DNA of 64,000 nucleotides, taken from positions 411,956 through 475,955 of the forward strand of contig WTXD01000021.1 of the NCBI GenBank assembly GCA_022496205.1, in the 5' to 3' direction. This document shows positions 1 through 64,000 of the stretch, piece by piece. The notes below the pieces were generated by a model. The model saw only the letters and a list, made by a program, of their open reading frames with translations. It searched no databases and was not told the origin of the DNA. How positions within the stretch are numbered: position 1 is the stretch's first letter; the number at the start of each line of letters is the position of its first letter. The translations under genes and the position numbers were made by a program. The stretch is from Gloeopeniophorella convolvens. Lineage: Eukaryota; Basidiomycota; Agaricomycetes; Russulales.

Positions 1-1216
1 GCCCTCGACAACCCCGCCCTCCGGCACCCAAGTGGCCAAAAAGATCCTCTCCCAGCACAAAGTCCGTACATCCGGCGCAGACCGTACCCTCGACTCGATG
101 TTCCTCCCCGCCCCGACGCAGTCGGGTGACCGCGACAAGACGGCGGCGGTCGCGGCGCGACACGGCTCTGACACCGTCCCGGAGCGGCGGAAGGTGAAGG
201 AGGTGCCGCAGTCGACGTGCTTCCTCACGAGTGTGCTGAGCTTGCGAGAGAACGTCGAAAAAGCCAAGCATAGCCGTGAGTGAAAATGGTCGCCGCCACC
301 TGTCCTGGCGGAGCTGATGAGTGCAACGCAGAGCTGAGCGAGATCGTGCGCAAGCACGTCTTCGTCGGCGTCGCAGACGTCGTGCGCGAGCTGAGCCTCG
401 TACAGCACACGACGAAGCTGTACCTGGTCAACCACGGCGCGCTCGCGTACGCAGCTTTTCGCCTCTATGCGACCCAGGCTGACACGCTTATTCGCAGGGA
501 GGAGCTCTTCTACCAGCTCGGGCTGCGCCAGTTCGGTAATTTCGCCAGACTCAAGCTCGACCCGCCCGCCCCGCTGCGCGCGCTGCTCACGCTGGCCGTC
601 GAAGCAGAACAAGACACCGAGCAGAGCAAGCTCACCAAGCCCCAGATCGTCGACGTAAGCTGGCACGCCCCGTGGTCTCTCCGCGCGCGATCTGACCACG
701 GCGAGCCTGGCAGTCCATCGCGCACATCCTGATCTCGCGGCGCGAGATGCTCCGCGAGTACTTCTCGCTCGGCGTCTCTGCGGACGGCGCCGTTGATACG
801 CTGCCCATGCTGCTGCACGACTTCACGCCGAACCTGGACAAGCTCCCCCTCTTCCTGATGCGACTCGGGCCCCAGGTGCGCGCCGCTCCCCTGTCCTTCT
901 CCCCCGCACCCACAGCCCACTGATGCGGGCGTAGGTCAACTGGACCAGCGAGCAGGAATGCTTCGGCACGTTCCTGCGTGAGCTCGCGTACTTCTACACG
1001 CCTGGGCCGGGCCCGTTGGCCGCGGAGGAGACTCGCAGCGACAACACAGAGGGCGCCGACGGCAGGCCAGAGGAGACGTCCGAGAAGTGGCAGATCGAGC
1101 ACGTCCTGTTCCCTGCGATGAAGCGCTACTTGGTCCCGCCCAAGTCGTTGCTGACGCGCGACGTGGTGCAAGTGGCGAGCTTACCGGACCTGTACCGCGT
1201 CTTCGAGCGGTGCTAG
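1..1216 (+). CDS. MLH1: DNA mismatch repair protein MLH1, C-terminal part (5' end outside window)
   Basis: MutL-family ATPase subunit that pairs with PMS1/MLH3 in nuclear mismatch repair. Only the 3' part is present. Exons read as 1-275, 332-654, 714-875 and 935-1216, separated by three GT-AG introns of 56-59 bp; the first has a branch-like GCTGATG. The product covers the end of the disordered linker and the whole C-terminal dimerisation domain: residues like KHVFVGVADVVRELSLVQH, then LYLVNHGALAYAAFRLYA, then FPAMKRYLVPP. It ends in FERC, the conserved MLH1 C-terminus whose final Cys helps the endonuclease site of the partner. The family assignment rests on the order of these motifs and the FERC end. 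Nothing looks broken. The gene is convergent with the TAO3-like gene. Confidence 0.95.
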
Positions 1217-1743
1217 GTACATAACGGACAACAGACAACAGTAGATTCTGCTACGCGCGATTCCTGGGTTTATGACTACTAATAGCAGCGGATAATTTAC
1301 ATTAGACGTTCCACGAAGTAATGCCATTGGGCTGTCTGTTGATACTGATGTATGTGGGATGCAGCGTACACGGGTGGGATGCAGGCGGAGCGAAACACGG
1401 GAAGCAAAACGAGTCAGAAGGGAGGCGGGACGGGAGGGGGCCAATGTGTAGGGTAGGATAGTGCTGTGCGGTCGGGGCAGATATGTTAGGAGAATGAGCG
1501 AGACGTGACAGGCGTGAATGATGATCGACAGGAGGATTCTACTGCAAGGAAAGAGACGGGAGTCGGAACAGAATAAGTCATGGGGTCGGGGCGGGAGTCT
1601 ATCGTAGATGATGTCGCAGCAGTGCGAGGAAGATGGTCGTGTGTGTCATAAGTATGGGATGATCTGTAGGTCAGGTCAGCGGCACGGCCAACAGAGAACC
1701 CAGAACGCGACAACCCACGGGGATAAAAGGGCAGTACAGGCTC
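1217..1743. other. Intergenic region between convergent genes
   Basis: Holds the 3' flanks of MLH1 (+) and the TAO3-like gene (-). I see no convincing gene, repeat or RNA. Short reading frames here have no recognisable motif. Confidence 0.6.
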
Positions 1744-4700
1744 TCAGAACCGCAGGCCGTTGACACTCCGCATGGCGCGCAAAGCTGACGGCGAGTCGTA
1801 CACGAATGCATCCGAGTCCGAGCTGTAGTCTGAGTCGTCCTCGGACCCATCCCGGTCGAACGCGGCCGCGCTGTCGACGCGGAACACGTCGACGAACGGC
1901 GTCTGCGGGATGTCGGCCGAGGACTCGGTCGACTTGGCCAGGATGGCGGCGACGCGCGCCTCGAGCTGCTGGCTCGGCATCGCGGACGCGGGCGTGACAT
2001 CGACGGCGGGGTTGTCGCCCTGGAAGAACGTGCTGAGCTCGTGCAGGTTGCGCACCAGCCCACCGAGGTCGTCGTCCTCCGACGGCGCGGGCGAGGCGAG
2101 GCGTTCGACGTCCTCGGGTTCAAAGTGAATCTGTGACGGCCGGGAGGGGACTTTGCACGTCTCGAATACCGCCATGATGTTCGAGCGGCAGATCTCCTGT
2201 GAGCGTTCCAGTCGGGCGACACACCAGCCCGACTCTTCCGGGATTCCGAAGACGTCGGTGGCAGGCTCGACTTCTTTGGTCAGGGACTTGAGCTGCATGC
2301 TCATGCGGAGGACCTGCTTGGCCGGAGGGCCGCCTGAGATGGTCATAGGTTCTTCGAGAACTTCCAACGCGGCGGGTGCCAGATCTGTCTCCAGTAGGCG
2401 AAGGAGTGGCATCAGCAGCTCGGAACCCAGGAGCTCGACGGGGCTGCGTGTCTCCCTTTGCTGGAATAGGACCTTGAGTATCTGCAACGCGGAGACACGC
2501 AGCCACCGCTCCGAGTTAAGGACCAAGCCTAGGAGCAAGGTGACAACCTCTGTCCAGTCTTCGTCACCGTAATGTTCACGGAGGCTGGCGACGGACTGTC
2601 GAAGGAAGTCCTCCTTGGTGCGGAAACGCCCTTTGATGAAAGAGGCCATGATGCGACTGATGCTGGATCTCCCCTCCTGGTCGGCTAGGTAGCCTACGTC
2701 CTGTGCGAACATTTGCAAAGCCACGTCGGTCGTATCTTCTGTCATCGAACTGTAGCACCAGGGCAAGGCCACAGTGTAGAGGTCGCGCACGCGGCCGCGG
2801 GTTGGGTCGATGATGCTGCTATCGGTCACTTTGGCAAGTGTCTGTAGGATTTTGAAGGTTGCGTCACTTGTTATGGAGGAGCGGAGCCCTATAAGCAATG
2901 ATGACTGGAGAGAAACTGTGCCCATCCAGTCAGCAGGACGTTGGGAGATTAACGTATTGATTGTATGTTCATCGTCCAGGTCGAGGTGCCCCAATACCGA
3001 ATCGAGGAACGCAACTGCTTGAAGAAACTCTGCTTCGACTGTGGTTGACAGGCATGCGCATGCACACCAGAACATTTGGGGAAGAAGCGACGTGTCAAGG
3101 GATTCGCACGAGCCCAGAACTTTCAAAGTCCGGATCAGCTCGTTGCTGAAGGACCTAATCTTCTCATCGGGAGCCGCAATGGTGTTCGAAAGCCGCGCCA
3201 ACAAAAGCGCCAGGTCGCTCGGTGTCGTGCCAGGAAGAAGTGCCCGGAAGATTTGCAATGAGCGGAAGGCGATGGCACGGATGGAACATGCGGTTCCCCA
3301 AAGGAGCGCCAACGAGCCCCAGCGCTCGGCGAGCTTTGTGTGTAAAGGCACCAAGAGCGTGAGGACCCGCGAACAGAGTTCCTGCATCTTGGGCTCCACT
3401 TGGCTGCTGCTCTCGTCTTCTTTCCAAAGGATCGACTCAAGCTCTTGCTCAACTTCCGCGACGGCAGAGGTGAGGAGGGAGCGGCTAGGGTAGTTCATTC
3501 GATCGGGAAGTTCGTCGTAACCGGGGATCCACGAGCGGAGCAACTGGATCAGCATACGTCTGGCACACTCTCGTACGAAGGGTGATCGGTGATCTAGATG
3601 GGTGAAGATCGCGTGCAAGAGAGCTGGTAGCTGTTCCTGGAACTCCCAACTCCGCTCGATGGCGACGTCCGAAAGGAAGAGCAAGGCGAACTGTCCGGCC
3701 CCCAATGACTGCCGCGGCTGCTCCGAGAAGAGGGCGTCCAGCTCGGACCACAGTTCCATGTCGCTTTGCTCCGGGAATTGCAACTTATGGTCGATGTTTG
3801 GCAGCATGCGAGCGGGTTCTATGACGCTGCAGAGGTCTTTCCAGACGCCGCGACCGATTACAGAGTGCGATAGGCATGCAACGACCCTCGTCGCGCATCG
3901 TATGAATGTGATGCTGCCGACTTTTGGTGACTGCTCTAGGAGAAAGCGGATTGTGGCGTGGCCATTGGACTGGTAGGGTGCATCCACGAGGCGCGTCCAG
4001 AGGACTTCAACTTGCTCTGGGTACTTGTCGGCGTAACGCATCGTGAGGGCCATCAAGTGAAGAAGCGTCATCCGGCCTTCAGCAGAAAGGTCTGCCTTGT
4101 CCTCCATAAGGTTGATGTTTGGGCTCCAGTACTCCAGACTTTGTAGCAGCGTCAATGGACACGTAGCGACGGTGAAGACTCGGGGAAGCCATTTCGCGAA
4201 GGAGGAGAGTACGTTCGTGGCATCGTCCGGGTGCTCCCCTGCGAGGACGTCGGAGATCAGGCGATGAGCGCGCAGGTACGTGCTGGGTGCGGAACTCCCG
4301 ATAGCAGCCTCGAACTGAGTGAGCGAGAGCATCCCGGACGCGCGTTGATGGACGGCCTCGAGAAGCTGGAGCGCTCTGCGACGGACGGGATAAAGGGTGT
4401 GGCAAAGATTGGACAACCCCAGGCAGACCGCCTGGTCGAATCTGAACCCGTGATTAGGAGACTGGCAAACGAGGTCGGCGACGACTTCAAAAAACCGCGC
4501 ATTGCTCGTTTCAAACTCCCGTGCGGTCACAAACGCCAGTTGCAGAGCCTCAGTCGTGAGGTCGTCGTCTAGCGCGTTGTTGTGAGTCAGGAGCAGCCGA
4601 AGGGCCTTCCTGTCGGGGTCGTCAGAGGGCTACAGATATCTACGGCTATATGCGTACCTTCCGCTCGTCAGGATTGCTTCATCCATGGAGGTCAAAACAG

Positions 4701-7700
4701 CATGTATGCGGTCGAGCGTTTCTCTCGGAGTCAAGGCTCTGACATACTCGGGAAGTCCCTCCGTCGGGGACGAGGAGGACGTATCGGGCTGGAAGTACGC
4801 CTTTGCCTAGAAGAATGCTCAGGACGCTCATCCATGACTCATTAGGAGAGCCACTTACGCAAACGGACGCCATCGCAGCGATAGCAGCCTTAGACAGTAA
4901 CTTTGTTTCCTTTTGAAACAAAGCCACAGCTTCGCCCTTTTCTGACGGAGAGGCAACGGCGTCGGTCGCGGAGCGTTGCATATAGATGAGGCGTTGTTTG
5001 ACGGCATCTGACTGTGAGCCCAATTGGCACCATTCTTCGCATAGGCGATAGAGCGACAGGTGGGTCTTAGCAGGGATGAACCGGTCCGTGTCACTCAGAC
5101 TACTGAGTCCGTCAAAGAGTCTCTCCACTATGCCACAGAAGTAACGCCGAAGTCGCTGGAGCTTGAAGTTGTCTCGAGAATCGACCGAAGTCAGGAACGT
5201 CTGAGTGTTGCGAACGAACCGCAGAACCGGGGAAAGCGCTGCCTGGCGCACGTTGGAGCGCTGGTCTTGCAAGTAGTGCGCGGTCAGGAAGTAGATGCGG
5301 GCAACGGCGGTGTACAGTCGCTCTTGTCGACGACCACGCTCAGGGAGAAAGGCCTGGGCAGCCTTTTGCCTTAGGTCTCCGATTCTTGGGTCATCCAAGA
5401 GCTGGCGATGGAGAAGGAGGCCGAGATCCTCGAGCAGCTGCGAATACCCCGCAGAAGGGAAGGAGCTGATGCAAAAGACGGCGGCATCTCGGTAAAGCGA
5501 ATGCTCCGAGTCGAGGAAAGGAGTGAGGTATCGGATGAGACCGCGCGTAGTCGTGAGACGCTCTCGATCGAAGGTAGCGTCCGATGGGCCACGACTGTGA
5601 CTGCGTTCGACCAAAGCAGGTCGATTCTCCACGACTGCAGCAATGGACGACAAAATCTTCGTCCACAGGTACCACTGATCTGGGAGGTACCTGTTCTCTC
5701 CGAAAACCTTGGAGCCTTCGCGTTCGGCCGAACCATTTCGTGGCTGAGACGGAGGCATCCTCGGGACGAGACCGGCCATGACAGCAATGGTGTGATGGAA
5801 CCGCGAGGTTGCGGCGATAAGGCTCTCTCGGAGGATCCACAGCACCTGCGGTTGCCGCTCGGGGCTTTCCGACATGAGGACTTGCATGACGCCTGGGAAG
5901 ACCCATTGCCAGATGGTCCTGTCCCTTGGGTCATCGCTATCCGCAATCCGTAACAAAACATCCTCTCTCGTCGACTCCCGCCATAGCTTAGCTCGTTCTT
6001 GATCCTCAGGCTCGAGGACGTGATTGAAGCTATCGAGGAGCATGTTGGCTTGGGACTTGCTGTACAGTGCGTCGATGACCCGCTGTCGAGCCTCAGTGAC
6101 CACCTGGAGAGGCGAGGACAGGTGGTCTGTCACTAGGCGAAGCAGGCGCAACAGCTTTACCCCTGTAGTATATATGGGGCGCGACGAGTAACAGAGGAGG
6201 AACAGAGCTCCAGCCTCCAACTCGTCCAGCCTCGATGCGATGAGTGCAACTCGGTCTTCAGAAAGGCTGTCGGCTTTCTGGTCCAAAAGCTCGTGCATCC
6301 ATCCGTCGAAGAGACTTGCCCAGAGATTCAGGAGGCGCGCGTTTTCGAGGACCAGGCGCTGCGCAGAGCCGTCCTGGATTATGTGGGTGGAGTCGAAAAG
6401 GAGTGCGCTGTACTGCTTGAGGACAGTAGATGCATGTGCGGGATCGGACATGAAACGCCGCAAGGCAAGGACTGCGGCTTCCCCAACGGCTGGCTCGATG
6501 TGTATGACCCCGCGAAGTAGCAAATCGACAGCGGTCTCAACGGGAACTGGCTTGTGGAGGCAGCGAGGCCAGGCCTGGAAGCATGTCTGGAGCAAATTTA
6601 TCGGTGGGGAAAGGCTGCCGGAGTATGCGAAAGCGCCATCGGGGTGGCGACGTATGATGTAGCTGTGAGTCTCCTCGTAGGCGGGATTCTGTCGATGGAC
6701 GGTCCACTGCTCGTCGAATACAGACATATTCCCCACAGATTTGGCACATGCTGCTGCGACACACCACAGCACTGCGCAGAATCTATCAAAGAAGTCCTGG
6801 ACACCGGGTTTCGAAAGGAGCGAAGGCGGCATGAAATCAGATGAAGATGGATAATCCCGCCATGATGGAGACCCCGAAAAGTCACTGCTGGATGGCCAGA
6901 CAGGAATTTGCTCGTCCCGTTCCATAAGATGGAAGGTGAGGAGGGTGGCGCGAGCTGTGATATTCAGCCGTTCTGGTGAAAGTACGGCGGAGATGCTGGA
7001 CGGCCCGGCCAAGATCGCCTGCTCCTGCATGAGGTTCAGCAGGAACTCGGAACCAAAGTCGAAATGCCGAGAGCAGAGGAAGTGGACGATGTAAATGAAT
7101 GGTTCTAGATGATCTTCATGAGGAAAGATAGTGAGTCTGTTTGGTGGGAAGAAGTTCTTGAGCATCGTCTCCATCTTCGACGTTGATGTTGACAACGACT
7201 CGCGGCAGCGGAACATGTAGGTCCAAATCAACCGCATCATCCCATTCATGACAGGTATGCGGAAGGCCTTCTCCTGTAAGAGGTGGAGTTAGAGCGCAAG
7301 TGTCACGATGCCCTGCTCTAACAATTACCTTGAGCTTATTGAGGCCAGCCTCAAAGCAAGTAGCCCAGTTTCGCAGGAAGTACTCCGTCGGAGATACGCA
7401 GAGGCTGACCACCACCAGGGCGTACGCCACGTGCCAATACCGGAGTTTACCAGATAGATCCCTGGCCTTCGGGTGGATGATCTCGATGGCTTTGGCCCAC
7501 TGGGGATGATTGACCTCAGCTTGCGCGGTCTACCAACGAACCTGATGAGTCGGAGAAACGAATGAAGGTACGGGTAGATACCTTCGCAACCGGATGCAGA
7601 AGATGGATCAAGGTCTCCGCAAACGAGAGCTTGAAGCGGAAGCCATGAGCATTTTCAAACGCTTTTGCCAGCGCCTCCATGAACTCTGCTCCCTCCTCGA

Positions 7701-9333
7701 AAGACTCGGGGGGCCAGACCTTTGAAATGGAAATAAGAATGTCAATTCTGGAGAAATCAACAGTTAGGTAAACCTAGAACCTTGATTTGGATATGCTTTA
7801 GCCCTCTGATTAGGTTCTCGTACTTCAAGTCCACGTCTTTGGCCACTTGTCCCTGTGCCACTGGTCCCAACTCTGCTAAGAACCGATCGGTGACGCTGAT
7901 GAACCTAGAATTGGCAAGATAACCAAGGAGTGTCGCATATAGTTCCGCATTTGTCCTGTGATTGGCACTCTGGGAAAGCAACTTCAGGTCGGGTCTGCGG
8001 AATTGTTCGAAAGTGGTCTCCTCTAGCTCAAAGCCAATGCTATCCCCGAGGGCATCCTTCGAGAGGGACTGCATGACCACGATGAGTGCACGGCACATGA
8101 TGTATATAGAGGCAAGAGATTTTCGTCCACTCATGACGGAGCTCGCGTCGTACATCCTGCTCCTGGAAGCTGACGGCGGTGATTGCGATAGTTGGAAGCG
8201 GGAGACATCCTGCAAAATTGAGGAACTGTTCTGGGACTGCCTCCAGCGCCTGATGCTGTCCACAACTGGTTTTGCATTCTTCTGGCCGATGCGACCCAGC
8301 GTCTGGAGGATATCGTCAAACTTCGGGTCAATTCCCGGACCTAAAAAGTCGGGAAGGGGCGGCTCTTGATCCTGGCTCAGGTGTCAGTCCAGCCATGGGC
8401 GGAGCCAACAGATAATGAGGCTCACAAGAGGCTGCTTGAGAAACGTCGCAACCTTGTGCTCCGCAGCTGTAGCGAAGCGCATGAAGATGGCGTGTAGCGC
8501 ATACTCAGCAGGAGTCCGCAGATCGACCTCCACTTTATCTTCTTCAGGCTCCACTGGAGTCGGGCTCTCACTTTGAGGGAATCCAGAGAAAAATCCGTTA
8601 GGCATTGGCGGGAGCGGCGGTGGAGACGAAGGGAGGCCAAAGCCATGGCCATGGTCGCTACCTGTGTCCGAGGTGTAGAATGCAGACCCAGTGTGCGAAT
8701 GTCCAGAACGGCCCGGAGCATGTCCCTTCGCGCGAGTCGTCCGACCGGTGAGTTTGCCCTCGTTGGAACCAGGTGTAGGAGGCCTGTGGTTCGGAGGGCT
8801 GGGGTTCTCTGGTCCTCGGCGAAGTGTCTGTGGGACTTGGCCCAACGACGAAGTTGAGCGGTTGAACGGTAATGAAGCGTAGTCTAACGGCGGGAGTGGA
8901 GGAGGGTCCGCCGCCTTGTTCCCGCTCTTGAATGCATTGCGGATAGATGCGAAGGACGGCTTCTTCGAGAACGGCGAGGAGCTGGAAGTCGCGATGGATG
9001 ACTGAGAGGAATGGACGAAAGGAATGGACGCTTTGCGAGACGGGCGCGAAGACTGAAAGGAGTCATCTGAAGTGACTGAGTCACCTCGGGAATGGAAATA
9101 GGGTCGGTCTCCGCGGTCTGGTGCGGTGGTCGTAGGCGTAGTTGCTGTGGGGGATTCGGAACCGTGGCCGAACGCACCAAAGCCGAATGCCCCGGCGTTG
9201 GCGCGAGAGAATAGGTTGGGTGTCAAGCTGAAATCGTCATCGTTAAGGTCTGCAGAACGTCAGGCAACGAACGCGAGGGAAACTGTGTATATGCGATACC
9301 TGGGATGGTGATTTGTATACCCGACTCGCTCAT
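1744..9333 (-). CDS. TAO3: Furry/Tao3/Mor2-type cell morphogenesis scaffold (RAM/MOR network)
   Basis: Giant HEAT/ARM-like scaffold that supports NDR kinase (Cbk1/Orb6) signalling for polarised growth. Eight exons join cleanly: 9333-9300, 9249-8426, 8371-7781, 7719-7582, 7529-7329, 7273-4859, 4806-4658 and 4609-1744. The total is 7,218 bp or 2,405 residues, close to budding yeast Tao3 and fission yeast Mor2. The start MSESGIQITIP lies in a 34-bp first exon. The N-terminus (about 1-200) is Ser/Pro-rich and disordered. It is followed by the Fry N-terminal domain: LRTPAEYALHAIFMRFATAA, KPVVDSIRRWRQSQ and SIYIMCRALIVVMQSL. Long helical repeats follow, then an acidic tail (SEDDDLGGL, GSEDDSDYSSDSD). 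The symbol is by homology; fission yeast would call it mor2. No lesions seen. Confidence 0.93.
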
Positions 9334-9975
9334 GATGGGCCACGGAGACCAAGGAGGCTGGACGGCTGCCCTGCGAAGAGTTCCTGCTCACTCGGAGAGC
9401 CTCAGGCTACCAGGAAGACAGTGTCGACTTGAGGCGCGGTCGCCGTGTCCAGCCTTGCCGGAGACGGGATGGGCTCGACTCGGGCGGTGACAACCGCTTA
9501 CCATCACGTGGTAGCCAAACAGCCGCCGGTGCCCAACGCCTTCAACTACACTCACCTCGACGTCTCTCAGTTCAGTGCAACACAACGTGAACAGACAACC
9601 CACAGGATTGTTATTTCTGGCCATCTATTTGGCTGGTACGGTACACGATCAACGTTACAAAGAGCGAACATAGCAACGGCGCAAGGCCGAGCAGCAAACA
9701 CCAAGATGCTAGAAAGCGGAGGCAGAACGGTGCGAAAAATTGACAGGCAGAAGTCATAAGCATGACATGACAGGACCAGCATCATGAAGTCGTGAACACG
9801 CGTAATGTCTATAGGGACCAAGAAACCATGAAAGGGAAAATTGCATGAGTACCGAAAGTATGATTGCGATGATGCGGACAAAGTTATCCGATGATACAGT
9901 GGGGAGTGATGAACGACGCGAGCCCTTGGATGAGTTACTGTCAATGTCCAATAAGTTTAGACGTTTTTGTTACGC
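9334..9975. other. Intergenic: upstream of TAO3-like gene, downstream of RING/RRM gene
   Basis: Both flanking genes are on the minus strand, so this stretch holds the promoter and 5' leader of the TAO3-like gene and the 3' flank of the next one. No convincing gene or clear TATA box was seen. Confidence 0.5.
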
Positions 9976-12774
9976 TCAGCACATGCCAGAGAGCCTCTGT
10001 GCCAAGGCCTCGACCAGCTGAGGCTCGACCCCGAACTGGCTCGCGAGCTGCCCAAACTCGACGTTTGGTGAGATGCGCGAAGGTCTCTGCGTCATCACCT
10101 TGACGCCTTGACCGAGAGTGGGGTCTGGGGTGCTTGGCTCGTGGTAGGAACTTTGTCCGCTGATGGAGGAGGATGGGCTATGGGCGAGAAAAGGCTGATG
10201 AACATTCACGAGGTTGGAAATCTTCTGGCGCTGTTCAGTTGTGAATGCTTGAAAGGAGGATCAGAGCTTGAAAGGGACAACACGGGAAAACTGCCCACCG
10301 TCGCAAGTGATGGCAACACTGAGTAGCTGCCCTAGCAGCTCAGGTCCGTATGTGACACGTTTCTTGTCGTTGGATGCAAGTGATTGGATGGCAGCTAAAA
10401 CAATGTTCATAACCGGGAGAAAGCTAACGAAGCATCCCACTCACTGTGTGCGATGTCTATAGAAGGGGTGTTAGGGTTCAGTTGTCCGAAGAGTTTGTAA
10501 CTTACCAAAAAGCAAGTCCCTTGACGCGACGGACCAAAATAGCCTACTGTCCGCATCCGCCGGGAATTTGGACAGCATACTGATTAGGGAGTGGAATGGC
10601 AGAGATGGGACCTTGAGGAAGTGTGACTGCGAGGTACTAGAGTCAGCTGTGCTCATCTACGTAAGCTTGCACTTACATCAGGCGATCGGATCAGATGCAA
10701 CAGCGCCTTCAGCTCGGCTTCTGATACCAATCCGTGTTCAAGGGCCGTAACAACCTGCTCGTTGCTCAATCCTGCCAGAGACGGTCTGGATCCGTCGAAG
10801 GGGCCTTGCCAGGATGGGAAGAGTGCCTTCATCAGTTCCTCCTGGCTGCTGCGCGTGACAGTGACGCCGCGTGCTCGCTTGCCCTTGCCAAGTACAGAGT
10901 TTTGAGCCGTCCTAAGACTGGCCCTAGCGGCTTCTTCATCACGCATCTCTACGTACGCATGACTGAGCGTCTTCCCTTTCCGATCAAGGAGGACGTGAAC
11001 ACGCTTGACGGGATGTTTCAGCCATGTGATGACAGCTGGAGGTGTGATATCCTATGATCACAGTAGAAAACTGTGGTGAGCAACTTGACATCCTGGTCAA
11101 GGTCAACAACACACCCAAGGGACGTTGTCTATGCGTAACACCGGCGATTCGTCGTCTCGCAGGATGTGAAGGCGGTCGCTCCTGTTGGGTGTCGACGAAC
11201 CTTGCAAGTCAAAGAAATTGAACTCGTTCACGAGGTTATCATTCCCGAAACCATCAAGCGTCGCAGGGGGAAGGCGAATACGAGGTGTCCCGGCCGTCGG
11301 TACGCCGCTTACCTTGGACCCGGTGTTCTTCAAGTGGAAATTGGCTACACCAGTTTTGCAAACAGCACACTCCATATCTTTCTCACCCACGATGTTGAGA
11401 GCACTGGTTAGACATGCTGAGCATAGCGTGTGTGCGCAAGGCTCCAGTTCCGCCAAGGAAGGGCCTAAGCTACCGCAAACAGAACAACAGAGCTCTTGCA
11501 TCGGCGGCTCTAGCGTACGGAAGCTTGGGGATTGGGTGTCACGGGGAAAGTTCAAGGTCTCAAAAGGCATGTCGGAATCGCCAAAGGGATCGTTGAGAGA
11601 CAGTGGAAATGTGAGAGGCTCCGCGTGGGAAAAGGTGGTCGGATAAGGCGCATAACTATTCTCGTCAATGTCGAATAGGTTCGTCTGCCGTGGCATTAGG
11701 CGTCAAGATATCACGATGGCAGAGGGACTGACCTGTCCGAGAATGGGGCGACGGCGCGCATGAGGAGGCTCGGTCAGAGAACCCTTGATCTTGAGAAGGT
11801 TGACATTGGAAGTGCGGGGAGAAGGGGTGTTGAGAGAAGCTAGGGTACGCCGTGCCGGAGTATGAGGTTGCGGCTGGAGGGAAAGGAAGGGCACTTGATT
11901 CGTTTGACTGAGCGAGCGAGAACGTCCCTGCATGAGAACAGGGGGTGCGCTCAGGACTAATACGGCATTTGAGTGTGGCCATCCATATAGCGCTGTGTGG
12001 GGCTTACTGGCTATTGTCGGCAAACGGTGACGGAGGGCGATTCAGCGGATGTTAAGTGGCGGCGAGAGCCGAGATTACGAATGACTTACAATCTGGGCAG
12101 ACGTCAAGAATTCTGGGAAATAGAGAATTGTCAGAGATGAGCGACCGCACAAGATGCAACGTGTACTTACAGAAATTGCGATCGACGAAAGGAATTAGGG
12201 GAGAACGAGCAGGATCAGTAAAGAAATGGACATAGTGGACCGCATATATATACCTTCCCAAGGCAAAATCAGCATTCTGCATGTAGAAAATGCTGGGGGT
12301 CATGACATACGTACCTTCGTCGCAAACGAGACTATCATCCTCCTTCGATCCCACTCGAATCCCGTTCTCGTTAGCACGAGAACGCCAACTGTCATCCACA
12401 CCCGCGCGAGGCATGACTTGCTCGTCGAAGGAGTTTTCGTAGCTTATGATTTTGGGTGACGATGTGATATTGTAGCGCTTGAGGCTTGCTACTGACGCCG
12501 GAGTCGTCAAGGCCGACTGGCTTGCACTGAACCATGAGGAGGAACGCAAGCTCAAAGGGGTATATGGCGTCGAGAGTGTACTTGCGGGAGTCAATGGCGA
12601 ACGGAAGTAATTCTGCAGCTGATGGTGGTGACGCTGAGCCCTGGGGATGCGCTGTGGGGTGACCGGAGGTGGGCCATCGCTGCTCGGCTTATGAGAACGA
12701 GTGGTATATGCTGGTGTCGTCGGCGCTGAAACGGGGATGCCAGTTGAAGGGATGCGGTTGTTTGCTGAAGACAT
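9976..12774 (-). CDS. RING-like zinc finger plus RRM-like domain protein, function unknown
   Basis: Starts at MSSANNRIPSTGIP with a Ser/Thr/Pro-rich N-terminus. Further in come SFDEQVMPRAG and DSWRSRANENGI, then LFDIDENSYAPY. A Cys/His cluster follows, LCCSVCGS then EPCAHTLCSACL then MECAVCKT, a C-x2-C / C-x-H-x2-C-x2-C / C-x2-C RING-like pattern. Next is an RRM-like fold: LRIDNVPWDITPPAV, RVHVLLDRKGKTLSHAYVEM and GKGKRARGVTVTR. The C-terminus has helical segments (ALEHGLVSEAELKALLHLI, FHSLISMLSKFPADADSR) and ends ...QRLSGMC. Clear exons include 11695-11115, 11051-10677 and 10626-10506. The exon structure between about 12315 and 12079 is unresolved: two apparent short introns there would break the frame, while the straight reading stays open. 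I recall this architecture as conserved but uncharacterised in Agaricomycetes. It could be an RNA-binding ubiquitin ligase; that is inference. Confidence 0.8.
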
Positions 12775-13476
12775 GGTGGTCGTGAGGAGAGTAAACGCGG
12801 AGAAGAAGAGGGAGATAAAAGATGCCGGACAAGGTATGAAAGTAAAGGGAAACAGGTTCATAAGAGGCGTGTGAATTTGCCTTTTCAGGACGCGTCGGGA
12901 CGCGATCACGTGGAGTGCGGGCCCACACGTGTGGCTCCGTTCCGCCCATCGGTCGGACTTCCGAGCCTTATGACAGCCCAGGACAGCTGTCCCAGGCTGT
13001 CCCCGCCAGGATGCGCAGCACTGCAACGACCTAATGTAATGCATGCCGCATCAAGACGATTACTCCGTGCTGCTGTGTTCTTATGGTAGTATTGACACCC
13101 AGCAGAGCCGATACCGCCGCCGTGTAGTGGTAAGTTACGTAGTATGAATAAGAATATCTATCATAGGTCGAGCAGCTTTGCAGATGAATTACCGTATGGC
13201 AATGCTATGTTATGCGATGGATCTGGGATATAAGGAATGGAAGGCATTACGATGACAATCATATGGGGAAAAAAATACACCTAATGAACGCGCCACTGAG
13301 GGATTGAGGATGTCATATCTGGAAGCTGCGAGCACGAGGCGAGAATGCCCCTCAAACGGCAGCGGAACAGCGGTGCTGCGAGCCACGGAGATGAAATAGA
13401 GTGGCAACCGGGACGGATCCTTCCCCGTGGTAGCGAAAGGGCTAGGGTTTGAAGATTCCCGGAAATTGTGGGGGGT
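12775..13476. other. Intergenic: promoter side of RING/RRM gene and 3' flank of next gene
   Basis: About 700 bp without a supportable gene. It contains the upstream region of the gene starting at 12774 and the downstream flank of the gene ending at 13477. No repeat or RNA gene recognised. Confidence 0.5.
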
Positions 13477-15154
13477 TCAGCTCTTTCCGGCCTGTCTGCT
13501 GTTACGTTGCGTCCAGGACGGGGGGATTGCTCGGCGCTGAGGAAGGCCACCGCCGTCGTGCCCACGCGTTGGAGTGATTGGAGATCCCCAGTCTCCGTCG
13601 TTCACTGACCCTCTTCGAATGCGTCCTCTGCTGCTAGATGGTGCCGCGGACTCGTCACCACCATTCCAGGCCCAAGCATCACCTGAATTGCGGGGGCCGT
13701 CATCCGCGCGAACATGAGATGCGCGCTCCAAATGGCGTCGCAGGGACTTGATGGACTGTTGCCTTCTGGGATGTACCAAGAGCCTCGACAGGTCCAATTC
13801 GCCCTCGTCTTCGTCCTCAGACGAGGAGTTCAGGTCGTAGTTATCTTCTTCTAAGCCGGAACTGTGACCCTCTACTCGGCCGGTTAAACTTGGCCCGCTA
13901 TCCGCCAAGTACCGCCTTGTCTTGGTTCGTGACGTCCTCGCTTTAGATTGAGGTGCTTTTCCCTTCCCTCGGGCATTCTCGCCAGAGAATTTTCCTAGAG
14001 TAGCGGATGCCAGTGATCCCGAATCGGATCTCCGTCCGGCGATGGAAGACGAACGGGACGCAGGAGCGGAGCGGCAGACAACGTTCATCTTGACGACTTG
14101 CCCAGGGAAAGCCTGCGGGCGCATGGCCAGGACGTCAGGCGGTCGCAGTGAGTCCGAACCGACGTATCGTGACGCAGTCGTTCGGCTTTGAGTAGCGTTC
14201 GTCGCATCTGATCGCATGATGGGTGGACGGCGCCAAGCCATTGTTCCGTGCCCACGGACAGTACTGGATCGGCTCGTGGGTTGGCTGGAAAATCCCGTTC
14301 TAGTTTGCTGGGGAGACTGACGGCGGGAGCGTGGAGACCCCTTGCCTCCCATATACGCCCCAGGAAAGTCGAGGACTGCCCGGGCGACGGTCTCGAGCCA
14401 AGTATTCGGCATGGGTGGTTGGAGAGAATGCCGTGGATAAACATTTTCGTTCAAACCGACAACACTCCTATCTGCTGTTGGTGACGATGCGTATCCTTTC
14501 AGCATTCTTCGTCTGTTGATATTGGGGGCAGACGCAATATGCCGCAAATACGCCCGAGCCGGAGATGGGTCTGAATCAGGTTGTTGCCCAGGGTAAGGGA
14601 CCCCCCTCGAGGTATGCGGGTGGCCTTGCCCTCCGCGAACCGGCGAAGGCGGAGCCCGGGGCGGTCGACCTGAGCAGATTCAGTCAGGTCAATACTTATG
14701 GTGAGGCTGTAACGCAGGGTGCGGAAGACTCACTGCCGCTGGTTGTGACATCGCGACTACGTGATAGTGGGGAGGGGGGCACAGTCTGTGTCTCGTGGTC
14801 ACTCAGCCTTGGGTTCGGTACTGCGTCTCGCTCTTCAGCGTGCCCTTGTACAAGTCCGGCCAGGAACCCAACCACAGCGCCAACGCCCCCGCGTTTCCTT
14901 GAGATAGATTCGCTGGCCTCTGCGTGGCTCTCATCACGCTCTCTATATCGTTCTGTCTCCGGCGTGAAGACACGCGTCTCCTTATAGCCAGCTTCCTTGA
15001 GAAGGTCTTCCAGGCGTTCGTACGTGTTCGAAGTTCCGCGATGATGGAGGGGTACACGCAAAGTGCCGTTTGAAAGATTGGAAGGATACCTCGATCGGCC
15101 GCGCGGTGGAGTGTGGGGGAAAGACGGAGATTCGGATTCGAGTGTATCGGCCAT
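13477..15154 (-). CDS. Hypothetical protein, mostly disordered, with one hydrophobic Gly-rich segment
   Basis: Two exons, 15154-14734 and 14669-13477, join in frame through a GTGAGT intron to give 537 residues. Start chosen at MADTLESESPSFPHTPP; the frame is open further upstream to 15517 but that part is unlike coding sequence of the family. Visible features are a conserved-looking stretch YERLEDLLKEAGYKETRVF, a short hydrophobic GVGAVVGFLAGLVQG segment (possible membrane anchor or amyloid-like patch), long Ser/Arg-rich disorder, and an acidic block NSSSEDEDEGELDLSRLL near the C-terminus. I do not recognise a domain. It lies divergently to RPN1. Confidence 0.7.
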
Positions 15155-15657
15155 GGAGGAGCTGGACGATCGAAGGAGGCTAGGTGGTGAGATTGGGGAG
15201 GCGGAGCGAGAATAACCCGCCTGTTCCGGGAAGTTATGAGTTGTACATGTCTCCGGAGAAAGATGTGCACACCATGGGGCGGGTCCCTCGACTGGGGCTA
15301 AAATGCGATGTGTTGGACTAGCTGGAATGGCTGGGTCCAAATTCAGGCATGAGCAACCCGACGGATCTGCAGAAACGAGATGTGGTGGTCGGGGAGAGCG
15401 TGCTGAGAAAAACGCTTGATGGATTGTGAATGCGAAGGCTATCCCGATGTTGATGCGCTCGTGCAAGACGCTCGTGTGCGAGTTTAGTACTCGTACTCGG
15501 ATGCAACAGGATGACAAGATTATATGTTACGTAACTACATCGCGTCCATCTGCTTCTCACGTGGTGTGACACAGTGTGACATGTGACGACGTAACGCGGA
15601 CTTGCGCGTCGCGGTCAGGGACTCGGATACGGACGCGCGTTCACTCAATCACTCGTT
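15155..15657. promoter_or_regulatory. Shared divergent promoter region (hypothetical gene / RPN1)
   Basis: The hypothetical gene leaves to the left and RPN1 to the right, so both promoters lie in these 500 bp. I see no TATA box at a typical distance and no clear proteasome-type (Rpn4/PACE) element. Confidence 0.45.
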
Positions 15658-18600
15658 ATGCCCGACCCGACCAAAGTCGCCATCGCTGTCCCTTCGACGG
15701 ACCCCAAGAAGAAAGAGAAGGAAGAGAAGGATGGATTAGCCTCCAAGAAGAAGCCAGATGAGAAAGAAGGGGAGGAGCTGGTGCGTCCCGGTTGAGTGAT
15801 GGTTTAGTCCACAGCTGAGGCTGCTTTCTCAGTCGGAGGAGGACCTGCAGCTCCGCGGGGAGCTTGAGATGCTCGTAGAGCGACTCAAAGTGCGCGTTGC
15901 TTTCCTCTCTTCATCTACCGCTGATTTCTCGTCTAGGAACCAGACACCACCCTTTACCGGCCTGCTCTTGAGACGCTCCGTACACTCATTCGGACATCTA
16001 CGTCGTCAATGACCTCCGTCCCGAAGCCCTTGAAGTTCCTTCGGCCGCATTACCCAGACTTACAGAATCTCTACGAGCTGTGGTCTCCTTCCGAGGACAA
16101 GGTGCTTATTCCGTGCCTCCGAAGTTGGATGTATTGACAGTGTATACTCTGCAGAGCCTTTTTGCCGACATACTCTCAGTCCTCGCCATGACATACTCGG
16201 ACACCGAACCTCGCGGTACCTTACGGTATCGTCTGCTTGCCGCTTCTATGCGACCTCCAACGTCGCCTTTGGCCGATCCTGGAGACTGGGGACACGAATA
16301 CGTGCGACATCTAGCTGCTGAGCTCGGCGAGGAGTATACTCTCCGCGAGCAGGCTGAGGTGCCGAAAGTCGAAGAACAACCACCTGAGTCAGAAGGTACC
16401 ACAGACGACAAAGGTGATGAACGAATCAAGCCTCAGGTCCCGCTCTCCGTCGGAACCTTGGAGGATCTTCACAGCCTTGCACTCGTCTGTGCCAAGTTCT
16501 TGCTTGAGCATAATGCTGAGCCAGACGCGGTTGACCTCTTGGAGGAGCTGGAAATCATAGACCAAATTGTGGGCCTCGTAGACGCGAATACGTTTGGTCG
16601 TGTGGCTGCATACATGATTGCGTACGCGTTGTTTCTCCGTATCCCAGCGTTCATGTGTATGAATGAACTTCAGATGCGTCAACTTACTCCCACCGCAAGA
16701 TGACGTTGCGTTCCTCAAGACAGCGCACCTGATTTATGAGAAGCAGCAACGGTTCCCTGAAGCCCTCACCCTCGCAATTCGGCTCAACGACCCTGAACTT
16801 ATTCGCAAAGACTTTCACGCTCCTGGCAATGCGTATGTGCATTCTTATCGCCTATACATCTCCGTTGACACTTCTGCAGGCAAATGAAGCGTCAATTAGC
16901 CTTTATCTTGGCCAGAGCACAAGTACCATATCACTGGTTGCAGCACTCACCAGGTGGCGATAATGAGGATGGAGATGAGACTCTTGAAGAACTACCGGAG
17001 GATTTACAGGAAATCCTATACAACTCCCGCCTGAGTACGCACTTCAAGCAATTCGGAAAGGAGGTTGGTGTTCAAGACGCTAAGAGCCTGGAGGACGTCT
17101 ACAAGTCCCACTTGGAGACCTCGAGTACGTTCTGTTTTGTTTTGCCATGGGATTGCCGGTCCTCACGACTCGAGCAAAGGATCGTCCACCGCCAATGTCG
17201 ACTCTGCAAGGGGCAACTTAGCTGGCACGTTCGTAAACGCGTTTGCAAATGCTGGATTCGGAAATGACAAGCTCATGGTCGAGGCCGAAGAAGGGAGCAG
17301 TTGGATATATAAAAACAAGGATCACGGTCCGTACTTTGCAATGTCGAAAGATAACGCGGCTCTCAACTCTGACCGACAGGAATGCTGTCCGCGGCTGCAA
17401 GTCTGGGCCTCAGCTTATTATGGGATACTGACATTGGTCTGAGCCATGTGGACAAGTACACATACTCGTCCGAGGAATACATCAAGGTTTGTCGTCACTT
17501 GATTGTCGATCTCACGTTCTGACGCATGATGTACAGGCTGGCGCCTTCCTTGCTACCGGCATCCTCAACACCGGTGTCCGCTCCGAAGCTGATGCTGCAT
17601 TAGCGCTTCTCGGCGAACACATATCCAACAAGTCTGTCCCGCTCCGCACGTCTGCTGTCATTGGTCTCGGTTTCGCCTACGCTGGCTCACATCGCGAGGA
17701 TATTCTTTACTTACTACTCCCTTTGATCTCCGATGACGAGCTCAGCCTTGAGATCTCTGCTCTCGCCGCGCTTGCAGTGGGCTTCATCTTTGTTGGAAGC
17801 GAAAATGGCGAGGCCGCAGGCATCATCCTTCAAACCTTGATGGAGAGGGATGACCGCGTACTCGACGAGAAGTGGACACGCTTCCTGGGCCTGGGTCTTG
17901 CTCTCCTTTACATTGGCAAGTAGTAAGCCCTGTCTCATCAGTTGCTCCAGCTAACCTCTAGTTGGTAGGCGTGCAAGCCAGTGACTCATACGATGCGACT
18001 ATCGAGACCCTCAAGGCGATCCCTCATCAAGCATCCAAACAAATTCAGGTTCTCGTTGAGATGTGTGCCTTTGCTGGCACTGGCAACGTCCTCCGTGTGC
18101 AGTCCATGCTCCAAAAGTGTGGCGAGCACCTCAGTGCGAAGGACGCCACGAGCGACGCCGACCAGGATGGCGAGAAGAAGAAAGAAGAGCCGAAGCAGGA
18201 CGACACTTTCCAGGCATTTGCGGTCCTTGGGATTGCACTTGTCGCCATGGGTGAGGACATTGGCGCGGAGATGTCACTCCGACAGTTCAATCACCTCGTA
18301 GGTTCCGCTCCCCCTCTAGTGCGGGTCGCCCTAACACCCCGTCGCAGATGCACTATGGTGATCCTGTCATCCGCAAGAGTGTCCCGCTAGCGCTCGGTCT
18401 CGTCTCAGCCTCCAACCCACAACTCTCTATTCTCGATATCCTCTCAAAGTACAGCCACGACAATGACCTCGCCGTCGCTCTCAACGCCATCTTTGCTATG
18501 GGTATTGTCGGTGCAGGCACAAACAACGCCCGTCTCGCCCAGATGTTACGACAGCTCGCAGGCTACTATCACAAGGAGCCCGACTGCCTCTTCATGGTGC

Positions 18601-19158
18601 GGATAGCACAAGGCCTGGTGCACATGGGCAAGGGGACGATCGGCATCAACCCGTTCTACCTCGACCGGGCTATCATGAGCAAAGTTGCTGTCGCAGGTCT
18701 GCTTGCGACACTAACTGCGTTCACAGATGCCAAAGCTTGTGAGTGGTCGACCTACTTCGTTTTGCCTAATCCTGACCCTGCTACCTTCCAGTCGTCTTGG
18801 ACAAGTATCATTGGATGTTCTATTTCCTTGTCCCGGCGATGTACCCGCGGTTCCTCATCACTCTCGACGAGGAGCTCGAGCCCAAGCCAGTGACTGTACG
18901 GGTTGGCACGGTAAGCATATACATGCAACTGTCATCACTTTTTGGTTCATACGTTATCTCCAGGCTGTCGACGTTGTTGGCCAGGCAGGTAAACCGCGCA
19001 CGATCTCTGGCTTCCAGACCTACCAGACGCCAGTGCGACTAGCAACGACGGAGCGTGCGGAGCTCGCGACGGAGGAATATATTCCTTTCGCCAATGTATT
19101 GGAAGGGTTCGTTTTATTACAAAAGAACCCGGGCTGGGAAGAGAAGATGGAGCTGTAG
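15658..19158 (+). CDS. RPN1: 26S proteasome regulatory subunit RPN1 (PSMD2)
   Basis: Largest base subunit of the 19S particle; docks ubiquitin receptors, UBL shuttles and Ubp6. Thirteen exons give 960 residues, near yeast Rpn1 (993): 15658-15780, 15833-15889, 15937-16101, 16155-16621, 16674-16832, 16880-17124, 17180-17326, 17380-17486, 17537-17915, 17969-18297, 18348-18738, 18792-18910 and 18964-19158. The Lys/Glu-rich start is typical. Family blocks: [48 protein letters not shown] (proteasome/cyclosome) repeats follow ([47 protein letters not shown]), and the C-terminus ends [10 protein letters not shown]. The junction after exon 9 has no in-frame GT donor; only GC donor GCAAGT at 17916 keeps the frame, so intron 17916-17968 is probably GC-AG. 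Confidence 0.95.
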
Positions 19159-19291
19159 GGTACTCGGTCGCGCTTGTAATTCCATGAAGTCAACATTCTA
19201 TAATCTCCTCCACTCGGTGCGACGTCAGCAGCATGCCTCGCGGTAGCCCACGTGGGTTGTCGTAGGAGCAGAGTTGCATCATGGTTATCAC

Positions 19292-19363
19292 GGCCGCCTG
19301 GCGAAATGGCATCGCGTCTGACTACGAATCAGGAGATTGCAGGTTCGACCCCTGCGGTGGTCA
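19292..19363 (+). tRNA. tRNA-Arg (anticodon ACG)
   Basis: All four arms fold. The acceptor stem GGCCGCC pairs with GGTGGTC (two G-T pairs). The D stem is GCGA/TCGC, the anticodon stem TCTGA/TCAGG carries loop CTACGAA, and the T arm is GCAGG-TTCGACC-CCTGC with discriminator A. The ACG anticodon reads CGU (and CGC/CGA as inosine). There is no intron. Internal promoter boxes are visible: A box around TGGCGAAATGG and B box GGTTCGACCCC. A short T run follows. Confidence 0.95.
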
Positions 19364-19368
19364 TTGCA

Positions 19369-19372
19369 TTTT
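19369..19372 (+). terminator. RNA polymerase III T-run terminator
   Basis: TTTT six bases after the discriminator of tRNA-Arg, with further T4 runs just downstream as back-up. Confidence 0.7.
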
Positions 19373-19514
19373 GCCTTTTCTTTTCAGCAAGATCGGCTCG
19401 CTGAGGGATCGACCGTCTAGCGGGCACTGTCAAGCATGGGTACAGCGCCACATAATGCGATCTTAAACTTTGTACGTCTATATTATAGAATAGATAGGTT
19501 GGAGGATTTGTGCA

Positions 19515-21724
19515 TCATTGACTGCACTCCCTCTCCCAGTCTCGAGGAGTGAGCTCAGCGACACGGTCAGAAAACGCCTGCAGCGTGCAAAATTCGGGAG
19601 AGCCCTCCAAATGTTTGCCTTCATCCGCACAAAGGGGAAGGACTAGGTTTCTGTTCTGATATCTAGCCCGGACATCTGCAGTGCAGCCATGCAGATGAGC
19701 CGCGGAGCGTGTCAACAGTTATAGGCCAGACTCACACCACTGGGGGGTACCCGGACGTTGGCGGAGTTGTGAAGACTGCAGAAGCGTTTGGAGAATTCCA
19801 GGAGATCCCTCTTGCCCGACTGCTCCTTTGTGAGGCAGAGATACCCGTCGGTATAGTTCGAAGGTGATAGAGGCGGTGAATGCAGGCCACCTCCGACTTG
19901 ACTTAGCATCTCATGTCCAGATAAATGGTTCCTAGAATACCAGCTTGCTCACCTGTCGTCAAACACATCAAGCGTGTTAGCCAAACCAGCCAAGGCGGTG
20001 TCATGCGTGGCATGTATCATAATCTTGGGCTCGGGCTCCCTACTCATGCGTCCGATCTCTTGAGTTTTCAGGTGCATCCTTCTGGTCAAGTCGTCCAATA
20101 GGCGTCCCATGCCAAGGCGGCGTACTTCTTCAGTCTTATCTGAGTTGAGTCAGAGTTAGGACAACGAGTGACCACTACGAAATGCCCTCACATCCTGCGA
20201 CGCGCATCAGCTATCATGAAGAATATGCAGGTCACGGACGCAAAAATCACCTGAGAACCACTCGTTCACAACAGCTTTTTCCTAAAGAAGTCACCTCTTA
20301 GCGTACAGCATAAAATTGGACAGGGTGACTTAGATCCTCACGATAGTGCCTGTGACGCTTCTATCCTCGAATTCCGGAGGTACCTTGATACCGTGCGCCA
20401 TCGCAGCACGGACCTATCGAATAGCTCAGCTCATCGGTCAGGGATTGGGTTCTGGAAACAGGTACCGTATCAAGGACACCAGAAGCCCGAGGTTTACCGT
20501 CTAACCTCAAGGGATTGCCTCCAAGATATCTCGAGACTTTGCGGTCCAAATGTTCCAGGGTCGGATTGTATGCCGAAGCAGCAGCTACGATCGGTGATTA
20601 GGTACGCAAGCATTCGTGTGTCGGTCAATATGGGATTTTGTGCGAACCGCGAGCAAAGTTGACCAGTAACGTCTCAAGACGCTTGCACGAAAGGGTGTTG
20701 CCTACAAGATTCTCATCGCGGCCGTTGCTGACGCGACCTGAATGAGTGTTTGTTTCATGCTGATGCTGGATAACCTTACCGGATGCGAATTTCATGAGTG
20801 ATCTGAGGACCGCACTTAGACGTGGGATACAGACCATGTATGATCTGCTGCAACGACTCGATTGTTCGAGGCATATTGGTCGAGCGAAAGTACACATCGC
20901 GTGCGTCATCCAAAGTGTCGTTCAGGAAATTTAGCCTGCGCAAACAAGATGCTTAAGAGAGGTCTGAAGGTAGGCCCGCCATTTCGAACCTCTCTATGTA
21001 GAGCCTTCTCAATGCCTGCCCGTAATTGTATGTTGACTGTCAGGGGTGTCTGTTCAGTTCTCTGCCGTGACCCACACACTGAAACAGACGGGTAGAGTGC
21101 ACGACTGCAAGACTGCAACAACATACCTTTCTTCCTATATCCGTCAGTTCACCGAGTAAACTTGCCGTGCGACACCCAACGTCAGCATGCCACGCCGACA
21201 CGAGATACAACATCCTCACCATTCCCCTTCCACAGCGACGCCGTCAGCCCTCTCAAGAACGCGGTGCACCGGAAGTTCTGAGGGCTCGACGGATGATGGC
21301 GCAACCGCTGCGCGGAAGCGCCTCGCTTCCTTGCACAGAATCCAGTGCTCTGCAATGGAGCCAGGCGGGTCGGACATCCGGACGGAAACCGGCGTGCGTT
21401 CACCTGTAGAATGTTTACAATCATACTTACAGCAGTGCATGGAAGGAAAAGCGCACCATGCCGAACATAAACATGAACCTGCGCGAGTTCCAGACCCCTC
21501 GGGGCCCCTGGGTATCCACCTACGTCCAGTTGTGCCCATGGTGCCCTGTACGTTTCCCCTTGCTTCTTGCTGTGCCCGCTGCTCTGCCGGAGCACCATGC
21601 TCTCTGTTGACGTTCCAAGGCCAGGGGTTTCTTCCACTGACTGCTCTAAATCGACGTAAGGCTTCGCAGTAACGAATTCAATAAGGAATGAAGCAAGTGT
21701 CAGAGCGAGGAAGATGGCGCGCAT
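19515..21724 (-). CDS. Histidine acid phosphatase (histidine phosphatase superfamily, clade 2)
   Basis: Phosphomonoesterase using a phosphohistidine intermediate. The start at 21724 gives a good signal peptide (MRAIFLALTLASFLIEFVTA), so it should enter the secretory pathway. Exon 1 ends at 21457 inside the catalytic motif, and splicing to 21403 gives RHGERTPVSVRM. Later exons give GELTDIGRK (exon 21160-21127), VYFRSTNMPRTIESLQQ, NGRDENLVGNTLSCKRLETL, LDRKVSRYLGGNPLRLDGKP, the catalytic HDTALAG, WPAFTASITFELYRR, VRARYQNRNLVLPLC and the end DWERECSQ. Around a dozen small introns are needed; I checked the main joins and found no frame break. Within clade 2 it looks closer to the ACP2/ACP6 (lysophosphatidate/acid phosphatase) type than to fungal phytases; the substrate is not determined. 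Confidence 0.88.
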
Positions 21725-22209
21725 GAGATATTGTGATCCAGAACGCGAACGCGTGGTACTGACAGAGGATGCAGTGCGCAGTATACTGCCACGTCTGGTG
21801 ACCGGTGACCGCCCGGGACTATCGAAACTGAGGGCGCTTGACGACTCGGTTCACCCAACAATCCGGAGTCTGGGCCCAACAGTCCAGCCAGTAACTTCAT
21901 CCGTGTTACGTAACAATAGTGCGCCTGCGCCGCCGCGACACTGCGCAGGATGGCAGTAGATGCACCTGAGGTAAGTAAGCAGAGCCACCCTACTCTTCGC
22001 ACACTGTCAAGTACCACGAATTGCATCTCAAGAAAAGATTTCCAGGACAACCCTATGGAAGAACGGGGGTAACCCTCAAGATACACCTATAAATCCAGCA
22101 TCTCCAGATACATGTACAAACCAGCGGCTCTAAATAAGACAATCCTAACATAGGTTCACAAACCATCAGACCGTGGTGGGACATCCGCCTTCTCTGGGGC
22201 GACATATAG
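21725..22209. other. Intergenic: promoter side of acid phosphatase
   Basis: Contains the 5' flank of the phosphatase gene and the 3' flank of the membrane-protein gene, both on the minus strand. No additional gene seen. Confidence 0.5.
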
Positions 22210-23987
22210 CTATCCTTGGGCTGACTCCAGATCTCCCTTCGAAAAGGTTTTGTCCGACTGGGTGTGGGTGAACGAATCGTGGTCTGATCCCATATTCATC
22301 GAGATTTCGATGGGCCGCATGGGAATTGTTGCCGTTGTCTCGGTGGGAGCTGAGCGGAAGCCGATGCCACTCACAGGGGCAGCGGTCTGAGGCCCTGCAG
22401 GCCGGTTGGAGCTGGACAAAGGTTATCATCTAACAAGCAAGATGGCAACAGCAGCACACACATGTATTCCGTAACAGCTCCCCAGTTGGTGAGGGCACGA
22501 TGCATTCGGGTAGAACCAATGACACTGTACCATTCGGTCAGGAGACGAAGGGATGAGGGAAATGATGTACTCACAGGACCATGACTAGAGGTTCAGAGGC
22601 AGGGAAGTTTAGGCCCATTCACCAGTGAACTGATATGATACGCACGTGCAGGGGTTTGGAACATCTAATCATGTATTTAGATCACGAAACAAAGCAAAGG
22701 CACCGAAGACATACCAAATTCCACGGATCTGAGTCACAGTTGAGGACCATAGACATCAGCGGGCAACAGAAGGAAAACGTACCATTAAGGTTCATATAAA
22801 GCATAACCTTGCGAATGAAAGGGTCAAAAGGAATAGATACGTGAGACGAGTGAGAAAAGCGTACAATCATCGGAATTTCCACAAGCACCGCAAGCGTCAG
22901 CCATGTCAACCCCTGATACCGTGAGTACTTCAGTCATCAAGATTAGTGGTAACGTCATGCACACCTGGTTCCACAGAAGGCGCCAGAGGCCTGACTTCAC
23001 GAGTTCACCCTTGCGCCAGAGGCCGAGAAGCATGGTACCGAGAAGGATGGTGTCCGTCACCAATGTGACAACGGACAGCGGTCGTCCGTGGACTGTGAAC
23101 AGATAGAGGCATCCGCCACCTTGCAGGTTCCACACCGAGCGCGCCTATTGAGCGCTGACGATTCAGTCGGGATACCTCCACTGGGACGACGAGGCGTACC
23201 CGAACGATGTCTACGTATGCGTCAGTCAAGAATGCAACAGCCACCCTGCACAATACTGACCACGTATCCAGAACGCTATGTTCATGAGCCAGACAGTCAT
23301 CGACAGCACCATGACCGATAGCTTGCGTTCCCAAATCGCCGAGCTGCGTTGTCCGGCATTGAGGCAAAGGGGCGCCAGAGCTTATCAGGGGATGACGTAC
23401 ATTCGCACGACAATCAGGAATGAGCCTGCGGCCAGCGCCACGGCAGAGAACAGCTGAGCCAAGGTCAGCGTGTTGCACAGGGTGCTATGACAGGGAACCG
23501 CACCAAACTCCACACGATCCAAACCTGAAACTCAATCAGAGGGGGGTGATGGTGCGAAGTGAACAGTGGTGCGGCGAACCTGACAATCAATCGGCTTGGT
23601 CACGTCCATGCCAATGAGGTTCATCATGGTGAACAAGAGGGTGCTGACGCGAGCGGTGATATACACCTGCCAGAGCCGTGAGCTGAGTTGAGCAAGAGTA
23701 GAGAATGCCAAGATGCGTACCCCCAAGGTCCAGAGCCATTTGCGCTTACGCGTGACAAAGTTCCACTCGTAATGGAGGTTCGCAAAGAACTCCCAACTAG
23801 ATGGGGAGTGTCAGAAGGAGAGAGAGGAAAGGGCCAGGGAAGACAAACATATAGATGCCGGCGAGAACATGCTCCAACTTGATGAAGTCAACTGTGATGA
23901 AGGGGTGAGGATGACAGGGGTGAGGAGGGCAGGGACGTGCGAACGGTAAGTCTCAGCGAGGCGTGTGGGGTCTTGCCAGTTAGTCAT
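22210..23987 (-). CDS. Multi-pass (about 7 TM) membrane protein of an Agaricomycete family
   Basis: Start at 23987, MTNWQDPTRLAETYR, splicing to a segment reading FIKLEHVLAGIYMFV, then WEFFANLHYEWNFVTRKRKW. Further hydrophobic helices follow: VVTLVTDTILLGTMLLGLW with GLWRLLWNQ, and LTLAVLVEIPMIV with NLNDPWNL-like residues split by introns. The cytoplasmic tail is Ser/Thr-rich and follows STRMHRALTNWG; it ends at 22210. The layout matches a large, functionally undescribed membrane-protein family common in mushroom-forming fungi (fungal 7TM proteins with a FI-LEH first-helix motif). Introns are many and small, so internal exon borders are approximate. No ligand or role can be inferred. Confidence 0.72.
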
Positions 23988-24674
23988 GGCGATTGGGAGG
24001 TGGCCGGGCGGGGAAAGCGGGGACGAGACATCCAGGGGAGGAAGAGATATAAACAGGACGGACAGCGGGCGCTCATCCCAGGTACCTGGGAGCGACGATT
24101 GAATCAGAGGGACGACATGTCGCCAGAAATCAGCGCTGGTGAGAGAATGCGAAGCTGCGGCCCCACTCGGCCCACCCGGCCATCGCGACCACATGCCCAA
24201 CCATCGCTAGCTAAATGAGCGCCAGCTGGGTTCGTCTCTCCAGGTCTCTCCTAAAGCTCGACTTTTCCTTCTTTTTACCCAGGTTCCTCCTTCTCAGTCT
24301 CATAATCTCATTGCGTTTTCCCAACATTTTCCAAGGCCCCGCTATCGCCTCACCCGATCATACTTCTCCTGATCATCACTGCGGCTTCTCGTGCGGAACT
24401 TCCCGACTGCGAGCCACTACCGTTTTGCAAAGCCCCCTACTCGAGCTGTCGTGACGACGCAACTGGCGGCGCCCGCCGCGCATATGCGCGCTAGCGTGTT
24501 GGGCCTTCGATTCATTCAACCATCCATTGTACAACATTTGACGCCGTCACACAACTCCGAGAAGCGGCAGCCGTTCCTGCAACCCCGCTTCTAAGTGCTC
24601 AAACATACAAGCTACGTGGCTCTCACGAATCACGATAACACACTGCGCCGTTGGGAACTCTGGATCATTCCGTC
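23988..24674. other. Intergenic, upstream of membrane-protein gene
   Basis: Nearly 700 bp with no supportable gene. A plus-strand frame at 24215-24454 is hydrophobic at its start but lacks any family motif and ends soon. Confidence 0.45.
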
Positions 24675-26165
24675 TCACGGCTTAATGGCAATCTTCAGTG
24701 CTCCTCGGCTGTTCATCTTGTCCAGAGCAAGCTGGTAATCTTCGAGTTTGAAGACATCGGTCACCTGCAACCGCCAGGCATGTTAGAGTCGAATTACAAG
24801 CCGGTCTCACCCTCTCGCTTACCATGCCGTTCACTTTGATCTTGCCGCTGTCAAGATAAGCGACTGCCCGAGGGAAGCAGAATGTCTGCGAGAAGGACCC
24901 GATGATCTGACAACGGGGTAAATTTCAACCAACTTTGGTGCCAGGCGACTCGTTGAACGCACTCGTATCTCGTCGCCGAAAATCTTCGAGGGTGGCCAGT
25001 GCACCAGTGCCTCGTTTTCGTATACGCCATAGATCATCAGCGTGCCGCCCCGGCGCACGTAGTTAATCGCCTCGTTTGCGAGTTTTTCCACCCCAGTGGC
25101 CTCTACGACGACGTCGAACCCGTACGGATTGTCCTCCCGGAGCTTGGCCCACTGTGGCCCCGGGTTCGTCCGATCGAGCTCGATGTACTCGTCGGCTGCG
25201 TCTAGCTGCCTGGCTATGTCCATTTTGATACCTTTGTTTGCCGCCAGCGTCACCTTGCTCGCACCGTTAAGCTTGAGTAGCTGTGCGAGAATAAGACCCG
25301 TTGGTCCTGCACCCAGCAGGAGGACCTCGACGCCGACGGGTGGATTGAGTTTATCAAGCCCATGGATCGCACAGGCGGCAGGCTCAAGAAGCGTCGCTTC
25401 CTCGTCGGTGAGGTTGTGAATCTTGTATAGCTTGTGCTGGGGGCTGTCCGAGAAGTCAGTGACTTCCGTGGGGTGAGAGTGAAGCACGCGCTAGGTTATG
25501 TATTCTGCAAAACCGCCCTCTGAGCTGACGCCCCGCGCGCGGAAGTTCTCGCACAGAAGAGATTGTCCCCGCCGGCAATAAAAACAGTTATCGCACTTAA
25601 TAATCCTGTCAGTTATCGAAACTTGCGAGTTTTAGAAACCCGCCGCACCGTGACGCCTACGTCAGCGACGCATCGGTCGCCAATCGTAAAGCCCTTCACG
25701 TTCTTTCCGATTTCGACAATGGATCCGACGGCTTCATGACCAGGGATCAACTAAGAATGCATGTTCACGTGAGCAGAGGCCAATGCGCAGCACCGGGGGA
25801 GCTCGCGTACCGGGAATGACGAAGTGAATCCCCCCTCGTGGATGTGCCCATCGGTGCCACAAACACCTGACCATGTACCAATCAGCCGTTCCGATAACGG
25901 CGGAACAGGAATGAACAAGGCACCGACCGCAGCTGTGAACTGGGAGGTGTAACGTCAGTGGGGTCTCGGCTTGCAGGTCTCGAGGGTGGCTTACCCTTCA
26001 GGAGAACCTCATCATCCTTGATTTGAGGAATCGGAACCTCTTTCACAACGAAGTCCCGAGGCTAGACACGGCATCCAGGTTATAATTAGGGTTCGGATCG
26101 ATAACGTGATGACCACTGCAACATACGGCGTTGTACCACAGAGCTTTCATCGTGCCTTGAACCAT
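24675..26165 (-). CDS. Zinc-dependent MDR alcohol/polyol dehydrogenase, with an in-frame TAG
   Basis: NAD(P)-dependent medium-chain dehydrogenase resembling D-arabinitol/sorbitol dehydrogenases. Start at 26165 ([13 protein letters not shown], exon 26165-26127). Then [18 protein letters not shown] and the catalytic zinc site, [16 protein letters not shown] with [18 protein letters not shown]. Structural zinc motif [15 protein letters not shown] follows, then the Rossmann segment [19 protein letters not shown]. The end is [35 protein letters not shown] and LKIAIKP. Exon GGFAEYIT is followed directly by TAG (25491-25493 on the plus strand reads CTA) and then by an intron (acceptor CCCCCAG) into [20 protein letters not shown] found no alternative splice that removes the stop and keeps the frame. 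The gene is therefore either recently inactivated, polymorphic, or carries a base error. Confidence 0.85.
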
Positions 26166-26346
26166 GTTGGAAAGACGAGGCTGGCGTTATCGTACGAAGA
26201 GTTATGGGGGGTTCGAGAGATCGGACGCTGATGGGAGACACTCGGATATGGAGTATCAAACTTATACGAGAAAAAGAGGGTCATGATGTCATCGCGGACA
26301 TTTGTAAAGTGGACAACATCTCGTGCTACGATCGTTTATGGGGTAC
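26166..26346. promoter_or_regulatory. Promoter-containing gap upstream of MDR dehydrogenase
   Basis: Only 181 bp separate the dehydrogenase start from the end of the transporter gene. It must contain the dehydrogenase promoter and the transporter 3' end. No specific site recognised. Confidence 0.4.
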
Positions 26347-28986
26347 CTAATGCGCGAACCTGAAATCAAGCCTCCGGTTCCCCACATCCTTCGTGGTTGA
26401 GAGATAATGCGATCGTTCCTGTGGCGTTATGGGTTAGATGCTTGGCCGCCCCTTGGCAGCGTAAGTTATGCCTTTCACCTGAGGTGTCATGGCGCCCCAT
26501 GTCTTTTCCCGCTGACGATTGCGCCACACATAATACGCCTTGGTTCCAGGGTACAACACGAGTACGTTCACAACGGCGATGCTGATGAGCACACGGTTTC
26601 CGCGGCGATCTGGGTTATCTCGATCGTCACGGATTCCAAACGGCCGGAGGATCGATATAAAACATACATTGCGGTGCATCATCTGCTCGATAAATCTGCG
26701 AGTAGATTACAGAGCTTGCCTGTACAAACCTGGAAAAATATCAGCAGCGAATATTGGATGGATCTTTCTATGGCTGACGCACATGTTGTATAAAGATGCA
26801 TTGACGGTGCGGCTCGCAACTGCCCCGGCATTCCGTGAACACCACGCGACCTGAATAGGATGCGTGTACGGGTAGCTGAGAAGACCCGATGCAAGCCCCT
26901 ATGACACGGTCATGCATTTGTTCTCCTGAGGAAGACAAAAGGCATACATAGTAAACCCATGGGCTTGGATTCGAAGGCAGGCAATATATCGCAATCAGGA
27001 AAGGAAGAGTCCAAAGGTCTTGTGCCATTGAAATAATTGAGCGATCGTTGACTCGTTCTGAGACGAATGTGATAGCAAACATGGTGATTATGCCCAACAC
27101 AGATGACGGGATTGCGAGAAGATTGGTCTGGAAGGTGCTAAATCTGTAGATCGACGGTCGCAGCGTCAATTCGTATCATGTAAGTAGCACACTGAAGAGA
27201 TGATGCCAACCCTAGGTTACGAAGAGAAAGCGTCAGGTACGTCCCTGGGGGTCCTGGAGGAATCCCGAACATGAGGCCTCTGTTTGGGTGTATGAATGTC
27301 GTGTGGACTTTAGATATGAGCGACGTACAGTATATAAATTGGCCACAGATCATAATCCAGGAGCGCTGTCCAAAGCCTCTTCAATGTTAGTCCTTCACGG
27401 TTATGCATATCTCCCTGGATGTGTGTGAGCCGTGAGACAGAATGGAAGATAGGGTAGATTATGACCTACTTTAGTAGGATCGTCACGGAGAATACGTGAA
27501 ACTACTATAGTCTCTTCTCGCTCATTGAACCAGCCTTTTGGTCGGAACCATGTCCTCGTTTGTGTAGGGGAGGGAGGCATGCGGAAGAACGTCATAACGC
27601 CTACCACGAGCGTGATAAGCCCTCTGTAAGAGGGTTAATAGGGGCAAATCTGCATCAACTAGCCTGGCATACTCGATGAGAAAGAGCCATCTACAGGGGG
27701 TATCAGCGATGATGCTATGCAGGTGGGAAGGGATCAACAGACCTCCACCCCGATTTTCCTAGAACGCCACGCATGTGTAAAACACCGAATGCAATGAAGC
27801 TTGCGATGATGGTGCACAGGTTAGAGGACATCCAAAACAACGCCAGCCTATACGGAAGTTCGGTTTTCTTGTAGAAGTCTGCGAAAATCAGCCGTATATG
27901 GGGTAAGGTCGAGTGAAATGCTCACAGGATAGATACAGGATCAGATCAGGTATAAATCTGAGAACATAAACAGGCTTAGAATCCAGGCCGACCGTACAGA
28001 GTCGATCACACTGACCCTCCCTGAATGAATCTATACGAGGACCAGTCAGTCGCAGCGGGTTATGTCACCGGGGTAAAGATTCACCCCAACAAAGCACGGC
28101 ATAGAAAGAATGAGGTCCTCCCGGAGAGCCAAAACTGCGCCAGGGTGACGATGCCTGAAATGATCAGTCGAACCTTCCGGCCTGGAGACTATCATGCCAC
28201 TTACTCCAGGCACACATTTGCATCGGAATCCAGCGATCAGGTCCAACCTGCGTATACGTTATCAGAGCGTGGAACGTGGGCAATTGTCACCTGCGAGGGT
28301 ACGAACACGCTTGGAAACCATCTGCGAAGGAAGCTCCGCGCATAGGAAGGTCAGACGGAAGATGCTGTTTCCCCAATTGAAGTCTTCGAAGGATGAGATA
28401 AATATACAGGATGTATCGGCGATTGCAGTCCATACCGTCGGTGGAGAGGTGCAAGTCGCCGAGGAAGTTATCAGAGTTAGCTTGGCTCAAATTACCACGA
28501 TCGAGGTTCAAGGCCGAGAATGAGACTGCCGCCCATAACATGACCTTCCAGTCGATCTTTCGTATCAGAGCCTTCGTAAACATAGTAAAGTTATTCTGGG
28601 TCTCTCATTGGCGAACCTCGACCACGCACCTGTTCCTCTCGGTGCGTCCACCTCGCATCCGGGTCGAAACGGTGCAGGTTTTCATACGTGTCTTTCGGCC
28701 AGTAGTGTTTCGCCAGAACCGGGTCATCGAAGACAGAACGTGTCGTCGCAATGGAGTCGGGATCCGGTCGAGCCCTGCGGGAGAATAGCCACTCTGTAAA
28801 CCTAGTACCTTCTTCGTCGGGCTCGGCTAGGTCGGTTACTACGACGCTCTGTACCTCGGGGCTGGGCTGAACCTTCTTATCGACAGAGTATCCGGAGGAT
28901 AAAGAAGCTGGCCTCGATGAGGAGAGAAGAGGAGACAAAACAGGTTGGGCATCAACAATGGAGGTAGGTGGAATCCCCGACGACAT
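26347..28986 (-). CDS. MFS transporter, allantoate permease (Dal5)-like anion:cation symporter
   Basis: Predicted 12-helix plasma-membrane permease for small organic anions, of the Dal5/Tna1-like family. Start chosen at 28986 ([14 protein letters not shown]); a long cytoplasmic N-terminus is followed by [20 protein letters not shown] and the family signature [15 protein letters not shown]. Then [87 protein letters not shown] and [19 protein letters not shown]. The last exon, reached by a splice after MTPQ, encodes [19 protein letters not shown] and ends RFAH, the usual family C-terminus, with stop at 26347. Many introns; internal borders are approximate. The substrate cannot be called. Confidence 0.85.
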
Positions 28987-29478
28987 CGCGAGAAGAGAGC
29001 CGAAAGGGCACTCCAAGAACGGGACCTGGTAGGTCAGAGGCTTTTAACGGTTGGGAATAGGCACCAGGGCAAATCGAGTCGGAGAGCATAAAAAGCACAC
29101 CATTGGGTCTTACCCTTGCGAATGCCAAAGAGGAAGAGCGACTCCGTGAGAGGTCAACTCGATAATAGGAGGGACGGTTATGGCATTGGAGAATCCGGGA
29201 ATGGCGAAGATTCCTTCGCGATGGCGCAAGATGGGCAGGCCCTTGCATCTTCCCGCGAAATAGATAAGACCGTACGGCCTCAATCTCTCATATAGGAAGA
29301 TACAGGGCCTGAGATACATGCCGGAGTCGTACAGTGTATCTCTTGCGGAATCGCACACTAGTGTATGTTACCGGAAACCTAGGAAGCAAGAACTTTCGAG
29401 GTGCGAAGCCAAAGTAGAGATGAAAAGGCACGTGATGGCAATTGAACGAGAACACGCGCGGGAGCAGTTGCGCAAACA
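28987..29478. other. Intergenic: promoter side of MFS gene, 3' flank of HIR1
   Basis: Roughly 490 bp between two minus-strand genes. Overlapping frames exist on both strands, but none carries a recognisable motif. Confidence 0.5.
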
Positions 29479-32400
29479 TCAGTCTTCGGTTGCAGTAGCC
29501 TTTTTGAGCAGCTCTTGCCAGTCCATACCGAGCTTGGCCAAAGTCTTGCTACGAGCTGCAGCTGGCTTAAGCAGGGCATCCCGACAAGGGACAAACTATG
29601 CATTCCGTACCAAAAACTTGAAGAACTTCCTTGAGCAGATCTCGCTTCATGTGCCCAAGGAGTGTAGGGCTCCAATTTTCGTCCTTGGTTATACCAGGTC
29701 GCCTGCAATACGAGTCAGGGAGACCCCGATGTATGGAGAGAAGCACTGACCAGTAGATTGGACCGAATAGCTCCTTGATCAGTTCCTCGGCCTTGTTCCT
29801 GAAACCTTCATCCGCGATCTTCTTTGCATACACCAAGAGTGCTTGTTTATACTCCGTGCTGCTATCCAGTACACGCGCTGCATGCAACTTCGACTCCAGA
29901 TGGCCGAGCGTCATAGCGCTTGTCCACCACTGCGGGTGTTGTGTAGTGCCCGGAGGTGGAGGGATGCGTTCTGAAATAGCGCTCTCGATAGACGCAACTA
30001 TGGCCTGCTGAGGGCTGCTATTTCGGGGACGGCTTGACCAAGAGTCAGAGCCCTCAGCCCACCAGGGTTCCGACAGCTTGACAAATGCGCAGAGGTCACT
30101 GTCGTACGAATACGTGACACCGGATGTAGTGCTGACGATGGGGCTTCCGTTCGGCCGTGCATTTAGAGACGTGATGATCATGTTGGTACCCATGGCAGAT
30201 ACATTCGGGGAAGAAGATAGTAATGGCCGCATGGATACCGGCGCGAAATTGGCTCTCGCTTTCTTGACGCTCCTTTGTGAACCACTTCAATACAAAATAT
30301 AGCGCGGCTTGTGATTTTGACTCACCAAGAATATAGCATCCCTGTGGATGTGATGGCCACTAACGTGAATCTGGCACCTGATAGGAAGCTTACAGTGCCA
30401 TCCAGGGCCAATGTAGGCATAAGCCTGGCGACGAAGGTCAACTTATGCCAAAGGACGCGCCAAGGAGATAGCCTTACCTTCGACCAGTTGATGAGTACAC
30501 ATTCAGAGTTCCATCCAACATCCCGACCGCCGAGAATGCGGGGGTAGCAACCAGGAGGATACCGGGGGAGGGAAGGTAGTCAAGCCACAATACTGTTTTT
30601 CCGCTCACATAGCAGACCTCCGTAAGATCTTCCCAGCCCCAAAGTCAACATGGATATACAATGAGACAGATCCTAAACTTGACCGACCTCCGCTTTCCGC
30701 GTTCTTGCATTCCAAAATGTCATCTCCGGTATCCGGTACTCTTCGACAGAGATAAGTTAGAACCGAAGGTACGTCGAGGATGTCCCTCCCGAGTTGAGAG
30801 GTCGTGGAAATGGCAGGTCTTCGTTCAGTGGCCGTATAGATTTCTTTCACAACATTTGAGCTGTCGTCTCTGACGCGATCGCCGCCGAGAGTGCGGGACT
30901 TCGTGGGCCTCTCTTCTGAGGCATCCAAAGCCGATAATTTGCGCTTCGTCCCTGATGAACTTCCGGGGCTGAGCGAGTCAATCGGGGTGTCCATGACAAC
31001 ATCACCAGATAGATAGTCAGGTTGGCGACGATCCGATGTATGGCTCGAATGTACTCGCTCCGAGAACTCTTGGCCAGAACTAGAGCCAATAGCGTTGGAG
31101 AGAGGGCGCGAACGAGGGTGCGAACGGGGGAGGGCATCATGATATGGTGATGGGTTTGCTGAGGTGGTGGAAGAACTAGAACCGCCAATCGGTCCTAAGA
31201 ACTTCGCCTGTACTCTCCGCTTGGTGTTCCGCTTGGCGACTAGTGTGTTTACGACTTCACCTGCACCGCTGGATGGTGCACCAAAGCCATTCTGACCCTG
31301 GGAGTGAACCGATCGGTTGGGCGATGGCGGGGGAGTGATGCGCTCTCCAGAGGAATGGGATTGAACACTCGTGTGCGACCAGCCCTCAGGCAGAGGGGGA
31401 AGCGTGAACCCGAACTTTTGCAAATATTGTTGCTGCACTGAGTGCGGTGCGATGCCTTCCAGTTCCTCTACCTCAAAACTGAAAGCCGCAAGTGTACCGT
31501 CGGAAGATACGGCGTATAACGTCAAACCGTCCCATGACCTGACAGAAGTTTGAGTTTGGAGGTACTAGGTGCTCAATTCAACTACTCTTACCAGCTAAGG
31601 TCCATGATTTGCCTCTCGAAAACTTCCTTAGCCACAATTATTGGTCGAGCAGACTTGGTCTGCCACACAGATACAGAACGATCGTCTGCACCCAGGGCGA
31701 CGACAGAGCATATATTAGATGTAGCCACTGGCGCGGCTGGGTTGCGTAAGAATATATGAGGGTTATATGACTGCGATGATTGAGCTCGAAGAAAGGGATG
31801 AGAGCGGAGGGCGGGGGCTTACAGCGACTTCCACTGTATTCTCGTGACCAACGAGGCTTATCTCCGAGGTCCAGCTGTTGCGTGCAATGACAGCCGCTAT
31901 AAATACGAATCCTTTGTTGTTGGTGGCATTAGAGGCAGTTATGTGCGCCCCGTCCGGAGACCAGCTAGAGGGGGGAGATGAGACTCTTGCAAAAGGAGAA
32001 CATATCTGCTCACCTCAAGCGCCGAAAAAATGTACTCCCGGGAGAGTCTTCGAATGGTTTGCGGACTTCAGCTTCGAGCTCCCAGTCCGTCGTACGCCAT
32101 ATTTTGACACTCCTGTCATCTGATTGAGTGGCTAGGAATTCCCCTACCGGATCCCAGCAGACGCCCTTAACGAAACCCTGGTGCTGGTCAATTTTGCGTA
32201 CCCGCTCTTCCCAGGAATGAGTTATTGCGGTTGCTACCCAGGGAACAACTACGCACCCAGGGTGTAGCCGCTCCAGATTAGCACCTGTGAATCGAGGCCC
32301 ACAGAAGCCAGATATCTGTCCTCGGGCGCCCACGCAAGGTCAGTCACATCTAGGGAGAAGCATGAACATTAATACGAAAACAGTGACGGAAAGGGAGGAC

Positions 32401-32924
32401 GTGCCACTCTCATGGCCTGGTAATCGCTTGAGGGGCTTCCAGCCTTCGACATTAATTTCATCCGAACCCCAAACTTTGCCCCTTGCTGTGCTGTGCTTCG
32501 TTCAGGATCACGCATGATGTGGTAGCGAACAAAGCGACGAACGGGTCAAGGTCCCAAACCATGACAATCTCATCGTCACTCCCACTGGCAAGCCACCTGC
32601 CAGAGTGTGCCCAACGTACACACAGAACGGGGCCTGTGTGCATGGTCAATGTGCATAGAGACTTTGGGGGTCGATTTGACTGTTCTGAGGCGCTGTTGAG
32701 GATCGGCTTAGTGCTCCAGATCCTGACTTTTGCGTCAAGACCGCCGGTGGCAATGCGAGAGCCGTCGGGGTGGACATGGACTGAGAAAATGGAGAGGCGC
32801 TTGGATGCCTGGTCACTTTTGCCAGAAGAATCTTTGCAGGTCGAATTAGATGATGAAAGGACGGAGTAGAGACCGGTGGCTGCGGACCGTTATGGATGAC
32901 CCATGATGGTTTGGTGAACTTCAT
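29479..32924 (-). CDS. HIR1: HIR1/HIRA histone chaperone complex subunit
   Basis: Subunit of the HIR complex, which deposits H3-H4 independently of replication and represses histone genes. Start MKFTKPSWVIHN at 32924; splicing gives a WD40 propeller: IFSVHVHPDGSRIATGG, VRIWSTKPILN, HTGPVLCVRWAHSGRWLASG then SDDEIVMVWDLDP, and KGVCWDPVGEFLATQSDDRS then VKIWRTTDWELEA. After the propeller a disordered Ser/Pro region holds NTKRRVQAKFLG, which resembles the HIRA B domain that contacts Asf1. The C-terminal HIRA domain follows: VTYSYDSDLCAFVKLSEPWW, LESKLHAARVLDSSTEYKQA, KAEELIKELFGPIYW, HMKRDLLKEVLQVF and the end MDWQELLKKATATED with stop at 29479. The final splice uses the acceptor after CCAGCTGCAG. 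Many introns; no lesion found. Confidence 0.92.
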
Positions 32925-33286
32925 AGAACGAAAGTTATATTTCCCAGGGCTGGGGGCAGGATGCACTAGTGTTGAATGGGACTGCTTAGAAGCAAGCGTG
33001 CCGGAGTGAAACCAAGCGTGACCCGAACGGGGTGCGGTTCGCGCGTTGGTGTAGGTTGGTGTCGACCCGCGGGTTGGGACCGCGTGAGATCCACGTGTGC
33101 GTGGGTACGGTGACGCGGTGACGATGTAATCAAGGCGTGTTGCGTACTACGTAGGTCCCAGCTGGGCATCGAACGATACAAAGTACACCCGGTCGGGAAA
33201 TACATATAAACCGATTGCGTCTCGCATGCCGAAATGACACACTACCCAGCGTTTTTTTGTACCCCACCCCCAACTTTCTCTCTGCT
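32925..33286. promoter_or_regulatory. Shared divergent promoter region (HIR1 / DUF4336 gene)
   Basis: Both genes start outward from this 362-bp gap. A TACATATAAACC stretch at about 33201-33212 could be a TATA-like element for the right-hand gene. The rest is unassigned. Confidence 0.45.
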
Positions 33287-34486
33287 ATGGCGGGCGTCAT
33301 CATACGCGAAGTTCGCAATGCGTTCCTATTTTCCCGTTCCACGACTGACCGGCGCGTTCCAAGGTTGTTAACAACGTCTGGACATTCTCAACGTGTGTTT
33401 CTCCGTATTCACGTCCTAACACCGTCTGACCGCCTCTTTCTGTAGACCATTCACGCGCTTTGGTCTCTTTAGAATTGGTGGTCGCTCTACTGCTATCAAG
33501 TTGAAGTCTGGCGACGTCTGGGTTCTCGCGTCGACTCCCCTGACGGACGACACAAAGGCAGCTATCGATCGCCTCGGGCCGGTCAAGTACGTCGTCGGGG
33601 CAGACTCGGTTCATCATCTGTTCTTGGGTGAGCGTTCACTATTACACCATTGGCTCCTCTTCAACTTGAGATCAGCGGAGTTTCACAGGGCCTACCCCGA
33701 GGCCCGTCTTCTCTCGGTCGAAGAAGCTGTAGAAAAGAAGCGACATGAAAATTTGAAGTGGCACGGATGTCAGTGTGATCATGAGTCACGTTAGTTAATG
33801 CTTGACATGACGACGACTTAGATTGGAGTGACTCTGATCAGGAGCCGAGCTTTGGCTTTGAGGATGAGGTATGAGATTCTTGCTGCATTCCGTGTCGGGT
33901 GAAATCAATCCCAAGTAGATCAAATCCTGGCCAGTGCATGGTCTTCTCTCGTGTATACTATTACCTTACCCCACTTCAGTTACTTTTCAGGCTTCAAGAA
34001 TAAAGATGTCGCGTTCTTCCATTCTGCATCGAAGACGCTTGTAACTGCCGACCTGATCTTCAATCTACCTGCAACAGAACAAGTGCGCTTCTCATTTATT
34101 TCCTCATGACGGGAGGCGTTGACGATCGTTGTAGTATTCGCAATCCTGGTTCGGCAGCAGCTTACCCCTACTCGGCAAATTTCAAGGCTTGAGTCCATAC
34201 GCCATGAGCCATCAACATTTTGCAAAGCACCTAGGGATTGACGCAGAGTGAGTATCCGTCTGAGTGGGATAAGGACAGTTATCTGAATCGAAAGGTTCCA
34301 TTAGAGCTATGCGTCGTGACGCAAAGACAGTTGCCAGTTGGGATTTCCACAGGATCATCCCTTGCCACGGGGTGAGTGCGCTTGTTTGCAACCTGTATGA
34401 TCGAGCGACCCATACTCCAACAGGATGTAATTGAGGATAATGGAAATAGAGCCTGGCGGGCAGCGTACAAGCTGTACCTAGACTAA
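33287..34486 (+). CDS. DUF4336 family protein (metallo-beta-lactamase-like fold)
   Basis: Start at 33287 in a very short exon encoding MAGVIIRE. A splice to VVNNVWTFST and another to PFTRFGLFRIGGRSTAIKL restore the family N-terminus. Then DVWVLASTPLTDDTKAAIDR, LGPVKYVVGADSVHHLFL, EFHRAYPEARLLSVEEAVEK, EDEIKSCYFSGFKNKDVAFF, ASKTLVTADLIFNLPATEQY, and near the end AMRRDAKTVASWDFHRIIPC then HGDVIEDNG and the terminus AAYKLYLD. These blocks match fungal DUF4336 proteins, whose fold resembles metallo-beta-lactamases. The HH and H-x-D residues could hold metal; activity is unknown. Several 50-60 bp introns; exon borders in the middle are approximate. Confidence 0.85.
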
Positions 34487-34778
34487 TAATCTTAACTGAG
34501 CCCAAGCTCCCCACCGAGTAACGGTACCGTCTCCTTGAGTTTCCCTGAAAGCGACGGCACGGCTTCCAGCCACGCAACAGCTTTCTATTACAGACGATAA
34601 CTACCGAAAAGCCCGATACGCTGAAATTGTTTATTCTAGTATACAAATGACGCAACAAGTCCCGTATCCCATGGGGTGGGATCCTCAACCTTCAAAGTGC
34701 TGGATGATGGGGTATTGTGTTTGATCATCGGACAAGCGCATTCAAAGGTCTGAGGGTGACACATGTGAGTTTCGAGAC
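34487..34778. other. Intergenic region between convergent genes
   Basis: 3' flanks of the DUF4336 gene (+) and the phosphatase gene (-). Nothing else is supportable. Confidence 0.5.
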
Positions 34779-35494
34779 CTAACTGAGATGTGCAACTCGC
34801 CTCGCGGTTTGGGAGCGTACTGAATGTGGACGCCACTGATTTTCCCACTCTTGCAGACAGCGAACAAACCCCGAATTGGGTTTTATACATGGGCGGCGTT
34901 GACGAACGTAGGCAATGGCCGAGTCGAACGACATACCCCGCTTGCGAATGAGGTAGGCGATGACAATAGCGGCCGAGCGAGAAACGCCCTGAACCAAGAA
35001 TATAAGAAATCAGGATGTCAAGGAATCACATCGCCGTCTATCAAGGCCTGCAGAAGACCACGAAGGCGGTTGGGCAGGGTTGAACGGAGCGACGAGGGAG
35101 GGCGACTTGCCTGTTGACAGTGCACCAAGACATTCTGGCCCCGACGCAGGGCAGAGTCAATATCCTCGACAGCGTCTTCTAGATGTGGTTTGAGATCTTG
35201 GCTCTCGACGTCGAGGATATCCATGCGGTAGCACTCATAACCGTCCTTTTCTATTGAGGGAAGCCATGGAACATCAAGAACCTGGACAAGGTGGTGAATA
35301 TTGTGCTCCTTGAGGATCGAGGGGTCAAGGACAGCGGATATGGAGCCAAGGTAGAGAGCGCCGGAGTGCACAAGAGGAGACCTGGCAGTTGCGGCGGAGG
35401 GGGGAAGGATGAGGTGCATTGGGGTACACATCGCTTCCGCAACTTCTGGGGAGAGGCCTGCAAAGCTGATCATGGGATGGAACGCCTTGAACAA
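34779..35494 (-). CDS. Dual-specificity protein phosphatase (DSP/MKP type)
   Basis: Two exons, 35494-35111 and 34988-34779, give 197 residues. Conserved DSP order: LYLGSISAVLDPSILKEHNI, HHLVQVLDVPWLPSIEKDGY, YRMDILDVESQDLKPHLEDA, then the active site HCQQGVSRSAAIVIAYLI (HC-x5-R) and MSFDSAIAYVRQRRP, with NSGFVRCLQEWE as the closing helix. It should remove phosphate from Tyr and Ser/Thr; the target (MAP kinase or other) is not shown. The intron falls between HCQQ and GVSRS, and its donor is GC, not GT (CAACAG then GCAAGT). No GT donor keeps the active site. Divergent from RHO1. Confidence 0.9.
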
Positions 35495-35982
35495 GGAGAT
35501 GTGGGAGGAGGCTGTTTATAAAGCCATCATGGAGAACGCCTGCGTGCGGAGAGAGAACAGTCTAGCCTTGCGGTGACGTGGGGGGTGGCCACCCCTAACC
35601 TCATTCCTGGGTATGGGCCTGGGGTCGACGCCAGAACCTTCGGACAACGTTCCGTGGGTGCCGTAAACCAGCACTGCGTGTCTTCTATACGCAGGCGCAG
35701 GGGAGGCCACCAGCAGCCCGCAGACCTGGTTTGCGTCATTCTTTGCGTTTGTGGGCGCCGCCAGCGCATGCATGGGAAAATCCCCGGCGCGAGTCTCCAT
35801 CCTGTGCGGTCTTGGCTGCGCTGCCATCGCCTCGCAACAACTTTCACACGCACAGGCCCAAGGCGGTTCAAGCTCCGCTTAAGAGCCCGCCGCCCTTCGT
35901 CGCCACCACCCGCGTCGCTCAACTAGCCCTCCCCCGCAGCCTCCCCCTTACCGCCCCAACATCTTCACTCGATTCCCCACTC
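35495..35982. promoter_or_regulatory. Shared divergent promoter region (DSP / RHO1)
   Basis: 488 bp between the two start codons. The part next to RHO1 is CT-rich (CCCTCCCCCGCAGCC and TTCACTCG), as usual in leaders of strongly expressed fungal genes. No TATA box at a clear distance. Confidence 0.45.
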
Positions 35983-36786
35983 ATGTCTGAAATTCGCAGG
36001 AAACTCGTTATTGTCGGTGACGGTGCTTGCGGCAAGGTAATTGCTTCCTTCGCGCTTGTTACCCGCTCTGACTCACCAACCATCTACCAGACCTGTCTCT
36101 TGATCGTCTTTTCGAAGGGCACATTCCCAGAGGTCGGCACCTTGTGCGGATGGAGATTGGCACGTTCACTCTAACCCTCGTTTCAGGTCTACGTGCCCAC
36201 GGTGTTCGAGAATTACGTCGCCGATGTTGAGGTTGATGGCAAGCATGTCGAGTTGGCCTTGTGGGATACCGCCGGCCAGGAAGACTATGATCGCCTTCGT
36301 CCTTTGAGTTACCCCGACTCGCACGTCATCCTCATCTGCTTCGCTGTCGATTCTCCAGACTCCCTGGACAACGTGCAAGAGAAGGTGCGTCTCATCTTGC
36401 GCTAACTTTGTCGATCACGTCTTGATGCCATGAGGCTCCTTAGTGGATCTCCGAGGTGATGCACTTCTGCGCGGGTCTCCCTATTATCTTAGTCGGATGC
36501 AAGAAGGATTTGCGCCGCGACCAGCGGGTCATTGAGGAACTTAGGAAGATTGCCCAGCGACCTGTGACTCCAGAGGAGGTATGGCTCACGCAAGGTTGTA
36601 TGGAGCCTTGCATTGACATTTTGACAGGGTATGGCCGTAGCGCAGAAGATTGGTGCCAGACAGTACCTCGAGTGCTCTGCCAAATCAGGCGAAGGCGTCC
36701 GCGAGGTGTTCCAGTATGCTACTCGTGCAGCACTTCTTAGCCGGCCCAAGGGGCCCAAGAAGCACTCGCATTGCGTGGTTCTCTAA
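35983..36786 (+). CDS. RHO1: RHO1 small GTPase
   Basis: Rho-type GTPase controlling wall glucan synthase, Pkc1 and actin polarity at the plasma membrane. Five exons, 35983-36036, 36091-36132, 36187-36384, 36444-36578 and 36628-36786, give 195 residues. G boxes are complete: GDGACGKT (P-loop, split by intron 1 after GK), effector region [37 protein letters not shown], Rho insert [20 protein letters not shown] and ECSAK. A basic tail ends in the CAAX box CVVL, which predicts geranylgeranylation. Residues are essentially those of fungal RHO1 throughout. It is the last intact core gene before the repeat block. Confidence 0.97.
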
Positions 36787-37487
36787 GGTCTGGGCTGTCC
36801 GGGGACCTCGTTCTATCCACGATGCTCTCCCCACGTGGCCTTTCAACCATCATCCCTTACTTTCTCCATACCCACCACTAGTGTCCATAGCATCACCTGT
36901 AGTACGGCCGCGATTTCTTTACCAGGCAATCTCACGTTTCATGGGTCTGGTCTCTAGAGTCCCGCCAATCCCGTACGCCTTCTCGGCCGCGCTTTCCCAT
37001 GTCTCCGCACCTTCCGCCAGACATTATATACGATATGATTTGATTGTTTGTGGACTTCTTCCGGTAACCTTCCGAACGGTCATCTGGTCCTTGAAATTCG
37101 TCCGGTCTGTGAAAAGAAGTTGAACATTGCACATTGCATGCGCAAGCAGGCCTTGCTCTGTTGAATGTTCATGCATCTTGAAGGGTCTCGCCAAACGCCA
37201 TTGATTATTCCGCGCAGTTTGGATGGGCTCTATTGGAGAGCGTCCTCATTAACTGTTAGTGTGCGAATGTTCTGAGATGGGGATGGAGATTAAACTGGTG
37301 ACCGAGTCTCTATGCAATGCAGACGATGGCAAGCATGTACTCATGGCTACAGAAAGTATCCGGACACCTCTTGTCCGGAGATATTTTCCCACGCCTTGTA
37401 CAGTGAATTCCGACACATTCTCCCTAACAATTCATGTTGGCACTTTTATAGTATGTACAGTAGCATATAAGGTAGCTACTTGTATAT
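36787..37487. other. RHO1 3' flank grading into mariner-type element end
   Basis: No gene supported. The stretch TACAGAAAGTATCCGGACAC at about 37348-37367 looks like a Tc1/mariner terminal repeat, and the transposase C-terminus begins at 37488, so the outer end of that element probably lies here. I could not find a matching inverted copy on the right side. Confidence 0.45.
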
Positions 37488-37669
37488 CTAAAATATTGTG
37501 TTCCATCCTTTTGCCTTCCGCACAGCCCGAACACGGTCACCCATCCTACTGGTGTGCATGGCCACCTCATTATCTGTTATCCCTTCCCACACTGCTTGAA
37601 CAGCTGCCCATAAGCTTTCAATAGAATGCCTAGACCCTGGTATATCTGCCACCCGATTCTTGAGAAGGA
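37488..37669 (-). pseudogene. Tc1/mariner transposase, C-terminal fragment
   Basis: Minus-strand reading from 37669 encodes LKNRVADIPGSRHSIESL, then VWEGITDNEVAMHTSRM, and ends KAKGWNTIF with TAG at 37488. This is the classic C-terminal helix set of Tc1/mariner DDE transposases. It continues in frame from the fragment at 44158-44655 once the 6.5-kb copia insertion and one AAGGA duplicate are ignored, so the two pieces were one gene. Confidence 0.85.
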
Positions 37670-38195
37670 TGTTGAGACGGACAGGACTCAGGACAGGAAG
37701 GACGTCTCTGATTAGATTAGATAAGGGACTCGGTGATCTGTGAGCTATCTGATCTACAATGTATATGACATCATTATGTTCTAGCCCCTAAGGCTGTACC
37801 TACTTTTGTTCCTGTTCTAGATTCTTCCAGGCTCTTCCATGACCCACATGCAGTTCCGGGTTGACCCACCTGCAGTTCCGGTCGACCCACTTTAGTTCCG
37901 CTTTCACATGGGTCTCTGGTTATCACATGTTGCTGTTGTTTATCACATGCAAACCACACTCCTTTTGTGTATATAAAGGACACTGTTTTCGCCCTTGTAG
38001 CCTCAGTCTGTTGACTTCACTGACTGAGGCAAGTACTTTACTTTCGGAACTTCCAGACTTGCGCTTACCTAGTTACTTTAGCTTTGCTCTTGCTTGCCTA
38101 GGTATTGCGCCAATGATATTTAGTCTGTTGACTTCACTGACTGAGCTTTGCTCTTGCTTGCCTAGTTGGCACCCTGTTTCTGCTGCGCTTCAACA
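37670..38195 (+). repeat. 5' LTR of copia family A
   Basis: 526 bp, TG...CA ends. A TATA box (TGTATATAAAGG, about 37968-37979) is followed about 30 bp later by CCTCAGTC-loop-GACTGAGG, an inverted repeat that would fold near the transcript start. A second copy of the CAGTC-loop-GACTGAG unit and of GCTTTGCTCTTGCTTGCCTA lies further downstream in the LTR. Confidence 0.95.
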
Positions 38196-38207
38196 GGTTA
38201 TGGGCCC
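38196..38207 (+). other. Primer-binding site, initiator tRNA-Met half type
   Basis: GGTTATGGGCCC directly after the 5' LTR is complementary (one G-U pair) to the anticodon region of initiator tRNA-Met. This points to internal, half-tRNA priming as in Drosophila copia. The match is made against the general eukaryotic tRNA sequence, not one in this window. Confidence 0.6.
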
Positions 38208-38274
38208 TGGCCTTTAACTTTTTAGCAAGTCTTACTTCCGCACTCGCAACTCCCATTTGTAAATCATCACAACT

Positions 38275-40162
38275 ATGCCAACTCCGTCCGGCAACGCCAC
38301 CCCAGTCCAGGGGAACACTCCTCTTCCGCCAGCGCAAGGCGCAACTGGCACCACATCCATTTTCCAAAATGTCACCACCATTCACCAGCAAAACTTCGCC
38401 TTCGTTATGCCCTCTTTGTTGAGACAGACAGTGTCCTGGCCACTCTGATTAGATTAGATATGGACCTAATGATCAAGGACTATCTTATCTTGTGTACATA
38501 ATGTTCTAGACTTAAGGCTGTGCTCAGCCCCACATTCGTTTCCATGTTCTGGACTATTCTAGGGCATTCCATGACCCACCCTGTACTCCGGTACCCACTC
38601 TTACTCCGTTTCATGTGGGTCTCCTAGGCTTTCTAAGCATTGTTTATCACATGCTATTGTCGTTCCTTACTTGTATAAAAGGACCTCCTCTTTCGCCTTT
38701 GTAGCCTCAGTCTTTTGACCTTCTCTGACTGAGGCAAGTACACTTACACTCCTTTCACTTCTACCTTATGCTTACCTTACCTTGTAGCGTCACTCTGTGT
38801 CCTTCAGGTATTGCACTAATGTATGAGTCTTTTGACCTTCTCTGACTGAGCGTCACTCTGTGTCCTTCAGTTGTCACTCCACCCTCTGCTGCGCTTCAAC
38901 ACTCTTTCCTGCGCATTCCAGAGCTGGAAGAGACAAACTGGGCGGCATAGAACCAAAAGTTCCTATCTGCCCTTGGCATGAACGACTGCGCCATCCTCCT
39001 TGTTCACACCTCTCCCCCTCCTGGAACTGATGCCGACGACTGGGAACTCATGACCCGCCAGGTTACTGCGTTCATGATGGGGTGCATCACCCCGGAAGTC
39101 TACTCGCAAGTCCCGGATGTCGAGTTTCCCTCGGTCAAGGAGAAATATGACCAGTTGCGCGTCCTCTACGGCGGCAACACAGTCATGAGAGGCTGGAACT
39201 TGTGGCGCGAGTTCAATGCGTGGCACATTGACGACTCTCAACCCCTCGGTCCACAGATCAGGCATCTGAAGGAGTTGCGCAAGCAACTTGCGGAAGTTGG
39301 CCTTGGCAAGTCGGAACTCGAGGTTTGCCTCACCCTTGTCGATGCTCTTGGTGGTACCAAGTACCAGGGGACTCAAGACGTCCTCTTGGCAACTCATGAC
39401 CCCAAGACTTTCGTGCTCAAAGATATTGAGCCCCTGATCCAAAATGCTGAAGAGATCAGGGAAGGTCCTGCTGGTGGTGCACTCAATGCCACCAGGAAGT
39501 TTTCTTCCGGCAAGAAAGCGGAACCCTTTGATGGGGAATGCTTCTACTGTCACAAGAAAGGCCACAAAGCCGACACTTGCCGCAAGAAAAAGGAGGACCT
39601 GAAGAAGAAGCGTCGCGAGAAGAAGGAGGCAGACAAGGGACAGAGTTCCGGAACTTCCGGAACTGCTGGGAACTCAGGGGGAACTGGAGGGAACTCTAAC
39701 AAGGCGGCCAACGTACTTGCCGCTGTAGATACTTCTGCACATATCTCAGATGTGGAATCAGAAGTTGGAGTTTCCCTTTACTCGTTGGTTTCCTCCCGCT
39801 GGATGATGGACTCTGGTGCCACACACCATATAATGCCACACCGTTCTGACTTCAAAGATTATACCCTATCAGCAGGCAGCATTAGCCTAGGGGATAAGTC
39901 GTCGGTTCACCAAGTTGGCTATGGCACCGTTGTCTTGCGGACTCCGGAAGAAAAGATCACATTGTCGCATGTATTGCATGTTCCGGGTGTTTCAGGTCGC
40001 TTCCTATCGACCAGAGCACTCACGCAACTCGGCGCAACTGTATCTTTTGGAGACCGTGGCTTTCAAATCGCTGTTAAGCAGCGTTGCATTGTAAAAGGGT
40101 ACCTAGAGAACAACTTGTATTGGTTGGATTCTCAAGTACGGTCCCTTAGCATGCATGTATAG
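38275..40162 (+). pseudogene. Copia Gag and protease region, interrupted
   Basis: The frame opens at ATG 38275 (MPTPSGNATPVQG), is split at 38417-38901 by a solo LTR, resumes in the same frame, meets TAG at 38948-38950, then stays open from ATG 38978 to TAG 40160-40162. Visible domains: UBN2/Gag-like helices (VTAFMMGCITPEVYSQVPD, LGGTKYQGTQDVL), a CCHC zinc knuckle CFYCHKKGHKADTC, a Lys-rich linker, and the aspartic protease motif WMMDSGATHHI. The first TAG stands where this family usually has Trp (TGG to TAG). Confidence 0.9.
38417..38901 (+). repeat. Solo LTR, copia family B (copy 1)
   Basis: 485 bp, TGTTGAGACAGACAG...CTTCAACA, flanked by target duplication CTCTT (38412-38416 and 38902-38906). 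No internal domain, so it is a solo LTR left after recombination. It shares end sequences and the hairpin layout with family A LTRs but differs through most of its length. It interrupts the Gag frame of the family A element. Confidence 0.95.
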
Positions 40163-41175
40163 GATAGCGCAAGCTATGAAGTCTGGCATCAGCGGATGGG
40201 TCACCTAGCCTATGGTACCCTGGAACGCTATGTAGAGCCTGCAGTTACTGGCTTTACTGTGGACAGTGCCTCGGAAGTCCCTGCAACTCCCTGCGTTGGC
40301 TGCCAACTCGGCAAGTCACACAGACAGGAGTTTCCCAGTTCTTACAAAAGGGCATGTTGAGACGGACAGTGTCCTGGCGGCTCTGATTAGATTAGATATG
40401 GACCTAATGATCAAGGACTATCTTATCTTGTGTACATAATGTTCTAGACTTAAGGCTGTGTTCAGCCCCACATTCATTTCCATGATTCTGGACTATTCTA
40501 GGGCATTCCATGACCCACCTTGTACTCCGGTACCCACTCTTACTCCGTTTCATGTGGGTCTCCTAGGCTTTCTAAGCAGTGTTTATCACATGCTATCTGT
40601 CGCTCCTTACTGTATATAAGGACCTCTTTCTTCGCCTTTGTAGCCTCAGTCTTTTGACCTTCTCTGACTGAGGCAAGTACACTACCGCTCTTTTCACTTC
40701 TACCTTATGCTTACCTTACCTTGTAGCGTCACTCTGTGTCCTTCAGGTATTGCACTAATGTATTAGTCTTTTGACCTTCTCTGACTGAGCGTCACTCTGT
40801 GTCCTTCAGTTGTCACTCCACCCTCTGCTGCGCTTCAACAGGGCAACTTGTCCCTTTGAGGTCGTTCATACAGACCTTGTAGGAAAAATGCAGACACAGT
40901 CTCTCCAACATCACTGGTACATCGCAATGTTCATAGATGACTACAGCAGTCACGCTGTAGTGTACTACCTTAAAACCAAGGACAGATTCAGTAAAGCCCT
41001 TACTGAGTACTTAGCGTGGGGGGAAACCCAAATGTCTAGTAAACTCAAGGTGCTACACTCCGACCGAGGTGGAGAATACATGAACGGTACCGTTGAGGAC
41101 TTGCTAAAGCAGAGGGGGATAGAGCACTATACCACGATGCCTCACTCATCGCAGCAAAATGGTAGAGCCGAGTGA
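40163..41175 (+). pseudogene. Copia pre-integrase and integrase core, interrupted
   Basis: Continues the Gag frame after the TAG: VWHQRMGHLAYGTLERYVEP, CVGCQLGKSHRQEFP (GAG-pre-integrase with the H-H-C-C zinc residues). It is split by solo LTR B2 and resumes at 40846 with CPFEVVHTDLVGKM, VLHSDRGGEYMNGT and SSQQNGRAE, giving the D, D and E of the integrase core. TGA at 41173-41175 replaces the Arg normally found in AERFNRT, so CGA to TGA is likely. Confidence 0.9.
40355..40840 (+). repeat. Solo LTR, copia family B (copy 2)
   Basis: 486 bp, nearly the same as copy 1, with target duplication GGGCA (40350-40354 and 40841-40845). Inserted in frame between the zinc-binding pre-integrase segment and the integrase core. 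Two independent family B insertions in one family A element. Confidence 0.95.
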
Positions 41176-41190
41176 TTCAATCGCACAATC

Positions 41191-43614
41191 ATGGATAAGG
41201 CACTCGCAATGCTTCATGCAAGTGGTCTTTCCAACAGCTTTTGGGAATATGCAGTAGCAACTGCGGTTCATGTCTACAACCGTTCCCCTATCAGACGTCT
41301 GCAATGGCGCACACCTGTTGAGCTCTGGGGACTTAGTCACCCCCCGGATGTCTCATACTTCCGCATTTTTGGATGCAGGGCATATGTACATGTCCCTAAG
41401 GATAGACGGAAGAAGCTGGATGCTAAGGCATTCCCAGCAACGTTCATCGGGTACGAGCCTGGTAGTAAAGGATACCGGCTTTGGAATGGGCGTACCCACT
41501 CAGTCGTAGTATCTCGCGATGTGATATTTGATGAAACCGTCTTCCCTTCCAGGCAGGCTGTTGAGCCAGCACCTGCCACAGACGTCCCACCACCCTTTGA
41601 ACCTTTTTATGTTGAGGTTCCCTACGTCGTCCTGGCTGTAGTGGAGGCACAAAACGCAAGGCCTCCCATGCCACCAGTACCACCACCTGCTCCCTCTCCA
41701 CCTTCTACGCCAAAGAAGGAGCAGAAACAAGACCCATCAGCATTTGTAACACCACCCACTCGCCCACGCAGCGCACCATCTACCCCTACGAGAGTTCCGG
41801 TTGGAAGAGAACTTGCCGATCCGGAAGAGGAGTCTTCCCCTCCCGAAACTCCCACTCCTTCTAGACGTCCTTCCCCTACTCCTGAACCAGAGGGGGACAT
41901 GGCCACGCAGCAGGACATTCTTCAGGAGATTGCTGGAGTTCGGCGCAGCACTAGAGTTAGCAGGCCTAATTTGCACTATGCCAACCCTAATAATGCTGCT
42001 TGGAATCCGAGAACCGGAAGACTCGGAACTCTACAGTTACTTGCGGTCGCAATAGGCGCAGACCCCGTAACTTTTGCGGAAGCAATGCAGTCTGCAAATG
42101 CGCAAGAGTGGCTAGAGGCGTGTCAATATGAAATGGATGCGCTCTCTAAGAATGGTACTTGGGAGTTAGTTGATCTCCCTGCTGGTCGCAAGACAGTAAA
42201 ATCAAAATGGGTCTTCAAGCTCAAAGCGGATGGTCGCTATAGAGCTCGGTTGGTCGCAAAGGGATTTACACAAGTCCCTGGGATCGATTACGACGAAACA
42301 TTTTCTCCAGTTGCCCGGTTTGAGTCTCTTAGACTTCTCCTTGCGTTGGCCGCGCAGGAAGATTGGGAAATACACCAGATGGACGTCAAGTCGGCGTTCC
42401 TTCATGGGGAACTGGATGAGGAAATCTATATGGAGCAGCCTCATGGTTTCGTCGTCGTAGGACAGGAGGGCAAAGTCTGTCGCCTGTTAAAGGCCATCTA
42501 TGGTCTCAAACAAGCCTCCCGCGCATGGAACTTGCAGTTCCATGGAGTTCTAGTGGAACTCGGCTTTAAGCGGACGTACTCTGATGCAGGAGTATATGTG
42601 CTCTGTCATTCAGAGAATGGCACAAAGCTATATGTTGTCATTAAACTCTATGTGGACGATATCACACTCATGGGGAATTCCCTTGTGGAAGTCATCAGGA
42701 GCAAAACCCTGTTGAGCAAGCGCTATGAAATGACGGATTTGGGAGAAATCCAGTCATACCTGGGCATTCGCATCACTCGCGATCGTTCCAGAAGGTGCAT
42801 CGAGATTGACCAAACCGGTTATATCTTGAGTAAAGTTGCTCAGTTTGACTTGCGGAGCGCAAAAACGCCCGCAACTCCCTTGCCAGCCGGCGCCGACGTG
42901 CACCTTGTAAAATACACAGGTGAAGCAACTATTGCGGAACGAGGATACTTCCAGTCCTTGATCGGCAGTTTGCTGTACGCACAACTCGGAACTCGTCCGG
43001 ATGTCTCTTTTGCGGTGGGGAGACTGGCGCAATACGCCGCAAATCCCTCTAAAGACCATATAAGGCTAGCAAAATATGTTATGGTGTATCTTAATGGTAC
43101 TGCAGACTATGCGCTATGCTATAATGGCACATCGAAGAGTTGGCTTAGCGGCTACTCTGATTCCTCTCTGGCAGACCAGCCAGACGATTACCACTCTACG
43201 TCCGGTTACGTATTCTTGCTATGCAATGGTGCAATCTCTTGGTCTTCGCGCAAGCAAAAGACTATTGCCCAGAGTACTACACATGCAGAGTACATGGCCA
43301 TGACTGATGCCTCTAACCAGGCTCAGTGGTATCGGAGCTTCTTCATGGAGCTTGAGTACGACGTTGAGGATCCCGCGATCCCACTTCACGGTGATAACAA
43401 AGGTGCCATTGATTTGGCGTTAAATCCTGTCACTGGGAAGCGATCCAAACATATTGCTATCAAGCATCATGTTATACGGGAATATGTTGAACAAGGTGTC
43501 ATTGAATTGGTGCGCACTCGCACTGAGGACATGGTTGCCGACGGCTTCACAAAATCCCTGCCAAAGGATAACCTGCGGCTGCTCAATGAGCGCATGGGCA
43601 TTGTAGTGAGATAG
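41191..43614 (+). CDS. Copia integrase C-terminus, reverse transcriptase and RNase H
   Basis: Longest intact frame of the element (807 codons from ATG 41191, though it was originally continuous with the upstream frame). Order: integrase C-terminal part (WEYAVATAVHVYNRSPIRRL, FIGYEPGSKGYRLW), Pro-rich linker, RT (GRYRARLVAKGFTQVPGIDY, IHQMDVKSAFLHGELDEEIY, KAIYGLKQASRAW, catalytic LYVDDITL), then RNase H (TSGYVFLLCNGAISWSSRKQ, QSTTHAEYMAM, HGDNKGAIDLA, SKHIAIKHHVIRE). RT residues look intact, so this part could still work if expressed in trans. It ends 17 bp before the 3' LTR. Confidence 0.95.
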   Translation: MDKALAMLHASGLSNSFWEYAVATAVHVYNRSPIRRLQWRTPVELWGLSHPPDVSYFRIFGCRAYVHVPKDRRKKLDAKAFPATFIGYEPGSKGYRLWNGRTHSVVVSRDVIFDETVFPSRQAVEPAPATDVPPPFEPFYVEVPYVVLAVVEAQNARPPMPPVPPPAPSPPSTPKKEQKQDPSAFVTPPTRPRSAPSTPTRVPVGRELADPEEESSPPETPTPSRRPSPTPEPEGDMATQQDILQEIAGVRRSTRVSRPNLHYANPNNAAWNPRTGRLGTLQLLAVAIGADPVTFAEAMQSANAQEWLEACQYEMDALSKNGTWELVDLPAGRKTVKSKWVFKLKADGRYRARLVAKGFTQVPGIDYDETFSPVARFESLRLLLALAAQEDWEIHQMDVKSAFLHGELDEEIYMEQPHGFVVVGQEGKVCRLLKAIYGLKQASRAWNLQFHGVLVELGFKRTYSDAGVYVLCHSENGTKLYVVIKLYVDDITLMGNSLVEVIRSKTLLSKRYEMTDLGEIQSYLGIRITRDRSRRCIEIDQTGYILSKVAQFDLRSAKTPATPLPAGADVHLVKYTGEATIAERGYFQSLIGSLLYAQLGTRPDVSFAVGRLAQYAANPSKDHIRLAKYVMVYLNGTADYALCYNGTSKSWLSGYSDSSLADQPDDYHSTSGYVFLLCNGAISWSSRKQKTIAQSTTHAEYMAMTDASNQAQWYRSFFMELEYDVEDPAIPLHGDNKGAIDLALNPVTGKRSKHIAIKHHVIREYVEQGVIELVRTRTEDMVADGFTKSLPKDNLRLLNERMGIVVR

Positions 43615-43621
43615 TCTGGAT

Positions 43622-43631
43622 CACGGGGGGA
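43622..43631 (+). other. Polypurine tract
   Basis: CACGGGGGGA immediately before the 3' LTR: the plus-strand primer for reverse transcription. Purine run GGGGGGA. Confidence 0.7.
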
Positions 43632-44157
43632 TGTTGAGACGGACAGGACTCAGGACAGGAAGGACGTCTCTGATTAGATTAGATAAGGGACTCGGTGATC
43701 TGCGAGCTATCTGATCTACAATGTATATGACATCATTATGTTCTAGCCCCTAAGGCTGTACCTACTTTCGTTCCTGTTCTAGATTCTTCCGGGCTCTTCC
43801 ATGACCCACATGCAGTTCCGGGTTGACCCACCTGCAGTTCCGGTCGACCCACTTTAGTTCCGCTTTCACATGGGTCTCTGGTTATCACATGTTGCTGTTG
43901 TTTATCACATGCAAACCACACTCTTTTTGTGTATATAAAGGACGCTGTTTTCACCCTTGTAGCCTCAGTCTGTTGACTTCACTGACTGAGGCAAGTACTT
44001 TACTTCCGGAACTTCCAGACTTGCGCTTACCTAGTTACTTTAGCTTTGCTCTTGCTTGCCTAGGTATTGCGCCAATGATATTTAGTCTGTTGACTTCACT
44101 GACTGAGCTTTGCTCTTGCTTGCCTAGTTGGCACCCTGTTTCTGCTGCGCTTCAACA
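43632..44157 (+). repeat. 3' LTR of copia family A
   Basis: 526 bp, same ends as the 5' LTR. Seven base differences from it by eye (all transitions). Followed by the AAGGA target duplicate and the remainder of the mariner transposase. Confidence 0.95.
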
Positions 44158-44655
44158 AAGGAGCCACAAAGGCTCAATGGGATTGAGGTCAGGAGAGTTG
44201 GGAGGATGGGTAAGTGTTTGTATGTTTAGCTCCTTCCTTGCAAGAGTTGCAGTCTTGCTCCTGTGGGCAGGGGCACCATCCTCAACAACCAATATAGGGG
44301 TACTCCTCTCCTCCTGAAGGGTCCTACAGAAGTCAGAGAGAGGTCCGCGGAGCACCTGATCCACATATTTCTGTGCATTAAGCCCACCCCTTCCTTTGTG
44401 AGCTCCGGAGTGGCTGTCTTCATCACCCAACTGCAGCCTAACCAGGGGTCCCTTCCTGCCATGAGCAATGCAACCCCAAAGCATGATTGATCTTCTTCTG
44501 CTCGCAAATGTCGGAACAATATTCTCCTCTAGGTATTCTTCATCAGCTTGACGGGTAACTCGCTGATGCCCTGGCCGCTTTCCGGTCTCAATAGAAACCT
44601 CGTCAGTCCAGATCATGGAATTCCAGTTGCGCATCAGCAAAATGTACCCTAGTTT
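44158..44655 (-). pseudogene. Tc1/mariner (DD34E) transposase, central fragment
   Basis: Minus strand encodes WNSMIWTDEVSIETGKRPG, FASRRRSIMLWGCIAHGRK, AQKYVDQVLRGPLSDFCR, ILVVEDGAPAHRSKTATL and NSPDLNPIEPLW. The three acidic catalytic residues are visible; 34 residues separate the second D from the E, the Tc1 spacing. The coding sequence breaks at 44158 where the copia element inserted, and resumes at 37669. The N-terminal helix-turn-helix region is not found upstream, so the 5' part is truncated or decayed. Confidence 0.88.
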
Positions 44656-45154
44656 ATCTGTATATATAACCGATTATCAACACTATCTTCACTGTCATTG
44701 CTATCAACTCACGTCTAATTCCCCCGAGGTTTATCAATGCACGTCTTGGGGCCTATGAAACTCACCAATCCAGATGTGAGTTGATCAAACAGGGCTCAGT
44801 TGATCAACTTGCGCTCCCGTTGGTCAGCGTTGGTGACGTTGGCCAATGACCAACTCTGTTGATGTAGTTTATCAATAGCCCCGTACTAGATAAACTGTAG
44901 ACGTACCTATCTGAGCGTGATCACCCCATATAACACCAAGTCTTTGGGCCTATGGAACTCGCCAACCGTGACAGAGTTTATCAACGGCCATCTCAATTAT
45001 AATCCTTGATGTACCTTACCATGCGTTGTCTAGAGGTCACACCCTTGATCACTCCATGCCAGCACCCCGATGATTTGCCAGCAGTGACAACCGTTGATTC
45101 ACCATGATCTACGTACAACAAACCACTCGAAGACCAGCCTACCCCGCTCGCACC
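44656..45154. other. Non-coding stretch with a diverged direct repeat
   Basis: No gene supported. Two related segments, around 44742-44775 (GGGGCCTATGAAACTCACCA) and 44936-44968 (TGGGCCTATGGAACTCGCCA), each lie beside TTTATCAA; TGATCAA-type words recur between them. This could be the decayed flank of a transposon. Confidence 0.45.
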
Positions 45155-45731
45155 TCACCTGCGGCGCCTTGGGTGCTTTCGCGTTCCGGACTCCTCGAGA
45201 CCCTTGCGCGCGCCCACCTTCCGCTTCGGTGGCTTTGGCTGCGCCTCTTCCTCGCTCTCGGAGAGCTCGGAGAGCTCGGAGAGCTCACCCTGTATCACCG
45301 ACTCCTTGGCCTTCGCTTTCACCTCTTGCACGCGCATACCGCTGCCTTGGTTTGAAGGCACCTCTTTGTGGGTCAAGGACAGGCCTGGGGTGGGGGCGAG
45401 CTCCGATGGATCAGAGAGTCCTCCCTGCTCGCCGTCGTTGTCGTCCTCGTACAAGTCGTTATCGTAGGGGGCTTCATCCGCGAAAGTTGCGCACTCCTCG
45501 TCTTCCTGTTGGACATGCAGCGGAGACCCAGCTTCCTGCGCATCCTCCTCCGCTTGCCCACCTTTGACTGATCAGTATCTTTGTATGGGCTAAAGCCGTC
45601 TCCCACTTACGCTCGTCTTGGTTTGACGTCTTCCCTTCGAGTCGTCGCCTCCTCAGCAGCTCCACAGCAGGGTCAACAAAAGTCTCTGATGTTGAGCTCC
45701 CACGCCCACAACCCTCCTTATGACCGAACAC
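45155..45731 (-). CDS. Acidic, repeat-containing exons of uncertain gene
   Basis: Two segments splice in phase: one ending DPAVELLRRRRLEGKTSNQD, then (GTAAGT donor, acceptor ACTGATCAG) an acidic stretch with EDEECATFADEAPYDNDLYE, LSLTHKEVPSNQGSGMRVQE, a short tandem repeat GELSELSELSESEEEAQ and a basic end KHPRRRR. The tandem repeat is also seen as repeated GAGAGCTCG at DNA level. There is no ATG at the left part, so this is either the C-terminal portion of the neighbouring DUF6698-like gene through an intron I could not resolve, or a remnant. Low certainty. Confidence 0.35.
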
Positions 45732-45747
45732 AGCTCTGCTTTAGAGT

Positions 45748-47076
45748 TCAGTAGATTCCCTGCACCACTTTGTACACGCACTTGTTGAGATACCGGTTCA
45801 CCTCTTTTTTGAACTCCCCCGTCAATAACCCGATGACGAGGCCGTAGAGCGCTTCATAGTCAAAGCCGCCCACCCTTGGGGCCCAAGTTTTGTGGTTGTA
45901 CATCACAAAGTGCAGCTCAATGCATATATTAGTTCCGCGTGCCACCGTAGTCACAACTGCACGTACCTGCACCACAGCATACCCTACGAGCACACGCGTG
46001 ATCTTCCAGATCTGATGGATGGCCACATTACCTTGACGCTTGCCCTTGGTCGCAGTGCCGTCCGGCATGAGAGCTTGGCTGGGCCCGAGGAGGATATGCC
46101 GCAGACACTATCACGCATCAAGACCGCTCAAGCGAGATAGCGCGCGACTTACCCTCACGATCAGCTCACTCTGGAACAAACCCTCCTCTGGGTCGTCCGG
46201 GTTGTACTTGTACCCTTTGTAGAACATCATGAGCAGCATGGGGCCCGTGTAGGGGAGCTCCCCACTCTTGAGCCTCCCAATAGTCCTGAGCAAGACATCA
46301 GTAGATCACCGATCGCGAGATACGGCTCACTCACCCTGCCTGATCTTTTTCATACTGCGCAAGGTACGATACCGGAAGCAAAAGGTGCGCAAGAACCTTA
46401 TGATTGAATCCCCGGTCGCTCTTGCTGTCGCCGGGCTGCAATGGAGGGAGCAAGGGTTTGCTGGGGTCCAATGGGACAAGGTTGTGTATGGCCTTCTTCA
46501 GCCCGGCCACGTCGTCGCCCCGAGACTGGCATGCACCCTCCTTGATCTAAGAGCGTATGAGTAATACTACAGAGCCGCATATAGTTGACTCTGAGCCAAC
46601 TCACCGCGGCTATGATGCGAGTCATCTTTTCCCGGTTGTAGTCGTGCTCGAGCATCGACTCGAGCTCGGGCAGGTGAGTGAGGATAGCACAGAACACCTT
46701 TTTGATGCGAGCGATGGCCTGATCATCCCTGTGGGGCATGTCAGTATCAGTACACGTATAGTGGCCATCCTTACATCTCCAACTTCAGTGGTATGTTGTG
46801 CTCCGCACAGAGATACATATGCATGCCTAATCTCATTACCTCCCCAACGTTGTCGAAGAGCGCGATCCCACGAGGGATCCATCGTGCCTTGGTTACGTAG
46901 TCGGCTTCCTCGGGCCTGCCAAGCACACGTGAGTATATGCGCACTAACTGTCTCTCTACGCACCCGAAAGCAACTTCTTTGACTTTTCGCCCCTTTTTGG
47001 GGGCGTCATCTTCGCCATTTGCTGTGGAGGAGGAGTTAGGAGCGGACGGGGGTGTGCTATCGCGAGACGCGGGCAT
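45748..47076 (-). CDS. DUF6698-like protein (fungal, transposon-associated)
   Basis: Start at 47076 (MPASRDSTPPSAPNSSS). Exon 1 ends at 46775; exon 2 is 46728-46605; exon 3 starts at 46546. Product: KKGRKVKEVAFGCVERQLVR, DYVTKARWIPRGIALFDNVG, ELESMLEHDYNREKMTRIIA, then CQSRGDDVAGLKKAIHNLVP, SDRGFNHKVLAHLLLPVSYL, LMMFYKGYKYNPDDPEEGLF, GNVAIHQIWKITRVLVGYAV and FVMYNHKTWAPRVGGFDYEA, ending CVYKVVQGIY. The order (regular helices, Gly-phi-H region, W-P-hydrophobic-Y-DPE-P-GL segment, IH-hydrophobic-TP/TR region) fits the DUF6698 family as I recall it, which is abundant and repeated in Agaricomycetes. Function unknown. I saw no stop codon inside the exons checked. Confidence 0.6.
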
Positions 47077-47281
47077 GGTGGGCAGGTGAAAAGAGACGCC
47101 AAGGCTTGACCTACCGCTTTTGGAGTGCGCGTCCCAATGACGTGACTCCCAGTTCGCATCACATGCATCATGGCTTATCATTTGCAACTGAATGCACCCC
47201 CGACCTGCCGGCCTGGTTCTCTGACCGCCCTGTGTGCGACAATGCCAATATATTATACAGTACATTAATACAAGAACACAT

Positions 47282-50200
47282 TTAGCGGCGGCTCCTGTTG
47301 TACAGGCATCAGACAGTGGGGACAATACACTGAGCAAGTGACTTACCGCCGCGGTGGCCACGCGTCCAAGATCGGCACCAGCTTCTCTGCCTTGAAAGGC
47401 ACCTCCGAAGGTGCGCTTCCTCGGACCTGGGCGTGCAACTCCACGAACCCGAAGCCGTGCTCCATGCGGAGGAGTTTCCCCGTCTTCCCGATGAAAGTGT
47501 CGCTGACCACAAGGACGTCACTCTTGGGGGCCAGATCCCACGGTACAAGGTAGCGCGGGTTGATCGAGACCTCTTCAGTGCTCCTGTCGCGCGTGATACT
47601 CACCACAACCTCGTTGGCTGCAGGCTCCGTCTTGCGCTGCGAGGGTGGAACCATCCACGCACCATCCGACTCCTGCGCCTTGAGAGGGCTATTATGTGGC
47701 AGGCCTCGGAGATAGAAAGGGACCCTTTTGCTTTCAAGGACCGCTTGTACCTCCTCGGCGAAGAGCCAGTGTCTTGGCGCCCCTGAATTTGGTGTTAGCG
47801 GGATCACGGGGCGAGTGCGACTCTACGCACCTTCGAGCTCAGGTGTGATCGCCCTGGTGAGCGTAGATGGCCCCTCTTCAGGGGGCGGGGTCCGCGTCCG
47901 GGATGGCGATGTGTCGCCGCGACGCCGCTGAGCCCTGTTCCTTGGGTCAGGCAGAGCCATGCATACTATCGGGCACTTACATCGGCTTCCACTCATCTGA
48001 TCTTACCGTAACCCTTGAGTTTGTACCAACGTGGAACGTGTTGTGCGCGTCCAATTCGATGATGGCGCCGTCGGATGTGACCTCCTTGACAATCCCAAAA
48101 TACCCTTTCCACTGGCCCCGGGTCACCAAGGCTTCTTTCCCGACGTCTTGGGAACGGGGGTCTGCGGGCCTTTTGCGCGTGCCTTGGTGCTCCGAGACCG
48201 TGAGCACTCGCGGATCTAATTCCACCTGGGCGATAGTTCCGTTCAGTGCCTGCGTGACCCGAACATTCGAGACGTACCTCTGCCAGCTTCCTTATAAGGC
48301 GCCTCTGTCCAGGGGGCACGTCACTCTGGCCTGGCTCCTCTTGAATGTCCTGTGATGGTATTGGTTAACCCGCTGGTGTACAATGACAACTCAACTTACC
48401 TCGATCTCCTCCACCTCGTTGGCTACAACCACGAGGCCCGATGGTAACACACTCTGCACGCGCCCACGTGACTTGGGCAAGGCCGGATTGCGGGGATTGC
48501 CCCACTCGACCCAAAGCCCGGGAGTGGGCGTGAACATGTGCGTTGGGGGCGCATGCGCGCACACATAGTCTTGCAGGACCTCGACCTCAACTGGCATGAG
48601 ATGGGTCCGCTGTATGAGGGAAGCACTTACCGTTCGCGTGGAACCCTGCTCCACGTACACCAAGGTCCCATGGGCTTCATCAACGCTCGCGGCGGTGCCG
48701 TACGAATCACCCCATCGCTGCTTGACAATGTTCCCGGGTTCGTACCTGGGGTATACCTCTGCCAGTGGCACATTGACCTCTTGGCCACCCATCTCCAGGG
48801 GCCACTCCACTCGGACCGAGGCGATCCCGTCCTGAAGGCCGAGGAGGCGCCCTCGCGCGCTCTGAAATGAGCCAGCGACAATGCGCACTTTGTGATTGCA
48901 TTCGATGCCGTGCCGGACCCATTCCGCGAGCACGTTAGAGAACTCAGGATGAGTGCGCACGCGCTCAGCTTGTACGAAAGCCGCGATATCTTGAGGTGGG
49001 CGCGCTGCGACTTCCACCGAGGCGGCGGGGAGCCTCTTCATGACCAAGCCGTCTTCAAACTCTTGGCCGCGGAACCTGTACTTGCTACCTCCCGAGGCTG
49101 TGATGCTACTGGCGCCGTGGAGAGACGTGAGCTTGAGTTGGGAGCGTACCTTGGGGGGCGGCCATTGCTTGGGTGGGCCACGCGTTGAGGGCTCGCGTAT
49201 GCAGGGGACCAAGGCAACCAGAAAGTCCTTGACGGGGGTGTCATTGGCCCGTAGGACATAGCCAATGTCGTCATGGTAGATGCCCTGTCTCGCCCCTACC
49301 CACAGCCCTGCCTTCGGTTGTAATGTCCTGCTGATGGGTGGGGAGAGGAGGGGAGCCCGCTCTTGGGGAGGCACGAGGAAACCGTGGCAATCCAGCACCG
49401 GCACAAGGTGCTGGACGGCTTCCTGGGCGGAGGCACGAGGACCCTCGACGTAGATGTACTCCGGGATACCACCGCGTGTGAACGCGGCACTGTAGCCCGG
49501 GTCGAGATGACGTGCGAGGCGCTCTTCCACACGGGTCAGGAGCTGGTCCACGAGCTCCTCCTCGAAGCCGCGCTAGTAAAGTGTCAGCGGCGTTATTGCC
49601 TATGAGTCAACACTACATGCCTTCACGTGGAACGCGTGGATCTCGGGATCCCCTTCCACAGGCAGGAGCTGGTGCTGCAGCACCTCCACCCCGGGTCCGC
49701 TCATGCCGGCGTGGCGCCGGTAATGCGCCACGAGCTCATCAGCAACGGCGCTCAGAGCGCGAGCCTCGTGGGCAATGCTGTCCGGGTCGTGCGCAGGACT
49801 GCTGCCGCGCCCCACGGATTCCCCAGCCTCGTCGTCCAAGAAATCCTCTTGGGTCAAGTGAGTCGTGATCCAAGATAAGAGGGCCGACTCACCGAATTCA
49901 TCATACTCCTCCTCCTCCTCCTTGTTGAGACGGACAGGACTCAGGACAGGAAGGACGTCTCTGATTAGATTAGATAAGGGACTCGGTGATCTGCGAGCTA
50001 TCTGATCTACAATGTATATGACATCATTATGTTCTAGCCCCTAAGGCTGTACCTACTTTCGTTCCTGTTCTAGATTCTTCCGGGCTCTTCCATGACCCAC
50101 ATGCAGTTCCGGGTTGACCCACCTGCAGTTCCGGTCGACCCACTTTAGTTCCGCTTTCACATGGGTCTCTGGTTATCACATGTTGCTGTTGTTTATCATA

Positions 50201-50675
50201 TGCAAACCACACTCCTTTTGTGTATATAAAGGACACTGTTTTCGCCCTTGTAGCCTCAGTCTGTTGACTTCACTGACTGAGGCAAGTACTTTACTTCCGG
50301 AACTTCCGGACTTGCGCTTACCTAGTTACTTTAGCTTTGCTCTTGCTTGCCTAGGTATTGCGCCAATGACATTAAGTCTGTTGACTTCACTGACTGAGCT
50401 TTGCTCTTGCTTGCCTAGTTGGCACCCTGTTTCTGCTGCGCTTCAACACTCCTCCTCCTCGCCGTGGTCAACTTCGGCCTCAAGGTCCAAAAATTGGGTC
50501 ACCTGGATAAGGGTGGGAGGTCAGGTACCGCCGGTCAGGGATCTGTGACCACTCACGTCCGTAGGGGGGTGGGGCATAGTGTATGGGGTTTAATGGTATC
50601 TTTTCCTGGCGGAAAGGTCAGTTTAATATACCCTGGTGGCCACTCACCAATGCGCTCGCGGCGTGTTCGCAACGT
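47282..50675 (-). pseudogene. SPT5/KOW-domain-like protein gene broken by a solo LTR
   Basis: Minus-strand exons read like an extra copy of transcription elongation factor SPT5. An acidic N-terminus (FLDLEAEVDHGEEEE, YDEFG) is followed by an NGN-like part (EGDPEIHAFHVK, GIPEYIYVEGPRASAQEAVQ), KOW-type segments (GLWVGARQGIYHDDIGYVLR, HKVRIVAGSFQSARGRLLGL, EALVTRGQWKGYFGIVKEVT, PGLWVEWGNPRNPALPKSRG, DTFIGKTGKLLRMEHGFGFV) and a basic end PPRRSRR with stop at 47282. A 526-bp solo LTR (49923-50448) cuts the Glu-rich N-terminal exon. No ATG is found at the expected 5' end; ACG at 50675-50673 sits where a start might have been. This is not the housekeeping SPT5; such copies recur in mushroom genomes. 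Confidence 0.65.
49923..50448 (+). repeat. Solo LTR, copia family A (copy 3)
   Basis: 526 bp, same ends and sequence family as the LTRs at 37670 and 43632. Target duplication CTCCT (49918-49922 and 50449-50453) inside a CTC/GAG-rich coding tract. No internal domain. Confidence 0.95.
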
Positions 50676-51307
50676 GTGCCCCTCGGAAGGGCAGAGGCAA
50701 TGTTTTGCGCTCCACTGTGCCTAATTGTGGGGGCGCAAGGTGCCTCGCGGTGATGTGGTCCTGTGCCGGCGAGGTTGACGTTAGATTAGCCCCAACAACC
50801 CAAAGCGTGTAGCTGCGACTGACCGGGGCCCAAGGGGTACGTGGCGGGTTGGGCGCACACTGGGCGCCGAACTGCCCGACACCCGACACCCGACGTCTGA
50901 CGTCCGATGTTCGACGTTCGACGTCCGGGGCCGCAGACCCAACCCGAGCCCGAGCCCGACCGAGCCCAAGACCGAACCTGTGCCCGTGCGCGTGCGCGTG
51001 CCCGAACCCGAGCCCGACCCCGAGATGGCGCCCGACGCCTGACACTCAAGCGAGCCCGCGCACTGACGCCCGACGCCTGACACCTGCCCGACGCCGCAGC
51101 TTTAGCCGCCCTACAACGCCGCCTTATTTGTGTTGCATAGCCCTTGTGCTTCGTTATATTCAGTTTCTAAGTAAACGTAGACTAGGCTAATATGACTCTA
51201 ATGTGATGTACTGCGGGGTCTAGAGCGAGGGTACAGTGTGATGGGGTAGGTGGGAGGGTGACGAGGAGAAGCAAGAAGGGGACCGGAAGCTAGACCGAGC
51301 GCAATGA
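50676..51307. repeat. Low-complexity GC-rich stretch, no gene
   Basis: Between about 50876 and 51085 words such as CCCGACAC, GACGTC(T/C)GA, CGAGCCCGA and GTGCGCGTGC repeat irregularly. Open frames here are artefacts of the composition. The remainder is unassigned. Confidence 0.6.
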
Positions 51308-51448
51308 ATAATATGGTTATACCACTTTATGGTAGTCTCAGTGGAGCACCGCGCGGTCGGTCCGGACTTCGGACTGTGGACGTACCGCATTTGGCAATCT
51401 CATGATCCGCTCTGCCGAGACTACCATAAAGCAACCCAACCATATTAT
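51308..51448. repeat. Fold-back/MITE-like inverted repeat
   Basis: The left arm (AATATGGTT with TTTATGGTAGTCTC, 51310-51339) is the inverted match of the right arm (GAGACTACCATAAA with AACCATATT, 51417-51446). About 77 bp of GC-rich spacer lies between. The total of about 140 bp would fold into a long hairpin. No coding capacity. Confidence 0.7.
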
Positions 51449-51646
51449 CTGGCCCGCGGAAGATCAACTTCTTCTTTTCGTCCATCCCACCACCCCTCCT
51501 GCCCCTTACTCTACGCCCCCTAGACTTATTACTACACTGTAGAGGACATTATTAGAGTAGTATTAGGTCGTATCGTTGAGCCAGTACAGTACATCAATAA
51601 TGCGTGAATGTGTGTGAAAGAATAACCGCAATCTGTAGGTTACTCC
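51449..51646. promoter_or_regulatory. Upstream region of Myb/SANT gene
   Basis: 198 bp before the ATG at 51647. CT-rich blocks (TTCTTCTTTTCG, CCCACCACCCCTCC) at its left side, AT-rich nearer the gene. No certain TATA box. Confidence 0.35.
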
Positions 51647-53017
51647 ATGAACGCCGACACGACGCCGTCCTCGTCGTACCCCGTGTCCCCGACGGTTGCG
51701 GAGCAGCTAGCCATGCGCTGGGACTCCGTAGAGCAATTTGTCAAGGAAGGTGAGCGGTGTATGCGCCGGTGAAGGGCACGCGATGATCATATGCGCAATA
51801 GGGATACCCGTACGGGCAGGGCCATTCACGAAAGAGGAGGATGACCTCCTCAGGGACACGCTCAAGCATTTCGAGGAGGTACGTACGCCTGTATGTCTGT
51901 CAACCCGGTAACTATCGCCTCTAGGAACACAACTTGACCAAGGAGGATGTCGACCGTCACATCTTTGGTGAGGTACAGGACCGGACGATCTGGGCTTTCT
52001 TAGGTGCGTGACTAACTACATGACATCCAAGACTGCCGCTGACCTCGGCTCAAAGCGCAAGAGTGCCCGGGGCGCAGGGTGTGCGCCGTGTACCACCACG
52101 TTCAGCGGATGTTGCACCCCGATGGAGGCAAAGGTCTGTGGTCGACAGCAGAGGACGCAGTGTTGAACACGTACGCCCAGTATCCCCCTCAACTGTTTCC
52201 TTATTGGCTGACGCGCTCCAGACTGGCCGACATGCACTCCCACGACTGGGGGAAGATCGGCAAGAGGCTCCAGCGCGCGCCCACGGACTGCCGAGACCGG
52301 TGGCACATGTGCGCGGAGAATCGCAGGGAGGGCCAGGCCAAAGGTGAGCCCCCGCGTGTCCCACAGGCGCGAGGGATTCGGTGACAATGTTCTAGGTCGT
52401 TGGAGTGCCGAGGAGGAGGCCCGGCTTATCGAGATAATGCAAGATCTCTGCCCTTCGGCTTTGGGCTCGGGTGCACAGAGATTGGGCAGCTTTTGGAACC
52501 AAGTATCCACTCGCATGGGCCAAACTCGCGGCCCCAGGCAGTGTCGCAATAAATGGTGAGCTTCTGAGTTATTTTGGGGCATATCTAACGCGAACGCGTG
52601 GAGGCACGATTCCCTGGAGCCCCGCACGTGCAATGATGGCTGGGTGGCCCGTTGGAAGAAGGAGGATTCTGTAATTCTCGTACACAAGTGAGTACATCTC
52701 ACTACGCACGCTCTATCTGACTTGAAACCACAGGATCGCGGCCCTGGGATTGGACAGCAAGGAGGCCATTCCATGGGCCTCACTCTCCGACGAGTCCTGG
52801 GCCTGGAATGCCCACAAGTTGCACCAAAAGTGGGCCCTCCTCAAGGGGAGCATGGAGTCCGAAGGTGCTTCATACCGAGGTGTGCTTCTGTCTCTCTTCT
52901 CTATACGCATTGTGTCACTACAGCGCGCATCTCTCATCAGATCTGATTGAAACATTGAGGGGTCGTTATCCGGCCCCAGCGGAACTCACGCCTGGAGATG
53001 ACGTGCCGCAGGCATAA
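51647..53017 (+). CDS. Myb/SANT DNA-binding protein (Reb1/TTF1-like)
   Basis: Start at 51647 (MNADTTPSSSYPVSP). Exons splice through GTGAGC, GTACGT, GTGCGT and GTGAGC donors. Successive Myb/SANT units are visible: GPFTKEEDDLLRDTLKHFEE with CPGRRVCAVYHHVQRM; GLWSTAEDAVLNTYAQYP with HDWGKIGKRLQRAPTDCRDR then WHM; GRWSAEEEARLIEIMQDL with FWNQVSTRMGQTRGPRQCRN then KW; and a last unit KKEDSVILVHKIAALGLDSK with DESWAWNAHKLHQKW. This multi-Myb layout is that of Reb1/TTF1 terminator proteins. Whether this copy is the rDNA factor or a transposon-associated paralogue is unclear; its place between an SPT5-like pseudogene and a Plavaka element favours the latter. No lesion seen. Confidence 0.78.
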
Positions 53018-54166
53018 ACAGCGGCTTTGTTTTTATTGTATATTGTAGACTACTAGTGCCCTATAATAATTATCGCTGTTTGTCTTTGCCCCGCGTGCCC
53101 AAGAAACACTACCCGGAGGCAGCAACATCTCTGCGGCTGTGGCGACATTGGTGAGTCCGTGGTCATGTTATGGGATTGTAAGACTCACACGTGCAATAGA
53201 GTGTCCTGAGGGCGGCGCCACGGCGGCAGCTTGCGCGAGAGCTTGCGCTCCCCGTGGTCAGGCTCGGGAGAAGTGCTGCGGGGCGCTTTCTGCCCCCCTC
53301 GGAATCCTCGGCGGCGTCCGCGCTGTTGGTGCGGGGCGCGCTCGTAGAGCCGGAGGGCTCACCCTCACCCGGGGTCGAGATACGTTCCTCCCATTCTTAC
53401 AGAATAGTCTAACCGCTAACATCCGTTTCTTCGTCGTCTGCCGCAGTCGGAGCGGGAGGAGGAGGAGGAGACGCGGCCTCGGCCGGCGCCTCGGGGGTAG
53501 GGGAGGCAGCGGCAGAGGATGGCACCGCCGAATCAGAAGGTCGAGGCATGCCCCATCGTACACACTACAAGCCTTTAAGGTGAGTGAGGATCAGTGCTCT
53601 GTTCCATATCGAACTCACTATAGTTTCGCCTTCCGCAGGGAACGCGAGAAGGAGCGTGAGAAAGCCGATGTTCTCAAACTCGGCCATCAGGTCTTGAGGG
53701 TTCGTAGAGGTCGACATCGTGCGCAGGGAAAGGAATCCCCAGGACGTCTTATAACCAGCCCAGTCCTGAGCATCACAGACCGCTCGAGACCTCGCAGATG
53801 CGCAATTACGCAGATTCTAGTGCATGAGACGCAGATGCGTTCAGTATTCGGCTCCCCCTGCAGGGAGGCCAGGGAGGATCAATCAACTCGCGCTGAACTC
53901 AACGTGCTCACAGCTCATGCAGAAGCCAAATCCACGATAGGTTCCCAAACCTGTGCACCTTCGCCCGTAAGTCATCAAATGTCACCTTATTATCTTATCT
54001 GATGCTGCGCGATAGTGATAGATCTCACTTTTGCCCTGGACTTCTACTTGGCGAAGTCGAGCGCGGATCCGTTCACAAGTACTTCATGCCGGTATCACTG
54101 AACGCGGATGCATAAGTCAAGAAGGTGGTGTTACCCTAACATCTTGCCTACGGACGTACGCTGACC
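53018..54166. other. Region with weak coding signs, no gene model
   Basis: A plus-strand stretch 53440-53575 is GA-rich (GGAGGAGGAGGAGGAG) and could encode an acidic or Gly/Ala-rich segment; apparent splice sites flank several blocks (GTGAGT at 53152, CCGCAG near 53636). I cannot assemble a protein with any recognisable motif. Possibly a decayed gene or the 5' leader region of the Plavaka transposase. Confidence 0.35.
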
Positions 54167-57100
54167 ATGCCGCCCCGAGTTACCTCAAAGTCATGTCCCT
54201 GGTGTGGGAAAAGGTTCGACAGCGCGCACGGCTTGAAGACGCACCATGGACTGTGCAAGGCTTCACTGGCCGGACTCGACATCCCAGAGCTACACAAGAG
54301 GCCTCGAGAGGTGAAGAGTACGGCCACCGCGGGCGCTGGTCCTTCCAAAAGGCGCGCCCCTAAGGGGGGAGTCTTGGCGCGCCTACGCGGTACGACTCAT
54401 CGAGAGAGAGATTTGCAGCCTGCTCCAGTCCCAAAGGTGAGCAGATCATCCATTGCACAAACGCGCGCACTGACGGACTTAGCTCCCCCAGGACTTGGCT
54501 CCCGATCATCCACACGACGCAGAGGCGCCTACAGTCACCGCCGCCTCTCAGGTCTATCACCCAGATGTTCAAGAGTCTGACGTCCAAAGTCACGACGCAC
54601 TGGTGGAGCACCCTCCTTCACCACCCTCCCTCAATCTCCCAGAGGCCGAACCCGTGGTGCCGGAATATCCTGTGCACACCACACGCTCCGGCCGCACTCT
54701 GCGCGTCCCCAAGCGGTATCAAGACTTCATGCCTACCATGCCCCTTCCCTTGGCACACCTTCCCGCAGCTGTCAGCAGCCCAGCAGCGTCGCCCTCCCCT
54801 CCTCCGCCCACCGAGGTTGCCGAATCGTCGGATGGCAGCGCACCGCCGTCAACTACCTATACCACAGAACCCAACCAGTTCGGGTTGTTTTGCAAGTACC
54901 CCCGCGCCCCGTTCAACGACCCCGACCAACGCCTTGAGCTGGGGGATCTTTGCGACCCAGGTCCCCTTCGCGCGCAAGTCCCTGCGAAGAACAACCTTCC
55001 CCAGGCCAAGGACAAGCCGTACTATTACCCTTTCAGCAGTCCCACGGCCGCTGTACGAATGGTGTCGCACTACGACACGACTGTCCTCAAATCGGCTCGA
55101 GACTTGGTGGCAGACAGCCATGCCCTGGGTGCTCTAGGCAAGGAACTGAGCTATCAAGATCTACTTGACTTGAACGTCGAGCGAGAAAACGCGCTCCTGG
55201 ACAAGTACCTCAAGAGTGCCCCCGAAGCAGGCGAGTTCTGTTGAAGCGCAGCAGAAACAGGGTGCCAACTAGGCAAGCAAGAGCAAAGCTCAGTCAGTGA
55301 AGTCAACAGACTAAATATCATTGGCGCAATACCTAGGCAAGCAAGAGCAAAGCTAAAGTAACTAGGTAAGCGCAAGTCCGGAAGTTCCGGAAGTAAAGTA
55401 CTTGCCTCAGTCAGTGAAGTCAACAGACTGAGGCTACAAGGGCGAAAACAGCGTCCTTTATATACACAAAAAGAGTGTGGTTTGCATGTGATAAACAACA
55501 GCAACATGTGATAACCAGAGACCCATGTGAAAGCGGAACTAAAGTGGGTCGACCGGAACTGCAGGTGGGTCAACCTGGAACTGCATGTGGGTCATGGAAG
55601 AGCCCGGAAGAATCTAGAACAGGAACGAAAGTAGGTACAGCCTTAGGGGCTAGAACATAATGATGTCATATACATTGTAGATCAGATAGCTCACAGATCA
55701 CCGAGTCCCTTATCTAATCTAATCAGAGACGTCCTTCCTGTCCTGAGTCCTGTCCGTCTCAACAAGTTCCTGGCCAAGGATGGGTGGCGCGAGGCGTCAG
55801 TCTTCATCCCATTGCCTGCGGATGGAGTGAGACAAGGGGAGTCGGATGCACCCAAGTTCGAGGTCCCGGGTGTATGGGTGCGTGATATCGTCGATATCGT
55901 GAGCAACGTTTACCAAAGCGAGCGCGGCCGTACTCTCCACACGACGCCGTTCGAGGAGTACTGGGACCCAGGCGGCGGCGCCCCCATTGAGCGCGTCTAC
56001 AGTGAAGTCTACTCCTCGGCGTCCATGCTTGAGGCTCAGCGCGAAGTTGAGGCCCTCAACATCCCTGGCCCGAAGGGCGCGCTCCCTTGAGGAGTCATAC
56101 CCCTCATCCTCTACTCGGATGCCACTAACCTCACTAATTTTGAGTCCAAAGAGCTATGGCCCATGTATATGTTCTTGGGAAGCGAGTCAAAGTACACGCG
56201 TGCCATGCCATCAACGTTTAGCTGCCACCACGTTGCCTATATGCCCTCGATGCGCCTGCTCTTCTCTTGACAGCGATAACCGACTTACGATGATCTTCGC
56301 GTAGCTCTCTGACACCATTCAAGATGCTTACAGGGAGCAATTCGACAAGAACGCCACCGACGACACGCTCACGCACCTCAAGTGTGAGCTGATCCACCAA
56401 ATCCTGCACCTCATTCAAAACGGGAAGTTCGTCGACGTGTACAAGGAAGGGCTTGTCCTGGACTGCGGCGACGGCACGGAAATGCTTATGTTTCTGCGCC
56501 TCCTCATCTATGTGGCAGACTACCCGGAAAAGTAAGGCTCGCTACTAATACCTGGCTCATTGATGACCGCTACCGCATTGCACAGAGCGTTGCTGGCAAC
56601 AATCAAGCGAAATGGAATGTTCATGTGCCCACGGTGCCTCGTCCCCAAGTCGCGGGCGATTATGATGGGCACCAAGAAGGACCAGAGGGAGCGTCAGTGC
56701 CAGAAGTGCGTGGACGACACTACACGCCGAAGGCAAGTCAAGAAGGCGCGTAAGCTCGTATTCGATGGAGGGCGGCTCGTCAAGTCCAAGGCAGTGCAAA
56801 AGGAATTGCCAGGGTCTAAGGTCCCCACCCTAGTAAGCACCTGGGCTCGCTCATAAGATGTCAGAATGGGTGACGCAGGTGGCCACGCAGAATGCGTTCT
56901 CAGAGAAGCTGCAAGAGTTCGGCTTTGACTTTCACAAAGTCATATTGCCCGACTTCCTGCATGAGGTCGAGCTTGGCGTTGGGCCGTGCATCATAGAACA
57001 CCTCTTGCGCATCCTCGTTGCTGCGGGCGGCAACGGGGTGCAGGAGTTCAACGAACGGTTCCGCATGATTGGGACTTTTGGACGCGACACGATACGGCGC

Positions 57101-58914
57101 TTCACAGGGAATGTCTCGTCGTTGCGGAAGCTAGCGGCGCGAGACTATGAAGACATCATCCAGGTGAGACGTATACAAGCTTGAGTCTCCAGGGGAAGTT
57201 CTGAAACAGAGTCTTGACAGTGTGCCCCAATGGTTTTCGATGGCCTCCTAGGCGAGGACGTCGAAAACCAGAAGATCGTGGATGATCTTCTGTTTGATCT
57301 TGCCACCGTTCACTCGTATTCAAAGATGAGGATGCACACTGATACGACCTCCAAGAATCTCCGTGTTGCTCTCAAGGAATTCAGTCGCAACGTCCGAGTA
57401 TTCCAGGCAAAGACGTGTGCTAAATACATCACTAACGAGATGCCTCACGATCAAGTAGCACGTGGGCGCAAGAAGGCGGCGGTCAATGATCCATCCCGCG
57501 ACGCAACGGCCCCTGTAAAAGAGTTGAACCTGGCAACCTACAAGATGCATGCGCTAGGTGACTATGTAGAGACGATACAGTGGATAGGCGGGCTCGAGCA
57601 CTCGAGCACCCAAAACGTGAGTGTTGATTAGTCTCATAGGGCGGCGCGACGACCATGATCTCCAGGGAGAGCTTCAGCACCGCATCTCGAAGCGGCGCTT
57701 CCAGCGCACCAACAAAAACCAATTCGTCAAGCAGATTGCTCAGCACGAGGCGCGCGAGCGCGTCACTCGGCGCGTCGCGACACGTATCAAGAGTCACCTC
57801 CAAGAGAGGGATGGACTCCCGACAGAGCCGAGCGGGATCGCTGACGGGCTACCCTTCATGGACCCAGCAGCACACTATCACATGTCCAAATCGACGTGCA
57901 AGCACTTCCACCTGCCGACATGGCTTGGCAAGCATCAAGGTGACCCGGCTCTAGAGGTGAGTAATGTACCGTTTCGACGACTCGCGTTAACAACAGTCTA
58001 GGGATTCAATGGCCTCCTCAAGGACCACTTGCTGCAACGCCTCCTCGATGCAGATTTTGATGGCGACGAACATGAGCGCAGTGAAGAGGAGCGCGGCAAT
58101 ATCTTCATCGTGAACGACCGGATTTTCAAGCACAAAGTCCTCCGCATCAACTACACTTCGTACGACGTCCGACGGCAACAGGACTCTATCAACCCCCGCA
58201 CGCACGCCGACATCATGGTGCTCTCGCCTGAAGATATCACTAACCGGACAAACCCTAAACACCCGTACTGGTACGCACGAGTGTTGGGCATCTTTCATGC
58301 TGTAGTGCAGCACCGACAGGCAGACGGCACTGTATCGCCGCCGCGGGCGATCGATTTCCTATGGGTGCGCTGGTTCGGAATCAACAATGACTGTCCGGGG
58401 GGGTGGTCGCGAAAGCGACTTCACCGCCTCTCCTTCATCCCCGGGGACGAACCGGGAGCCTTCGGGTTCCTGGATCCTGAGCAAGTGATCCGTGCAGTTC
58501 ACCTTATCCCTGTGTTCGCACTGGGACGCACCTCGGAACGCCTAAGGGAGTTGCTTGTGCGCAGGCCGGAGGACAAGGGCGAGGACTGGGAATGCTACGG
58601 CCTAAACATGTATGTGCCATGCACTGAGACGTGAATTGGTATCTAATTACTATGTACAGGTTTGCCGATCGGGATGCGATGATGCGCCAGCACGGAGGTG
58701 GCGTTGGTCACCGATCTACGCGCTTCCTCAACCGGATCCTCCTTCGAGACCTGCATGTGCCGCGCCTGGGTGGACCAGCAGAGGTTCATGGAGATGCCAC
58801 CGACGATGAAGGCCCAGGGGACGATGAAGAGATCGCTGAGCACATATGGACCAAGACCTGCTATATCACTTGTGGAACGGCCCGACCGCAGAATCTCCAT
58901 ATGACTCATGGATA
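54167..58914 (+). pseudogene. Plavaka-type transposase, disrupted
   Basis: DNA transposase of the Plavaka group (CACTA-like, Agaricomycetes). Start MPPRVTSKS with an N-terminal zinc finger, CPWCGKRFDSAHGLKTHHGLC-like (spaced C2HC). Hallmarks in order: RGRTLHTTPFEEYWDPGGGA, RVYSEVYSSASMLEAQREVE, LILYSDATNLTNFESKELWP, YMFLGSESKYTRAMPSTFSC, FMCPRCLVPKSRAIMMGT, ILPDFLHEVELGVGPCIIEH, TYKMHALGDYVETIQWIGGL, EHSSTQN, HYHMSKSTCKHFHLPTWLGK, WVRWFGINNDCPGGWSRKRL, and the end FADRDAMMRQHGGGVGH. Lesions: solo LTR at 55239-55764; TGA at 56088-56090 between KGALP and GVIPL; and a lost splice donor near 56251, where CCCTCG is followed by AT instead of GT. Otherwise exons are well preserved. Confidence 0.85.
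55239..55764 (-). repeat. Solo LTR, copia family A (copy 4, inverted)
   Basis: 526 bp in reverse orientation, with target duplication AGTTC (55234-55238 and 55765-55769). It splits the Plavaka coding exon between SAPEAGEF and LAKDGWREA; removing it restores the frame, which shows the exon was intact at insertion. Confidence 0.95.
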
Positions 58915-60142
58915 GCCGACGTCGGCCGACCGGACCGTTTTCACCTATCGGTCATAGCGTCGGCCGACCGTATACCAAAACGGACCGTGCAAGCGTCGCT
59001 TTGAATGAAGGAATGATTGGAAAAACATAAAATGAAGTATCTAAGGAGTGTTTAGAGAATGTTTGAGTAGCATTCAAGTATTGTTTAAGTATTGATCAAT
59101 GATGAACACATGTGTAATTCAGTATAGTGAGTAGATACATCAGATGATTCCAAGGGCCCCCACTATACACATAACTCAGTTGGTGAGTGGTAAATCAAGA
59201 TGAATGAGTGTTACCATGTTACATTACATACTATGTAGTGTACTCTGAGTGCATACAAGGCAGAAACACGGACCATGCCACTGCTATAGAACGGACCGTG
59301 CAAAGGCCCTATAAACAAATCATATAAAATCTGTATATATAGTTCAGTTACACTACATGTGCACGGTCCGTGCATGAAACGGTCCGTGCATAGAACGGTC
59401 CGTGTTTACAATGATTAATGAACAGACTAGATCATGTTAGAGAATAGACTATGCACAGATCAGACTGTGCAGGCAGTATAGGTAATATCTAAGTGAACTA
59501 CTCGTCCATAACCTGTTGTGCTAGGTATACAGAGTAGACAGGACTGCATCAATCAAACTGTTGTAATGGCTATACTCAGATGGCTTTGATTATCCAGGTC
59601 TTAAGCATCATAAGACATATCTTTATCTACAGGTAAAATATGCACTCAAACTGAGAATACACTCTGCAAAGTCCTTCAATATAAGAAGGAGCCAGAGATA
59701 AAGCATGTCCATTGGGGAGTGCAATATACACTACAAGAATATTAGACTAGTTGTGAAGACCAATATACAATGGAGTATAGTAAGTGTATTAGATGCACAG
59801 GACTAAATATATCAAGTGACTGTAAGGTTGTCCATCACACACATCATGCAAACACTATAGAATAGATCATAAAAGGATAACAATCAGACCATGTAAAATC
59901 AGAACTGATTGGATTAGATTATGTGAGTTGAATGAATTAGATTGATCATATGACACGGACCATGTGAAACGGACCGTGTGAAACGGACCGTGCGACAGGG
60001 ACCTTGCAAACCGGACCATGTGAACAGCACATGACAAGTCTAGGCCTTCTCTTCAATTGTTGGGGCCAGAAAACATATTGGGGTATCAGAGCGCCCTATC
60101 ACTCTCTATCACTTCATCCACATCACTATCACGCATAACAAC
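58915..60142. repeat. AT-rich non-coding stretch carrying CGG-N-CCG motifs
   Basis: About 1.2 kb without reading frames of note. It contains eight exact CGG-N-CCG cores (58931, 58981, 59292, 59364, 59380, 59396, 59970, 59984) and variants ending CCATG, plus two copies of the perfect palindrome GTCGGCCGAC (58921, 58959). Composition changes sharply here from GC-rich to AT-rich. Near the right end, GGTATCAGAGC (60082-60092) matches the usual retrotransposon primer site for initiator tRNA-Met. Confidence 0.7.
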
Positions 60143-61169
60143 ATGCCAACCCTAGCTGAACTCTCCACATTCTCTGCTCTCCCTCAAGGACAGCAGACAA
60201 TCCTTAGAATTGCTGCCAGGATCAATGAGGTCCTCAGGAGATGTCATCAGCAAGGTATAGAGCCAAGCCCAGTGGTCTTGTGGCACATTGAGGATGCACT
60301 GGTAAGTTGTCATTTCCATACCTTGATCAATGATGTTCTTACTAGTGATTCATGATAGGATACTGCCCTAGAGCTGGGGATGGATAATCCCATCCTCTGG
60401 CCACACCCTGTCATCACTGAGGTGGCCACAGTGATCTATGGCAATAGTACACCAAGGCTAGGTGATGTGAACCTTCGAAGGATTGCTATAGACTGTGTGG
60501 CCAATGAGTGTAAGGGTGTGTCAGCCACCACTGAGCTCGAGAGATTTCTGGATGCTGGGAACACAAGGCCAGACAGTCCCAAGTGGTGGAGGCCTGACTT
60601 TGAGTCTGGTGACATTGAGCAAGATCAAGAGATGCAGAGGTGAGTTTATACCTTTACAACTGAGAGAGCATAATAGACTGAGTAGGTGTCATAGTCCAGA
60701 TATTTCAGTGTCTTCCATGGATTATATCCTAAATCAAACTGCTTCTGAGGATGGGGAGATTGAAGATGGGGAGATTGAGGAGATCCCCATGGAAGAATAT
60801 GACACAGTGAGTGATCTCTATGTGTTCTATTTACATATTGAACGGTCCATGTTGCAGAGAAGATGTGGGCAATGCAATCTTAATGATAGGCACTGTGAGA
60901 TTCAAGATCAAGTGCAATCAGATGGAGCCTATGAATGCACACACTGTGCAGAGCATGGGATCAGGTGCTGGCCACCTGCTGGGTGGGCCCTACCACTTCT
61001 GTATGCCATGAGAGATCGTCAAATGAGCTCCAGAGGTTGTGATATTGTCAGTGAGTGAATTGTACTATTTATTGTGGTTGAACAAGGCTAACAAAGCAAT
61101 ATAGCACGCAAGGACATAACAAAGCAGATTGAGGCAGTGATAAATCGTTTGGGGGGTGGCAGTAAGTGA
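60143..61169 (+). CDS. Zn2Cys6-like cluster protein X (tandem paralogue 1)
   Basis: Five exons, 60143-60301, 60359-60639, 60677-60806, 60858-61050 and 61105-61169, give 275 residues with all phases consistent. N-terminal half: LSTFSALPQGQQTILRIAAR, VVLWHIEDAL, HPVITEVATVIYGNSTPRLG, ECKGVSATTELERFLDAG, PKWW. An acidic repeat EDGEIEDGEIEEIPMEE follows. Then CGQCNLNDRHC and ECTHCAEHGIRC, which give C-x2-C-x6-C-x13-C-x2-C-x6-C, the spacing of Gal4-type Zn2Cys6 clusters except for a slightly long central loop. After it come WPPAGWALPLLYAMRDRQ and a tail ARKDITKQIEAVINRL that could form a short coiled coil, as in Gal4-type dimers. I do not recognise the family otherwise. Codon use and introns (37-56 bp) are like the neighbour gene Y. 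Confidence 0.72.
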
Positions 61170-61649
61170 AGGATTAGAGCTATTGGGTGTAGAAATGGGC
61201 TGTGTGAGCACGGGCCATGTATGCACACTTTTACTCTGCATTTCATGTATTATACTTCTGTAGAGTGTAAATATGGTTTAGTATGAAGTGTGGGAGACCC
61301 ATACAAGGGCCGTGTCAAGAATGGGCCATTCAAGCGCCCAGATTGCATCTACATCGAATCTTTAGATACACATTAACATGTGGGGCTGCCTAATCTGTGA
61401 AATCAATGGAGGATCTGATCTGATCTCGATCAAGTCAAATGTATTCCAAATTGAGTCGTTGACATCACTGAGTGCTAGATATGGATCGTCTGGCCGGACC
61501 GTTCTAGACATGGGCCGTTCCAGACACGGGCCGTGTGTGCACCCCGCACGGGCCGTGTTTGGGGCTCAATCAGCGTCACAAGTCATCCAAAGTGTCCCAA
61601 ATCCCCCTCACACTTTCCACACACTATATCAATCATCCCCATCGCTTCA
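61170..61649. other. Spacer between paralogues X and Y, with motif copies
   Basis: 480 bp without a gene. Holds three exact CGG-N-CCG cores (61495, 61527, 61549) just upstream of gene Y, plus GGGCCATG/GGGCCATT variants. These could be promoter sites of gene Y. Confidence 0.5.
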
Positions 61650-63011
61650 ATGTCTGACCTTCGTTTAGAGTACCTCAAATACACTGATGAGCAGCAGGAT
61701 ATGCTGCTGGTGCCTGTAGGATCATTGAGGCTGTTAGGGCAAGGGATCAGGGCAATGCAATCCCTGACAAGGACTTCAAAAAGCATCTGAAGCGAGAGGT
61801 GGTGAGTCTTTAGTATCATTATTTCATTCAAAGTCTCTAACAGTCAGAATCTGTAGGACACTGCCATCATGATACAGAAGAGATCTTTGGAGCACCTCTC
61901 TGTCCACCCAGCCATCAAGCTTGCTTCCAGCCTGTGGGAAGGCAAGACTGTGACCCCCCTGGATGAGCTCACCATGGAGAGCATCACTAAAGCCTGTCAG
62001 AAGTCCAAGAGGGAGGGTGTCTTGTCCAGCACTGACCTGGAGGAGGTGATGATTGAGGATGGGGAGTTGGATAGGTGGTGGTTGCCACCAGCAGCTGAGG
62101 AGATGGAGGTGGATGAACCAGGTACGCCTCAGTATCCCTATCTTGTTTGTACATCTCTGACACATTCTCTGGGCTTGTAGAACCCCCTGCAAAGCGCAGA
62201 CTGACCCGTGCGCTGCCAAAACGGGCCGTGCTGCAGGTCAACACTGAGGGAGCGACTCAGGGTGCTGCTGAGCAGGAGGAAGGGTGAGTACAGTTAAGGT
62301 CCACCTAGAAATGCATTGATTAACTTGTTATTCACCCACAGAAGCTCCCCAACGCCTCAGAACACCTACATCACAGAGGAGGGCACTGTGAACATGATCA
62401 AAAAGGACTACAAGAAGGTAAGTCAATTCTACTGCTCATATTTGATGATCTGATGCGATGTGCACGGTCCGTGCGATAGGATCGGTGCGGTCCGTGCAAC
62501 TATGCGAAGCTGGAGTGCACAATCCAGCCAGATGCCTTTGAGACCCGAAATTACGAGTGTATCAGGTGTGAGAGGCTGGGGATTCGCTGCTGGCCCCCTG
62601 CAAGATGGGCTCTGCCTCTGCTGTTCAGGCCAGAGACACATCTCAGGTCTAACAAGAGCACTACCAACTTTGTCAGTGAGTACAATCATTCTACACTCAT
62701 TGTGACAGTTCTAATGTATAATATATATAGCTGCACGCGATTTGCAGAAGCAGATCAAAAAGCTGACTGAAGTGCTCAAGGATGGCACTGCAGGCAGGCC
62801 AGATTGGCCCATTCCATCTCCCTCTGTTTCCCTTCATCCTATTCACTCTGCAGTCCCTCCCCCATCCTGTTCTCTGGCCACAACCTTGCAGAGGGTGTGG
62901 CTGGACCATCTCGTCTCCCAGCAGGCAGTAGCACGGTCCGTTCCACAGGCACCCCAGTCAAGCGTGTTTCCAGCACCAGTTGTGGCAGGAAGTGAGTGGG
63001 GCCATGTTTGA
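61650..63011 (+). pseudogene. Zn2Cys6-like cluster protein Y (tandem paralogue 2), frameshifted in exon 1
   Basis: Exons 61650-61801, 61857-62121, 62181-62283, 62342-62417, 62480-62675 and 62731-63011. Exon 1 begins MSDLRLEYLKYTDEQQDMLL, but the frame that continues the homology (CRIIEAVRARDQGNAIPDKD) is shifted by one base near 61704-61712; the exon is 152 bp where a multiple of 3 is needed. Later exons are in phase: HPAIKLASSLWEGKTVTPLD, KREGVLSSTDLEEVMIEDGE, then CGPCNYAKLEC with ECIRCERLGIRC, the same C-x2-C-x6-C-x13-C-x2-C-x6-C as gene X, then WPPARWALPLLFRPETH, ARDLQKQIKKLTEVLKDG and a Pro/Ser/Gln-rich end. Clear relation to X: DTA start of exon 2, HP-x-I, G-x-x-x-P-L, ST-x-LE, WW-P. 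Either a young pseudogene or a base error. Confidence 0.68.
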
Positions 63012-63345
63012 ATTTGTTGTACAATGTATCTTGCGTGCATGAATGGAATATCGATGTATTTCACTTGTTTGAATTGAATGTGTGATAAGAGTATGGATTT
63101 ATATGATTGAATGTGCACAAACACGGACTGTTCATTGAGAAGCACACAAGGCAAGGTGTATACATCAATACACACTTTATTATCTTCTTAAGCGTGTGGA
63201 TAAGCTTCGAATGAGTCATCGCACGGACCGTGTTACGGTCTGTGCAACATGGTCCGTGTTAAGGCGAAGTAGCTCATTGTGCTATTCACTATCCACAGAA
63301 AACAATAAACATGATATACTATAACTAAACACTTCTATGCTATGC
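63012..63345. other. Intergenic between gene Y and KDZ-like gene, with motif copies
   Basis: Convergent gap. It contains an exact CGG-N-CCG core at 63224 and near copies (ACGGTCTGTG, TGGTCCGTG) within 40 bp. No gene seen. Confidence 0.5.
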
Positions 63346-64000
63346 TCAAGGTACATAGATGGCTGGTACAGACATGTAAGTGAATGTAGACTTATCCACC
63401 AGCGGTTCAGACTCCCTAATAAACTTCAATGCCTCATCAGCACTCTGGGCAAGCTGAATCCACATGTGCCTCTGCTTTGCAGCATAGCATAGTGTCCTGG
63501 ACTGTCAATTGCACGGTCCGATCCATGCGCTCCATCCAGAAGTCTGCTCGATTTCTGAAGTAGGCTGGCACCCAATGAGCTTCATTCTTGATGGTGCACT
63601 CCTCCTCCATCCACCGCTCAAGCTGAGCCTTGGCTCTGAGCCAGTGAACCCGTTGTACTAAACATATACATACTATTAGTAGAGTCACAGAGGTAACAGA
63701 ATCAACAGAACCACTCACATTCAGCAAACCAATGAGGTCCATTATTCTCCTGGATCCCAAATGTCCAGATCCAGGGGAGTTGTTCATTCCGTTGTCCTCG
63801 TTCATTTGAGCCTAGAACAAGGGTTTGCACCTTCATATCTGCCTTGGTCAGCACTGGGAGTGATTCTTGACTTGGGAGTGCATCCTCAAGGACATCAAAC
63901 ATGTCCCTTGCCAGACTGTACACTCTGGCATGCTCTTGAACACCAGCATCAACACCATGCACACTGCTCCATGCACTCTTCTTGTCTTCTGGCTCTTGGC
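63346..64000 (-). pseudogene. KDZ-transposase-like C-terminal part (5' end outside window)
   Basis: Minus-strand reading enters from the right edge: HARVYSLARDMFDVLEDALP, LPWIWTFGIQENNGPHWF, then through an intron (GTGAGT donor at about 63719, acceptor TTTAG) LQRVHWLRAKAQLERWMEEE, NEAHWVPAYFRNRADFWMER. The pattern PWIW ... E-x-x-R-V-x-W-x-R-A-K-A ... R-W-x-E-E is that of the C-terminal region of fungal KDZ-related transposases. After about 63490 the homologous reading continues in another frame (YAAKQRHMWIQLAQSADEAL, ending SVPAIYVP at 63346), so a single-base frameshift is likely; in the first frame a stop follows at 63437. Truncated by the window. Confidence 0.55.

Follow-up and report, generated by a model that had tools for sequence, protein, structure and literature searches.

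Why two paralogous cysteine-rich genes of the basidiomycete Gloeopeniophorella convolvens lie within a dense array of short palindromes is the question raised by the 64,000-nucleotide stretch of DNA analyzed here (the window). A preliminary description counted 17 exact CGG-N-CCG cores in the 4.6 kb from 58931 to 63520. We reproduced this number exactly, and 2000 dinucleotide shuffles of the same stretch gave a mean of 0.096 and a maximum of 2. Many cores were described as extended to CACGG-N-CCGTG. This sequence occurs in 58841-64000 five times exactly, 13 times with one change, and seven times with two, and shuffles of 58931-63520 contain on average 0.0005 exact copies. Seven of the 13 one-change sites start with A, and four carry CG to CA/TG changes. 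The region had been called transposon-like, and it is indeed a transposon, whose paralogous Cys6 genes are surrounded by palindromes in a dense, non-random array. The earlier interpretation as a whole is partly supported.

The F1 transposon and its Cys6 genes

The 3' part of the window is the left third of a KDZ transposon of about 16 kb, here family F1, with its left boundary at window position 58841. The features in the window are as follows.

58841..60080, plus strand: F1 left end with terminus CACATATGG, terminal inverted repeat (TIR) of about 1 kb, 5' non-coding DNA and nine exact CGG-N-CCG
59954..60020, unstranded: cluster of four sites (at most two mismatches), 14 bp apart, 131-189 bp upstream of X
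60143..61170, plus strand: gene X (gene model), 272 aa, open reading, five GT-AG exons (60143-60301, 60359-60639, 60686-60806, 60858-61050, 61105-61170)
60841..60851, unstranded: degenerate site in intron 3 of X, an exact CGG-N-CCG in most copies
61209..61557, unstranded: sites in the X-Y intergenic DNA
61495-61557, unstranded: four-site cluster 101-155 bp upstream of Y
61650..63011, plus strand: gene Y, paralogue of X with a similar layout, Cys6 exon 62480-62675
62463..62473, unstranded: exact CACGGTCCGTG in a Y intron, directly 5' of the Cys6 exon; 7 of 8 aligned copies retain it
63122..63258, unstranded: intergenic cluster of sites, flanked by the converging 3' ends of Y and KDZ
63437..64000, minus strand: 3' end of the F1 KDZ transposase gene, an ORF cut at the end of the stretch (64000)

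Among the loci examined, CACATATGG opens 27 distinct left or right F1 ends, whose flanks differ except in one pair. The right end of copy C83 is an inverted copy of the left end that closes with CCATATGTG, and it is 84% identical to the left end in the window and 92% identical to that of copy C21. Mapping of flanks for the 7-bp target-site duplication of Kyakuja-type KDZ transposons (Kojima 2025) gave no matching pair, and no F1 copy examined had both ends. The minus-strand ORF at 63437-64000 is continuous with the KDZ gene of C21 and C83. The KDZ domain PF18758 matches the C83 copy with an E-value of 9.8e-29 (101 bits; cut-off 26.6), and further matches lie on the F1-bearing contigs C6, C89, C117, C164, C165, and C276. 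Five gene starts were found in F1, namely those of X, Y, KDZ, a third X/Y paralogue (Z), and a plus-strand gene of unassigned function whose start is inferred. Nine of the 27 ends sit inside other F1 copies. Insertion guided by the palindromes was rejected, as the nine junctions (one measured in two copies; 10 measurements) are no closer to sites than random positions.

A KDZ-type transposase gene had been placed next to the array. The KDZ transposon is the element itself, and the left-hand neighbor is a Plavaka gene of a separate element, which rules it out as part of the F1 unit. The best single exon of this neighbor matches PF18759 slightly below the cut-off (E 7.1e-06; 25.9 versus 26.3 bits), and its homology in other contigs ends at window position 58839 or earlier.

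The paralogy claimed for X and Y was confirmed. The product of X has a C-terminal Cys6 domain with a short segment, presumed to form a coiled coil, after it; compared with seven other aligned copies, the window copy of Y carries a frameshift in its first exon. Both genes encode C-x2-C-x6-C-x13-C-x2-C-x6-C, and all six cysteines are kept in 7 of 7 aligned Cys domains; in the Z copy P0010, one of these cysteines is missing. The Zn2Cys6 spacing is C-x2-C-x6-C-x(5-12)-C-x2-C-x(6-8)-C. The "exact binuclear-cluster spacing" of the preliminary description holds for the two halves; the linker has 13 residues in F1 and F2, one more than this range allows, and 11 in F3. At E<=1, Pfam had no match for full-length X or two pieces of Y, and the Z predictions P0010 and P0011 did not match Zn_clus. 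When the Cys domains were compared alone with Zn_clus (PF00172), six of seven matched below the curated cut-off (best E 0.19). The single alignment displayed sets the second half of the Cys domain against the first half of Zn_clus. By this cut-off, the Cys6 proteins are not formal members of the Zn2Cys6 family. A profile comparison with five yeast clusters gave a probability of 9%, and a PDB profile search gave a single match (E 7.2). The X homologues are annotated solely as hypothetical proteins, and 12 of the 13 proteins looked up in three sets (5, 4, and 4) are from G. convolvens.

Extent of the array and constraint on its sites

The array had been described for 4.6 kb, with a subterminal binding array as one possible meaning. 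The sites in fact continue through the whole element of about 16 kb, and confinement to subterminal DNA was rejected. They lie upstream of all five gene starts found, within two introns, and in each of the long TIRs (nine exact sites in the left TIR of the window, three in the right TIR of C83). In most copies, the cluster at 59954-60020 includes one additional exact core. Four sites each lie 90-240 bp upstream of X, Y, KDZ, and Z, and three upstream of the gene of unassigned function; this range was picked after inspecting the data, and 12% of random positions in the window and 7% in the C83 copy have at least three sites at such a distance. Genome-wide, exact CACGG-N-CCGTG occurs at 171 places, compared with 72 for a reversed-motif control. 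Among the 50 of these places that were listed, 43 are on contigs with F1 copies, and 41 are on five contigs totaling 0.18 Mb. The preliminary description would have been undermined by an equal motif density in AT-rich DNA lacking these genes. The outcome favored the description: the window has no CGG-N-CCG in 33582-48811, where GC falls to 0.47, and no comparable dispersed palindrome occurs in 27 control stretches taken from this genome, of which 22 are overlapping windows, with at most five repeats of any 4-bp half-site palindrome at spacers 0-13.

We compared the sites among 13 F1 copies (14 rows with the two C24 pieces separate), some of which cover the stretch partially; the counts take in matches of at least 88% identity and 200 bp and exclude right-end-type TIRs. 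Non-CpG positions of the sites vary in 0.4-0.9% of cells and neighboring positions in 1.7-9.5%. Positions -1, +2, +4, and +7 changed in 2/231, 1/232, 1/232, and 1/233 cells, and -1 and +7 were ignored in selecting sites. The ten outside neighbors changed in 4/232 (at -2) up to 22/232 cells, with 22/232, 17/231, and 17/228 at -5, -4, and +10. Non-coding G/C positions of the motif show two changes versus 19.2 expected from random non-coding G/C columns (P 0.0005), although context-matched CGG/CCG outside the sites do not vary clearly more (2/150 versus 2/464 inside). The majority sites are non-coding in 21 of 25 cases, with 46.5% of the stretch coding (binomial 0.0014). CpG decay is equally strong within sites (103/461) and elsewhere (142/564). 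Protection of site CpGs in old F1 copies is therefore ruled out, and there is no sign of methylation protection in those copies.

Related families with their own palindromes

Two further families, F2 and F3, were reached by protein similarity to X and not by the motif, the F3 matches being weak (E 0.003 and 0.02). Both carry X-gene paralogues and a dispersed palindrome of their own, ACCGG-N-CCGGT in F2 and TGCT-N-AGCA in F3. The palindromes of all three families have a 1-bp spacer, so that a spacer-1 array was present in 2 of 2 families examined beyond F1. The top 4-bp half-site palindromes over spacers 0-13 are ACGG-1 in F1 (13 times), CCGG-1 in F2 (10 times), and TGCT-1 in F3 (12 times), versus maxima of 5, 4, and 5 in 100 shuffles each. 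The F1, F2, and F3 11-mers with at most two mismatches occur 25, 3, and 2 times in F1 DNA, 4, 26, and 3 times in F2 DNA, and 1, 1, and 24 times in F3 DNA.

The zero-spacer palindrome GACC-GGTC is also frequent in F2 DNA (nine times in C372). We read it as part of the F2 spacer-1 site because it overlaps a CGG-N-CCG core in 17 of 19 places in C372 and C5, a reading that falls short of proof. Across the genome, the F2 11-mer shows no enrichment (79 versus 64 for the control), and no KDZ match adjoined an F2 copy among 60 candidates scored. The F3 sample comprises one 7-kb copy and 1.6 kb of a second, and the F3 Cys domain is interrupted by a stop in the C350 copy. The F3 11-mer occurs 55 times in the genome versus 16 for the control, mostly outside F3 copies.

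Possible function and comparison with known systems

Diverged sites with a common spacer in diverged families fit the self-regulation of the element that had been suggested. In our preferred explanation, which we hold with modest confidence as the probable one, the palindromes throughout the element are targets of the Cys6 proteins, which turn on or unsilence the family that encodes them, and protein and sites co-evolve. The transposon-encoded X, Y, and Z would probably bind as dimers to two inverted half-sites one base apart, upstream of the five gene starts and in scattered non-coding DNA. Such binding may mark the family's own copies, and its effect would be more transcription, removal of methylation or heterochromatin, or both. 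Each family would act on itself, with the joint evolution of protein and sites accounting for the differences in target among families. Binding by the Cys6 proteins, dimerization, and the activating or anti-silencing effect are what we infer from these arrangements. A broader proposal, possible rather than probable, is that KDZ transposons evolved anti-silencing self-recognition independently of plants, with ACGG-N-CCGT, CCGG-N-CCGG, and TGCT-N-AGCA co-diverging with the proteins. With fast-evolving zinc-cluster-like dimers, each KDZ family may then control its own copies independently of other families.

A rather unlikely alternative is that the palindromes are bound by the KDZ transposase, which would use them for sensing copy number, for bridging, or for recognizing ends, with the Cys6 proteins acting otherwise. 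The transposase diverges together with the element and its Cys6 genes and could thus be the binder; exact sites occur in both TIRs, and the KDZ proteins found here have a Cys-rich N-terminal segment of their own, where Pfam matches are weak. However, the sites are spread over introns and upstream regions and are not concentrated at ends, the nested junctions lie at random-like distances from them, and palindromic CGG triplets are a hallmark of fungal zinc clusters. It is also unlikely that the Cys6 proteins bind the arrays and repress the element, as self-limitation or as a repressor keeping copy number low. Sites 90-240 bp upstream of genes suit repression as well as activation, but repression is favored by no observation here, and dozens of sites in a self-repressing selfish element would require a special reason. 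Recognition by a host transcription or silencing factor, with the Cys6 genes as cargo, appears improbable. Zinc-cluster factors are common host regulators, and the F3 11-mer is dispersed in the genome too; however, a single host factor does not explain three different sites in three families whose Cys6 genes have diverged as well, and selection would purge host silencing sites rather than keep them. That the arrays lack function and arose through tandem duplication or mutational bias is very improbable, for although some sites lie in short tandem repeats (5 of 24 majority-site gaps are 14 or 16 bp), the remaining gaps are irregular (22-831 bp), logos are almost flat outside the palindrome, non-CpG positions are constrained, and three families share the spacer.

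The preferred self-activation reading can be compared with several known systems. The proteins resemble Gal4-type Zn2Cys6 factors in the two C-x2-C-x6-C halves, the presumed coil after the cluster, and the CGG half-sites of F1 and F2. They differ in domains below the PF00172 cut-off, a linker of 11-13, a C-terminal cluster, basic residues chiefly in the second half, and an F3 site that is not CGG. TnpA of maize En/Spm is an element-encoded DNA binder with a repeated short motif that regulates its own promoter and methylation. The predicted F1 binders are similar in this respect, but TnpA sites are subterminal and F1 sites element-wide, and we know of no relation between the proteins. Among titles, abstract openings, and, in part, top matches, none described KDZ elements in which a Zn2Cys6-like protein goes together with dispersed sites.

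KDZ elements of Agaricomycetes, including Kyakuja, have CA..TG ends and TET/JBP accessory genes with a proposed anti-methylation role, TET-bearing Kyakuja are known from Russulales, and no TIRs are reported for two TET-bearing Kyakuja of Laccaria (Kojima 2025, PMC12730594). That text makes no mention of zinc, cysteine, or Gloeopeniophorella, and its sole mention of a palindrome is unrelated. F1 likewise combines a KDZ transposase, 5'-CA..TG-3' termini (CACATATGG...CCATATGTG), and accessory genes. It departs from the Kyakuja type, defined as lacking terminal inverted repeats, by inverted repeats of about 1 kb. Our TET/JBP search gave no match, but its control likewise matched nowhere.

For the unsettled problem of how a transposon evades silencing while the rest stay silenced, VANC in Arabidopsis is to our knowledge the clearest sequence-specific answer so far. 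VANC is, as far as we know, unrelated to the Cys6 proteins and different in architecture. Anti-silencing has been demonstrated for VANC/VANDAL21 (Hosaka et al. 2017, PMC5735166; Sasaki et al. 2023, PMC10398659). Its motif YAGTATTAY is non-palindromic and lies in same-orientation tandem repeats, and related VANDAL families have different motifs, read as protein-target coevolution (Hosaka et al. 2017, PMC5735166). The likeness is a transposon-encoded protein family with element-wide short motifs, mainly in non-coding DNA including introns; F1, F2, and F3 each have an element-specific array with related proteins, the non-coding excess being established for F1. The systems differ in that VANDAL is a plant MuDR element, whereas here a fungal KDZ element combines palindromes of fixed 1-bp spacer with a zinc-cluster-like protein and a putative anti-silencing effect. 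If our explanation is true, fungi would provide a second case, unrelated to the first, and one genome would hold three natural protein/site pairs. Protein-target coevolution would be directly testable there, the palindromic target being readable from sequence, and the families would supply DNA-binding modules that have switched specificity from CGG to GCT half-sites.

Structure of the F1 element

The genome comprises 36.7 Mb in 404 contigs, and the window (C124:411956-475955) runs up to the end of its contig. The DNA at 58900-64000 is repetitive genome-wide (at least 67 matching pieces), and this repeat, a KDZ transposon family designated F1, has its left boundary at 58841. The terminus CACATATGG is common to 27 distinct left or right ends in the fetched loci, whose flanks differ except for one pair. 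The opposite end was found as inverted sequence in the copy on contig C83, where it ends CCATATGTG; the terminal inverted repeats of this copy are about 1 kb, with an internal segment duplicated in the right one. Each fetched copy is incomplete, and the F1 length of about 16.4 kb was obtained by combining the C21 copy with the C83 copy.

Genes of F1 from the left end, with the site cluster upstream of each (bp from the gene start) and the number of sites 90-240 bp upstream
X (60143-61170), plus strand: open five-exon gene; -189 to -131; 4
Y (61650-63011), plus strand: frameshifted in the window copy; -155 to -101; 4
KDZ transposase, minus strand: PF18758, E 9.8e-29; -93 to -204; 4
Z, minus strand: third paralogue, predictions P0010/P0011; -98 to -143; 4
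Plus-strand gene, followed by the right end: without significant Pfam family; -138 to -237 from a putative start codon; 3

The two paralogous genes of the preliminary description are X (272 aa) and Y. The adjoining transposase gene that it called KDZ-type is an unrelated Plavaka gene left of 58841, which we rejected as part of F1; the element carries a KDZ transposase of its own. The Plavaka gene (54483-58840) is broken by an LTR element, and the F1 insertion at 58841 meets its 3' end. The interrupting copy is one of a solo-LTR-like repeat of about 527 bp with TGTTGA...TCAACA ends (55239-55765, 49921-50448, 43632-44157, 37648-38196; 97-99% identical; at least 39 in the genome, with 40 of 350 candidates scored), a young LTR element.

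Nine of the 27 distinct F1 ends sit within other F1 copies (loci L041, L034, L039, L043, L028, L029, L012, L023; L039 is uncertain, its flank being a repeated segment), far above expectation if F1 makes up about 1% of the genome, a rough estimate. The nine junctions compared showed no proximity to the palindromes.

The site array and its constraint

We counted 17 exact CGG-N-CCG cores in 58931-63520, as previously described; 2000 dinucleotide-preserving shuffles averaged 0.096 and never exceeded 2. The longer CACGG-N-CCGTG occurred 5 times (0.0005 in such shuffles). The window holds 26 cores, 18 of these in 58878-63520, and the array extends over the remaining F1 (C21 copy, 32 cores in 10.3 kb; C83 copy, 25 in 11.4 kb). 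Three or four sites lie 90-240 bp upstream of the five gene starts found, a range picked after inspection of the data; at least three sites fall at that distance from random positions in 12% of draws in the window and 7% in C83. The introns of X and Y hold two further sites. Coding sequence occupies 46.5% of the stretch, yet 21 of the 25 sites of the majority sequence are non-coding (binomial 0.0014).

The palindrome footprint is visible across 13 F1 copies. Substitutions per cell were low at positions -1 (2/231), +2 (1/232), +4 (1/232) and +7 (1/233), of which -1 and +7 were not used in picking sites; neighbouring positions gave 4/232 (-2), 7/232 (+8), 17/231 (-4), 17/228 (+10) and 22/232 (-5), and the central base 7/230. 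CpG positions within sites changed by 11-13% per base, and CpG pairs decayed in sites (103/461) like elsewhere (142/564), as expected for methylated, dead copies. Non-CpG site changes numbered 2 against 19.2 expected from random non-coding G/C columns (P 0.0005), a comparison that is not decisive alone because context-matched CGG/CCG outside sites, few in number, also change little (2/150).

Genome-wide, CACGG-N-CCGTG occurs 171 times, compared with 72 for the reversed-pattern control. Among 50 distinct places listed of the 171, 43 are on F1-bearing contigs, and 41 of these share five contigs totalling 0.18 Mb.

Related families and their proteins

With X as protein query, the genome search reached two further families, F2 (31-45% identity; contigs C5, C372, C6, C240) and F3 (weak matches, E 0.003 and 0.02; 33-35% identity; C350 and C5 at 41 kb). 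F2 has the terminus CACATATGGATCA and the site ACCGG-N-CCGGT (logo ATGACCGG-N-CCGGTCAT). The F3 site is TGCT-N-AGCA; this family has a KDZ match near its copy on C5 (C5:38220-38594) and a related Cys-rich ORF in C350. Among the 60 KDZ candidates scored, none adjoined an F2 copy. An unbiased palindrome scan (all 4-bp half-sites, spacers 0-13, 100 shuffles per family) returned the family sites on top, each with a spacer of exactly one base (F1 13x, F2 10x, F3 12x; shuffle maxima 5, 4, 5), while the top palindrome reached at most 5x in 27 control stretches from this genome, including 22 overlapping windows. A second F2 palindrome, GACC-GGTC (9x), overlaps the CGG-N-CCG core at 17 of 19 places in two F2 loci.

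The 11-mers are largely private to their families: with up to two mismatches, F1/F2/F3 sites numbered 25/3/2 in F1 DNA, 4/26/3 in F2 and 1/1/24 in F3. Two F3 copies keep GCT-N-AGC at 7 of 8 sites (57% expected), and an F2 tandem duplicate (67% identity, coding included) keeps all 3 CGG-N-CCG of one arm in the other. Genome-wide, ACCGG-N-CCGGT is not enriched (79; control 64) and clusters within F2 copies on C5 and C6; TTGCT-N-AGCAA (55; control 16) is mostly outside F3. The F2-like protein P0007, on a 5471-bp contig, has a complete Cys6 domain but only 46% identity to the F2 query, and represents a further family. At C1:1387932-1390331 (listed place G000), 2.4 kb holds four ACCGG-N-CCGGT. The X search listed no paralogue for this contig, and the four sites possibly belong to another family or to a decayed one.

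X, Y, Z and the F2 paralogues have in common a helical-looking N-terminal part, a WW motif, an acidic or basic linker and a C-terminal Cys6 domain (C-x2-C-x6-C-x11/13-C-x2-C-x6-C); their short amphipathic C-terminal segment is a possible coil. In the F3 protein, the Cys domain alone is recognisably common with the other families. Decay is seen in the C350 copy of F3 (a stop codon inside the Cys domain) and in P0010 (one cysteine lost). A Pfam search with full-length X and two pieces of Y matched no family. For isolated Cys domains, Zn_clus was the commonest weak match, found for 6 of 7 with a best E of 0.19; the single displayed alignment pairs the second half of the domain with the DNA-contacting first half of Zn_clus. 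Profile comparison with five yeast clusters gave a probability of only 9%. The proteins are therefore best classed as Zn2Cys6-like, not Zn2Cys6. As to the earlier designation, the spacing within the two halves is exact, the linker has 13 residues in F1 and F2 and 11 in F3 (5-12 in Zn2Cys6), and the Cys domains stay below the Pfam cut-off for Zn_clus.

Candidate mechanism and known systems

With the element, genes, arrays, constraint and family specificity established, we lean slightly towards a reading in which Cys6 dimers target their own element and activate it or counter its silencing; the binder, the dimer and the sign of the effect are inferred. Element-encoded Cys6 proteins would bind the element-wide palindromes, probably as dimers, and the bound dimers may activate or unsilence copies of their own family. 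The strongest rival holds that the KDZ transposase binds the sites, which we consider unlikely.

As for self-targeting by Cys6 proteins, targeted unsilencing by a KDZ element seems plausible because mushroom KDZ elements are already tied to anti-methylation via TET/JBP genes (PMC12730594). Among titles and abstract openings of the top-ranked literature matches, we found no report combining Zn2Cys6-like proteins and dispersed sites in KDZ elements. TnpA/Spm offers a looser parallel to the F1-F3 pattern. VANC/VANDAL of Arabidopsis resembles F1-F3 in its element-encoded, rapidly diverging DNA-binding-like proteins, its element-wide, mainly non-coding sites near gene starts and its family-private targets (PMC5735166, PMC10398659).
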